DNA from: a virus
Virus record (IMG/VR): IMGVR_UViG_3300042691_030122
Span: 1 to 46,467 of that record
DNA: 46,467 nt
Reading direction: 5' to 3' (one strand)
Position numbers and translations under genes: made by a program. Each line of letters opens with the position of its first letter. Position 1 is the first letter of the stretch. The notes under the pieces are model-generated. The model searched no databases, was not told the origin of the DNA, and saw nothing but the letters and a program-made list of their open reading frames with translations. This document shows positions 1 through 46,467 of the stretch, one piece after another.

Positions 1-340
1 CGCTTGAGCCGCTAGTTCCACTTCCACCGCTAGATCCACTTGAGCCGCTTGAACCACTAGATCCGCTTGTGCCACTAGTTCCACTAATACCACTTGTACC
101 GCTGGTTCCACTAGTACCACTAGTACCACTAGATCCGCTTGAACCGCTAGTTCCACTTCCACCGCTAGATCCACTTGAACCGCTTGAACCACTTGTTCCA
201 CTCGTACCGCTAGTACCACTCTTTCCGCTAGTTCCACTAGTTCCACTACTACCAGAAGTTCCACTACTACCACTACTACCACTAGTACCAGAACTTCCAG
301 AACTTCCAGAACTTCCAGAACTTCCACTACTACCAGAAGA
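1..340 (-). repeat. Collagen-like Gly-X-Ser coding repeat
   Basis: Read on the minus strand this is an uninterrupted run of nine-base units encoding Gly-Thr-Ser, Gly-Ser-Ser, and occasionally Gly-Ile-Ser or Gly-Gly-Ser. It runs on past the left edge. The third codon of each triplet is nearly always Ser, unlike animal collagen, where Pro is frequent. Gly-X-Y runs in phage fibres usually form trimeric rods. The DNA repeat is imperfect, because synonymous Ser, Gly and Thr codons alternate. Confidence 0.85.
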
Positions 341-2560
341 GCTAAATGAACCTGTAAAATCAAAACGAATAGACTTAGGTATAGAGTATGGATCTGTAGT
401 TATTTGTATACCTGTTCCAGCAATAAATTCTATTGTGTCTAAACCTTGGGCAACTAGATCTTGTTGCCCAGACACTTCCCACGTTTTAAACGTAGAATTC
501 ATTGATATTTTTACTGCTCCAGAAGTTAAATCAGTCACTTCAAAACCAGCATCAGTATCAAATCTTAATTTATTAACACCAGTTATGACATTAGAAATTG
601 AAGATCCGCTTATTTCACTAACAGTAAATACCAATTGAGCATCTGGAGCAGATGGAGAAATTTCAGCACCACGATAATTTAAATAATTAGCTTCAGTTGA
701 AGATATTGCAATTAATACTGGTTTTGAAACTTGCCCAACGATGTCGGTTTCATATGTAGTATATTCTCCAGAAAAATCAGGAGAAAGAAAATATACATCG
801 CCTGGAGTTAAACCTGTTAAATTTTCAACTTTACCATTTAAAACAAGACAAAATTCATCTCCATCGATTGTTTGAACAATTCCTATTGTTTCTGCATTTT
901 CAGCGGAATCGGCTATTGCTTTATACCAAGTAGTTCCATCAAATCTTAAAAGATTACCAGTTGTGAAACCATGAGATGCTTGAGTAAAACATTCTATTAA
1001 TGATGTTCCATTTCCAACTCCACTGCTTGGGTCATGCACCAAAAGAGTCTGTTCATCAATAGTCGTTTTTGAAAAAGTAATTAAATCGGAAAAATCTGTA
1101 TAATCATTATTAGATAAAACCCCTCTTACTCTGACTTGGTAATTTTCAGATACAAAAAATGGAATATAAAAAGAAGGCTCAAATGGCGAAACAACCACAG
1201 ATCCACTTGGATAATTTAAATCAACTCTTTCCGCAATCAATGCTCCTGTATAATTATTAAGATAACTTATTCCGCTTGTTGTATTAGATACTTGTCCACT
1301 AAACAAACCTGAACTGTATGAACCTTCGCTTGGATAATAAATAAAAGAATTACTATTATCATCATAATAATAAACTAAATAAATATTTGGAGAATTTAAA
1401 GAACCAGAATCAAAAGATATACTATATAAATTATCTATAGTAGATGAATTGTATACTCCACCTGGAAATGTTCCTCTTGAATCTAAAATTATTGTATGAG
1501 GCTTCCATTGAATACCGCTTGCTCCAGAAGGCGCAAATATGGATTCGTAAGAAACTCCAGAATAAAATGGATTTATACCTTGCTGAGAAAAAGATAATTG
1601 ATTATCTCCAGTACCTTGAACAATAGATTGTATTTTATCTATCTTCGGAGAATTATAATAATATATATCACTAGCACTAGAATCTCCGCTCTTTAATAAT
1701 TGTATTTCATAATTAAGAGGAATATTAGACGAATTTCTCGCCCATTTTATAAATAATCGCCTATCAAAAGTGTAAGATACATTATCATAATCTATAGACA
1801 AAGCCCCGCTTATATTCTGAGGCTTAATATCAAAACTATTTTCATTTAATGTATCTAATTTAATTAAACCAATATCATAAGATTTACCAGTATTATAAAA
1901 ATCTTGAGATATTAAACGATAATATTTTTTCTCTAAATAATTAGGCGAATAAGATATTGAAGACGATGGAAATGAATTGGTTTGATCCTCAACATCATCA
2001 AAAGAAAATGAAGAACTTTTTTGTAATATAACTTGGTTAGTATATTGTTTATTCGTCAATTCATAATTAACAAAAACACTATCGCTAGTTGAAGCTATAA
2101 CGTTTTCAAATTCTGGGGTTTTAAAATTTAAAACAAATACTCCAGTAGAAACCAAACCATCAACCGTTGTTGATACTATTTGTATTTTACAATTTCTTAA
2201 AAAATTTACATCTCTATATAAACTTTGCGAAAAAGATGGTAAAACTATAGGATCAAAAGAATAAAATTTATCCTTAAATGAAGAATTAAGTATTGATACT
2301 ACTTCATTATCTTGATCTAATAAAGAAACAGAAAAAGACCCAAAAATTCCATCGTTTACATTTGCTGATTTGTTAGTTATAGGATCTAAAATATCCCATG
2401 AAAAATTTATTGTTTGAACATCCACATAAGCAAAAACCATATCTACATCTGTAGAAAATCCATAATCCTGCTGATTAGTTACTGACGACAAGCTTAAATT
2501 TGCCGACAAACTAGTAATCTTATATGGACCACTACTAAAAATTGTAGATTCTTTAAACAT
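1..2560 (-). CDS. Tail fibre/tip protein with fibronectin-like region and collagen-like tail (partial, 3' end outside window)
   Basis: This minus-strand frame is open from an ATG at 2560 to the left edge, giving about 853 residues with no stop codon, so the gene is cut. It starts one base after the stop of the J-like gene (TAA-A-ATG), which indicates co-translation. The N-terminal two thirds is beta-rich and resembles stacked fibronectin/Ig-like domains. Next comes a module typical of phage fibres (GLTPGDVYFLSP, then VSKPVLIAISST), then a segment WEVSGQQDLVAQG followed by FIAGTGIQITTDP, which is common in marine phage structural proteins. The last 110 or so visible residues are Gly-X-Ser triplets. 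The position after J suggests an accessory tip fibre or receptor-binding protein. The family is inferred from motifs only; the C-terminal binding domain is not visible. Confidence 0.8.
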   Translation of the reverse strand, partial: MFKESTIFSSGPYKITSLSANLSLSSVTNQQDYGFSTDVDMVFAYVDVQTINFSWDILDPITNKSANVNDGIFGSFSVSLLDQDNEVVSILNSSFKDKFYSFDPIVLPSFSQSLYRDVNFLRNCKIQIVSTTVDGLVSTGVFVLNFKTPEFENVIASTSDSVFVNYELTNKQYTNQVILQKSSSFSFDDVEDQTNSFPSSSISYSPNYLEKKYYRLISQDFYNTGKSYDIGLIKLDTLNENSFDIKPQNISGALSIDYDNVSYTFDRRLFIKWARNSSNIPLNYEIQLLKSGDSSASDIYYYNSPKIDKIQSIVQGTGDNQLSFSQQGINPFYSGVSYESIFAPSGASGIQWKPHTIILDSRGTFPGGVYNSSTIDNLYSISFDSGSLNSPNIYLVYYYDDNSNSFIYYPSEGSYSSGLFSGQVSNTTSGISYLNNYTGALIAERVDLNYPSGSVVVSPFEPSFYIPFFVSENYQVRVRGVLSNNDYTDFSDLITFSKTTIDEQTLLVHDPSSGVGNGTSLIECFTQASHGFTTGNLLRFDGTTWYKAIADSAENAETIGIVQTIDGDEFCLVLNGKVENLTGLTPGDVYFLSPDFSGEYTTYETDIVGQVSKPVLIAISSTEANYLNYRGAEISPSAPDAQLVFTVSEISGSSISNVITGVNKLRFDTDAGFEVTDLTSGAVKISMNSTFKTWEVSGQQDLVAQGLDTIEFIAGTGIQITTDPYSIPKSIRFDFTGSFSSSGSSGSSGSSGSSGSSGTSGSSGSSGTSGSSGTSGTSGKSGTSGTSGTSGSSGSSGSSGGSGTSGSSGSSGTSGTSGTSGTSGISGTSGTSGSSGSSGSSGSSGGSGTSGSS

Positions 2561-2561
2561 T

Positions 2562-5500
2562 TTATATTAAAAAGTTATCGTTCTTACCTATTATATACAC
2601 TCTCAAAGATTCAAAAGATAAATCCATTTCTGTTTGCGGCAAAGCTATTGTTGTAGAATTAGAATCTCCATCTCTCCAAACATAAGCGATCTTTTTAGAA
2701 TTTAACACATATTCAATAACCAAACCTTTGATTTGAGCTTTTATCTCGTTTGAAAAAACTGATCTCTGTGTTGCGAAAGTATAAATCGCACTATTAAATA
2801 TTTCTACTACATTGCTTATGGTATTATATGAATTATCAGAATAATCAAAAGAAGGTATTAAATAATCATATTTATCATTTATATTAAAATTTCTAGACGT
2901 ATCGCTCACAAATCCTTCTTTTATTACGTCTATAGGCGTATCCGAACTAGCTAAAATATTAGTTGGCACAATATCAGTACTATTGATTTGTTCATTTGAA
3001 AACAGAATCGAAGGAGCTAAATTTTTATTATTTTCAACAAAACCAAATTTTGTTACCTCGTATTCTGCGGCAGCTATTTCAAATTCAGTTTGAGTTTTTT
3101 CTTTTATAGATACTATTCTATAATTTTTTGAGTAAGCTAATGCGCTCTCGTATTTAGAATCATAAATCCATAATGTTGAAGCCCCAATCGTTTGAATAAG
3201 AGATTTTTCTTGATCTGTTAGATTATTAATATTTAAAACAATTTTTGTTCTAAAATTACCATCTAAACCAACTGATTGCACTGTAAATTTATAAATATAA
3301 GTCGAGGACAATTCATTTATTCTTGAATCTGAGATTCCATTTTTAGATTCTTCTGATTCTTTATTTAAGACGGATGGCGAAATAGAAGAATTTGGAATTA
3401 TAAATGCAATCGTATCATTTGCTCCTATAAAATCATATCTATCATCTAAAACTATATCTTCATTAGATACAGAAACTACGCGACCACCTTTTCTTCCACT
3501 TACTTTTATTTCATCTGTTATCGATATAACATTTCCTGGTAATAACAAAAGCGCTTCTGGGCCAGCCGTAAAACTTACCAGTTCTTGTTCAATTTGATTT
3601 GTAACTAAAAACCATTGTCCAATTCTTTTTGCTTGGGATTTAGAAGTTACTCCAAAACCAATAATTTCTTTTTCAACATATCCATATCTTCTTATATTTA
3701 TTTGATCTTCGACATAAACAGTTTGATCTTTAAAATTATTATTTTCATCAGAATAAGTTATTTTAGCAACTGTATATCTTGTATCTTTTGATGAACTAGA
3801 ATATTGAAAAATACCATCTTTCACATTTGAATTATTAAAAAAGTAAGATGGAGATTTAGGACGATCATTATCAAAATTAACAAAATTATTAGACCAATAA
3901 ACTAAACCTTTAAAAACAGAAGCTATATTATTTAATAAATTAATAACATCCGTTTCATTGCTTAAAGATATATTCGCTCTAAATCTTGGCTCCAATAAAG
4001 GCAGAAAACCTTTAAACTCTGAAGCTGCTGTTCCTGTATTATTTATATGAGTTTTTAATTCTTCTTCAGAAAAACAAGACTGAGTTTTTATATAAGATAT
4101 AAATTCTGTCAATGCTACATTATTTGCGCTTCCTACGTTAGCTGAAGAAGAAACGTTAGCTGGTGAAGAAACTGCCGTAATTAAAGCATTTAATGATTGT
4201 GTGTATCGATTTTCGTATTTTGTATTAGTTTTTAAAAATTCTTTTACAGAAGGAAATAAACTACAAATTCTGTGTATTCCAAATTCATTAACTAATTGTA
4301 TGGTTGCTGACTTATTATCACTAGCTGGTGTTACAGCGACAACAATTTTTTTAAAACTCTTGTATTCGGTGGTTGGTGTACCATCTTCATCTTTACTAAT
4401 AAAAGCTAAATTGACAAGATCTATTTTAGAGCCAATTGGAAAATACGCCTTAAAATCAACAGCCTTATCAGAAGGAATAGATTGTACTGTTATTTTATTT
4501 TTAAAAATATTATTGATTTTTACTGGTTTGTATTTAGAAACATTTTCTGTTGAAACTAATTCATCGCAATATTTAGCTATTTTATACATACTCCATTTAT
4601 CAGCCAAACTTTCTTGAAATGAAAATTTTCCTAATCCATATCTATAATTAGTAATTAAATCGTATAGTATCCAAGCTGGATTATCTGTCCATCTTAATAC
4701 AGAATCGAATTCTCCATTCCAAAATCCATCATACGTTTTAGATTCTGCATCATAATTTTCTGGAACTTTTATTTTTAATAATTTAAAATCAAATTGTCTA
4801 TTCGGAGGCTGTGTAAATCCGCGAGCATCAAAAACACTTAAAAAATAACAACTATTAGGATATCTAAATTTTAAAGAAGTAATCTCTGTAACAGAAGAAA
4901 CGCCTATAACTTTCCCGACTTTATTTTCAGTTGCGCCTACCTTTTGATCTAAATTAAATACTTTTATATAAGGTCCAAGGCTAAAATCAAAATCTGAAAC
5001 GTCGAAAAACAAATTAAATTCATAAGGACTACTGGCTATTCCTGTAACACGATGAACTATATAACATGCGTAATCTTCTCTTAATTTATATCCAATTTTT
5101 ATTCCAAAATTAACAGAATTTGGTCTAGTATTTCCTTTTTTATCAAAAATATACAAAGCTTGAATTTTTAAACTTAATATTAAAAAATCTGTATTAACAT
5201 CTTTGATTTCATGATAAGCTCCAAAACAAGATTGAAAATTAAAATCACTAAAAGCAGAAATATTGAAAGCTTCTGTTGATTGCTGTGCGGATTGTTGATT
5301 AGCTGGATTACTATTAGAATTTTGTTGAAATTTTGGAGCTAAAGTAGAATTAGTAAAAAACGGTTGTTTTTGTGTCGCGGATACCGTAGATTGAGACGGA
5401 TTAGAAACTATTGGTAAACCACCTCTCACTATTCTCAGTTTTGATGCATGAGTTTGAGAAGAAGAAAATGTTGTTACATTTGCAGCTTCAGGTAAACCAT

Positions 5501-5924
5501 AAAGACTTTTGTCTATTGCGTATGAAACCCCAGGATTAGCAAAAGAAAAAGTACTCCAAATAGAACCGCCATCAGCAGATAGAGCTGATTGAAATTCTGT
5601 TCCTGCTCTAGAAAAAATTTCCAATCTATTATAATTGTATGTATTAGTTATATTATTTTTTATAGAATAATCGTTTAGATAGATTCCTTTAAATATTTCA
5701 CTATTATTTTGCCCCTCATCAAACAAAATCAATTCATTTCCGTTTGGATCAACAAGACCAGCCAGCGGACCTTCTCCAATAAGATCCTGAACATAGTATT
5801 TAGTTGTTGATTCTAATATTCCACCATTTGTATTTGATGCAAACGGAGCAAAAGAATGTTTTGCATTTAAAAAATTTTGCAGTTGAGTTCCAAATTGAGA
5901 TAATGAATCAGAATTTTGTTTCAT
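2562..5924 (-). CDS. Tail tip attachment protein, lambda J-like
   Basis: This 1120-residue protein is the likely central tail-tip hub that contacts the host and opens the tail. The N-terminus has the J-family signature: a segment around residues 40-60 (VQDLIGEGPLAGLVDPNG) followed by an IFKGIYLNDYSI strand and an RAGTEFQ motif. The middle has long beta-rich domains. A typical J segment lies near residues 770-800 (RRYGYVEKEIIGFG, then QAKRIGQWFLVT), followed by LLLPGNVISITDE. Its start overlaps the stop of the second I-like gene by four bases (ATGA), as in lambda, where J follows I. The C-terminal part has fibronectin-like strands and no obvious receptor-binding module; that role may have passed to the collagen-like gene downstream. 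Only the exact domain borders are uncertain. Confidence 0.9.
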   Translation of the reverse strand: MKQNSDSLSQFGTQLQNFLNAKHSFAPFASNTNGGILESTTKYYVQDLIGEGPLAGLVDPNGNELILFDEGQNNSEIFKGIYLNDYSIKNNITNTYNYNRLEIFSRAGTEFQSALSADGGSIWSTFSFANPGVSYAIDKSLYGLPEAANVTTFSSSQTHASKLRIVRGGLPIVSNPSQSTVSATQKQPFFTNSTLAPKFQQNSNSNPANQQSAQQSTEAFNISAFSDFNFQSCFGAYHEIKDVNTDFLILSLKIQALYIFDKKGNTRPNSVNFGIKIGYKLREDYACYIVHRVTGIASSPYEFNLFFDVSDFDFSLGPYIKVFNLDQKVGATENKVGKVIGVSSVTEITSLKFRYPNSCYFLSVFDARGFTQPPNRQFDFKLLKIKVPENYDAESKTYDGFWNGEFDSVLRWTDNPAWILYDLITNYRYGLGKFSFQESLADKWSMYKIAKYCDELVSTENVSKYKPVKINNIFKNKITVQSIPSDKAVDFKAYFPIGSKIDLVNLAFISKDEDGTPTTEYKSFKKIVVAVTPASDNKSATIQLVNEFGIHRICSLFPSVKEFLKTNTKYENRYTQSLNALITAVSSPANVSSSANVGSANNVALTEFISYIKTQSCFSEEELKTHINNTGTAASEFKGFLPLLEPRFRANISLSNETDVINLLNNIASVFKGLVYWSNNFVNFDNDRPKSPSYFFNNSNVKDGIFQYSSSSKDTRYTVAKITYSDENNNFKDQTVYVEDQINIRRYGYVEKEIIGFGVTSKSQAKRIGQWFLVTNQIEQELVSFTAGPEALLLLPGNVISITDEIKVSGRKGGRVVSVSNEDIVLDDRYDFIGANDTIAFIIPNSSISPSVLNKESEESKNGISDSRINELSSTYIYKFTVQSVGLDGNFRTKIVLNINNLTDQEKSLIQTIGASTLWIYDSKYESALAYSKNYRIVSIKEKTQTEFEIAAAEYEVTKFGFVENNKNLAPSILFSNEQINSTDIVPTNILASSDTPIDVIKEGFVSDTSRNFNINDKYDYLIPSFDYSDNSYNTISNVVEIFNSAIYTFATQRSVFSNEIKAQIKGLVIEYVLNSKKIAYVWRDGDSNSTTIALPQTEMDLSFESLRVYIIGKNDNFLI

Positions 5925-6529
5925 ATTTTTGATGAATAATTTCCAACACCAGCTTCTATTTTTATAGTATTTGCAACAACAGGCTGATAAGATAAATCAA
6001 AATTAAATAAAATAGCATTTATTACACTAGTTCCAACTTTTAATCTGCCATAATTTAATTGAATAGGAGTATTTCTAGCAGCAACATTATCTTTGCTAGA
6101 AAATATATAAGAAGATGTTTTTATTTGCTTGGGGTCTCCAGGTTTTAATAACATGCTGATTAAATAACTTATTCCAATACTTATAGCCAAGAATAAAATA
6201 AATTTACCTACAGCCGCCCAAGTAAGTTTTGCAATCGCGGCTGCTACAAAAGGAGCAACGACAAATTTAAAACCGGAATAAATAAAAATTTCAATAACCG
6301 AAGCCATTTTAATACAAGAATCTAAATCATTTTCAATATCGTGATACAAAACACCATCAAGAATTAAACCTAAACCATAATCTTTTTTGAGTAAATTATT
6401 CATTTTTACTGAATAATCTTTGGTATTTGCTGACATGCATTTAAAAATATCTTTAATAGAGTCAGCTTTTATGAAAAAAGATTCACAAAACATTTTCTTT
6501 AAAATGCCATGTAATATAATTTTTTTCAT
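5921..6529 (-). CDS. Tail assembly protein, lambda I-like (second copy)
   Basis: This 202-residue protein is a diverged copy of the gene just upstream. Both begin with M-K-x-(V/I)-I-L-H-G-(L/I)-L-K-K, have two hydrophobic segments in the middle, and carry the I-family motif TSSYIFSSK, then RNTP, then NYGRLKVGT. In lambda, gpI is needed for tail-tip assembly but is not found in the mature virion. The N-terminal half looks like a ubiquitin-like fold and the hydrophobic hairpin may be a membrane or chaperone segment. The start overlaps the previous stop by four bases (ATGA), and the stop overlaps the J-like start the same way. The copy is intact, with no frameshift, so it is probably functional. 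Confidence 0.85.
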   Translation of the reverse strand: MKKIILHGILKKMFCESFFIKADSIKDIFKCMSANTKDYSVKMNNLLKKDYGLGLILDGVLYHDIENDLDSCIKMASVIEIFIYSGFKFVVAPFVAAAIAKLTWAAVGKFILFLAISIGISYLISMLLKPGDPKQIKTSSYIFSSKDNVAARNTPIQLNYGRLKVGTSVINAILFNFDLSYQPVVANTIKIEAGVGNYSSKI

Positions 6530-7161
6530 TTTATAGAAGCGCTTATTAAACCAACTGTTGTTGTTGAAGAAGGTAAACTACTAATATTCTGGTTGTTCAG
6601 GACATAACTTAAATCAAAATTTATAGCAAGACTACTTATTACATGAGTTCCTATTCTTAACCTACCGTAATTTACTGGAACTGGAGTATTTCTATTTGCC
6701 GCATTCTCTTTAGAAGAAAATATATAAGAAGAAGTTTGAACTTGCTTTGGATTTTTAGGAGTTAATAATTTATTTATTAAAAAACTAATACCAAAAGAAA
6801 TAACAGACATTATTATTGTATTAATTAAAAAAACACCTATTTTTCCAGCAACCGTTGTTGCAGTTATACTTGTAAACAAAATAGTTGAAGAAGCAAAAGC
6901 TGCTAAACAAAGAATCGGCACTAACTCTATAATTTTAGCATTTCTTATTTTTTGATTTAAAACACTGCCATTATCAACTATATTACCATCAACAATTATC
7001 AATAAACCATCAAATTTATCTCTTAATTTATTTACTTTAGTTCCAAAATTTTCAAAATTAGCCGAAATACAAGAAACAAGTTCGTCGAAAGAATCAACTT
7101 TTGCCTTAAAAGAGGCGCAAGCTATCTTTTTCAATAGGCCATGTAAAATAACTTGTTTCAT
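6526..7161 (-). CDS. Tail assembly protein, lambda I-like (first copy)
   Basis: This 211-residue protein has the lambda I pattern. It has a short N-terminal domain with LLIIVDGNIV, two hydrophobic segments around residues 80-130, then SSYIFSSKENAANRNTP and NYGRLRIGTHVIS, matching the GNxxxxxxPVPxxYGRxRVGS motif of the family. The start at 7161 lies inside the end of the JAMM gene (56-base overlap), in the compact K-I-J arrangement of lambdoid tails. A GTGTAA motif lies nine bases upstream of this start, although the stretch also codes for the K-like protein. It is expected to act in tail-tip assembly with the K-, L- and J-like proteins. Confidence 0.88.
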   Translation of the reverse strand: MKQVILHGLLKKIACASFKAKVDSFDELVSCISANFENFGTKVNKLRDKFDGLLIIVDGNIVDNGSVLNQKIRNAKIIELVPILCLAAFASSTILFTSITATTVAGKIGVFLINTIIMSVISFGISFLINKLLTPKNPKQVQTSSYIFSSKENAANRNTPVPVNYGRLRIGTHVISSLAINFDLSYVLNNQNISSLPSSTTTVGLISASIK

Positions 7162-7519
7162 GTTTAATATTTACACTTAAAAAACGATCCCAATTTAAAC
7201 TATATATTATAATAGGAATATCATAATTTTTAATAAAAAATAAATCATCTTCAGATGGAGTCAATAAATGAAGATGGCTATGAAAAGAAAAAAGGATAGG
7301 TTTTCTTATCAAAGTCAAAAAGAAATCATCTGGTGGCATAAATTTATGGCAACTTTGATGATTTGCTGTATATTTATAAACATTAAAGCCATAATCAACT
7401 AATCCTCCAGATTCAAAAGGATAATTAGAAAGCAAAAAAGACTTTATATCTTTTAATGTATTATTAAGTTTGATAGTTGTAAGGTCTTGTTCCTGGGAAT
7501 CCTCCGAAAGGCAATCCAT
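7106..7519 (-). CDS. JAMM/MPN-type peptidase, lambda K-like N-terminal domain only
   Basis: This 137-residue protein has the zinc metallopeptidase JAMM signature. Glu36 lies in YPFESGGLV, and His80-Ser81-His82 with Ser89 and Asp92 lie in HSHLHLLTPSEDD. The spacing between the His pair and Ser is six residues rather than the usual seven. In lambda, gpK joins this domain to an NlpC/P60 cell-wall peptidase; here the NlpC/P60 half is missing and none is seen nearby. The start at 7519 lies inside the L-like gene (56-base overlap), and no other ATG lies upstream of Glu36. The likely role is processing or assembly of the tail tip, or peptide cleavage at the cell wall during entry. Confidence 0.82.
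   Translation of the reverse strand: MDCLSEDSQEQDLTTIKLNNTLKDIKSFLLSNYPFESGGLVDYGFNVYKYTANHQSCHKFMPPDDFFLTLIRKPILFSFHSHLHLLTPSEDDLFFIKNYDIPIIIYSLNWDRFLSVNIKHETSYFTWPIEKDSLRLF
7171..7176 (-). promoter_or_regulatory. GTGTAA motif upstream of first I-like gene
   Basis: On the minus strand TTTTTTAAGTGTAAATATTAAAC leads to the ATG at 7161, nine bases after the motif. The stretch also codes for part of the K-like protein. It shares GTTTTTTAAGTGTAA, with one length difference in the T-run, with the tape-measure leader. Confidence 0.4.
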
Positions 7520-8540
7520 CTTTATGTCCTTTCCATCTTAACGAACATCCTTTTATATTCTTTGAGCAAGCATCTTTAATCCAGTATTGTTTATTTAATT
7601 TAGGATTATTATTAGTGTTGGCTTCTATACAAACATAAATTGAAATTGAAATATTGTCTTCTGAAAACTGAAACTTACTTCCAAAAAAATCATAATTAAC
7701 AGAATCAGAAAAAGTGACAAATTCTCCTGGATTATATGCTTTTGATTTATCCCAAAAACCTTTATAATAATTATCACCTATGTTTAAACCATAACCATGT
7801 TGAGAATAAAATTCTTTATCATTTTCATCCGCAAATGGTATTCCAATATTTGGAATATTTGTTCCAAAAATTTGATCTGCCGTTTTTGTTATAACTTCAT
7901 TATTAGAGTTTGTATAAGTTATGGATTGCTTTTGTCCTGATTGATTAATCCAAGGCAATTTTCCATAATTACATCCACAGCCTCTATACGACCAAGAACA
8001 TAAATTATCAGATATTTTTCTATTTGGCAAAAATTGATTTTCAAAGTCTAAAGGACTAGATAATTCAAATTCAATAATGTATTTATTTTCAGTTACTTTT
8101 CGATTAATAATATAATTTTCTTCAAAAAAAGATTGACCATACCCTTTAACAGCATTGCGTTTAGACCTATAACCAAAAAAGGGATTCTTTCCTTCAGAAA
8201 AGTTTGCATCATCTAAATTTTTAACAAATATTTTTAAACGCTTCAATCTTGAGTTTACTAAATCATTTTTATTTTTAATTATATTAGTAATTACGCCATT
8301 AATATTTGCTAGACGTATTGATGGGCGACTTTGTTTTCCATCTGCCGAAAACTCAAACCCTCCATATTCTATTGGAGCAGGAGTATAAAAATTCCCTTTA
8401 TATATCAATGAATTATTAAAATTTTTACCAGCATGAAATCTAAGTATACCTGTTGATTCGCTAATATATATTTCAAAAAGATCTACAAAAGAATCAGGAT
8501 CTAAGTCAATTAATGATTGTGTAGATATTAAATCAGCCAT
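7464..8540 (-). CDS. Minor tail protein, lambda L-like, with Fe-S type cysteines
   Basis: This 358-residue protein matches phage minor tail protein L. Cys181 and Cys188/Cys190 lie in CSWSYRGCGC, and Cys325 and Cys332 lie in DACSKNIKGCSLRW, just before the family's closing motif LPFGGFPGTRP. In lambda, gpL binds an iron-sulfur cluster through four such cysteines in the tail tip. Between the two cysteine groups is an extra segment (about residues 250-320, AYNPGEFVTF through YVCIEA to YW) that resembles a small CBM5/12-type sugar-binding fold. It starts one base after the previous stop. It is followed by the K-like gene, as in lambda. Confidence 0.88.
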   Translation of the reverse strand: MADLISTQSLIDLDPDSFVDLFEIYISESTGILRFHAGKNFNNSLIYKGNFYTPAPIEYGGFEFSADGKQSRPSIRLANINGVITNIIKNKNDLVNSRLKRLKIFVKNLDDANFSEGKNPFFGYRSKRNAVKGYGQSFFEENYIINRKVTENKYIIEFELSSPLDFENQFLPNRKISDNLCSWSYRGCGCNYGKLPWINQSGQKQSITYTNSNNEVITKTADQIFGTNIPNIGIPFADENDKEFYSQHGYGLNIGDNYYKGFWDKSKAYNPGEFVTFSDSVNYDFFGSKFQFSEDNISISIYVCIEANTNNNPKLNKQYWIKDACSKNIKGCSLRWKGHKDGLPFGGFPGTRPYNYQT

Positions 8541-8541
8541 A

Positions 8542-10173
8542 TTATGTAGAAGTTTTCTTTATTTTACCAAGAATATTTATTTTATCTGTTTCAGAATAAT
8601 ACATATCTGTAGATTGAAATTCAACAGGTGACGAAAAAGATGTTTTTTGAGAATATTTTTTTGATAAACCTAGCAAAACTTTTTCAATATCTGATGATTT
8701 TAAATCTATATATATTAATACCTCATATATTTTATTCGAATAATAACATCTAGCAGCAAGACCCGTCATTTTTTTAATTGGACTTCCAACAATAAGTTTT
8801 ACTGTTTTTCCATCTTTTTGCAAAGAACCTATTATATCTTGATTTACTTGAGACTGAAAAACGAATGGTGAGGTATCAGATCCACAGCTATAAGTAGTTA
8901 TTGCTTGTGTTGTATCGATATTATTTTTAGAAATTAGCCTTTCAAAGCCATGATAAAAAATATTAAATTTTGACTTATTTTTAATTTGATTTTTTACTAC
9001 ATCTGTCCCATACTGATCTTGCATATACGTTCTATTCCCAATTCTTTCGAAAGACGCACTTATTTCTTGAGGCGTAGTTTGGTCAGAAAATAATTTTTTA
9101 TCTACAGTAAAAAATACAGAATTAAAAATTTCTTTATGATTAGTAGTAACTTTTTTAGCTATATTGTATTGAAGCCCATACGCTGCATTAGAATATAAAT
9201 CATTATAAAGATCTATATTAGATGGAGGATTTTCATTCCAAATAGATAATTTATTTGATGATGTCGCATCAATTATTGAAACGCTAGAACCTACAGGAAA
9301 AATAACCTGATTCGGAGGTACGTTATTTGATTTTTCAACGTTAAATGTATATATATTTGTTGTTCCATTTTTTGCAGTTATTTTTGCTTCAACACCATAA
9401 TATCCACTAGGATGAGATATGTAAACCATATCTCCGACATCAATTAAAGTATCAAAAAATCCACCAGTTGGATTAGCGGTTGTGGCATTAATTACTCCAG
9501 TATTATATGTTGCATATCCGCTAACTAAATCAGTTTGGGCGACATAAAAAACAAAAACACTCGTATTAACATCAGAAAAATTAATAGCTTTTTGTAGATA
9601 AAAAGGATCATTTATAGCCGAACTATTTCTTAGTTCTAAATAATATTTATTTAGATTTAATTCAGTATCTAACGTTGGAGTTAAAGCTCCTATCGGCGCG
9701 CCTGGATCTGTGATTAAAGTAAAAGAACCAACAGAATCTCCATAAGATAAAGGGGTAGAAGAACTTACTCCCCCAGTATATAAATCAGAAAAAGGCAAAA
9801 TCTGAGAAGCGCTATAAATATTTAAATTATCATATGGACTATATTCTCCTATATTAAAATCACATTGGTTAGAAGCATCTGTTTTAAAATCTATAGCATA
9901 TCCACAATCATTTTCTGTTTTAATTTCGGTTGTACTGTAGTAGTTAGATATTTGGCTAGAATCTAGAGTTAATTCTGAAGAAACTATATTAGCCTCCGCT
10001 AAAATAACTTTTGGTTTAAAACTTTTTTCTCCAAAAGATCCTCCTTGTCCTCCTTGCAATATAACCAAAGAAGAAAATGGGTTTTTCTGAGATTTATCAT
10101 CTTTTTCCTGTTGAGTTAATTCAGCAAGAATTTCTTTTTCTACTACTAAATTTTGAGATTCTATAAATGGCAT
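8542..10173 (-). CDS. Unrecognised minor tail protein
   Basis: I do not recognise this 543-residue protein. It is encoded in the minor-tail operon between the M-like and L-like genes, one base from each neighbour, so it is almost certainly a virion or tail-tip component. The first 35 residues are polar and probably helical (VVEKEILAELTQQEKDDKSQ), followed by a Gly-rich turn GGQGGSFG. The rest is beta-rich, with a central segment that could be a jelly-roll or lectin-like fold (ISHPSGYYGVEA). Four to five cysteines are scattered and do not form a clear motif. No enzyme signature is visible. Confidence 0.7.
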   Translation of the reverse strand: MPFIESQNLVVEKEILAELTQQEKDDKSQKNPFSSLVILQGGQGGSFGEKSFKPKVILAEANIVSSELTLDSSQISNYYSTTEIKTENDCGYAIDFKTDASNQCDFNIGEYSPYDNLNIYSASQILPFSDLYTGGVSSSTPLSYGDSVGSFTLITDPGAPIGALTPTLDTELNLNKYYLELRNSSAINDPFYLQKAINFSDVNTSVFVFYVAQTDLVSGYATYNTGVINATTANPTGGFFDTLIDVGDMVYISHPSGYYGVEAKITAKNGTTNIYTFNVEKSNNVPPNQVIFPVGSSVSIIDATSSNKLSIWNENPPSNIDLYNDLYSNAAYGLQYNIAKKVTTNHKEIFNSVFFTVDKKLFSDQTTPQEISASFERIGNRTYMQDQYGTDVVKNQIKNKSKFNIFYHGFERLISKNNIDTTQAITTYSCGSDTSPFVFQSQVNQDIIGSLQKDGKTVKLIVGSPIKKMTGLAARCYYSNKIYEVLIYIDLKSSDIEKVLLGLSKKYSQKTSFSSPVEFQSTDMYYSETDKINILGKIKKTST

Positions 10174-10174
10174 A

Positions 10175-13006
10175 TTAAGAAGATTTTAATGGATATAAAG
10201 ATCCTTGAACCGCAAAAATATTAGACAATACATATGGGTTAGAAGATTTATTTAATTCTGAATTTTTAACGTATTCTAAATTAGCTGTAAAATATCCAGT
10301 TCCAAAAGAACCGCCTGGACTTCCATAAACAAGACCAGACGGAATTATGGTTGGATCAAAAAAGTCATAAAAAATCGAAGAACCAAGAGTGGAAGCTTTA
10401 TCTGCATTTATAGTTATATTATTACTTGCGTTAAAAGAAGTGTACATCTTATCTATTTTTGATTTTGTATAAGATGTTTTTGTAAATGGATCAAAAATTT
10501 GCAATGACGACAATTCTTCTCGTTTAAAAGTATCTTTTAAAGTTGCAAATTTATTATTAGAAAAATTAACAACGTCTCTTAAAGTTATATTGTCGCCAGC
10601 ACCAGCACCAGCAACAATAAAAGACGAATTATCTAAATTTAAATTTAATTTTCCGCTACAATTAACATATAACGCATTTTTTCCGGTTTTAACAGCATCT
10701 GATTCTGTAGATAATTTACTTGTGCTTCCTCCTTTTCCATAAATAGCGGAATTATTATAAAGATTTATTGTTAATCCGCTTGGCATGAAAGAATAATTAC
10801 CAGTTATTATGCAGGTTCCTGTTGAATATATATCGTAATTATCAAAAACATCATTTGGACCTATAAAAACATTATTTAAATTCAAAACAATTCCAGAGTA
10901 TAAATTAAATTTATCTGCAAAAGTGCAATTATTTTTTATATAATCATAAACATCAAAGTAATCAAAATTTTGACTTGTTATCGTTCTGCTTTCTATTTTC
11001 TTAGTTAATTTTAAATTTGGAGGCAATGATCCTATTTGATTTAGTATTCCAGTCGTCAATCCTGTAAATACAGCTTCGTATCCAGAAACCGGATCGGATG
11101 AAGGCCAAGAATTTATTTCTGCAACTCCGCTTGCAAAAACAGCTTGCCCTGTAACATCGGTATATGTATTATTTACTCCGCTTATTGTAACATAATAATC
11201 TGTATTAAAATCTAAATCAGTAAATAACATTTCATAAGTTGTTATTCCTGGAGTTCCTATATCATATAGATAATTAGAAGTATTTAAAGGTATTGATATA
11301 CTTTTTCCAGTTACTACTGAACTTGGAGAAAAACCACTATTTGTAGATATTCTTCCAGAAAAACCAGTAAAAAAATAACCCGATTGCGGCAATGTCCATC
11401 TCACTAACATTGCCACTTCATCCTCATATAAAACTGGAGAAGCTACGCAGTTTTGAACTCCAGATAGAAAATCATAAGGAGCAGAAGATCCATCAGCCGC
11501 GCTAGATCCTGTATAATATATCTTAAATAAACTTCCCACTATTCCAAAATTGTCTTGCGACTGATCAACATTAAAATATCCTTCTATTTGAGACGATGCG
11601 GTTTTATTTGTTGGGAGTTGATATATAATATTGAAATAACCAGTGCTGCCAGCCATCACATTTATAGTCGCATCTTCTTTTGGATCATGAAGAAATCTAT
11701 CAATATCTGAACTATTAGATGGAACATTATCAAGTATTGTATAAGATACTGGATATCTTTTTCCGCTGTTTACTATACCATATTCTTTATTTATTTGAAA
11801 ACCTTTTGGCAAAAAGCCAAAATTAAAACCAGTAGGAATTAAAACAGTAATAAAATCAAAATTTCGATCAAAATTAAATTTAGATTCAATGAATCTTGCG
11901 CTAATAGAATTATTATCTAAAAAGTTATATGTATGACTCCATTCTGGACAATAAAAAGATCTTGTTCCAGTAAAAAAAGTATGCATATCATAATCAAAAA
12001 GATCTATTCCATTATGATTTTCTAAGAAATGTAAAATGGCTTTGGCTTCTTTGTCGGAACGGTTATTGAAGGTTAATGAAAAATCAAAAAAGTTAGGATT
12101 TATACCATCATTTTGATACAAATAAAAATTACCTAAATCATTTTTATAACTATTAGAATTAAATGATAATTGTTGAGCGTTATCTGGTTGAAAATAAAAT
12201 TTCTGTGTCCAGACTGCATTTGATTCTATTGGATTCGCTCCTTTTGTAGACTCATCTCCAGTATAATAATAAAAACCGGCACTAGAAGATTGATTGTTTA
12301 AAAACACATAATCATTCTTAGAGTATTCTACATTTTTATCATAATCACTATTTCCATATGGGATTAATTTTTCTTTCCATTGCGTAATAGAAACAAATGG
12401 AGATTCAAGCGTCAAAGAAACTGAATTCAGATCCGCCATTTCAAAATTATTATCTATTGTTTTTAAATAGAATGGCCTGACTTTTGAATGCGGAGGAAAC
12501 AATGCCATTTGCACTGGTAATAAACCCTGACCATCAGACTGAGAAGGTTTAACGAAAGAGGCTTGATAAAAATGATTTAATGCTTTGGCTTCGTTATCTG
12601 TAATATTATTAAACTGTAACTTAGCATCAACTTGAACAACATTTTCGCTTTTTCCAATGATTACCGTATAATCATCTTGGAATTTATTTTCATAATAGTT
12701 TGCTTTAAAACTAACCGTTGATCCATAAGTTGGAACAAAGAAAAATTGATTAGTCCAATAATAACCACTATTGTTGCCATCTGGACGATTGTAGAAAAAA
12801 TTTTCTCCAGATGGTAAATCTGTTTTGCAATAAAAATATCCTGTAGTAAATGGAGCCGCGACAACTCTAGTATTGCCTTTATCATCAACATATGTACCGG
12901 GATTTATTCCTGTATAATATACAACATCAAATTCATTAAAAGTCACTCCCGTTTGATAAAACGGAATATTTGGCATTAATATTCTATAGTCGTTTATAGC
13001 TTTCAT
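10175..13006 (-). CDS. Minor tail protein with two lambda M-like repeats
   Basis: In this 943-residue protein the N-terminal 400 residues hold a duplication. Each half has a sugar-binding-like strand pattern (FDVVYYTG... or YSKNDYVFL..., then W-T-x-K/Q-F-x-F) followed by the minor-tail M pattern: FNNITDNEAKALNHF in the first copy and FNNRSDKEAKAILHF in the second. The second copy ends with SFYCPEWSHTYN, a typical M-family closing motif. The rest is beta-rich, with fibronectin-like strands and a Gly/Asn-rich helix-like region near the end. It starts with a four-base ATGA overlap. It sits where lambda has M, between the tape measure and L. It is a likely tail-tip ring protein, and the two M units may lie in adjacent rings. 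Confidence 0.75.
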   Translation of the reverse strand: MKAINDYRILMPNIPFYQTGVTFNEFDVVYYTGINPGTYVDDKGNTRVVAAPFTTGYFYCKTDLPSGENFFYNRPDGNNSGYYWTNQFFFVPTYGSTVSFKANYYENKFQDDYTVIIGKSENVVQVDAKLQFNNITDNEAKALNHFYQASFVKPSQSDGQGLLPVQMALFPPHSKVRPFYLKTIDNNFEMADLNSVSLTLESPFVSITQWKEKLIPYGNSDYDKNVEYSKNDYVFLNNQSSSAGFYYYTGDESTKGANPIESNAVWTQKFYFQPDNAQQLSFNSNSYKNDLGNFYLYQNDGINPNFFDFSLTFNNRSDKEAKAILHFLENHNGIDLFDYDMHTFFTGTRSFYCPEWSHTYNFLDNNSISARFIESKFNFDRNFDFITVLIPTGFNFGFLPKGFQINKEYGIVNSGKRYPVSYTILDNVPSNSSDIDRFLHDPKEDATINVMAGSTGYFNIIYQLPTNKTASSQIEGYFNVDQSQDNFGIVGSLFKIYYTGSSAADGSSAPYDFLSGVQNCVASPVLYEDEVAMLVRWTLPQSGYFFTGFSGRISTNSGFSPSSVVTGKSISIPLNTSNYLYDIGTPGITTYEMLFTDLDFNTDYYVTISGVNNTYTDVTGQAVFASGVAEINSWPSSDPVSGYEAVFTGLTTGILNQIGSLPPNLKLTKKIESRTITSQNFDYFDVYDYIKNNCTFADKFNLYSGIVLNLNNVFIGPNDVFDNYDIYSTGTCIITGNYSFMPSGLTINLYNNSAIYGKGGSTSKLSTESDAVKTGKNALYVNCSGKLNLNLDNSSFIVAGAGAGDNITLRDVVNFSNNKFATLKDTFKREELSSLQIFDPFTKTSYTKSKIDKMYTSFNASNNITINADKASTLGSSIFYDFFDPTIIPSGLVYGSPGGSFGTGYFTANLEYVKNSELNKSSNPYVLSNIFAVQGSLYPLKSS

Positions 13007-14625
13007 GAAATCATTAAATAAATTATTTCGTATGTAGTTTTATCAGGATCTTCATTATATTTATTTTGCATTGAATATATTAATTCATTCCAAGTTTTAT
13101 AAATTTTCCAAGAAGCGCATAAGGTTGATCCTCCCGGCGGAAATTCTATTTGACAACCATCTTGTTCTCCGTTTTCATTATATTTAGGAACATAAGTTGT
13201 AGCTCTTGCTTTAAGGCCCAAATATCTAGCAGGATCATTTTCTGATAAATTCTCTGTATAACACGGATCATCTAAATCTGTAAGTTTATATGAATTAAAT
13301 TTAGTTGCGATATCAAATCCTGGGCTGCTTAGATTTAAAGCTAAAACATTTTTATTTATTCCAATCGTACAAACAAAATAATTATAAGGAATATTATTTC
13401 CATCTGAATCAATATTTTTATTCATTGATATCTCGCTTTGAACATTAGCAAAATTTATTTTATAATGAATTTTTTGTTTAATTCCATCAACTACGATATT
13501 ATCGTTTTCAATAAAGGAATCAATTGCATTTGCTGTTTTAATATTATTTAGAGAGCTAGGCTTATTTCTGCAATTTTCATTTAATTTTGTAACTCCAGCA
13601 TATATATTAAACCATATTAAATCGGGATCTAATTCTGGTGGAGGATTGATTGGAGGAGTAACTGGTCGTTGTGGACGACGAATTGGTGGAATAGGTATTA
13701 CTGGTTCTGGAGGAGGATCTGGAATAAATATTTTCGTAACTGGAGGCAATAGCTCAAAAATTTCAGGAGCATCATTTCCAAATGGAATAGTAACGATATT
13801 TCTTTTCTTTGTTATATTCTGAATCATTTTTATATTTGCAACTCCGTAACTAGAATCAGAGACAACATAATTTTGATCAATAATTATACCAGTCAATCCA
13901 ATAGCTGTATAAACATTTGGATTTTGTGAATCTTTTAGTATAGATGTAAAAATAGCCTCGTTACCATGTATATCTAACAATCCATCTATATTATTTGCTG
14001 TTATACCAAATTCACCATTTACTTGTCTTACAGCAACTCTTGATGGAATACTTTGTTTGACTCTTAACAATGGTTGCCTATCTACTGTAAAAGAATAATT
14101 AAAATTACTAACAATAAAATCATAAGGATTTTGTGCGTATGTTGATCTATTAGAAGTTACTATATAACTAGTTAAACCATTAAGAGTTGCTAATTCATTT
14201 TTTATCTGCGTAGTTCCATTCGCTGGTCTAAACAGATTGTGGGTATCATTTAAATCTGTATTCAAAGATAATAAACCATGATAAAAATCAAAGCTTGTGC
14301 TAACTAAAATTGGTTGATAAGGCTGCACACTAAAACTTAAATTAGTTAAGAATGCACTTGGAATATTAAAATTATTAAAAGAAATTGAAATAGGAACATC
14401 AGTTTGATTATCAAATTTTAAATAATCCGGTAACGCTCCAGTTAAATAAAATTCTGTACTAAATTTTCCTTGAATAGGACCATTTGGTGCATAATCAATA
14501 AGATTACCATTTATATCAAAAACAGGAACAGTACTTGCTTGTAAACTAAACGAAGCTGTATTAGAAGGAAAAATAGAATCGTTTAATTTAACCGCTGTTG
14601 TTTCAAATGTTAAAAATTTAGGCAT
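13003..14625 (-). CDS. Minor tail protein, possibly tail-tube-like, with proline-rich linker
   Basis: I place the start at 14625, where TAATG joins the previous stop to the ATG of MPKFLTFETTAV. The frame can be extended nine codons upstream, but that would lie inside the upstream gene. The product is 540 residues. The N-terminal half contains AFLTNLSFSVQPYQP near residues 92-107, which follows the same strand pattern as the major tail protein and the 368-residue gene at 16628-17734. A proline-rich linker (PDPPPEPVIPIPPIRRPQ) near residue 315 separates it from a C-terminal domain of about 190 residues. That domain has five or so cysteines and the motif EFPPGGSTLCASWKIY. The function is unknown; its place indicates a tail-tip structural role. 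Confidence 0.68.
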   Translation of the reverse strand: MPKFLTFETTAVKLNDSIFPSNTASFSLQASTVPVFDINGNLIDYAPNGPIQGKFSTEFYLTGALPDYLKFDNQTDVPISISFNNFNIPSAFLTNLSFSVQPYQPILVSTSFDFYHGLLSLNTDLNDTHNLFRPANGTTQIKNELATLNGLTSYIVTSNRSTYAQNPYDFIVSNFNYSFTVDRQPLLRVKQSIPSRVAVRQVNGEFGITANNIDGLLDIHGNEAIFTSILKDSQNPNVYTAIGLTGIIIDQNYVVSDSSYGVANIKMIQNITKKRNIVTIPFGNDAPEIFELLPPVTKIFIPDPPPEPVIPIPPIRRPQRPVTPPINPPPELDPDLIWFNIYAGVTKLNENCRNKPSSLNNIKTANAIDSFIENDNIVVDGIKQKIHYKINFANVQSEISMNKNIDSDGNNIPYNYFVCTIGINKNVLALNLSSPGFDIATKFNSYKLTDLDDPCYTENLSENDPARYLGLKARATTYVPKYNENGEQDGCQIEFPPGGSTLCASWKIYKTWNELIYSMQNKYNEDPDKTTYEIIYLMIS

Positions 14626-16595
14626 TATTGATAAATATAGTTTCCAGAACAAGAATCTGTATCTGAAACATAAAAATATTCAGCAATTGTAGTAAGATTC
14701 ATTGCTCCAGTTAACGGACTTAAAACTGTCCCCCCTGAACCATCGTTTCTTAAACAATAAGTCACCCAGCTTCCATAATCATAACGATCAAAAGATAATT
14801 TAGTAGTTGAATTTGTAAACTTGTTTCCAACAGTTAAATTATTTATTCTTGCTTTGAGATTTAAAAATCCTTGTCCTGTAATCACTCCAGAAACATAACA
14901 ATGATTTGATAAGCTTGGAGAATCATAATAATCATTTGAGTAAGCGTCCCACACCTGAAAGAATTTTTTATTAACACTTGTCGATACACCGCTAACAAAT
15001 GTATTTCCGCCAACATTAGTTAAAGTCAATCCAGTAAAATTATTAAACACTAAATAACCAGTTCCATCTGATAATCCACTATTTAATTGACAAGTAAAAT
15101 CAACTCCTATAATTCTTCCAGAAGCTGGGAATAAAGTATGATAAGTTGATATTCCAGAATGATTAAAACCGTAATCTATGTTATCAAGATTTAAGTATAC
15201 TGCGCCACCAGTTAAATTAGATGCGCGATGAATATCTATAAATTTTCCATAACAGAAATTATTATCACTTGTATACAATCCTTTGTTATTTATATCTCCT
15301 TGATCCGAAATTGTTACTACGTTTCTTGAAGCGTCGTAAACATTTGATACATTTCCTGTTTGAAAGAAAAATTGACCTACTCTTGTTGTTGGCCCTGAAG
15401 CTGGCCCAGATGGACCAGCTACAGCTTTATCAAAATCATATCCGATTAAGAAAGAATTAAAATCTCCAGAACCATATGCAGTCGCTACATAATCAACAGG
15501 ACCAGATGCAGTTGGATTACTTTGTATTCTTGAAAAAGCATAGTTAGAAGAACTTTGATATCTAGAAATAAATGCTGATGTTCCAGTAACATCTAATGGA
15601 TAAGTTGGATCAATACCGCCTAAACCTACTCTACCATTGCTTAAATCAAAAATAACTGGATCAGTAGACAAAACAGTTGCAGAAGTTTTATTTCTTGCGA
15701 AATGCAGTTGAGAAACTGGCTGATTATACATTATTGATGCAGTAAGAGTAGAGGCTGTTCCAGTATTTCTAAAAAATAAATTTGGAACACCAGCGTCTTC
15801 TATCAATAAAGTTTTATAAGGAGATCCAGCAACTACAACATTTGATACCATTAATCTAGCATCAGTGTTTCGATTTGTATTTCCAACTCTTACAGTTGCA
15901 TCATCTTTATCTACGAAAACTGCACCACTTGGACCAAAAAACGCTCCACTTACAACATTTGCTCCGGTATTGTATCCGATATAAACATCTTTATCAAAAT
16001 TAATACCACTATAACTTAAAGTAATATCATTGGCATTTGTATTATCATCAAAACTAAATCTAATTCCTGTAGCGACAGAAATTTGTACATTTACATCTGG
16101 ATCGACCCCTGTATAAGAATATAAAGATCCATCTGTAATTAAAACCGAACCATCTGAAGACAACAATAAACTATTATTATAAATATCATTAGGTTTTACT
16201 CCACTAATAGTAAAATTATTATAGTTGTCTTTTAATAAATACCAAGATCCAGTTTGATCATAAAATCTAATAGCTCCACTTGTTCCACTATGATTTTGTA
16301 GTGTAAAAATATTATTTGATCCAGAAGCGCCACTTATATGAAATTGAGATAACGGAGAAAAAGATCCTGTTGGAGATATAGCAATATATCTATTACTATT
16401 TACAATTCTTACTACTGGAGTGTCCTGTATTCCTAGCAACATATCGTTGCCAGAATATGGCTGAATAAATGTCAAATTCTTTTTAAAATCTTCAAAAGAA
16501 ACTATTTGTGAAGCAGCGCCAGAATAGCTTAATAATAATAACGCATTATCAGGAACTGAATCAACTGGATCTAAATCTGGTATTATAGTCGCCAT
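14625..16595 (-). CDS. Fibre-like minor tail protein
   Basis: This 656-residue protein resembles phage fibres. An N-terminal attachment-like segment (MATIIPDLDPVDSVPDNALL) is followed by beta-helix-type repeats with PTGSFSPLSQFHISG, and by VGLGGIDPTYPLDVTG near residue 330, the G-I-G-x-x-x-P-x-x-x-L-x-V repeat found in many fibres. The C-terminal third has beta-rich domains with YNIP-like and VSGV repeats and no visible S74 autoprotease. It starts 32 bases after the previous stop, behind a GTGTAA motif and the A/T context ATATATATGG. Finding a fibre gene between the tape measure and the M-like gene is unusual; it may be a side fibre attached near the tail tip. Confidence 0.7.
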   Translation of the reverse strand: MATIIPDLDPVDSVPDNALLLLSYSGAASQIVSFEDFKKNLTFIQPYSGNDMLLGIQDTPVVRIVNSNRYIAISPTGSFSPLSQFHISGASGSNNIFTLQNHSGTSGAIRFYDQTGSWYLLKDNYNNFTISGVKPNDIYNNSLLLSSDGSVLITDGSLYSYTGVDPDVNVQISVATGIRFSFDDNTNANDITLSYSGINFDKDVYIGYNTGANVVSGAFFGPSGAVFVDKDDATVRVGNTNRNTDARLMVSNVVVAGSPYKTLLIEDAGVPNLFFRNTGTASTLTASIMYNQPVSQLHFARNKTSATVLSTDPVIFDLSNGRVGLGGIDPTYPLDVTGTSAFISRYQSSSNYAFSRIQSNPTASGPVDYVATAYGSGDFNSFLIGYDFDKAVAGPSGPASGPTTRVGQFFFQTGNVSNVYDASRNVVTISDQGDINNKGLYTSDNNFCYGKFIDIHRASNLTGGAVYLNLDNIDYGFNHSGISTYHTLFPASGRIIGVDFTCQLNSGLSDGTGYLVFNNFTGLTLTNVGGNTFVSGVSTSVNKKFFQVWDAYSNDYYDSPSLSNHCYVSGVITGQGFLNLKARINNLTVGNKFTNSTTKLSFDRYDYGSWVTYCLRNDGSGGTVLSPLTGAMNLTTIAEYFYVSDTDSCSGNYIYQ

Positions 16596-16607
16596 ATATA
16601 TAATAAA

Positions 16608-16613
16608 TTACAC
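16608..16613 (-). promoter_or_regulatory. GTGTAA motif upstream of fibre-like minor tail gene
   Basis: The motif lies in the 32-base gap before the ATG at 16595, with 12 bases between motif and start. Context: AGAGTGTAATTTATTATAT. Confidence 0.5.
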
Positions 16614-16627
16614 TCTATTTTTTTAAA

Positions 16628-17734
16628 TTATTTGTTTTGTTCTTGAAAAGCTTCTAAAGTAGAAGTATACTTAATTTTGTTATTCTTAAATTGATTCTCA
16701 AAGAAATCAGAATTAGTTGAAGTTTTATTTACATATGTTATATAACTCAATTTAACATTAGTGACATCATCCGCTGATGCGGATATTTGTTCTGAAATTA
16801 ATTTGCTAGTTTCTGGAGAATATGAAAAAGTAAATAATTTTATATAGTTATAATTGCTACTATCAAATGTTTGTGTTCCATCATAATTACTCGCAAAAGT
16901 TGGTTTTTTGTTAAATAATAATGGAGTTCCATTTCCATCAGATAATATATCAAGCGATGAACCAGTAATTGTAAAAATCTGAGTATATATATACTGATCT
17001 TCAAAAACAGATCCATATATATCTATATTAAATGGATCTGCGACACCAGTCACAAGCATATCTGTCATTCTTTTCGTTTCGTAATCATCTATTTCTAAAG
17101 TAAAATCTACTAAAACTTCTACTGGATATTTTACTGATACTTGCAATGGTAATACAGAATTAACACCATATATAACATCATAATCAATATTTGTTGAAAA
17201 TGAAAAAGAAGTTATTCTATTTGTGTTACTATTTTTGCAAGTTAATATTATATTTGCGGGATATATTGGAATATCATCGGCATCATTAAAATCTCCAGTT
17301 GCATTCAATGTTCCTTCTACTCCAACAAATTGAGGATTTGAAGAATTAGAAAGATACATTCCGCTTCCAATATCGCCGTAAACTTTTATTCCAATATTTG
17401 TTTGTGGAACTTCTCCATAAGACACACCATAAGAATAAGACGATAAATAACCATTCTCAAAGCCAAAAACTTTATCTCCATAATTTAATGATCCTCTTAT
17501 TTTTGAAGCTATTCCCGTAAAAGGATTAAATATGTCTGTAAAAGATAAATTTCTACTTATTGAAAAATCCGCTTGAGGAACATCAGCGATAACAGTTTTT
17601 ACCGCTCCTTGACCAAGCACATTTATAGGTTTTACAGAATGTGTGTAAGAACCATCAACAGAAGTCACACCTTTAAGTCTGACTCCTTCCAAAAAGACTT
17701 TTTGATTATATTGCGCTTGTGATATGTTTTTCAT
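16628..17734 (-). CDS. Tail-tube-like minor tail protein (possible distal tail protein)
   Basis: This 368-residue beta-rich protein is encoded directly after the tape measure, three bases from its stop. Two parts resemble the major tail protein at 29871-31259. NGYLSSYSYGVSYGEVPQ here matches NGFVTNYQFTASVGDVPT there. ITSFSFSTNI followed later by VSVKYPVEVLVDF matches IQSFGFSVPL followed by VPLNMDVTINA. In siphoviruses the distal tail protein is encoded right after the tape measure and shares the tube fold, so a Dit-like or terminal-tube role fits. The homology is my reading by eye and is distant. There is no Shine-Dalgarno; the upstream bases are nearly all A. Confidence 0.65.
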   Translation of the reverse strand: MKNISQAQYNQKVFLEGVRLKGVTSVDGSYTHSVKPINVLGQGAVKTVIADVPQADFSISRNLSFTDIFNPFTGIASKIRGSLNYGDKVFGFENGYLSSYSYGVSYGEVPQTNIGIKVYGDIGSGMYLSNSSNPQFVGVEGTLNATGDFNDADDIPIYPANIILTCKNSNTNRITSFSFSTNIDYDVIYGVNSVLPLQVSVKYPVEVLVDFTLEIDDYETKRMTDMLVTGVADPFNIDIYGSVFEDQYIYTQIFTITGSSLDILSDGNGTPLLFNKKPTFASNYDGTQTFDSSNYNYIKLFTFSYSPETSKLISEQISASADDVTNVKLSYITYVNKTSTNSDFFENQFKNNKIKYTSTLEAFQEQNK

Positions 17735-17737
17735 TTT

Positions 17738-20700
17738 TTATTTTTTCTTCGTAGAATCTAGCAAGCCGCCAGTTCTTTGTTCGTTCGTAATAACTTGTAG
17801 AACAACTTCTTTAATCTTGTTGCCCAAAGCTCTGTTCTTTTCATCTGCTCCGTCAGCAGAAGATTGTTCATTCTGAGCTTTACCATCTGTCGCATTGACC
17901 GTAATGTTAACGCTAACATTATTAGAAGACATTGATTCTGTATTTGCATTTGTTTTTGTCGCATCGCCAACCAAACCACCATCTTCAAATCTGGCTACTC
18001 CAGAGTTTATCTTATTTAAGCCACCAACTCCATATCTTCTAACCGCTTTACTATTAACAATATATTCTCCACCGCTTAATAAAGCAGGAATACTATCGTT
18101 TAATCTATTTCCATAAGGAAGATATCCGCCATTGGCAAAATGCAATACGCCTCCTTTTTGCATATTTGGTAAACCACTTTCATTTATAGTTACTCCAGCT
18201 TTCTGCAATTGACTCAACTGAGTAGAAGATGGCTTTGCTCCAGCTACTTTAGGTCCAGTCATTCCTTTAGCTATAGAACCAACACCCATCATTATTCCAG
18301 TAGTTAGAGCTGTTCCAATTAAAGATCTAATCAAAGCGCTTCTCTGGGCCTTTTTGGCATCTTTTTTAGCTTGTTCTTCTCTTATTCTTTCTAAATATTT
18401 TTGATATTCAGGATTATTTTCTTTGCCAAATTCACTTAGTTCTGCAAATGGTTCATTCATTGAAGCAGCAGCTTGTATAGAACCAGTATTTCCACCATTA
18501 GCGAATCTTCTGGCTCCTGTTCCAAATCTTGGAAACATTCCAAAGTTAAGTTTATCTATTTCTTCTGGACCACCCAATGCTTCAACTGTTTTTCTATTTA
18601 ATACATATTCTCCATCTTCAAGCAAAGCTGGATTAACATCGCCAGTTCTTCCAGCATCGCTTATGTACATACCAGCCTGAGCGCGAATCACTCCACCTTT
18701 TTGTTTTCCAGCGGCAAAACCAATTCCACTAACCATTTGATTAGCGATTTGTTGGAACATTGCATTTTGGATTGTCTTTAAGAATCCTCCAGCAACTTCC
18801 AATAATGCACTTCCAAGATCATCAGTCTTGTTGATGGCGGCATCCATTGCGCCAACCAAACCATCTCTGAAAGCCATAACGGTTGTGCCTCCTAATCTTT
18901 CTTCAAATGTTTGAACTTCTGTTCTTATTTCTCCTAGCGCCTTTGATACGCCAGTACCGAATTTACCACGCTTCGCTCTATCTTCAGCGGCTTGTTTTTC
19001 TCTTTCTGTTTCATTTGCTAATTTTGTTTGAATAGCAAGATTAGCAGTATCAATTTCACTAATAAGCTTTTTTTGAGCAACAATTTTTTCTGCCATACCA
19101 GCCAATTTCTTTTCTCCTTCAGCATTCAATAATCCATCTTCTTGACGTTTTTGCATCAATCTTTGTTCTGCTTCTAATAATTCTAGATTTTTCTTTTCCT
19201 GTGATGTTTTATCTTGTAAATATGCAATTGGATCTTTTACAGTAGATAAATCCATACCGCTAAAAGCTCCACCTTGAACTTTACGTTTTTGCAATTCTTG
19301 TCTAGCAACTTGCATTTCTAATTGTCTATTATATATTTCGCTTGACGCTTTATTAGAAGCGTATTCCTTATCAGAAAGAATATTAGCTTTTTGTTTTCTT
19401 AGTTCTTCCTGTTTCGCTTTTTTATTTTCTAATTGTGTTATTTCTGAATTATATATACTACTATCATCACCTCTTACTGCTCTGTAAGCCGCTGCTTTTT
19501 TATAAGATTTAATATCTTCATCAATTTGTGTCATTTCGGCATCTGGAATTATTTGTTCATCAAGTCTTTTAATTTGTTCATTTTTAGATGCAAATTTATC
19601 AGCACCTTCTTTTGTCATGGACATGATAAGATTTTCAATAGCGGTAGTATTCGCTAAAGTTGCATCTGTATTATCTGCGAGAACTTCTCTTTGTATTCTT
19701 GCTATTTCGGCATCAGCAATAGCTTGTCTAGCTTCTAATTCAATACCTTTCCTAGTGGCGGCTACTTCTCTTCTTCTCTTTTCATCAGAAATATCATATT
19801 CGCCTCTTCCAAGCATGAAATAAGGACTTTCGGTTGCTATGCGACCTCTTTCTATCTCAGCTTGACCTTTGATTTGTATTTGTTTATTTTGAGTAGTAAT
19901 ACTATCTACTAATTCTTTTTCGCGCAAAGTATTTTTATAACGTCTTTGTGAGAGATCGTAATCGAGTTTGCCAGTTTCGTTTTTAAGATCTAAAGATTTT
20001 TTAGCATATGCTTGTTCGGCCATGAATGTTTTACGCGCATTGTCTTCTTTATTCGCAGCTTCTTGTTCTGATATACGAGTAGATAAATTAAAAGCTTCAA
20101 TAGCTCTTTTAGATTCTTCTCCTTTTTTAAGTCCAGAAATTCCTGATATATCTACCGTTCCTGTTCTTTGAAATTTTGTAACAACCTCTTCAATATTTCC
20201 AGCAGCAGTTTCTTCCAAGGCTCCTTGTAAAACAGATATCAAGTCTTTTGATCTTCCTAGTCTTCTTGATTGTTTTTGGAGTCCTAAATCTTGCTGGAAT
20301 GTAGCGGCATCAAATTCCAACATTCTTTGTTGTTGAAGATTTGAGGTTTGCTCCATCAAGAAGTTGAATTGATTCTTGAAAGAATCATCTATATTTTTGG
20401 AAATAGCCGCCAAACCATCATTAATTAATTGAGATGATTTTTCTAAATTAAGTTTTCCAAAACTCTTTTCAAAATCATAATTTTCAATCTGCATTGCTGT
20501 AGCAGCAAGAGATTGTTCTATAGCTTGAGAATATTGGAATAGTTTTTGACGAACACCTTCTTGTCTTTGTGCAATCTCTTTTTGAGCTTTTGCGGCTTCT
20601 ACGGCTGTTTTGTATTTACCACTTACTAAACCTTTTATTATTTCATCAAAATTATTAACAATAAATCTTCCATAGTCTCCATTATCTCTTGCTACTTCTT

Positions 20701-23700
20701 GAAGTTGAATAGCTAAAGCATCTGCATTGATACCAGTAACACTATGTTTTTTAAGCAGATCAGACAATTTGTCTTGATCAAAAGCTACACTATAAAATTG
20801 ATTTTTAAATTCTGTCGCAAATTCTTCAAAATTAACACCTAATTGTTTTTGTATATTTTCTAAATCAGCAAAAAGTTGAGTATTTTGAGTAACTATCTTT
20901 TTAAAATTAGCTTCACCAGCAGCGCCAGTATTAGCTATCTGTTCTTCCATTGTTACATAACTACTAGGAATACCACCTGGACCATAGCTTTGAGTTTGAG
21001 TAAATTTAGTTACTGCTTTTTTCTCTGTTCTTAAAATTTGTTTTTTACCCAAATCTTCTATTGACAACTCTTTTTTAGCCATTCTATTTGCCGATTCAGT
21101 AACTCTCTTAGCGCCAGCCATTCTTTCCATTTCATAAGCTTTTATAGCTTCTGTCATTTTTTCAACATCAGTACCAGCTTCTCTAAATTTTTCATCTAGA
21201 CCTGTTTCTGATATTTTAACAAAATATTCTTCAAGTTTTTTATTCGCGTCAAAAGCTTCCAAAGAATTAGGATCTAAACTTCCTAAAGCTTTGACAGTAT
21301 CGATAATTCCTTTACCAGCTTCTACTGTTGATTGCGTTTGACTTCTATAGTCTTCAGCTTTCTTTTGTAAATCTTCAAGATTATCAGAAGCTCCGATTGC
21401 CGCTGTTGTAAGACCCACAAGCGCCCCTCCTGCTGCTCCAATCAACGGCCCAAATGGAGCCAATGGTCCAAGAAGAGGCGCTAAAACAGTTCCTAAAGAA
21501 GAGCCAGTACTGAGATTGGTTAAAGCAGAACTAGTTGCAGAAGCTGCAAATCTTTCGTTTACAGACATTTCTGATCTATCACGACCTCTTGTAATCGCGC
21601 TTTCAAGTTGACCTGCAATTAATGGAACCCCTAAACTAAAACCAATATTATTACCAAGACCTGCAAGACCACTAGTTAAAAAACCATTATTTCTTTGATT
21701 TCTCAATCCCATAGCGGCCATATTACGAACTACAGTTCCTCTTCCAGGTAATAATGGAGCATTCGCTCTTTGATTTATTGGAGCATTTTGTTGAGGCATT
21801 GGACCGATAAAAGCTTGTGCGGCTTGTCTTTCTGCATTTGCATGAGCAACAACTTCTGCTTTTAATTTTTTAAATTCTTGACCAGTTAAACCTAAAGTTT
21901 TCTCTAAATTATCTAACTGTGTTTTAATTTGACCGTTTGTAACGGTTAAAATATCAATAGATTTTAAATAATTATTTATTGCTTGTTCAACTTTAGTATT
22001 TCCTGCGTATCCTTTTCCTGTTAATGTTATAGGATTAGGAGCAGCAAAGTTAGGTATATTTCCCGCCGCCATTAAACCAGTAGCTTTCTGTCCAGCCATT
22101 GAATCGCTCAAAGCTTTATTCAATCCACCATGATCAGCTATTGCTGAAGCGAAATTTGGTTGACTAGTATTTCTAACAAATGGAAAAGGTCCAGTTGTAG
22201 TGTCAAGAATAGCTTTATTTCCGCTCAATCCTTCTTCAAGATTCATTACCGCTTGTTGATATGCAAAATTAGGAATAAATCCATTAGCAAAAGATTTAAG
22301 AGTTAAAATTGCTGGATCAACCATCTTCAAGATTTTATCTTGATTTTTTATCAAATCTTGTAATGAAGTTGCCTTGATTATAGTTTGACCATAATCTCCA
22401 GAGATAAATGTTTCACCGCCAAGACCAATTCTTTTTGCAATCTGAGGATATTTAGCTTTTAATCTTGATAATGGATCATTAGCTTTTCTAGGATCAACAG
22501 GTCTATCTTGAGCTAAAGCGTATCCAAAAACTCCACCTTTTCCTTTGATAGAATTTGCAATATCTCCATATAAACCAGCAGCGTTACCTTTTCCTTTTGT
22601 TGTTAAATCTTCAATAGAAACGATATCTGAAGCTTTAATTTTTCTACCTAAAGTTTTACTAAAAAATTCAAGATCGATAGGATCTGTTTTTCCTAAAGTA
22701 GCAGTTCCAAAAGAAGATTTAAATTTAGCAAAATGAGGAATAAATCCTTCGCTTAATCCTTTATTAGCTCTCCAAGAATTTGTTATTTCTGATTCGTGAC
22801 CGGCGATTTTATCAGCATAAAAGCTTATTAATTTATTGGTAATTATTTTAGCTTTATTTACTCCAAGTCTTTTTAATAAACCTTTGGTAAGAAAATCAGT
22901 ACCTTTATACATGTTTGAATAAACGCGAGTACGCTTACCCAAAGTAGAACCGGGATTTTGAGCTTCAAAATCTTGTTCTTTCTTAAGTATGTCTTTTGTT
23001 TTCCAATTTTCTTCTGTTCCGCCTTTTATTTCTATACCACCAATTTTTCCAGTACCGCTTCTAATCAAAGCATCCATTGGAGCTGTATTTGCCGCTGTAA
23101 ATGGATCAAATTTTACAGGATTTCCAAATTTATCTCTTACAGGAAAACCAGCTTCTTCCGAAGCTAATACTGCTCCACCTTGAGTTACTGCATTTAAAAT
23201 TTCACGAACATATTCTTCGTATAAATAACTAAACAATGGAGAGTTACCAGTCTTAAGATTTTTGTTATTTCCATGACTTAAGAAATTCAATTCTCTGAAC
23301 ATTTCTGAACCGGGAATCAATTTTCTTTCACCAGTATATGGATTGTAATCCATATTTTGATGAGTATTTTTTAAATCAATATCATTAAACCAAGGAAATC
23401 TATCGAACCATTCTTTATTAGCAAAAGCTTTCAACCAAGGAAGTCTTGTGACTTTTGGTGATAAACCTGTAGCAAAATTAGGAATGAATCCCTTACTAAA
23501 ACCTCTTTTTAATTCAGGATGGCCTTCTGGAACATATAATTCAATAGGTAAGTTTAAACGAATATTATCTTGTTTTTTATTTTTAAAATTTCCAGGAGGT
23601 GTAACGCCAATAGCTTTTGCAACCAAATTTCCTAAATTAAATTCTCCCGCTTTAGCTTCTCCTCCTAAAAATTTTGTAACATCAGATGGAAGAAAATCAA

Positions 23701-26104
23701 ATCTATCATTAGAAACTTTAGATCTGGTTAATTTTTCTAATTCGCTAATTCTTTGCTCAAAAATTTCACCTGTTAATAATGTAACTAATCCTCTTTTTTG
23801 ATCAGCAAATGATACAGTTCCCTTTCCTGTGTTTTTTGTCAATCTTTCGACTTGCGTATCATTATTTAAATTTGGCAAATTTCTATTCTTAAACCATAAA
23901 TCAAAATCAAAATCTGCTGATTTTCCAGTAGGAATATATTTTTCAATATCGCTTTTTGATCCAAACATAGCAATATCTTCAGCTTCTTTACGCATTTGTT
24001 CATTCGTTTTGCCTTTTACTTCTTTAATTTTATAATAAATACCTTTTTTCCCACCAATAGTATCTGTTATAAAATTAGAACCTATCATTGTTCTAAGGTT
24101 AGCAACAGAACCAACTTCTTTTTCTTCGCTTTTGCTTAATGGCAAACTTCTTAAATCACCTTTAAAACCGGTTCCTAGAATATAATCAGTTTTCTTAATA
24201 CTCGCAAAATTTGGAATAAATCCATCAGCAGCGTATGGATCAACTCCTGTTTGATTTATAGATTTCATTCTATGCAAACGACCAGCTTTTGATCCTTCTG
24301 GAGGATTTATAAAAGGTTGAGCAAAACCGGGAACATATTTTACTTTTTCTGCACTATTCATCACTCCACCAACTGGAGCTTGAATGACTTTTCCAGCTTT
24401 ATAACCGCCAATCGCCGCACCCATTACTTCAGCATTTTGTACGTCTCTTGGTATATATCCACCAGCTTTAATCTTTCCAACTTGCAATCCAGCTTGACCA
24501 ACATTTATATTACGAGGAGCCAAAGCGGCGGCTAACTGTTTTGCTGTGGCTAACTGTTGTTGATACTCAGCAGTTTGAGCTTGCGCTAAATTAAATAAAG
24601 TTTGCGCTTGAGCGGTTAGATTTCCTTGTTGACCTTGTAAAGCTAAAGAAACTTGAGATTGGCTTTGTATAATCTTAAGAACTGCTTCTTCAATATTTTT
24701 TCTCTTCTGAGTTTCTGTTGTAATTCCGAATAGTGCTGGCAAAGCTGTACTAGCATAACTAAAAGTATTAGTTATAACTTTTCCAATAACCGCAACTGCT
24801 CCAACTAAACCGGGACCACTTAAAATATTCTTAATACCAAGAAGTAATCCATTAGCAAATTGAGATCCAATTCCTTCTCCTTCTAAAAGATCATTTATAT
24901 ATGTTATCGCATCATTAAAAGGACTAACTAAACTTTTAAAAACAGGCTCGAAAGTGACTTTACCAATATTATTACTTAATTGTTGAAGATTTGTGCCTGT
25001 CTGAGAAATTAAAGCCGCCAAAGTAAGATTTAGTTTTGCATTAGCTTGTTCAGCTTCATTTGTAGCTTTTGCTCCATATTCTAAAGCTTTATTATAAACA
25101 CCTTGCTCATTATTAAGATCACTAATAATGGATTTCAAGATGTTAACCTGATAAACACCAGCAACTTGTTCTGAAAGACTTGCTTTTTGAGCAGTGCTTA
25201 AATCTTTATAAGCTCCAGCAAAATTCTGAAGAATTTGAATTGCTGGTAAAACATTTCCTTCTATATCTCTGACAGCTATATTAAAGTTTTCTAACTGATC
25301 TAATGTTTCAGTTCTTTGCAAACGAGTAAAAATTGTTTTTAAAGCGTTACCGATTACCGCGCCACCGCGAGCGGTTTTTTCTTGAGCAGAAGCGACTAAC
25401 GCATTCAATTGATCGAAGTTGACTCCAGCTTCTTTTGCCGCTTGACCAGTTCTAGAAACGGCTGAAGTTAAGTCATCCGCTGAAACTGCAAATTGCTGTT
25501 CTACGGCAACAATTTTATTTAAAATATCATTTGTAGTTAATCCAGCATCTTTAAATGCATTTGTCGCAGCAGTTAAATCTTCTACAGCTTGAGTTGCAGA
25601 AACGCCAGTAAGACGAACCAATGTCAAAGCATCGGCAGTTTTCTTCAAAGTATCTTCTGCACTTAAACCTTGTCTTGAGAATTCCAAACTAGCTTTCGCT
25701 GCATCTTGGAAAGAAGCGGCGGTTAATTTAGAAACAGAAAAAAGCTCTGAAGAAAACTTTTGTAATTTATCTGTACTTAATCCTAAAACACGATTAATAT
25801 CCGAAAGACTTTTTTCGACTTCTATTGTTACGTCAGCTATTTCTTTAAATGCTTTACCAACGCCTCCAATAACAGCGGTAGAAGCTCCGAATGCAAGAAC
25901 GCGAGCATTAGAAGCGGCAAGGGCAGATTCAAATTCTTTTAGATTACCAGTGATTCTTCCTAGTGGCTGGCTGAAGCTTCGCGTATTAACTTGTAAATTT
26001 AATTGATTTTGAGCCGCATATCTTGCATTAAATGCGGCAACGCCTTGAGCGATGCTTTGAGCTAAAGCTGTTTGACTAGCTTGAACACTAATTTGTACTG
26101 CCAT
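17738..26104 (-). CDS. Tail tape measure protein with inserted nuclease-like segments
   Basis: This 2788-residue protein sets tail length and is ejected with the DNA. Residues 40-340 are the TP901-type tape-measure domain (RVLAFGASTAVIGGVGKAF, ASLEFSRQGLSAEDTLK). Hydrophobic segments lie near residues 425-460, 1535-1565 and 2595-2620, and long coiled coils fill about 1700-2450. The C-terminal repeats with GEYVLNRKTVEALGG and GEYIVNSKAVRRYGVGG are a common tape-measure ending. Five motifs of the form G-(F/N)-I-P-(N/H)-F-A at residues 628, 872, 1120, 1275 and 1348 mark off segments. The segments 628-872 and 872-1120 each look like a PD-(D/E)XK fold: D...GGEAKAG near 801-817 and MDALI...GGIEIKGG near 1010-1028. 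It starts behind a GTGTAA motif. By the usual 0.15 nm per residue rule the tail could reach about 0.4 micrometre. Confidence 0.93.
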   Translation of the reverse strand: MAVQISVQASQTALAQSIAQGVAAFNARYAAQNQLNLQVNTRSFSQPLGRITGNLKEFESALAASNARVLAFGASTAVIGGVGKAFKEIADVTIEVEKSLSDINRVLGLSTDKLQKFSSELFSVSKLTAASFQDAAKASLEFSRQGLSAEDTLKKTADALTLVRLTGVSATQAVEDLTAATNAFKDAGLTTNDILNKIVAVEQQFAVSADDLTSAVSRTGQAAKEAGVNFDQLNALVASAQEKTARGGAVIGNALKTIFTRLQRTETLDQLENFNIAVRDIEGNVLPAIQILQNFAGAYKDLSTAQKASLSEQVAGVYQVNILKSIISDLNNEQGVYNKALEYGAKATNEAEQANAKLNLTLAALISQTGTNLQQLSNNIGKVTFEPVFKSLVSPFNDAITYINDLLEGEGIGSQFANGLLLGIKNILSGPGLVGAVAVIGKVITNTFSYASTALPALFGITTETQKRKNIEEAVLKIIQSQSQVSLALQGQQGNLTAQAQTLFNLAQAQTAEYQQQLATAKQLAAALAPRNINVGQAGLQVGKIKAGGYIPRDVQNAEVMGAAIGGYKAGKVIQAPVGGVMNSAEKVKYVPGFAQPFINPPEGSKAGRLHRMKSINQTGVDPYAADGFIPNFASIKKTDYILGTGFKGDLRSLPLSKSEEKEVGSVANLRTMIGSNFITDTIGGKKGIYYKIKEVKGKTNEQMRKEAEDIAMFGSKSDIEKYIPTGKSADFDFDLWFKNRNLPNLNNDTQVERLTKNTGKGTVSFADQKRGLVTLLTGEIFEQRISELEKLTRSKVSNDRFDFLPSDVTKFLGGEAKAGEFNLGNLVAKAIGVTPPGNFKNKKQDNIRLNLPIELYVPEGHPELKRGFSKGFIPNFATGLSPKVTRLPWLKAFANKEWFDRFPWFNDIDLKNTHQNMDYNPYTGERKLIPGSEMFRELNFLSHGNNKNLKTGNSPLFSYLYEEYVREILNAVTQGGAVLASEEAGFPVRDKFGNPVKFDPFTAANTAPMDALIRSGTGKIGGIEIKGGTEENWKTKDILKKEQDFEAQNPGSTLGKRTRVYSNMYKGTDFLTKGLLKRLGVNKAKIITNKLISFYADKIAGHESEITNSWRANKGLSEGFIPHFAKFKSSFGTATLGKTDPIDLEFFSKTLGRKIKASDIVSIEDLTTKGKGNAAGLYGDIANSIKGKGGVFGYALAQDRPVDPRKANDPLSRLKAKYPQIAKRIGLGGETFISGDYGQTIIKATSLQDLIKNQDKILKMVDPAILTLKSFANGFIPNFAYQQAVMNLEEGLSGNKAILDTTTGPFPFVRNTSQPNFASAIADHGGLNKALSDSMAGQKATGLMAAGNIPNFAAPNPITLTGKGYAGNTKVEQAINNYLKSIDILTVTNGQIKTQLDNLEKTLGLTGQEFKKLKAEVVAHANAERQAAQAFIGPMPQQNAPINQRANAPLLPGRGTVVRNMAAMGLRNQRNNGFLTSGLAGLGNNIGFSLGVPLIAGQLESAITRGRDRSEMSVNERFAASATSSALTNLSTGSSLGTVLAPLLGPLAPFGPLIGAAGGALVGLTTAAIGASDNLEDLQKKAEDYRSQTQSTVEAGKGIIDTVKALGSLDPNSLEAFDANKKLEEYFVKISETGLDEKFREAGTDVEKMTEAIKAYEMERMAGAKRVTESANRMAKKELSIEDLGKKQILRTEKKAVTKFTQTQSYGPGGIPSSYVTMEEQIANTGAAGEANFKKIVTQNTQLFADLENIQKQLGVNFEEFATEFKNQFYSVAFDQDKLSDLLKKHSVTGINADALAIQLQEVARDNGDYGRFIVNNFDEIIKGLVSGKYKTAVEAAKAQKEIAQRQEGVRQKLFQYSQAIEQSLAATAMQIENYDFEKSFGKLNLEKSSQLINDGLAAISKNIDDSFKNQFNFLMEQTSNLQQQRMLEFDAATFQQDLGLQKQSRRLGRSKDLISVLQGALEETAAGNIEEVVTKFQRTGTVDISGISGLKKGEESKRAIEAFNLSTRISEQEAANKEDNARKTFMAEQAYAKKSLDLKNETGKLDYDLSQRRYKNTLREKELVDSITTQNKQIQIKGQAEIERGRIATESPYFMLGRGEYDISDEKRRREVAATRKGIELEARQAIADAEIARIQREVLADNTDATLANTTAIENLIMSMTKEGADKFASKNEQIKRLDEQIIPDAEMTQIDEDIKSYKKAAAYRAVRGDDSSIYNSEITQLENKKAKQEELRKQKANILSDKEYASNKASSEIYNRQLEMQVARQELQKRKVQGGAFSGMDLSTVKDPIAYLQDKTSQEKKNLELLEAEQRLMQKRQEDGLLNAEGEKKLAGMAEKIVAQKKLISEIDTANLAIQTKLANETEREKQAAEDRAKRGKFGTGVSKALGEIRTEVQTFEERLGGTTVMAFRDGLVGAMDAAINKTDDLGSALLEVAGGFLKTIQNAMFQQIANQMVSGIGFAAGKQKGGVIRAQAGMYISDAGRTGDVNPALLEDGEYVLNRKTVEALGGPEEIDKLNFGMFPRFGTGARRFANGGNTGSIQAAASMNEPFAELSEFGKENNPEYQKYLERIREEQAKKDAKKAQRSALIRSLIGTALTTGIMMGVGSIAKGMTGPKVAGAKPSSTQLSQLQKAGVTINESGLPNMQKGGVLHFANGGYLPYGNRLNDSIPALLSGGEYIVNSKAVRRYGVGGLNKINSGVARFEDGGLVGDATKTNANTESMSSNNVSVNITVNATDGKAQNEQSSADGADEKNRALGNKIKEVVLQVITNEQRTGGLLDSTKKK
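22043..24223 (-). repeat. GFIPNFA-type motif repeats within the tape measure gene
   Basis: Five short coding repeats of the form G-x-I-P-(N/H)-F-A begin at 24223, 23491, 22747, 22282 and 22063 on the minus strand, with a weaker SQPNFA between the last two. Each follows a small polar pair (DG, KG, EG, NG, AG). The spacings are 244, 248, 155 and 73 residues. They mark the borders of segments with no tape-measure character. They may be linkers, docking strands or processing sites; the sequence alone does not say which. Confidence 0.8.
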
Positions 26105-26112
26105 ATTTTAAA

Positions 26113-26118
26113 TTACAC
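26113..26118 (-). promoter_or_regulatory. GTGTAA motif upstream of tape measure gene
   Basis: The motif lies in the 23-base gap before the tape measure start at 26104, with eight bases between motif and start. Context: TTTTTAAGTGTAATTTAAA. Confidence 0.5.
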
Positions 26119-26127
26119 TTAAAAACA

Positions 26128-27114
26128 TTAAGCTCCCATGATTTTCATTAAATCATTCATGTCTAACGAACCACCCTTTTTCTTAGCTTCTTCAGCCAAA
26201 GAAAGAGTCTTTGTAGTTCCTTTATCCATGTTCAAATATTTATAGTCTTCTTTTGTTGCTCCAACTATAGATTGAGCTTGACCGTCTTTTTCTTTATTTA
26301 GAATATCTTTAGCTTTTTCATTAGCATTAACATAATCAAAAATCTTTTCTGGATCTTTTCTGTATTCTTCTGGCATTTTATCATTTTGCATAAATATATT
26401 TTTAAAATATCTAGCATAAATCAGCAATCTTAATTGATTAAATGTTAATTTGGTTACTGGAAGACCAAAAAAATGAATTGGATCTTCAGAATAAGACGAA
26501 TAATAACTAAAAAAATCTTGCAAAGTAGTCTTTTGAATATTTAAATCAGAAAATTGACTATTAATTTTATTATACGCCGAAATAATATCTCCTAATTCTG
26601 AAACAGGTATTTCGTCAAATTCTTCATCTAAAAACATACTTTCTTTTAAAGAACTATCTTTAAAAAGAGTAAATTTTAAGAAATCTTCTGTATTTTTTTG
26701 ATCTGCATAATTTTCACAAGTATTTCCAAGATAAGAATTTCTTGTATTCTTTAGAGCATTTAATTTTTTCAATCCTTGTTCTATTTGAGCATTAAATACA
26801 TCAATTTGAGATTTTAAGTAAGTTGTTTTCTTTTGATCTTGTATTTTTTTAATAAAAAGCTCTTCTTGAGCTATTTTACTTTCATCAGCTTTTGTCCAAA
26901 AACCCTCTTCTTCTAAATTAGCAAGGGCTTCCTGAACTGTAGGAAGCCCATTACTTTTTGCATAGTCTAAGTGTTTTTTTCTGTTTTCTTCTATATAACT
27001 TTGTTCTATAAAATTAATATGCTTGATATAAGCTTTTCCAAAAGGTGTAGTTATTGCAGAAAAGCCAGCGCATATATCTTTAAAGATATTTTTATAAAAA
27101 AGAGAATCATCCAT
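26128..27114 (-). CDS. Putative tail assembly chaperone or pre-tape-measure protein
   Basis: This 328-residue protein is mostly helical and charged, with no enzyme motif. It starts inside the last codons of the gene upstream (ATGGATGA, eight-base overlap) and ends 23 bases before the tape measure. This is the usual place of tail assembly chaperones, which bind the tape measure and recruit tube subunits. A coiled coil lies around residues 80-125. A hydrophobic patch near residue 215 (FNQLRLLIYARYFKNIFM) may bind its partner. In lambda the second chaperone is made by frameshifting; no slippery heptamer is visible at the junction here, so a separate start with translational coupling is more likely. 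The assignment rests on position. Confidence 0.6.
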   Translation of the reverse strand: MDDSLFYKNIFKDICAGFSAITTPFGKAYIKHINFIEQSYIEENRKKHLDYAKSNGLPTVQEALANLEEEGFWTKADESKIAQEELFIKKIQDQKKTTYLKSQIDVFNAQIEQGLKKLNALKNTRNSYLGNTCENYADQKNTEDFLKFTLFKDSSLKESMFLDEEFDEIPVSELGDIISAYNKINSQFSDLNIQKTTLQDFFSYYSSYSEDPIHFFGLPVTKLTFNQLRLLIYARYFKNIFMQNDKMPEEYRKDPEKIFDYVNANEKAKDILNKEKDGQAQSIVGATKEDYKYLNMDKGTTKTLSLAEEAKKKGGSLDMNDLMKIMGA

Positions 27115-27868
27115 TCTGCTCTCTTATGATCTTATCGAACTCTTCCTTATCAACCACTCCAGAGAAGAACCAATAACTAAACAAACTAGCAAGCTTTAGA
27201 TATGTATTTTGATAAATAAAATCTTGTGACTCTTCCATTTGAGATAGCGTCTCTTCTTTCTCTTCAAAAGTATTTCCCTTAAAGATTGGAACAAAATCTT
27301 TATGATTGAGACTTGGATCTTTATAATAAGAAAGATTCAAGACGTACCATAAAATAGATTTATTTTGCGCTCTAGCATCAGCAGTATGACTAAAAAGAGT
27401 TAAATAACTACTTTCGCGCTGAACAATTTCTTTTCTCAATTCTATCATCTTTTGTTCTTTTTCAGCTAAATCTTTATTTTGTTCTTCAGTTCTTTCGCTA
27501 TCAGGAACGATTCTAAGATTTACGATGTCTAATTGTACTTGTTGATAATCCGCATAAGCTTGTGATAAAGCTTTTGTTTCCTTTTCTCCATCTAGTCCGC
27601 CAGTATCTTTATACTTATTTAGCAACATATTCTTTGTTAAAATGCCTAACTTAATAGCTTTGCTCATTTCTACAGAGAAAACTAGCTCGGCTTCTTGTAC
27701 TTGTTTTCTATTTGGTTCTTTCAAAAGAATTTCTACAGGAATAATCTTTTCTACCTTTTCTGTAATAGTTCTTTGCTTCTCGACTCCATCTTCAATATAA
27801 GTTTCGACTCTTTTTTCTTCTACTTGAGCTTTCTTTTCTATATTAAACGTGTAAATACTCTTAGACAT
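27107..27868 (-). CDS. Putative tail assembly chaperone (first of pair)
   Basis: This 253-residue protein has an N-terminal beta-strand region (SIYTFNIEKKAQVEEKRVET) and a long charged helix from about residue 100 to 160. Its C-terminal helical part contains LASLFSYWFFSGVVDKEEFDKII. It is the first minus-strand gene of the tail operon and is translated divergently from the neck genes; the two start codons are only 34 bases apart. The position before the tape measure and the small mixed fold suggest the G-type tail assembly chaperone. I do not recognise the family by sequence. Confidence 0.58.
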   Translation of the reverse strand: MSKSIYTFNIEKKAQVEEKRVETYIEDGVEKQRTITEKVEKIIPVEILLKEPNRKQVQEAELVFSVEMSKAIKLGILTKNMLLNKYKDTGGLDGEKETKALSQAYADYQQVQLDIVNLRIVPDSERTEEQNKDLAEKEQKMIELRKEIVQRESSYLTLFSHTADARAQNKSILWYVLNLSYYKDPSLNHKDFVPIFKGNTFEEKEETLSQMEESQDFIYQNTYLKLASLFSYWFFSGVVDKEEFDKIIREQNG

Positions 27869-27902
27869 ACTTATAATAAAGTTAATAAATTAAATTTCTA
27901 TT
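27869..27902. promoter_or_regulatory. Divergent intergenic region between chaperone and neck operons
   Basis: Only 34 bases, 32 of them A or T, separate the two divergent start codons. A TATAAT hexamer lies at 27872-27877 on the plus strand, but no matching -35 is seen at normal distance. Any promoters must extend into the coding parts of both genes. The region is the switch point of tail-gene orientation. Confidence 0.45.
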
Positions 27903-28358
27903 ATGGCTACAAGTTTATTATCAGATAGTGAAAAAGCCGCTCTAGACTTAATAATAGAGGATGTTCATGAAACATTTGCTCGCACGATTACTGTCTTTAA
28001 AGAAGCTTCAGAAGTGATCATCATTACCGATCCAAACTTTAATCCATTATATAATACCGCTGGTCAAACGACATCTATTATAAATACACCTGTTTATAAA
28101 CAATTTAAAGCAAGAATATATTATAATGACGACATCGCAAAACAATATTGGAGCGAAACAGCGGTAAATACACAAATAAAACTACAAGCAATTGTAGGAA
28201 CGGTAAGATTAAAAATAAGAGCAGAAGATTATGAATATATACAAGACGCAAGACGATTTGATTTAGATGGTAGAAGATTTGTATTAAACTCTTCTTTTAG
28301 AGGTCACGGTCTTTTTGATAGCCAGTATTATACTTTATATCTTAAACCTGATCCATAA
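27903..28358 (+). CDS. Putative head closure (stopper) or neck protein
   Basis: This 151-residue protein has an N-terminal helix followed by a beta-rich domain. The closing pattern (VRLKIRAEDYEYIQ, then FDLDGRRFVLNSSF, then YYTLYLKP) resembles the small beta-barrel head-closure proteins of siphoviruses. It heads a plus-strand run of four genes that ends with the major tail protein, which fits neck genes coming just before the tail tube. No Shine-Dalgarno is present; the start context is TTTCTATTATGG. The family call is an inference from fold pattern and position. Confidence 0.55.
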   Translation: MATSLLSDSEKAALDLIIEDVHETFARTITVFKEASEVIIITDPNFNPLYNTAGQTTSIINTPVYKQFKARIYYNDDIAKQYWSETAVNTQIKLQAIVGTVRLKIRAEDYEYIQDARRFDLDGRRFVLNSSFRGHGLFDSQYYTLYLKPDP

Positions 28359-28359
28359 G

Positions 28360-28953
28360 ATGAAGATCGATCCTCAAGATTTAAATCAAATACTTAAACA
28401 GCTAAACAAACAAACTGAATACATTTCATATGCTGATAAAAATATTTCTGAAGAATTTGAAAAAATTAAAGAAGAAATGTTAACAGAGTTTGATAGTCAT
28501 CCTGTAACTATAGAAATCGAAGGAGGAATAAACGCGCAAAATACATCAAAAACACTAAATGATGTTACTAATTTATATTCTTTTATTGGATTTGAACAAG
28601 GTGACAAACCAGTAGAAGTTATACGCCAAATGTTGAAAAAAGCGTCTTATAAAAAAATACTTGGAAAAGACTCAATTATAAATTACGCATTTGAAATACC
28701 AACTGCTCAACAAATTTTTTTAGCCACCCCTTTGCCTTGGGAAACTGGCAGAAGTTGGGCAAAAGGAATAGAAGAAGGTATTTCTGGACTAGGATATTAT
28801 ATAAAACAGGTAAAAAACAGCCGATCTGGTCTTGGCGTACAATCTCAAAACCAAGTAAGAAAAGGAGTAAGATTTAATAATACTCAGTATATATCTTCTT
28901 TAATAAAAAAATATAATAAAAAGATAAAAGAACTCGAAAAATCAATTTTATGA
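28360..28953 (+). CDS. Putative neck/tail completion protein, HK97 gp10-like
   Basis: This is a 197-residue protein starting at the ATG of MKIDPQDLNQIL, one base after the previous stop; the frame extends 15 codons further upstream but only inside that gene. It has a long N-terminal amphipathic helix region, then a central LYSFIGFEQGDKPVEVI motif, then PTAQQIFLATPLPWETGRSW and a basic C-terminus rich in Lys. The layout of helix, small beta domain and basic tail with a Trp-Glu-x-Gly-(R/K)-Ser-W motif is seen in minor proteins at the head-tail junction. The stop overlaps the next start by four bases (ATGA). Confidence 0.55.
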   Translation: MKIDPQDLNQILKQLNKQTEYISYADKNISEEFEKIKEEMLTEFDSHPVTIEIEGGINAQNTSKTLNDVTNLYSFIGFEQGDKPVEVIRQMLKKASYKKILGKDSIINYAFEIPTAQQIFLATPLPWETGRSWAKGIEEGISGLGYYIKQVKNSRSGLGVQSQNQVRKGVRFNNTQYISSLIKKYNKKIKELEKSIL

Positions 28954-29813
28954 AACCTAAATTTACACATGATATAGTAAATTCATTTTTTTTGTGGTAT
29001 GATAATTTTTTAATGAAAAGAAGCGATGCATACAAAACTTATACAACAAAATTTTATAATTACGAAGACGCAAGACTTGGTGGCGGTAAAGTAGTTTATG
29101 GAAGTCCATATAAACAATGGGTTTTTGATCACAACATAACTGGAGCGGTAATACCAAGCGGATTGACAATAAATGGTAATTTTATTCCGACAGGCACAAG
29201 CGGATTAATGTTTGATTTTAACAATGGCAGAGCTATATTTAATAGCGGCGTTCCATCTAATCTTAATATAACAGGAACTTATACAGTAAAAGAAATAAAT
29301 AGTTATATAACAGATCAGCCAGAAGACGATCTAATAATAGAAGGAAAATATATACAAAATAGTCGTTTTACTGTTCAAGAAACATATGTTCCTCCATATA
29401 ATCCTGTAACCCCATGTTCTTTTATATCTTTAGAGCATAATTTTAATCAACCTTTTTCATTTGGAGGTCAAGATGAAACGACAATTAAAATCAAAAGCGT
29501 TGTTTTTGCAGAAAATTTATATCAATTAGATGGAGTTTTAAGCACATTTGCCGATTCTTTTAATACTTGTTTTAAAATTGTTCCTATGACCGCTCATCCA
29601 TTGGGTGAATTTAGCCAGTTGAAAACAGGGCTGTATCCCACTGGTTTTGATTATACAAATGCCATAACTGTGGGCGGATACACAAATCCATGCTTTATAT
29701 ATAATATTGATATATCTAAAATTCGCGATAGTGTGCTGAAAGAATTAAATCCTAATTTGCACATTGGATTTATGGAATTTAGCATTGGAAACGTTCGTTT
29801 CCCCAGAATTTAA
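28950..29813 (+). CDS. Unrecognised tail completion/terminator candidate
   Basis: This 287-residue protein begins with a helical part containing FFLWYDNFLMKRSDAY and continues with a beta-rich domain rich in Gly, Asn and Pro (VIPSGLTINGNFIPTGTSG). The C-terminal part (LDGVLSTFADSFNTCF, later HIGFMEFSIGN) could be a tail terminator fold. It lies between the gp10-like gene and the major tail protein, where siphoviruses keep the tail terminator. It is longer than typical terminators (130-200 residues) because of the beta-rich insert. I do not recognise the family. Confidence 0.5.
   Translation: MKPKFTHDIVNSFFLWYDNFLMKRSDAYKTYTTKFYNYEDARLGGGKVVYGSPYKQWVFDHNITGAVIPSGLTINGNFIPTGTSGLMFDFNNGRAIFNSGVPSNLNITGTYTVKEINSYITDQPEDDLIIEGKYIQNSRFTVQETYVPPYNPVTPCSFISLEHNFNQPFSFGGQDETTIKIKSVVFAENLYQLDGVLSTFADSFNTCFKIVPMTAHPLGEFSQLKTGLYPTGFDYTNAITVGGYTNPCFIYNIDISKIRDSVLKELNPNLHIGFMEFSIGNVRFPRI
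29787..29802 (+). other. Small hairpin at the end of the neck gene, upstream of the tail tube gene
   Basis: GGAAAC and GTTTCC flank the tetraloop GTTC. No T-run follows, so it is not a terminator. It overlaps the last codons of the neck gene, about 70 bases upstream of the major tail protein start, and could act as a barrier to 3' decay or as an RNA processing site. Confidence 0.3.
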
Positions 29814-29870
29814 TTTCCCAAAAAACGTTTTACTCTGTAAAAAATATTAACAATTTAACTATACAAACAT

Positions 29871-31259
29871 ATGTCAAGAAATCGTGTAATATATCAAAGC
29901 AAAGCTTTATTTATCGCTCCAAATTCCACTGGCGTTCAACTTTGGGCTTCTGGCGCACCTGATGCTGCTGCCGCCAAAAGTCAACCACAATTAGGTTCAG
30001 CAGCCGCTGGTCTATCTGGATACAATGGAACTGGACTTCTATACAAGCTAGATCGCGTACAAAATTGTAATTTTAACTTTACAATTAATCGTCAAGACGT
30101 TAACGAATTTGGTAAACTAGCTCGTATTGGAACTATCGTTAATGAACCTCCTACTGTTACTTTAGATTATAGTTATTATATAACTGATGGTCTAAATGAA
30201 AGATTAATGGGATTCAACTTCGGCGGAACAACAACTAGTACCGCTGGCGCTCCAGCTTGGGATACCGCAATGATTTCTGGTGCAGGTGCAATTTCTGGAT
30301 TCCTTTCTGAAACTCAAGGTCAAAATTATTATATTCTAACTGTCAATGAAGGTGAAGACGTAGTTGGAGCATCTATCGGATCTGCAACTGATAGCGTTAT
30401 TGCGATTGGTAATGGATTCGTTACTAATTATCAATTTACAGCTTCAGTTGGCGATGTTCCCACAGCTTCTGTAACTGTTGAAGGATTCAATATTAAGAGT
30501 GATGTTGGTGGTGGAACTGCTGGAGTTGGATATAGCGGAAGTTCACCAGCCGTTTATAATGGCGATGCAAATTCTCCAGCTACCAGAATTACTGGATATA
30601 ATAAATATTATAAGATCAATGCTTCCCAACTTGGATCAACAGCAGGTACTGGCGCTGCCACAGTAACAGCTTTGAGACCTGGAGATATCGTTCTTTCAGT
30701 TCCTAATGCGAGTGCTTCTGATGAAGATACATTTGTTGATGTAGCTAATATTGGTACAGATGCTATCAATATTCAAAGCTTTGGATTCTCAGTTCCTCTA
30801 GCTAGAACAACTCTTAGCAGACTTGGTGCTTTGTTCGGTTATAATCGTGTTGTCAATGTTCCTCTAAATATGGATGTAACAATTAACGCTCTTGTAAATG
30901 AATTAGCTCCTAATAAGGATCTATTCAATGTTCTTTGCGGAAGTCAAGATACAAAAGAATTCACTATCACTCTTAATCAGTGCGCTGATGTAGGACAAAA
31001 TCCAACTCCTAAGATATCTTACAACTTCCGTGGAGCCATCTTGACAAGTGAAAATCACACTCAAGATATTGGCGGAAATGAAACTGTTGATTTGACATAT
31101 TCTATTCAAATCGGTGGAGCTAATGACTCTACAAACGGTTTATTCATGAGTGGAAGTTATACAACTGGAACAAATACGGCTCTAGAAAGTGCATACGCTT
31201 CTGGTTTAGGATACACTATCGCTAACTTCTACAAGATTGGTAGCGATAGAAATTATTAA
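29871..31259 (+). CDS. Major tail tube protein
   Basis: This 462-residue protein is beta-rich, with no enzyme motifs. The N-terminal part (LDRVQNCNFNFTINRQDVNEFG), the middle NGFVTNYQFTASVGDVPTAS and the C-terminal PKISYNFRGAIL are typical of siphovirus tube subunits with an extra domain. Its codons differ from those of its neighbours: many GGA/GGT, GCT, ACT, ATC, AAC and TTC codons and fewer A-ending rare ones, as expected of a highly expressed gene. It has a 57-base leader and is followed by the strongest terminator in the window, so it may be transcribed to high level alone. The match to the minor tail gene at 16628-17734 supports the call. Confidence 0.85.
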   Translation: MSRNRVIYQSKALFIAPNSTGVQLWASGAPDAAAAKSQPQLGSAAAGLSGYNGTGLLYKLDRVQNCNFNFTINRQDVNEFGKLARIGTIVNEPPTVTLDYSYYITDGLNERLMGFNFGGTTTSTAGAPAWDTAMISGAGAISGFLSETQGQNYYILTVNEGEDVVGASIGSATDSVIAIGNGFVTNYQFTASVGDVPTASVTVEGFNIKSDVGGGTAGVGYSGSSPAVYNGDANSPATRITGYNKYYKINASQLGSTAGTGAATVTALRPGDIVLSVPNASASDEDTFVDVANIGTDAINIQSFGFSVPLARTTLSRLGALFGYNRVVNVPLNMDVTINALVNELAPNKDLFNVLCGSQDTKEFTITLNQCADVGQNPTPKISYNFRGAILTSENHTQDIGGNETVDLTYSIQIGGANDSTNGLFMSGSYTTGTNTALESAYASGLGYTIANFYKIGSDRNY

Positions 31260-31273
31260 TAGTTAAAAACAAG

Positions 31274-31303
31274 AAACCCCAGTCGAAAGACTGGGGTTTT
31301 TTT
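31274..31303. terminator. Strong rho-independent terminator, bidirectional
   Basis: An 11-base-pair perfect stem (AAACCCCAGTC and GACTGGGGTTT) with a GAAA tetraloop is followed by a T-run. It lies between the major tail protein (plus) and a convergent minus-strand gene. Read from the other side it is followed by TTTCTTGTTTTT, so it can stop both transcripts. Confidence 0.95.
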
Positions 31304-31320
31304 ATTTATTAATTTAACTA

Positions 31321-31836
31321 TCAAGGACCAATACCATAACCATATGGATAGTAAAAATATCCAGATCCAGTAAAAATAGGCGAACCATCTTCTCCCGCGA
31401 CTTGAACTGGTGCTGCTTGATATATATTATAAGCAGTTACTAATCTTTCCATTTCTTCTCTAGCATCATTAGCTAATCCACGATACGTTTTAGCTAGTTC
31501 GTTTTTATTTGTACGGGTAATCATCGTGTCACCTTCACGAAGAGTAACGAAATCTACGCTAGAATCTATACCGCGAAGAACTTGACGAGTCTTTTTTGTA
31601 TAGAACTCGTACAAATACATTTGTTTGTAAATTGATCTTTCTTCTTGCTTAAATTCACCTGTTGGAATAAAACTTCCATTATCAACACTAAAACTTGTAA
31701 ACAATTTAGTATTTAATAAACCAATATTATTACCTAGCCAACCTGAAATATAATAAAATTGTGCATATCCGCTGTCATAATCAAATTCGTTTCCAAAAAT
31801 TTCATCAGCTAAGTCATGGACGCTGTAGTTAACCAT
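31321..31836 (-). CDS. Unrecognised small structural or connector-like protein
   Basis: I do not recognise this 171-residue protein. It is mostly helical: IYKQMYLYEFYTKKTRQVLRG near residue 70, then VTLREGDTMITRTNKNELAK and ANDAREEMERLVTAYN. It ends with an aromatic and Gly-rich tail (GYFYYPYGYGIGP). The helical bundle recalls head-tail adaptor proteins, but this is weak. It is transcribed with the APS kinase: six bases separate the kinase stop from this ATG, and the last kinase codons contain the GTGTAA motif. The aromatic tail is a common look in virion proteins. Confidence 0.6.
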   Translation of the reverse strand: MVNYSVHDLADEIFGNEFDYDSGYAQFYYISGWLGNNIGLLNTKLFTSFSVDNGSFIPTGEFKQEERSIYKQMYLYEFYTKKTRQVLRGIDSSVDFVTLREGDTMITRTNKNELAKTYRGLANDAREEMERLVTAYNIYQAAPVQVAGEDGSPIFTGSGYFYYPYGYGIGP

Positions 31837-31842
31837 ATATTA

Positions 31843-32304
31843 TCAATTACACTTTTTCTCTAAAATATGAACTATTTGCTGTAATATAATTTTAGAATAC
31901 AAATTACTATCCAATTGCAACACCTCAAGATCTGATTTCATTGGTGGCTCAAAAATATTATTAGTATCTTCGTATCTTGATTTATCAATAGTATTCATAA
32001 ATACTAAAATATCTGGTTTAAATATGTCTCTATATTTCTTTAATGGACAAACAAAGTCACAAATAATTATATCATTATATTGACCTTTTAAATTCGCTAA
32101 AGAAAGCATTCGCAATGCTTGCCTTTCCCTTCCTTGCTCGCTAAAATCCCAATCATTAAATTGTTCTCTTACTTTATCTGCATTTAACCAGCACGAATCG
32201 TATCTATTAAACAACAATAAATCATGTAAAGCTTTAGCTAAAGTCGTCTTGCCTGATCCTGGCAAACCCATTATTAATATCTTTAAAAACGCACCACCTT
32301 GCAT
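31843..32304 (-). CDS. cysC-like: Adenylylsulfate (APS) kinase, compact CysC-like
   Basis: This 153-residue P-loop kinase should phosphorylate APS to PAPS, the sulfate donor. The Walker A motif GLPGSGKTT is at residues 13-21. It is followed by the CysC motifs WLNADKVREQFN (family: LDGDNVRHGLN) and DFSEQGRERQALRM (family: GFSEEDRKENIRR), and by CDFVCPLKKYRD in the place of the AFISPFREDR motif. The segment IFEPPMKSDLEV fits the DPYEAPxNPE motif. About 20 residues that normally form the lid (the CEQRDPKGLYKKARAG region) are missing, so it is shorter than the usual 190-200. It starts ten bases from the divergent sulfotransferase start. No ATP sulfurylase is seen here, so APS must come from the host. 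Confidence 0.85.
   Translation of the reverse strand: MQGGAFLKILIMGLPGSGKTTLAKALHDLLLFNRYDSCWLNADKVREQFNDWDFSEQGRERQALRMLSLANLKGQYNDIIICDFVCPLKKYRDIFKPDILVFMNTIDKSRYEDTNNIFEPPMKSDLEVLQLDSNLYSKIILQQIVHILEKKCN
31847..31852 (-). promoter_or_regulatory. GTGTAA motif upstream of 171-residue gene
   Basis: The motif overlaps the last codons of the APS kinase and precedes the ATG at 31836 by ten bases. Context: AAAAAGTGTAATTGATAA. Confidence 0.45.
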
Positions 32305-32314
32305 ATTATATGGT

Positions 32315-33139
32315 ATGGTTGAAAAGATATTTTTTCAATGCTCGCTACCACGCGCAGGTTCAACACTTTTACAAAATGTTCTGGCACAAAATCCAGATTT
32401 TTACGCCACCCCTACAAGCGGTCTGATTGAGATTTTTCTAAATGCTAGAAATATATATTCTACAAATATTGAATTTAAAGCTCAAGATTTAAATGTGGTT
32501 GAGCCAGCATTCAAGGCTCTTTGCAAAGAAGGCATGTTTGCATACTTTAACGCCATTACTGACAAGAAGTATGTTATAGATAAGAGCAGAGGCTGGAGTG
32601 TAACATATGATTTTCTAAATTGGTATTATCCAGAACCAAAGGTTATTGTTATGGTTCGTGATCTACGAGCAATCGTTTCAAGCATGGAAAAAAAGTGGCG
32701 ACAATATCAGCACATTGATGCTGGACTTCAAAACTGGAACGAACTTCGCAATACTACTGTAGATAAAAGAATAGATTATTTTTTACTTCAAGCTCCACCA
32801 CTTGCTGTCAGTATGGATGTATTATACGACACAATTATGCGTAAATTAAGTAAGAAATGTTTATTTATTAAGTTTGAAAACTTCGCCGCCAACCCTCAAC
32901 GCGAAATGCAACGAGTTTACGAATATTTAGAACTACCATTTTATCAACATGATTTTAATAATGTTGAGCAAAAGACTTTTGAAGACGATAGAATGCATAT
33001 TCCATTTGGCGATCATACAATTCAAAAAGTTGTTAAACCAGTACCAAATGATTACATAGATATTCTCGGAAAACAAAATTGTGATAATATTTATAATAGA
33101 TTCCCTTGGTTTTATAAAGCATTTAGTTACGATTATTGA
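32315..33139 (+). CDS. PAPS-dependent sulfotransferase
   Basis: This 274-residue protein is expected to move sulfate from PAPS to a sugar or protein hydroxyl. The 5'-phosphosulfate loop is SLPRAGST at residues 10-17, and the 3'-phosphate site is VMVRDLRAIVSS with Arg115 and Ser122/123. Both are hallmarks of the family. I place the start at 32315 because the next residues VEKIFFQCS form the first strand of the fold; the longer frame starting at 32249 overlaps the kinase coding strand and lacks family character. The adjacent divergent gene makes the PAPS this enzyme uses. The acceptor is unknown; the neighbouring glycosyltransferases suggest a glycan. Confidence 0.88.
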   Translation: MVEKIFFQCSLPRAGSTLLQNVLAQNPDFYATPTSGLIEIFLNARNIYSTNIEFKAQDLNVVEPAFKALCKEGMFAYFNAITDKKYVIDKSRGWSVTYDFLNWYYPEPKVIVMVRDLRAIVSSMEKKWRQYQHIDAGLQNWNELRNTTVDKRIDYFLLQAPPLAVSMDVLYDTIMRKLSKKCLFIKFENFAANPQREMQRVYEYLELPFYQHDFNNVEQKTFEDDRMHIPFGDHTIQKVVKPVPNDYIDILGKQNCDNIYNRFPWFYKAFSYDY

Positions 33140-33143
33140 TTTC

Positions 33144-33151
33144 TATAAATA
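33144..33151 (+). promoter_or_regulatory. T4-type late promoter-like TATAAATA
   Basis: TATAAATA is the exact consensus of T4-type late promoters. It lies in the gap after the sulfotransferase, 29 bases before the next start. It is the only such exact match found between genes, and the window shows no sigma-55-like gene, so it may be chance in AT-rich DNA. Confidence 0.35.
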
Positions 33152-33159
33152 CAAAAATA

Positions 33160-33165
33160 GTGTAA
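33160..33165 (+). promoter_or_regulatory. GTGTAA motif upstream of 93-residue gene
   Basis: This is the only plus-strand copy near a start. It lies 15 bases before the ATG at 33181 and 8 bases after TATAAATA. Context: AAATAGTGTAAAAATATA. Confidence 0.45.
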
Positions 33166-33180
33166 AAATATATACAAAAT

Positions 33181-33462
33181 ATGAGCGACCCAGTATTTCC
33201 TATTATCAATCTACCAAATCCAGTAGAAATTCAACAAGCTGCCAATAGCAGTCAAATCGAAATCCTCCAAACTACAGATGATCCAATTGGCAAGACTGTA
33301 AAGAGTTTGGTTAAAGTTTCAAGCAATCCATACGCCCACAACTGGTATACTGTATGGTCTGGCGACACTTATGATCAAATTGGTCAATGGACTGATTCTG
33401 AATTAGCATCCGCAGTTGTAACTCTTGTAACTGGAGAATATCCTCCCGCGCTCACGCGATAA
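33181..33462 (+). CDS. Small unrecognised protein
   Basis: I do not recognise this 93-residue protein. It has a polar N-terminus (MSDPVFPIINLPNPVEIQQA), a middle strand pair and the motif NWYTVWSGDTYDQIGQW near residues 54-70. It has no signal peptide or membrane segment. It is preceded by TATAAATA and a GTGTAA motif and followed by a hairpin terminator, so it is probably its own transcription unit. Such spacing suggests a separately controlled small protein, perhaps a virion or accessory protein of the glycan cassette. Confidence 0.6.
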   Translation: MSDPVFPIINLPNPVEIQQAANSSQIEILQTTDDPIGKTVKSLVKVSSNPYAHNWYTVWSGDTYDQIGQWTDSELASAVVTLVTGEYPPALTR

Positions 33463-33496
33463 TACGAGTAGAAACAATACATAAAAAACATAAAAT

Positions 33497-33528
33497 ACCT
33501 CAAGGACATATCGTTCTTGAGGTTTTTT
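33497..33528 (+). terminator. Hairpin terminator that also covers the ribosome binding site of the next gene
   Basis: An 11-pair stem (ACCTCAAGGAC and GTTCTTGAGGT, one G-T pair, loop ATATC) is followed by TTTTTT and then directly by the ATG at 33529. The right arm contains GAGG, six bases before that ATG, the only clear Shine-Dalgarno seen in the window. The fold would end transcripts of the 93-residue gene and, if read through, hide the ribosome site of the GT-A gene. Confidence 0.8.
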
Positions 33529-34293
33529 ATGGCTGATAAAAAGAAAGTATTAATCGCAACTCCATCGTACGATGGCAAACTAGACGTTTACTACATCGAT
33601 TCACTTCTAAATACTTTATCAATAGCAGAAAAAAATGATGTAGAAGTTTTTCCATTATTCATCTGCTACGACTCGCTTATACAACGTGCGCGAAATGATT
33701 TATTCAAGTTGGCTTATAGTAACGATATTGACGTATTATTTTTTATTGATGGAGATGTAGGATGGAATCCTTCTGATTTTTATAAGCTCGTAAATAGCGA
33801 TAAAGATATTATCGGCGGATCTTATCGAAAGAAGACGGACAATGAAGAATTATATGTAGTAAAAGCTCTTGACAAAGATAATTCGAAACTAAATTTAAAT
33901 GTTGATAAAGATGGTATTCTTGAAGTTGCAGGTCTAGGTTGTGGATTTATGAAGATTTCTCGCAAAGCAATGAATGCTTTGTGGGACGTTTCAAAGCCAT
34001 ACACTTCAGAAAAGGGTGATGCCAGAATGATTTTTGAAGTAGTTTGTGAAGACAACGACCTGATAAGCGAAGATATTTACATGTGCAAGAAGTGGCGCAG
34101 TTTGGGTAATAGCGTTTACCTTGACACAAAGATTACATGTTCTCATACAGGAACGAAGACTTTCGTTGGCGATGTAGGAAAGTGGATAGATTCTTTTAAA
34201 AAGCAACCAACTTTCAATCCTCAACCACCAACTGATTTAGCCAAATATTTTGCTAAGAATAGTGACGATGATGATTTCAAAGTTCTTGTATGA
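33529..34293 (+). CDS. GT-A type glycosyltransferase
   Basis: This 254-residue protein starts at MADKKKVLIATPSYDGK; four codons upstream in frame is a TTG inside the hairpin, which I reject. It has the GT-A layout: strand VLIATPSYDG, a central FFIDGDVGWNPSDF with the metal-binding D-G-D, then DKDIIGGSYRKK, a GLGCGFMKISRKA turn, SEDIYMCKKW and a late His in CSHTGTKTF. Similar proteins occur among late genes of marine phages. It should use a nucleotide sugar to modify a protein or glycan. The stop overlaps the next glycosyltransferase start by four bases, so the two probably work together. Confidence 0.82.
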   Translation: MADKKKVLIATPSYDGKLDVYYIDSLLNTLSIAEKNDVEVFPLFICYDSLIQRARNDLFKLAYSNDIDVLFFIDGDVGWNPSDFYKLVNSDKDIIGGSYRKKTDNEELYVVKALDKDNSKLNLNVDKDGILEVAGLGCGFMKISRKAMNALWDVSKPYTSEKGDARMIFEVVCEDNDLISEDIYMCKKWRSLGNSVYLDTKITCSHTGTKTFVGDVGKWIDSFKKQPTFNPQPPTDLAKYFAKNSDDDDFKVLV

Positions 34294-35252
34294 CGGATAT
34301 TTACGCAGACGTTATTCTTTTTGATAGCATTGGCTCTCCATATGATGGAAATACCATGCATCAATCAGGCATGGGCGGCAGTGAATTTCAATCCATTCTA
34401 CTTCTTGAAGAGTTAGCTAAAGAAGGATATAAAACTATTTGTTTAAATAATTCTAACAAAGAATCTTTTGTAAATGGAGTATTATACGCTCCAAATAAAC
34501 TGGTTAACGATTATAAATTTAAATGCAAAAATTTAATAATTCATAGGTATAGCAACATTCCTAAAATTGCCCACAAAAAAGCATTCATGTGGGCAACAGA
34601 TTTGAATGGCGTACATAATCTAAAATTTTATAAACTATTTGAAGAAAAGAAATTGACATTAGTAACACTAAGTCAATTCCATAATGATCTGTTTCCAAAA
34701 TCTTGGGATAAGCATGTTATTTATTTTATGATACCTGATTGGGTATACGAGTATTCTATACCAGAAAAGAAAAATAATTTCGTATATGCCAGTAGTCTAA
34801 TGAAAGGATATAATTCTACATTGCCATTGTGGAAATATCTTAAAGATGAAAAAATACTCAGTCAAACTGACATGTTGAACGTTTGTTTGCCGGGATATGA
34901 TAATCCAAATCAAGATATAAGCGACGAAGGTTATGGAATTAATTATTTAGGAACTTTAAAGTTCAAAGAAGTTATTGAACTCATGGCAAAATGTCGCGGT
35001 ATGTTTTATGTAAACACGATGCCTGAGACTTTTGGCATAAGTGTTGTCTTAGCCGACATATTAAAAACCACTCCTTTTGTTTATGGCATAAATAATTTGG
35101 GCAGTTTACCTGAATTAGTAAATAATAAAAATCTTACAACTGATATGCAAGAATTTATAAATATGTTTAAAAATTATTCAGTTTCAGATTCTGATCCTAG
35201 AAACTTTCGCCCAAAGATGGTTATAAAATGGTGGAAGAAAGTGCTTGCTTAA
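34290..35252 (+). CDS. GT-B type glycosyltransferase, GT4-like
   Basis: This 320-residue protein has the GT4 pattern. SGMGGSEFQSILLLEELA near residues 26-43 gives the Gly-Gly-x-Glu loop and helix, NFVYASSLMKGYN marks the start of the C-terminal domain, and INYLGTLKFKEVIELM followed by YVNTMPETFGISVVLADIL gives the donor-binding E-x7-E type motif. It likely adds a sugar after the GT-A enzyme. It is co-translated with that gene. Its stop codon shares TTAA (35249-35252) with the stop of the convergent FkbM methyltransferase. The acceptor is unknown. Confidence 0.85.
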   Translation: MTDIYADVILFDSIGSPYDGNTMHQSGMGGSEFQSILLLEELAKEGYKTICLNNSNKESFVNGVLYAPNKLVNDYKFKCKNLIIHRYSNIPKIAHKKAFMWATDLNGVHNLKFYKLFEEKKLTLVTLSQFHNDLFPKSWDKHVIYFMIPDWVYEYSIPEKKNNFVYASSLMKGYNSTLPLWKYLKDEKILSQTDMLNVCLPGYDNPNQDISDEGYGINYLGTLKFKEVIELMAKCRGMFYVNTMPETFGISVVLADILKTTPFVYGINNLGSLPELVNNKNLTTDMQEFINMFKNYSVSDSDPRNFRPKMVIKWWKKVLA

Positions 35253-35878
35253 GGTTTAACGAATAAAAGACTTTCAGCAATTAATTCATTATCTTTATTT
35301 ACTACGGTTTCCACAGGCATAATATAATCAAATCCTAGATCAAACATTTTCTTTAATATCTGTTCTTTAGTACAGCCGCCTTCATTATAATTATTAAAAG
35401 AGACTTCAGTAATAACTGCTTTTGCATTTTTAAAAGTATTTATGCCTCCTTCTATGATGTCAAGCTCGCTACCTTGAGTATCAATCTTTATCAAATCATA
35501 AATAGGTTGCACACAATCATCTAATTTATAAATCGGCAACTCTTCAACAATAAGATTTTCATCATTGTATGTTTCTGAATTTTCTTTGTAGATAGAATTA
35601 CCAGAACAAATTGGACTCCATTTTGTTTTATAAAACTTAGTTGTGCCGTTGATTTTGCCAAGCAATTTTATTTGATAATCGTATCCTAATTTTTGATATA
35701 GTTTTTCGCATTCACTATTTCCTTCAAATAATAATATGTTTGCGACAGGCCAGACTTGGCGCATAATGTCTGCCGTTTGGCAAACACTTGCACCAATGTC
35801 TAATATATTTTTAGGATAAAAACCTTTATCTCTCAGCAAAAAACAAATTTGAGAGTAATAGTCATAAGAATAACTCAT
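35249..35878 (-). CDS. FkbM-family methyltransferase
   Basis: This 209-residue protein is a SAM-dependent O-methyltransferase. Motif I is NILDIGASVC near residues 19-28, the ribose-binding acidic residue follows in LLFEGN, and LIKIDTQGSELDIIEGG is the signature of the FkbM family. Members methylate sugar hydroxyls of polysaccharides, glycoproteins and natural products, so a sugar of the cassette's glycan is a likely target. It is convergent with the glycosyltransferases and is transcribed after the tail-fibre chaperone, 20 bases downstream of it. It is probably late expressed with the fibres. Confidence 0.87.
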   Translation of the reverse strand: MSYSYDYYSQICFLLRDKGFYPKNILDIGASVCQTADIMRQVWPVANILLFEGNSECEKLYQKLGYDYQIKLLGKINGTTKFYKTKWSPICSGNSIYKENSETYNDENLIVEELPIYKLDDCVQPIYDLIKIDTQGSELDIIEGGINTFKNAKAVITEVSFNNYNEGGCTKEQILKKMFDLGFDYIMPVETVVNKDNELIAESLLFVKP

Positions 35879-35898
35879 GACTATTATATATAAAAAAC

Positions 35899-36435
35899 TT
35901 AACCATTAAAGCTTGGCATTGGAGGAAACGGTGGAATAGTTATATTTGGCGCAGATGTTGGAATTGTGGGCCATACCGCTTGAGTAATATCTGGGATATC
36001 AAGCATGACTCGTAACTGTTGCCTAAAATTTCTAAAATCAAGTTTTGCAGCATCAGAAAGTGGAGCATCAGGTAGTTGAGTAAAATCTGTAATAACTAAA
36101 TATTGATCACGAATCATTCTTATTTCGGACTTCAATTTATTTTTACGAACTTCTTCTTCAGAAGGAGTAACATTAACTACGGTATATGTTTGATGACAAG
36201 TTTTATTTTGCACGTTTAACGAATAAGAAGTATCGATCTTTTGTTCAATTGTAATTGTTGGAAGCGGATCGCTTGTTACCAACCAAAAGCCTTCGTTATT
36301 GCCAGACCAAGATAGATTAGATAATTGCTCATCAGATAAAGCAAAAAGATTAGAAATATTCTTGTAATTAGTTGGCAAAGGAGCGGGAGTAGAAACTATC
36401 TCATTATTAACTACTAAAACGTATTGTTTTTCCAT
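35899..36435 (-). CDS. Putative tail fibre assembly chaperone
   Basis: In this 178-residue protein the C-terminal part matches the common tail fibre assembly/chaperone pattern: a basic helix KSEIRMIRDQYLVITDFTQL, then DAPLSDAAKLDFRNFRQQLR, then AVWPTIPT, the WPxxP ending of the family. The N-terminal part has YVLVVNNEIV and GFWLVTSDP, a strand region as in fibre-tip adapters. It ends with a proline-rich tail (ITIPPFPPMPSFNG). It lies downstream of the giant fibres in the same direction, as fibre chaperones normally do. It could help fold or attach one of them. Confidence 0.72.
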   Translation of the reverse strand: MEKQYVLVVNNEIVSTPAPLPTNYKNISNLFALSDEQLSNLSWSGNNEGFWLVTSDPLPTITIEQKIDTSYSLNVQNKTCHQTYTVVNVTPSEEEVRKNKLKSEIRMIRDQYLVITDFTQLPDAPLSDAAKLDFRNFRQQLRVMLDIPDITQAVWPTIPTSAPNITIPPFPPMPSFNG

Positions 36436-36436
36436 A

Positions 36437-37033
36437 TCAGTTTATATAAGTTGTTGGATTAATAAAATTTGTTAACATTTTTTGTTTAAAATCTAATAAA
36501 GATGGTGCCATCGTAGTACCAGCTTGTATGTTTGCGCGAACGTTGCCTTGGTTGATTCCTGTTTGAGCCGACACCATATCTTCAAAAGCTTGACGAGTTA
36601 AACGATGTTCCCAATAAATAGATTCGGCGGCTTCAATTTCATCGTATGTATAAATCTTTGGTAAAGCATTTATTAATCTAACAATAGTTTTGATTTCACG
36701 CTCTCTGAAGATCATGTTTTCTTCACATTGGCGTAAAATATATTGTTTCTTACAAGCTTCTAAATTATCAATTTCATCGTTAGTGGCGATCAATCTTTTA
36801 ATTTCTATCTTAAGTTTTTCTATTTCAAAACAGTCGCTAATAAATCCATCACGCATAGATTTTAGCTCCATCATTAGTTGCAAAAACTTACGTTCTGGCA
36901 AATCATGCTCTTGCATAACAAATCTCTCTAATTGAAAAGAAGTGCGACCAGCAGTATATTTAGAAAAATCTATTGCCCCCAAATCAAATTTATCTGAGAA
37001 TTCTTTTAACTTATTATCTAGTAAATTGTCCAT
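36437..37033 (-). CDS. Unrecognised helical protein of the fibre operon
   Basis: I do not recognise this 198-residue protein. It is helical and charged throughout, with a likely coiled coil at residues 70-120 and a segment YTYDEIEAAESIYWEHRLTR near residue 130. The C-terminal 40 residues are less charged and rich in Asn, Thr and Gly. It is packed one base from its downstream neighbour and five from its upstream one, between the kelch-like gene and the putative fibre chaperone. A structural or assembly role for fibres fits the context only. Confidence 0.62.
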   Translation of the reverse strand: MDNLLDNKLKEFSDKFDLGAIDFSKYTAGRTSFQLERFVMQEHDLPERKFLQLMMELKSMRDGFISDCFEIEKLKIEIKRLIATNDEIDNLEACKKQYILRQCEENMIFREREIKTIVRLINALPKIYTYDEIEAAESIYWEHRLTRQAFEDMVSAQTGINQGNVRANIQAGTTMAPSLLDFKQKMLTNFINPTTYIN

Positions 37034-37038
37034 ATATA

Positions 37039-37992
37039 TTATGCGCCACTACCGCTAGTTATCCAGCCAGAATTTGTATCGCCTGTTGTATAACTATTAT
37101 TTGTCCAAGTTTCTGTAGAAAAAGTTAGTTTATGATATGCACGATTTAAAGTAAAAGTTCTATATCCCGTCCACACATATCCAACCGTTGACGTTACTGT
37201 TGATACTCCTTGAAACAATTGTAATCCTGATTCTGGACTGTTAGTTCCAGTTGTTTTTGTTTCTGTTGAGAAAGTTATTTTTATATTACCTGCATTTGAA
37301 ACAGGAGTTCCATTAGCTCTATAACCCCAAGATGTATTTGAAAAGGCATATCCTTGTCCCATATTTTGAGACTCAGTTAAACTTGTATTCGATGAAGTGT
37401 CTGTAGTCATAACATATTTATAAATAGTATTTGTTAGACCGTTACCAGTTGTATAACCTCCTAATACATATGCAGTAGTATTTTCATACATTGCGGGAGC
37501 AACGTGTCTAGCTGCGGTTAATGCGTTTGTATTTGTTGCAGTATCTGTACTAGTTGTTATGTATGTAACATCTGTTCTATATTGACCCAGAGTATCACTA
37601 TAACCAGACATAAAATATATACGCGATTTTGTATAATGCGGTAAATTATTTGTGGCACCTCTTCTTTCAACTGTAAAAGAAATAGTTGGAGTAGTTTGAG
37701 AGTCGCTTGCTGCAAGTATTTTAGTTTTTGTTGTATTTAGTCCGCCAGCATAACCATTTATATGATAAATATTTGTAGAACTAAATCCTCCTGCACCTTG
37801 CGATTGTTTAGGTCCAGTGACTGCTGTTCTTGTTGATTCGCTATCGGTAGAAAAAGATATTGTTCTATTATATCCCGTATTACCATTTGCGCCAGTATTA
37901 TCACCAAATGTAAAATAAGCAGATCCAAAACCAGTCACTTGCGTAGCTGTTGATGCTTGAGGTAATCTATTTGGTCCAAGAAATTTAATCAT
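37039..37992 (-). CDS. Kelch-like beta-propeller virion protein
   Basis: This 317-residue protein is built from about six to seven repeats of 40-45 residues, each with a Gly-Tyr or Gly-Gly turn and an F/Y-S-T-(D/E) strand: YHINGYAGG, IYFMSGYSD, AYVLGGYTT, YVWTGYRTF; and ISFSTDSE, ITFSTETK, LTFSTETW. The repeats recall kelch-type propellers as found in phage tail and capsid decoration proteins. It lies six bases after the 1688-residue fibre. No signal peptide or enzyme motif is visible. It may be a fibre-tip or receptor-binding component. Confidence 0.68.
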   Translation of the reverse strand: MIKFLGPNRLPQASTATQVTGFGSAYFTFGDNTGANGNTGYNRTISFSTDSESTRTAVTGPKQSQGAGGFSSTNIYHINGYAGGLNTTKTKILAASDSQTTPTISFTVERRGATNNLPHYTKSRIYFMSGYSDTLGQYRTDVTYITTSTDTATNTNALTAARHVAPAMYENTTAYVLGGYTTGNGLTNTIYKYVMTTDTSSNTSLTESQNMGQGYAFSNTSWGYRANGTPVSNAGNIKITFSTETKTTGTNSPESGLQLFQGVSTVTSTVGYVWTGYRTFTLNRAYHKLTFSTETWTNNSYTTGDTNSGWITSGSGA

Positions 37993-37998
37993 ATATTA

Positions 37999-40900
37999 TT
38001 ATAGATTTTGACCTACGATAATTGCATATATATTTGTGCCACCATCATAAGTAACAAATTGATAAATATCGCGTTTAGCATTTGTGCTTGTGATTGTTGG
38101 CGCAGTGCCTCCCGGCCACTTAATAGCGGCTGGCCATGTTATTGAATAAGCAGTACCATTACCAACAGTAACGATTGTCCACATATGAACAATTGTACTT
38201 GCTTGAATATTCGATAATGTCAAAGTTGTTATACTTGCTGACATTGTTAATTCTGTAACATTAAAATTAGTATCAATTGTTGTAGAAGCAGCAGAAGTAA
38301 CAGTTGCTCTTTCACCAAATGTATTTCTTGTTCTTACTAAATTTAAAATACTTGTACTAGCAGGATCTACATAATATGCAGTATTAGCACTATCTCTAAA
38401 TTGTGTAGCATCGACAACACCAGCAAGCGTTAGATTACCACTCATATCTAACTGCAATCTATTAGCTGATGCGCTCCATCCACCAATACGTAATACGTTG
38501 TCAGAATCAAGACCCATGTTAACAGCATAATTTCCAGCACGATGAAAACTCATGAATGCTGCATTTGTGCCTGTAGAGTAAACTTGCAAAGGAGGGCTAC
38601 TCAAACTGCCAGATGTTGTTCCTAGATTACTTTGGAAATATTTTTCTCCGGTAATATTTTGATTTGTATTAGTATATACTCCAGCAGATACTGTTCCAGC
38701 ATTACCAGAAATATTACCAGTTATAGTATTAACAACCGTCAAACCAAGTAAATTACTTATACCTCCAGCGTTAATATAATAAGTTGTATTATCAGAATCG
38801 TAATATATAGGAGATCTTAAATCTACAGAGTTAGTAGCAGAAACATCAGATCTCAAAAAGCTTGCCGAATTAATACCGTCTAATAAATCAGCGTCAAGAC
38901 CTGAACCAGCACCATCATTATTATTATTCCAGAATCTATTCCAAGTTCCAGCAGTACCATTTGTTGTTGTTCTTGTATAAATATCACCAAGATTAGAACC
39001 TGTCATTTTTACAGCAAGTGTATTACTATAATAAGTGACAGGATTACCATGACCCATACGAATCGCATTGTACCATTCGGTATCTGGATTCAAAGTTGTA
39101 TTACCAGATGTTTGCCAATATTGTAATCTACTATCTCCAACATTTCCTGTATCTGAAGTTACGCAACCGGCATTTGTCGCGGTTGTTGCTGTAGCTGAAT
39201 TTCCACTACAAGATGAAGCTGTCGTCGCTGTAGCTGAATTGCCTGTACAAGATGCTGAACTACCTGTGATACTTATTCCCCAAGTTCCACTTGCGCCCGT
39301 TCCAGTTAATGTTGGACCTACTCTTAATGTTGCTGAAACTATATTAGAATACGCTGCAAGAGAATTAGTATTCGTCATTGTCCAACCAGTGCCATATTCA
39401 GCATCTGAGCTATTATATCCAAACCATAAATCTCTAGCAACAATTACTGGATAACTTGAACTATAATGAGTAAGAATAAAAACAGTATTACCAGATGCAT
39501 TAGCGCCAACTTGAATCGTTGGTTGTACATTTGGATTTGAACTTGTAAATTCAAAGCCAATAAATCCTCCATTTGATGTTGGATTCCAATAACCAGCAAT
39601 TTCTATTGTAGTTTTTGCATTTGTGCTACTATAATTTTCAAACCATTTTATAGTAAATCCACCCATCTGATAATTACCTTGTGGAATACTGGTTTCTATT
39701 ACTGTGTATGTATTAGTGCTACCATTAGCAGAACCAGCAACTAAAACTCCAGAAAAAGTTTTAACTATATTCGATCCGCTTGGTGGACCAGAATAAACAG
39801 AAGCTCCAAAATTTCTTCTTAATTGTTGATAATTTACTCTATTCAGTACGCTTGTACTGGCAGCATCAACATAGTAGCTTGTATCATTACTATCATAAAA
39901 TATCTGCGCTCTCATTGATGATCCATCTGCCAATGCATAGTCTCCTCCAACAACTCTTAATCTCCAACTACCATCTTGATTCAAAAAGCCTACGTCATTA
40001 TTAGTATCTGCATAAAAATAACCGCGAACAGTACCGTTATGCCCACCAGTTCTTAATCTTATTCCTTGTGCGCCAGCAGAGCTTGCAACATTCCAATAAT
40101 TAGCACTATCAGAATAAAAATGTTGACCAGTAGATTCATTATATAAACCATTTCCACTACCATTATTTCTGAACCAACCACCAGTATAATATTGTGCTGC
40201 TGTTATATTACCGGCTGCAGTAATAGCATTCAAGTTACTTGTGCTGGCGGGATCACAATAATATACGGTATTATTACTATCATAATAAATTGGAGTTCTC
40301 ATGTCAGTAGCACATCTAATGCTACTAGAAATTGCTGCTGCATATGTACCATTTAGTAAGATCAACGCTCCGTGATCATTTAAATTAGCAGCTACTCCAC
40401 CAGCGTTAGGATGGGACCAAGCGATACCATACAAAGTGCCAACTCCAGTACCGTCAGCAGCTAATTTATAAGCATTACCCATTGCAAATACTCCTTGATA
40501 TCTATTTGCAGAATATAAACCAACTACACTGTTACCATAGTTATCATCAATAAAAAAATCACCATTTGCTCTTGTAGCTTTTGTGGCTAATGTTGTTGTT
40601 GCAGAGTTTCCACTTATACTTCCAGTGATTGTATTTGCTACGGTTAAACCTACTAGATTACTTGTGCTTGCAGGATCTAAATAATAAGCTGTATTATTAC
40701 TATCATAAAAGATTGTAGATCTAGCATCAGTGAATATAGAAATTGCGCTATTAGTTGTAAAATTTAAATATGTACCATCCCAATACATTCCTCTTCTTGT
40801 AGTCCAATCATTTGAGCTACTTAATGACCAAAAACCATTATTTTCACCAGCAATATAACAACCATCCACTAAAATACCCATTTGACCATTATTTGGCAAG

Positions 40901-43065
40901 TCTCTTCCAAATACAATTTCACCACCATTTACTGTCATACCATTCCAACGAGTACCAGGAAGATTTACTCCATACCATGATCCACCTATTGGTAATGTAT
41001 AATTTGTATAGTTATATGAACTTAAGATTGGGTTTCCATTTAATTTCGCATTATTTAATGTGCTAATTTCTAAATCGCTATCCGCTGTAAAATCACTAAT
41101 ATTTGTTGCGCTTGGAGCAGTATTTATATAAGAATAATTAATTGCAGGACTACTATTTGTAGTATAATTTCTATTAGTTTTTATTACTACATCGACTATG
41201 CCATAATTTCTGACATCAACATATACAGGTAAATAATAACTATCACCGCTTATTTGAACTTGAGTGCCAATTCTGCATTGAAAATTATTTGTTCCAGCTC
41301 CTCTCCACTCAACCAATTTTATACCAGAATTGCTAACATATCCATACCAAATATTATAAACCTTTTTCAATCCTTGGCTCCAATATTTTTCATGTAATTC
41401 AACTTCAAATGTTCCAACAGTGTTCCAATCATTATAATCTATACCAAGACGAGCAATTTCAAATGTTCTAGCTTGAGTACCACTAGCTGACAAATCATTA
41501 ATAGTAAATATTTTATAATTACCAACAAACTGACTTGCTTTCAAATAAGAAGATATTGTTGATGATGCTGGATCAACATAATATGTTGTATCATTATTAT
41601 CGTAAAAAATTTGCCCACGAACTGATGATCCTTGCCAAATAAAATTACCAGAACTATCCCAAACACCATCAAGATTCCAAGAACCGCTAGTGCTTCTTCT
41701 ATAAAAATTTATAGCACTGCTTGCATGATGCAACATATACCACCAAGTTGATGATGTGCTTTGGAATCCAATACTTGGATTATTTCCTGCCATATTGATA
41801 CCGCCGCCCCAAACACTGGCGCTGCTATCATACCAAGTTCTATTTGTTTTTAATTCTAGTATATTTGATGTGCTTGCTGGATCTGTATAGTATGTTGTAT
41901 CATTATAATCATAAAAAATTGGTGCGCGAAGCGAAGTTCTACTGAAAGTAAAACCTCCACCATAATTCATGTCAATGTTACCACCACCACTATATTGCAA
42001 ATGTAAGTTACCATTTGGAGTCCAAATTTGATCGTAATTTATATTTAATCTATCCCCAGCAGCTGTTCCGCCTACATAGATATTACCAACAGTTTCAGAT
42101 GATCCACGAACCCATAAAGCCACCAACCTTGATGTACCAGCAGGATCTATATAATATGTGGTATCATTGCTATCATAAAATATTGGAGATCTAAAACTAT
42201 AATCACTTTGTACATATCCAGCAGAATATGCAACCATATTTGTGATTTGTGTACCACCAGCTTTTGTCCAAAAATGTAAATTACCTGTAGCCCAAGCATT
42301 TGCAGTTCCAGCGGTTTTTTGCGCTGCTAAACCTGCAATACTTACTGTATTACCTGCACCAACAGCTTCGCGGCTACCCATCGACAACTTTGTCCATGTA
42401 TTGTTTGTACCATTTAAATTATAAATGAACAAACCTACAGGAGCTTGATCGATTGCGCCAGTTGCAGAACTATCTTTTCTTATTATTAATGGTGGAGATT
42501 GTAGATAGCTACTACTAGCATCAACATAAGAATCATACATTTGTACATTGTTGCTGCTAGTTAATCCACCGATACCAATAGAAGAAGTTAATGAAAAGCT
42601 CGCAGGATCAACATAATATGTGCTATCATTAGAATCATAAAATATAGTTCCATCAACTCGTCCTCCAGAATACACACCAGTTGGAGCGTATATATTATAA
42701 GCAGAATTTGTTGTTGACGTTCCAAATCCCCAACAATTATTTCCATAACTATAATATGAAGCCCATCTTCCACCAGTTTCAAAATATACGCCACCATTTG
42801 CAGATCCATCGAACATCAAATGAGGAGCATTACCTCCAGCGTTAAAATGTATGCCTCTCCAACCGTTTCTAACACCTCTAACATCAAGACTTCCATAAGA
42901 AGAACTTGTATTTCCAATTATCTGAGCAGTATTTGCTGCAAATTGCAATATATTTATTACCGATGTACTCGCTGCATCAATATAATAATTTGTGTCATTG
43001 CTATCATAAAAGATTGGTGATCTTATATCTGCGCCACCTAAAATTTGGTTTAAACGTAAAGACAT
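37999..43065 (-). CDS. Giant modular tail fibre protein A
   Basis: This 1688-residue fibre has ten copies of the motif I-F-Y-D-S-N-(D/N)-T-x-Y-Y-x-D-P-A-S-T-S-x-L, separated by differing beta-rich modules of 60-250 residues. Near residue 1400 there is a pyocin-knob-like module (WYNAIRMGHGNPVTY, then WNRFWNNN) and DADLLDGINSASFLR. After that comes FHRAGNYAVNMGLDSDNVLRIGG, a segment common in marine phage fibres. The C-terminus is a small beta domain (VHMWTIVTVGNGTAYSITWP) with no S74 autoprotease or coiled coil. It probably forms a trimer. The variety of modules between repeats suggests exchange by recombination, which would alter host range or glycan binding. Confidence 0.88.
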   Translation of the reverse strand: MSLRLNQILGGADIRSPIFYDSNDTNYYIDAASTSVINILQFAANTAQIIGNTSSSYGSLDVRGVRNGWRGIHFNAGGNAPHLMFDGSANGGVYFETGGRWASYYSYGNNCWGFGTSTTNSAYNIYAPTGVYSGGRVDGTIFYDSNDSTYYVDPASFSLTSSIGIGGLTSSNNVQMYDSYVDASSSYLQSPPLIIRKDSSATGAIDQAPVGLFIYNLNGTNNTWTKLSMGSREAVGAGNTVSIAGLAAQKTAGTANAWATGNLHFWTKAGGTQITNMVAYSAGYVQSDYSFRSPIFYDSNDTTYYIDPAGTSRLVALWVRGSSETVGNIYVGGTAAGDRLNINYDQIWTPNGNLHLQYSGGGNIDMNYGGGFTFSRTSLRAPIFYDYNDTTYYTDPASTSNILELKTNRTWYDSSASVWGGGINMAGNNPSIGFQSTSSTWWYMLHHASSAINFYRRSTSGSWNLDGVWDSSGNFIWQGSSVRGQIFYDNNDTTYYVDPASSTISSYLKASQFVGNYKIFTINDLSASGTQARTFEIARLGIDYNDWNTVGTFEVELHEKYWSQGLKKVYNIWYGYVSNSGIKLVEWRGAGTNNFQCRIGTQVQISGDSYYLPVYVDVRNYGIVDVVIKTNRNYTTNSSPAINYSYINTAPSATNISDFTADSDLEISTLNNAKLNGNPILSSYNYTNYTLPIGGSWYGVNLPGTRWNGMTVNGGEIVFGRDLPNNGQMGILVDGCYIAGENNGFWSLSSSNDWTTRRGMYWDGTYLNFTTNSAISIFTDARSTIFYDSNNTAYYLDPASTSNLVGLTVANTITGSISGNSATTTLATKATRANGDFFIDDNYGNSVVGLYSANRYQGVFAMGNAYKLAADGTGVGTLYGIAWSHPNAGGVAANLNDHGALILLNGTYAAAISSSIRCATDMRTPIYYDSNNTVYYCDPASTSNLNAITAAGNITAAQYYTGGWFRNNGSGNGLYNESTGQHFYSDSANYWNVASSAGAQGIRLRTGGHNGTVRGYFYADTNNDVGFLNQDGSWRLRVVGGDYALADGSSMRAQIFYDSNDTSYYVDAASTSVLNRVNYQQLRRNFGASVYSGPPSGSNIVKTFSGVLVAGSANGSTNTYTVIETSIPQGNYQMGGFTIKWFENYSSTNAKTTIEIAGYWNPTSNGGFIGFEFTSSNPNVQPTIQVGANASGNTVFILTHYSSSYPVIVARDLWFGYNSSDAEYGTGWTMTNTNSLAAYSNIVSATLRVGPTLTGTGASGTWGISITGSSASCTGNSATATTASSCSGNSATATTATNAGCVTSDTGNVGDSRLQYWQTSGNTTLNPDTEWYNAIRMGHGNPVTYYSNTLAVKMTGSNLGDIYTRTTTNGTAGTWNRFWNNNNDGAGSGLDADLLDGINSASFLRSDVSATNSVDLRSPIYYDSDNTTYYINAGGISNLLGLTVVNTITGNISGNAGTVSAGVYTNTNQNITGEKYFQSNLGTTSGSLSSPPLQVYSTGTNAAFMSFHRAGNYAVNMGLDSDNVLRIGGWSASANRLQLDMSGNLTLAGVVDATQFRDSANTAYYVDPASTSILNLVRTRNTFGERATVTSAASTTIDTNFNVTELTMSASITTLTLSNIQASTIVHMWTIVTVGNGTAYSITWPAAIKWPGGTAPTITSTNAKRDIYQFVTYDGGTNIYAIIVGQNL
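38345..43023 (-). repeat. Ten coding repeats of the fibre motif in fibre A
   Basis: Ten copies of a roughly 60-base unit lie approximately at 42961-43023, 42600-42655, 42121-42185, 41875-41930, 41570-41625, 40668-40725, 40245-40305, 39848-39910, 38758-38820 and 38345-38403. Protein identity among copies is high (Y-D-S-N-x-T-x-Y-Y-x-D-P-A-S-T-S) and parts of the DNA are nearly identical. Distances between copies vary from about 300 to 1000 bases. Confidence 0.85.
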
Positions 43066-43081
43066 ATGTTATAAATTATTA

Positions 43082-46000
43082 TTAAATTAATCTTCTGAAT
43101 TTAAATACGTAGTTTGATGCTCCATTTGTACTTACACTTGATATGATTTGTAGTTTTAAATTAGTACTACCAGACAATTGTCTTATTGTTCTAAGATTTA
43201 TATAAGCTCCATTGCTTGCATGACCAGATTTATGTAATACGATTTCATCATAATCTGTAGAATTTGTTCCAGTGCTGAACCAACTCATCATACCTGTATA
43301 AGTTTCTTGATAATGTCCGCCGTTGACAGCATAGTTATCAACATAAACACTTATCATATAACAACCTGTTGATAAATCTGCTCCAACAATACCAGTATCT
43401 AACCAACTTGTAGTTATTGTTAGAGATTTAGTTATTGTAGTTAATCTGAATAATGCTGTAGAATTTGAACCATCAACATCATTGCGAACATAATTTGCAG
43501 CAGCAACGCCACCGAGTTGAGTTGCATTTGTTGCAGTTGTTGCTGTTGCAGCATTTCCATCAATACTTATGCCTGTTAATGTTTGACTTGCAGATCCTCT
43601 ATTTAAAGCAATCGCTGTAGTTCCAACATATAATGTACTATTACCCAATACTCCAGAAGGAATAGTTCCGCTCAGATTTCCAGCGGTTAAAGTTGATGCA
43701 CTAGTTAGTGCTGCATTTCCATTTATCGTAACGGATGATCCAAGAATACTTGTTAAATAAGAACCTGAACCTAATACAAAAGCTCCACCATCATTTCTAA
43801 TCGTTAAAGCATTGACGCCACCATCAGCAGTTCTAGTAGAACCGTTTACAAATATTACTAATTTATTTCCAGTATCATTCGCACCATTTAAAATATAATT
43901 ATATGACGCAGCAGTACAAACACCACCAGTAAAAGATACAGTTGCATCTAATGCTCCTGTAATGGTGCCAGCCATTGTTAAAGCGTTCAAACTACTAGTA
44001 CTTGCCGCATCAATATAATAAGATGTATTATTACTGTCGTAAAAAATTGGAGATCTAAAAGAACCATCAGCAGTAGAATATCCTCTTATATAAACAAAAT
44101 CACCAGATTCACCAACATACATTGTCGATGTACCTGTATGACTGTACCAATGTTGAGATTGCATTACATAGAATGAAGTGTCCCAACGAGGTGCTGTGGT
44201 ATTATTTCCATTATCAGTGGTCCAAATTTCATTGAATTTGCTTGTGCTTGCTGGGTCGCAATAAAAATTAGTATTTGCACTATCATAAAATATAGGAGCG
44301 CGAAAATCTGTATCGGAATAACCCGTTCCTCTTACATCTAATGCATAAGATGTAGAAGTAATTTGATTTGGATAGGCTCCAGTATTTCCAACTAAAAGAC
44401 CATTGCTAAATAATCTCATTGCGGTTATACCGCTATAACCAGCTATACCGTTATGAGGATTGTAATCAGAATTTGTGCCATAACCTCCACCGCTAAAACC
44501 GAAATCTAAACGAGAACCAGTACCATCAGGACCAATAACTACTTGTCTACTTGTCGATCCGCCTGTAGTTAAACCATTAAATGTGAATTGAATTGTTGGT
44601 CCATGATTTGTATTGTTTGTAACGGTATGATTTAATGTAACAACAGGATATTGACCAGTCAAATAAACTGTAGGTCTAGCATTACTATCTTGTAAAGTAT
44701 AAGTAGTTGCTGTTCCTTGGACTATTATTCTATTTCCAAAATTCCCACTTGCACCACCATTTATAATTAAATCTCTATAAATAGTAGCGTTGCCTCCTGC
44801 AACAGTTAAAGCATTTAAATTACTTGTACTTGCAGCATCTATATAATAAACCGTATTATCGCTATCATAGAAAATAGGCGCACGAAAATCAGTACTAGCG
44901 AATCCAGTTCCAACAACATGTAATTTTTGTGATGGACTTGTAGTACCTATACCAACATTACCACTTGAATTTATAAGTAGTTTCGTATTATTTCCACTAT
45001 TCCATGTACCTATATTAGCATATGTATTTCCTTTAATTCTGAATTCGACACCTTCTATTATATCTAGCCAAGGACTACCACTACCAACAGATAATGCTAA
45101 ACCATTATTAGCGCCACCAGCACCATTTCTTATTCTAATTGCATTATCATTTGTACTATTCGCATCTAATATATAAGATGGACTTGTTGTACCTATACCA
45201 ACATTTCCACCTAAAGGATTTAGAAGTAAAGCATATGTTGCTGTTGCAAAATTAGGAACATATCCAGATTGTATCCACGAAGCATATGTTGAAGTTGCAT
45301 CTATAGTGCCAAATCCAAGCCCATTTCCACCGCCTCCTTCAAATCTTACATTATTATTAGCTGCACTAGCAGTTGTATAAGAAGATCCTAAAACATGAAG
45401 TTTTGCAGATGGGCTGGTATTACCTATTCCAACATTACCAGCAACTAATAATGAAGTTCCTGTATTTGCTGGGTCTAAATAATAAGCAGTATTCGCACTA
45501 TCATAAAAAATAGGAGCTTTAAAATTAGAATCACTAGTTACATTATTTGTTCCAACAAAACTAACTGTAACAGTTGGAGGTGTTGCATTTTGAGTAAATA
45601 TTCCTGTTGCCGCTGGTCCACCTAAATAAATAGTTGTTGTAGCATTATCATATCTCAAACCTGCCCAAGCATTCCAATCCCAACTTGTTGAATTGCTAAA
45701 TCTTAATTGTGAAAGACCTCTAATAACCATTTCAGCAGCAGAGACATTTGAAACAGTTACGCTACCGGGAAGAGTTAAATAACCGTCGCTACCGCTTCTA
45801 TTTAAAGTTACAGCATTTAAATTGCTTACTGATGCTGGATCGCAATAATATGCCGTATTATTTGTATCATAAAATATAGGTGCGCGACTATCTGTATTAG
45901 CAGTCAATGAACCACCAAACCAACCATTACCATTATTTAAATCAACATAAAAACGTGCATTTCCTGCACCAACAAATCCCAATCTATTTGAATCTCCTGT

Positions 46001-46390
46001 TCCGCCCAATAATCCTCCAGCACTAGTTTCAAAATATAAACCCCAGTTATTATTTCCAGGAGTTATCCAAAAATTGTTTGTGTCAGTAACTTGTAAAAAA
46101 GCGTAATTAGTGACAGCAGAAGAAACTAAACCGGCAAATGATGGTGTATTACCAGTTCCTACGTTTTGATTAATTGTATACGCAGTAATATTAGCCGCAT
46201 TACCATCAATACTTACTCCTGTCAAAGTTTGTGCGCCGCTTGCTCTATTAAAAACATTTTGTGTTGTACCAATATAATAAGTAGAAGTAGTGGATATACC
46301 ATAATTGCCGATATTGGCGGCAGTTATAATGGCTGATGTTGTTTGACCATCTGCACTTCTTACTGTTGTATCGTTTCTTAAAATAGCCAT
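43082..46390 (-). CDS. Giant modular tail fibre protein B
   Basis: This 1102-residue fibre is related to the neighbouring fibre A by five copies of the same I-F-Y-D motif. It also has three repeats of V-G-I-G-(T/N)-T-S-P-S-x-x-L, seen as NVGIGTTSPSQKLHVVG, and GNAATATTATN-type repeats near residue 990. The C-terminal domain (GCYMISVYVDNYAVNGGHYQ, then LHKSGHASNGAYINLRT) resembles tips of fibres in other phages. It starts after a small A/T gap; the previous gene ends with a coiled coil. It is 16 bases upstream of fibre A and probably co-transcribed. It may be a second fibre or the distal half of one. Confidence 0.87.
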   Translation of the reverse strand: MAILRNDTTVRSADGQTTSAIITAANIGNYGISTTSTYYIGTTQNVFNRASGAQTLTGVSIDGNAANITAYTINQNVGTGNTPSFAGLVSSAVTNYAFLQVTDTNNFWITPGNNNWGLYFETSAGGLLGGTGDSNRLGFVGAGNARFYVDLNNGNGWFGGSLTANTDSRAPIFYDTNNTAYYCDPASVSNLNAVTLNRSGSDGYLTLPGSVTVSNVSAAEMVIRGLSQLRFSNSTSWDWNAWAGLRYDNATTTIYLGGPAATGIFTQNATPPTVTVSFVGTNNVTSDSNFKAPIFYDSANTAYYLDPANTGTSLLVAGNVGIGNTSPSAKLHVLGSSYTTASAANNNVRFEGGGGNGLGFGTIDATSTYASWIQSGYVPNFATATYALLLNPLGGNVGIGTTSPSYILDANSTNDNAIRIRNGAGGANNGLALSVGSGSPWLDIIEGVEFRIKGNTYANIGTWNSGNNTKLLINSSGNVGIGTTSPSQKLHVVGTGFASTDFRAPIFYDSDNTVYYIDAASTSNLNALTVAGGNATIYRDLIINGGASGNFGNRIIVQGTATTYTLQDSNARPTVYLTGQYPVVTLNHTVTNNTNHGPTIQFTFNGLTTGGSTSRQVVIGPDGTGSRLDFGFSGGGYGTNSDYNPHNGIAGYSGITAMRLFSNGLLVGNTGAYPNQITSTSYALDVRGTGYSDTDFRAPIFYDSANTNFYCDPASTSKFNEIWTTDNGNNTTAPRWDTSFYVMQSQHWYSHTGTSTMYVGESGDFVYIRGYSTADGSFRSPIFYDSNNTSYYIDAASTSSLNALTMAGTITGALDATVSFTGGVCTAASYNYILNGANDTGNKLVIFVNGSTRTADGGVNALTIRNDGGAFVLGSGSYLTSILGSSVTINGNAALTSASTLTAGNLSGTIPSGVLGNSTLYVGTTAIALNRGSASQTLTGISIDGNAATATTATNATQLGGVAAANYVRNDVDGSNSTALFRLTTITKSLTITTSWLDTGIVGADLSTGCYMISVYVDNYAVNGGHYQETYTGMMSWFSTGTNSTDYDEIVLHKSGHASNGAYINLRTIRQLSGSTNLKLQIISSVSTNGASNYVFKFRRLI
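43985..45890 (-). repeat. Five coding repeats of the fibre motif in fibre B
   Basis: Copies lie approximately at 45825-45890, 45460-45515, 44825-44885, 44240-44300 and 43985-44050. They have the same unit as in fibre A, with A-P-I-F-Y-D at the front and D-P-A-S or D-A-A-S at the back. Confidence 0.85.
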
Positions 46391-46412
46391 GTTATTTTAT
46401 ATATTTTTAATA

Positions 46413-46467
46413 TTACTTATTTAATTGTTTTTTTAGTTCTGCAACTTCAGCGGCCAACTCATTTACT
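46413..46467 (-). CDS. C-terminal end of an upstream gene (partial)
   Basis: Only the last 17 codons are visible: VNELAAEVAELKKQLNK and a TAA stop at 46413. The heptad pattern is a short coiled coil. Such endings are typical of fibres whose C-terminal S74 chaperone closes with a coiled coil, and the position before two fibre genes fits, but the body of the gene is outside the window. The stop is 22 bases from the start of fibre B. Confidence 0.75.
   Translation of the reverse strand, partial: VNELAAEVAELKKQLNK

Follow-up and report, generated by a model that had tools for sequence, protein, structure and literature searches.

The tape measure protein (TMP) class occupies the phage tail tube and exits ahead of the DNA, and in known phages the length of the tape measure sets that of the tail. 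Peptidase or murein hydrolase domains are built into some tape measures, where their target at entry is the cell wall, and in polymorphic toxins such as CdiA a constant motif, VENN, stands before a variable toxin. The polyvalent proteins of phages and conjugative elements, which are thought to be injected with the DNA, unite GNAT, ART, kinase, peptidase and ParB-like DNase in one polypeptide, and a metallopeptidase domain is pervasive in them, if not universal (Iyer et al. 2017, PMC5512222). In the contractile injection systems of Streptomyces davawensis, the TMP-related effector Tme is an endonuclease whose activity has been shown experimentally (PMC11126660).

The locus described here lies in a 46.5-kb virus record (the window, by which we mean the whole stretch of DNA analysed), where an ORF of 2788 residues runs along the minus strand from 26104 to 17738. 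A Pfam search matches its residues 124–316 to PhageMin_Tail (PF10145, E=5.7e-25), nine PHROG tape measure families match the protein and its neighbours are tail genes, all of which bears out the preliminary description of this ORF as a tape measure. The window also encodes a GpJ-like tip protein (2562–5924; Phage-tail_3, E=8e-22) and a minor tail protein (10175–13006). An FkbM-type methyltransferase (PF05050, E=2.7e-11) at 35249–35878 adjoins a tail fibre assembly protein, near two very large tail fibre-like ORFs (37999–43065 and 43082–46390).

Two segments of the TMP had been described as PD-(D/E)XK nuclease-like, and both, with their named motifs, are located as first stated. The segment ends given there (residues 628, 872 and 1120) are the exact starts of copies of a motif, GFIPNFA or GFIPHFA, that went unmentioned. 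Judged from the sequence, each nuclease-like module is one cassette of an array in which A-[AS]-x-GFIPNFA serves as punctuation and which is set between the conserved N-terminal part of the TMP (∼630 residues) and a conserved closing module. All features of the array are on the minus strand. The cargo begins at motif copy 1 (GFIPNFA, residues 628–634, 24203–24223), which opens cassette 1 (module 1; residues 628–871, 23492–24223), a PD-(D/E)XK-like unit with predicted catalytic residues E783, D803, E816 and K818. Motif copy 2 (GFIPNFA, residues 872–878, 23471–23491) opens cassette 2 (module 2; residues 872–1119, 22748–23491), a PD-(D/E)XK-like unit of the core-slot family with predicted catalytic residues E963, D1011, E1025 and K1027. 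Cassette 3 (residues 1120–1274, 22283–22747), opened by motif copy 3 (GFIPHFA, residues 1120–1126, 22727–22747), is a singleton with no Pfam match, no family match and no relative among the 249 loci compared. Motif copy 4 (GFIPNFA, residues 1275–1281, 22262–22282) leads into the conserved terminal module (residues 1275–1347, 22064–22282), whose family closes most arrays, and motif copy 5 (GNIPNFA, residues 1348–1354) follows at 22043–22063. Ahead of the first cassette, at 24224–24472 (about residues 545–627, the outer limit being approximate), lies a pre-array module with MNSAEKVKYVPGF and DPYAADG, which is itself conserved as a family of 31 loci (f2) with the pattern yNsaE.vk.fpG.....P. The core of the closing module, RE..AG.P.S.I......L....NP.GL.V.NT.DEP, is strongly conserved in most phages, and this module could bear on processing or docking.

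In module 1, GEIFEQRI begins at residue 779, RFDFLP at 801 and GGEAKAG at 814, giving D803-x12-E816-x-K818; in module 2, YLYEEYVREIL begins at residue 960, MDALI at 1010 and GGIEIKGG at 1022, giving D1011-x13-E1025-x-K1027. We rejected the bare motif as proof of a nuclease, the loose form E...D-x(9-22)-[DE]-x-K turning up in 85% of shuffles of module 1 and in 66% of those of module 2, as well as in most other 245-residue windows of the TMP. With a stricter form the shares fall to 3% and 1.4%, respectively. The motifs are therefore counted as significant because they are conserved in homologues, not from motif statistics. In an alignment of 26 distinct module 2 sequences, 28–87% identical to that of the window, E92, D140 and K156 (module numbering; TMP E963, D1011 and K1027) are invariant, and position 154 (TMP E1025) is Asp or Glu throughout. 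Module 1 is rarer than module 2. Profile search recovered relatives from few lineages, and a single-sequence search was without success; the window, two close lineages and locus L028 retain E, D, E and K. The seven-member family of module 1, in which G, E, D, E and K are invariant, includes the different first cassette carried by the nearest relatives of the window. The Glu of the N-terminal helix (GxxFE or LYEEY) is invariant in both modules, and a helix is predicted there, in low-confidence models in both cases.

A related family (family 1, 117 modules) has a mean column identity of 29%, with only five columns conserved at 95% or above: G, E, D, [DE] and K. The full catalytic set is found in 109 of these modules, with an E-to-D spacing of 18–37 and a D-to-K spacing mostly of 21–29, while eight lack one catalytic residue in the alignment. 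Profile comparison places the catalytic residues of the module 1 family and family 1 in register, as a weak match (26% probability, E=7e-4), and relates the module 1 family to family 6 at 55% (families 6 and 8 likewise at 55%); non-nuclease control cassettes give at most 6%. No profile link to the other nuclease-like families was found for module 2 in this comparison. What identifies module 2 is consequently residue conservation and spacing, together with a weak helix-strand-strand pattern.

None of Pfam, NCBIfam, PHROGs or PDB sequence profiles named a PD-(D/E)XK nuclease for either module, the PDB profiles giving matches at chance level only; the superfamily is very divergent. The AlphaFold models are poor, with a mean pLDDT of 52 for 26 sequences and 44 for 4 sequences. 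A helix(Glu)-strand(Asp)-strand(Glu-x-Lys)-helix order is visible in these low-confidence models of module 2 and partly in those of module 1, and is only compatible with a PD-(D/E)XK core. In a VIA-align fold search, module 2 had no match at Z≥2 and module 1 only matches at Z 2.0–2.9, SPARTA/TIR-APAZ chains among them, all of which were set aside as not meaningful. Of the PD-(D/E)XK reading in the preliminary description, the part concerning residue order, spacing and invariance in homologues thus stands, having come through its own proposed refutation, a lack of conservation, in the 26 module 2 sequences and in the seven module 1 sequences and L028; as to the fold, models of this quality are at most compatible with the reading. 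From conservation, both modules are likely to be PD-(D/E)XK-type nucleases. We hold the nuclease active sites to be highly probable, and place the fold assignment of module 2 below that.

The array extends well beyond the window. A degenerate 20-base pattern for GFIPNFA picked out at least 119 stretches in viral contigs, about ten of them in short ORFs and chance-like, the rest in long ORFs and mostly with several motifs; a profile of the closing module picked out 157 stretches, on contigs partly shared with those of the pattern search. With duplicates removed, these give at least 173 ORFs, 579 modules and 98 families, each a lower bound. Of the ORFs listed with at least 400 residues before the first motif, 127 of 129 match an HMM grown from the N-terminus of the window TMP, and most long ORFs have their first motif close to residue 540 or 630. 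In the 615 strict copies of the motif, for which the search pattern itself prescribes G, P and N, F or Y stands at +1 and I or V at +2, preceded by A at −3 in 41% and by A or S at −2 in 85%.

At least 106 arrays are complete, with one to seven cassettes each, drawn from at least 71 cassette families in at least 56 architectures. A cassette of family 1, or of family 2 (the family of module 2), is present in 97 of the 106 complete arrays listed, usually in first or second position, and in 36 of the 106 there is a pair of PD-(D/E)XK-like cassettes, in most cases with a variable member ahead of a core one. Paired nuclease-like inserts, which had been expected to be unusual, are hence a recurrent arrangement in this group. 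In other tape measures, homologous modules occupy places between the same motifs, with the catalytic residues conserved; modules 1 and 2 themselves recur as neighbours, in the arrangement of the window, in a further two phages that are more diverged (L009/L164 and L134/L163).

Among the other cassettes, three exceed their curated Pfam cut-offs: SNase (38.3 bits against 21), GNAT (33.3 against 20.7) and HIGH_NTase1_ass (33.3 against 26.7). Visual inspection alone pointed to kinase-like, HAD-like, ART-like, zincin-like and P-loop cassettes, and the GHKL-ATPase and ParB-like cassettes fall below the Pfam cut-off. The staphylococcal-nuclease domain (PF00565, E=2e-9) forms a tape measure cassette at 8760–9362 of L106, and in two arrays its family fills the position that precedes the core nuclease. 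At 5042–6769 of L031, a cassette of 576 residues resembles GHKL (HSP90/gyrase-like) ATPases, below the Pfam cut-off. The ORF at 2–15244 of L218, from a 208.9-kb virus record, reaches 5081 residues with 13 motif copies, and by eye its cassettes include a zincin-like HExxH unit, a helix-turn-helix and a HipA-like kinase.

Close relatives of the window differ in cargo in a manner that locates the exchange. In five of them (L004–L008) the first 634 TMP residues are 93% identical to those of the window and module 2 is retained at 85–87% identity, with another PD-(D/E)XK-like module and a HAD-like module, bounded by motif copies, in place of module 1, and two other modules, likewise between motif copies, after module 2. 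In nucleotide sequence the window shares 85% identity with L005 as far as TMP nucleotide 1901, within the motif at 1882–1902, where homology to L004 stops as well. Homology to L004 and L005 resumes at nucleotide 2611, beside the motif at 2614–2634, and stops at 3375–3377, at the motif at 3358–3378; homology to L005 resumes again at 3822, next to the motif at 3823–3843. L004 and L005 are themselves 94% identical over ∼20 kb save for one block (L004 10098–10930), flanked by motifs at 10081 and 10930 and containing a 48-bp island of 98% identity around a motif. The breakpoints at motifs, together with the L004/L005 block, lead us to conclude that cassettes have been exchanged at or beside motif DNA, and recently. 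On these nucleotide comparisons, cassettes swap between related phages through recombination at or next to the motif-coding DNA. A 2023 survey reported sequence-level signs of tape measure mosaicism with no recent case confirmed; by alignment, the L004/L005 swap is such a case.

The closing module had no match in 50,697 phage records (INPHARED), and when the whole window TMP was compared with phage records, the matches listed were all confined to its N-terminal part. A profile search placed the closing module in two metagenome-assembled bacterial contigs, one labelled Flavobacteriales, where a first scan had found none. A scan of 296 genomes from the phylum to which the Flavobacteriales belong, run without a positive control, gave no member of family 1. 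For some members of the group we would guess at a Bacteroidota host.

The explanation we prefer, and consider reasonably probable, is that both segments are PD-(D/E)XK-type nuclease cassettes in a modular, exchangeable array of cargo delivered by the TMP. Members of this protein class precede the DNA out of the tail, and cassettes built into the TMP would accordingly enter the host envelope or cytoplasm together with the genome or earlier; such delivery is plausible. The nuclease cassettes, going by their active sites, would then cut nucleic acid early in infection, while the remaining cassettes (GNAT, SNase and nucleotidyltransferase, and by eye kinase-, HAD-, ART- and zincin-like) would modify other host targets. 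The presence of a core-slot nuclease in 97 of the 106 listed arrays points to a task common to them, the variable unit often found ahead of it to a target that can change, and the swappable, motif-bounded blocks suggest a refillable cartridge of host-delivered proteins. The motif itself may serve for cleavage or for docking within the tube, or may be a neutral joint kept alike by recombination. A role in the protein is favoured because the motif is conserved at the protein level across diverged phages and in an A-[AS]-x context. We offer only tentatively the idea that GFIPNFA is a processing or docking signal, at each copy of which the ejected TMP would be cut, freeing separate effectors, including the near-universal PD-(D/E)XK nuclease, before the genome arrives, and that the array would be reloaded through recombination at motif DNA.

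Injecting a nuclease that nearly all arrays carry would call for self-protection. DNA methylases of the common families exceeded their cut-off in only one of 26 related virus records, many of them incomplete, a scarcity that counts against our preferred explanation. Activity only after tail release or motif cleavage, a structure-specific or RNA substrate, or another base modification are possible ways round this. The same scarcity means that restriction-style attack on the host with protection by methylation is not obvious, and so lends weight to the alternative that the nuclease cassettes serve the DNA of the phage itself, in trimming, nicking or end processing at entry, packaging or replication. 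The near-constant place of family 1 or 2 across the arrays likewise looks more like housekeeping than a changeable weapon. We nevertheless think this unlikely, since a variable second nuclease slot alongside non-nuclease enzyme cassettes is the pattern of effectors and the sequence holds no pointer to phage DNA ends; the suggested protection of those ends finds no support. It is harder still to see the cassettes as dead spacers, there to fix the length of the tail or take up room in the tube, their conserved residues being leftovers of an old enzyme. Tape measure length does determine tail length in known phages, and ORF length varies with cargo, but each swap between close relatives with different cargo lengths would then alter the tail, and the only conserved columns in 117 modules at 29% mean identity are the catalytic ones; we regard this as very improbable.

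The exchange breakpoints at motif DNA could also be read as the work of selfish, homing-type cassettes, whose nuclease would cut the motif DNA of TMP genes lacking the cassette so that the motif serves as a landing site, and nuclease genes are described as marking recombination boundaries in phages in an excerpt of PMC10448857. Against this, the cassettes are continuous and in frame within the ORF, with no self-splicing or intein domain found; most cassette families are non-nucleases, two different nucleases recur in a fixed order and, even among highly diverged tape measures, the core family is almost fixed, so that we give homing little credence. About as doubtful, in our estimation, is the proposal of a different enzyme fold for the E, D and [DE]xK sets, under which the modules would be something other than nucleases. 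The lack of any profile or fold match to a known PD-(D/E)XK protein is what speaks for it, whereas the order, spacing and full invariance of the residues fit the PD-(D/E)XK superfamily, and the predicted helix and strands, in low-confidence models, place them as expected.

In open-access PMC papers we found neither GFIPNFA nor any report of motif-punctuated cargo in tape measures, and none of this text describes phage TMPs whose enzyme cassettes stand in tandem, are punctuated by a motif and recombine, a PD-(D/E)XK-like unit being nearly universal among them. The motif-punctuated, swappable array is more important, and more surprising, than the pair of nucleases it contains. If the explanation holds, the tape measure, whose known parts are to fix tail length and to channel DNA, would in many uncultured phages, a large group, also be a cartridge that delivers proteins and can be reloaded. 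Its weapons or helpers would act early, be changeable and have been missed by standard annotation, and GFIPNFA would be a natural motif associated with loading proteins into tails.

The closest concept is that of the polyvalent proteins, which like the TMP arrays hold several unrelated activities in one long polypeptide (PMC5512222, a text in which the terms 'tape measure' and 'REase' do not appear). At least two disparate domains, by which such proteins are recognised, are found in the group as a whole (SNase, GNAT, HIGH_NTase1_ass and the nuclease-like cassettes), the window alone having two nuclease-like cassettes and one of no known family. A Pfam search detected no peptidase domain in the window TMP, and HExxH-like cassettes were seen by eye in few relatives, such as L218. 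The differences are that the carrier here is the TMP itself, that the units are delimited by a motif and swapped at it, and that PD-(D/E)XK-like cassettes dominate. The best reading is of an injected multi-effector array akin to a polyvalent protein, but built into the TMP with a conserved punctuation motif.

The arrays share with polymorphic toxins such as CdiA a short conserved motif at the junction of effector exchange, and differ in that the cassettes are in tandem, each following a motif, within a virion protein that has no terminal toxin position. Enzymes built into tape measures are also carried by SPbeta-like records among the phage TMP matches; in contrast to the peptidase and murein hydrolase tape measures, the cassettes described here point to nucleic acid and protein modification. 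Sle1-type TMP-related effectors similarly combine a tape-measure-like carrier with an exchangeable functional domain, in actinobacterial nanomachines, and the abstract describing them mentions no motif-punctuated array (PMC13277306). Tme, too, places nuclease cargo on a tape measure relative (PMC11126660), but as one C-terminal EndA-like (DRGH) nuclease of a bacterial injection system, whereas in the phage TMPs the cassettes are internal, tandem and PD-(D/E)XK-like, those of the window having E, D and ExK sets in place of a C-terminal DRGH. If our explanation is true, the arrays would be a phage counterpart to the TMP-related effectors of contractile injection systems.
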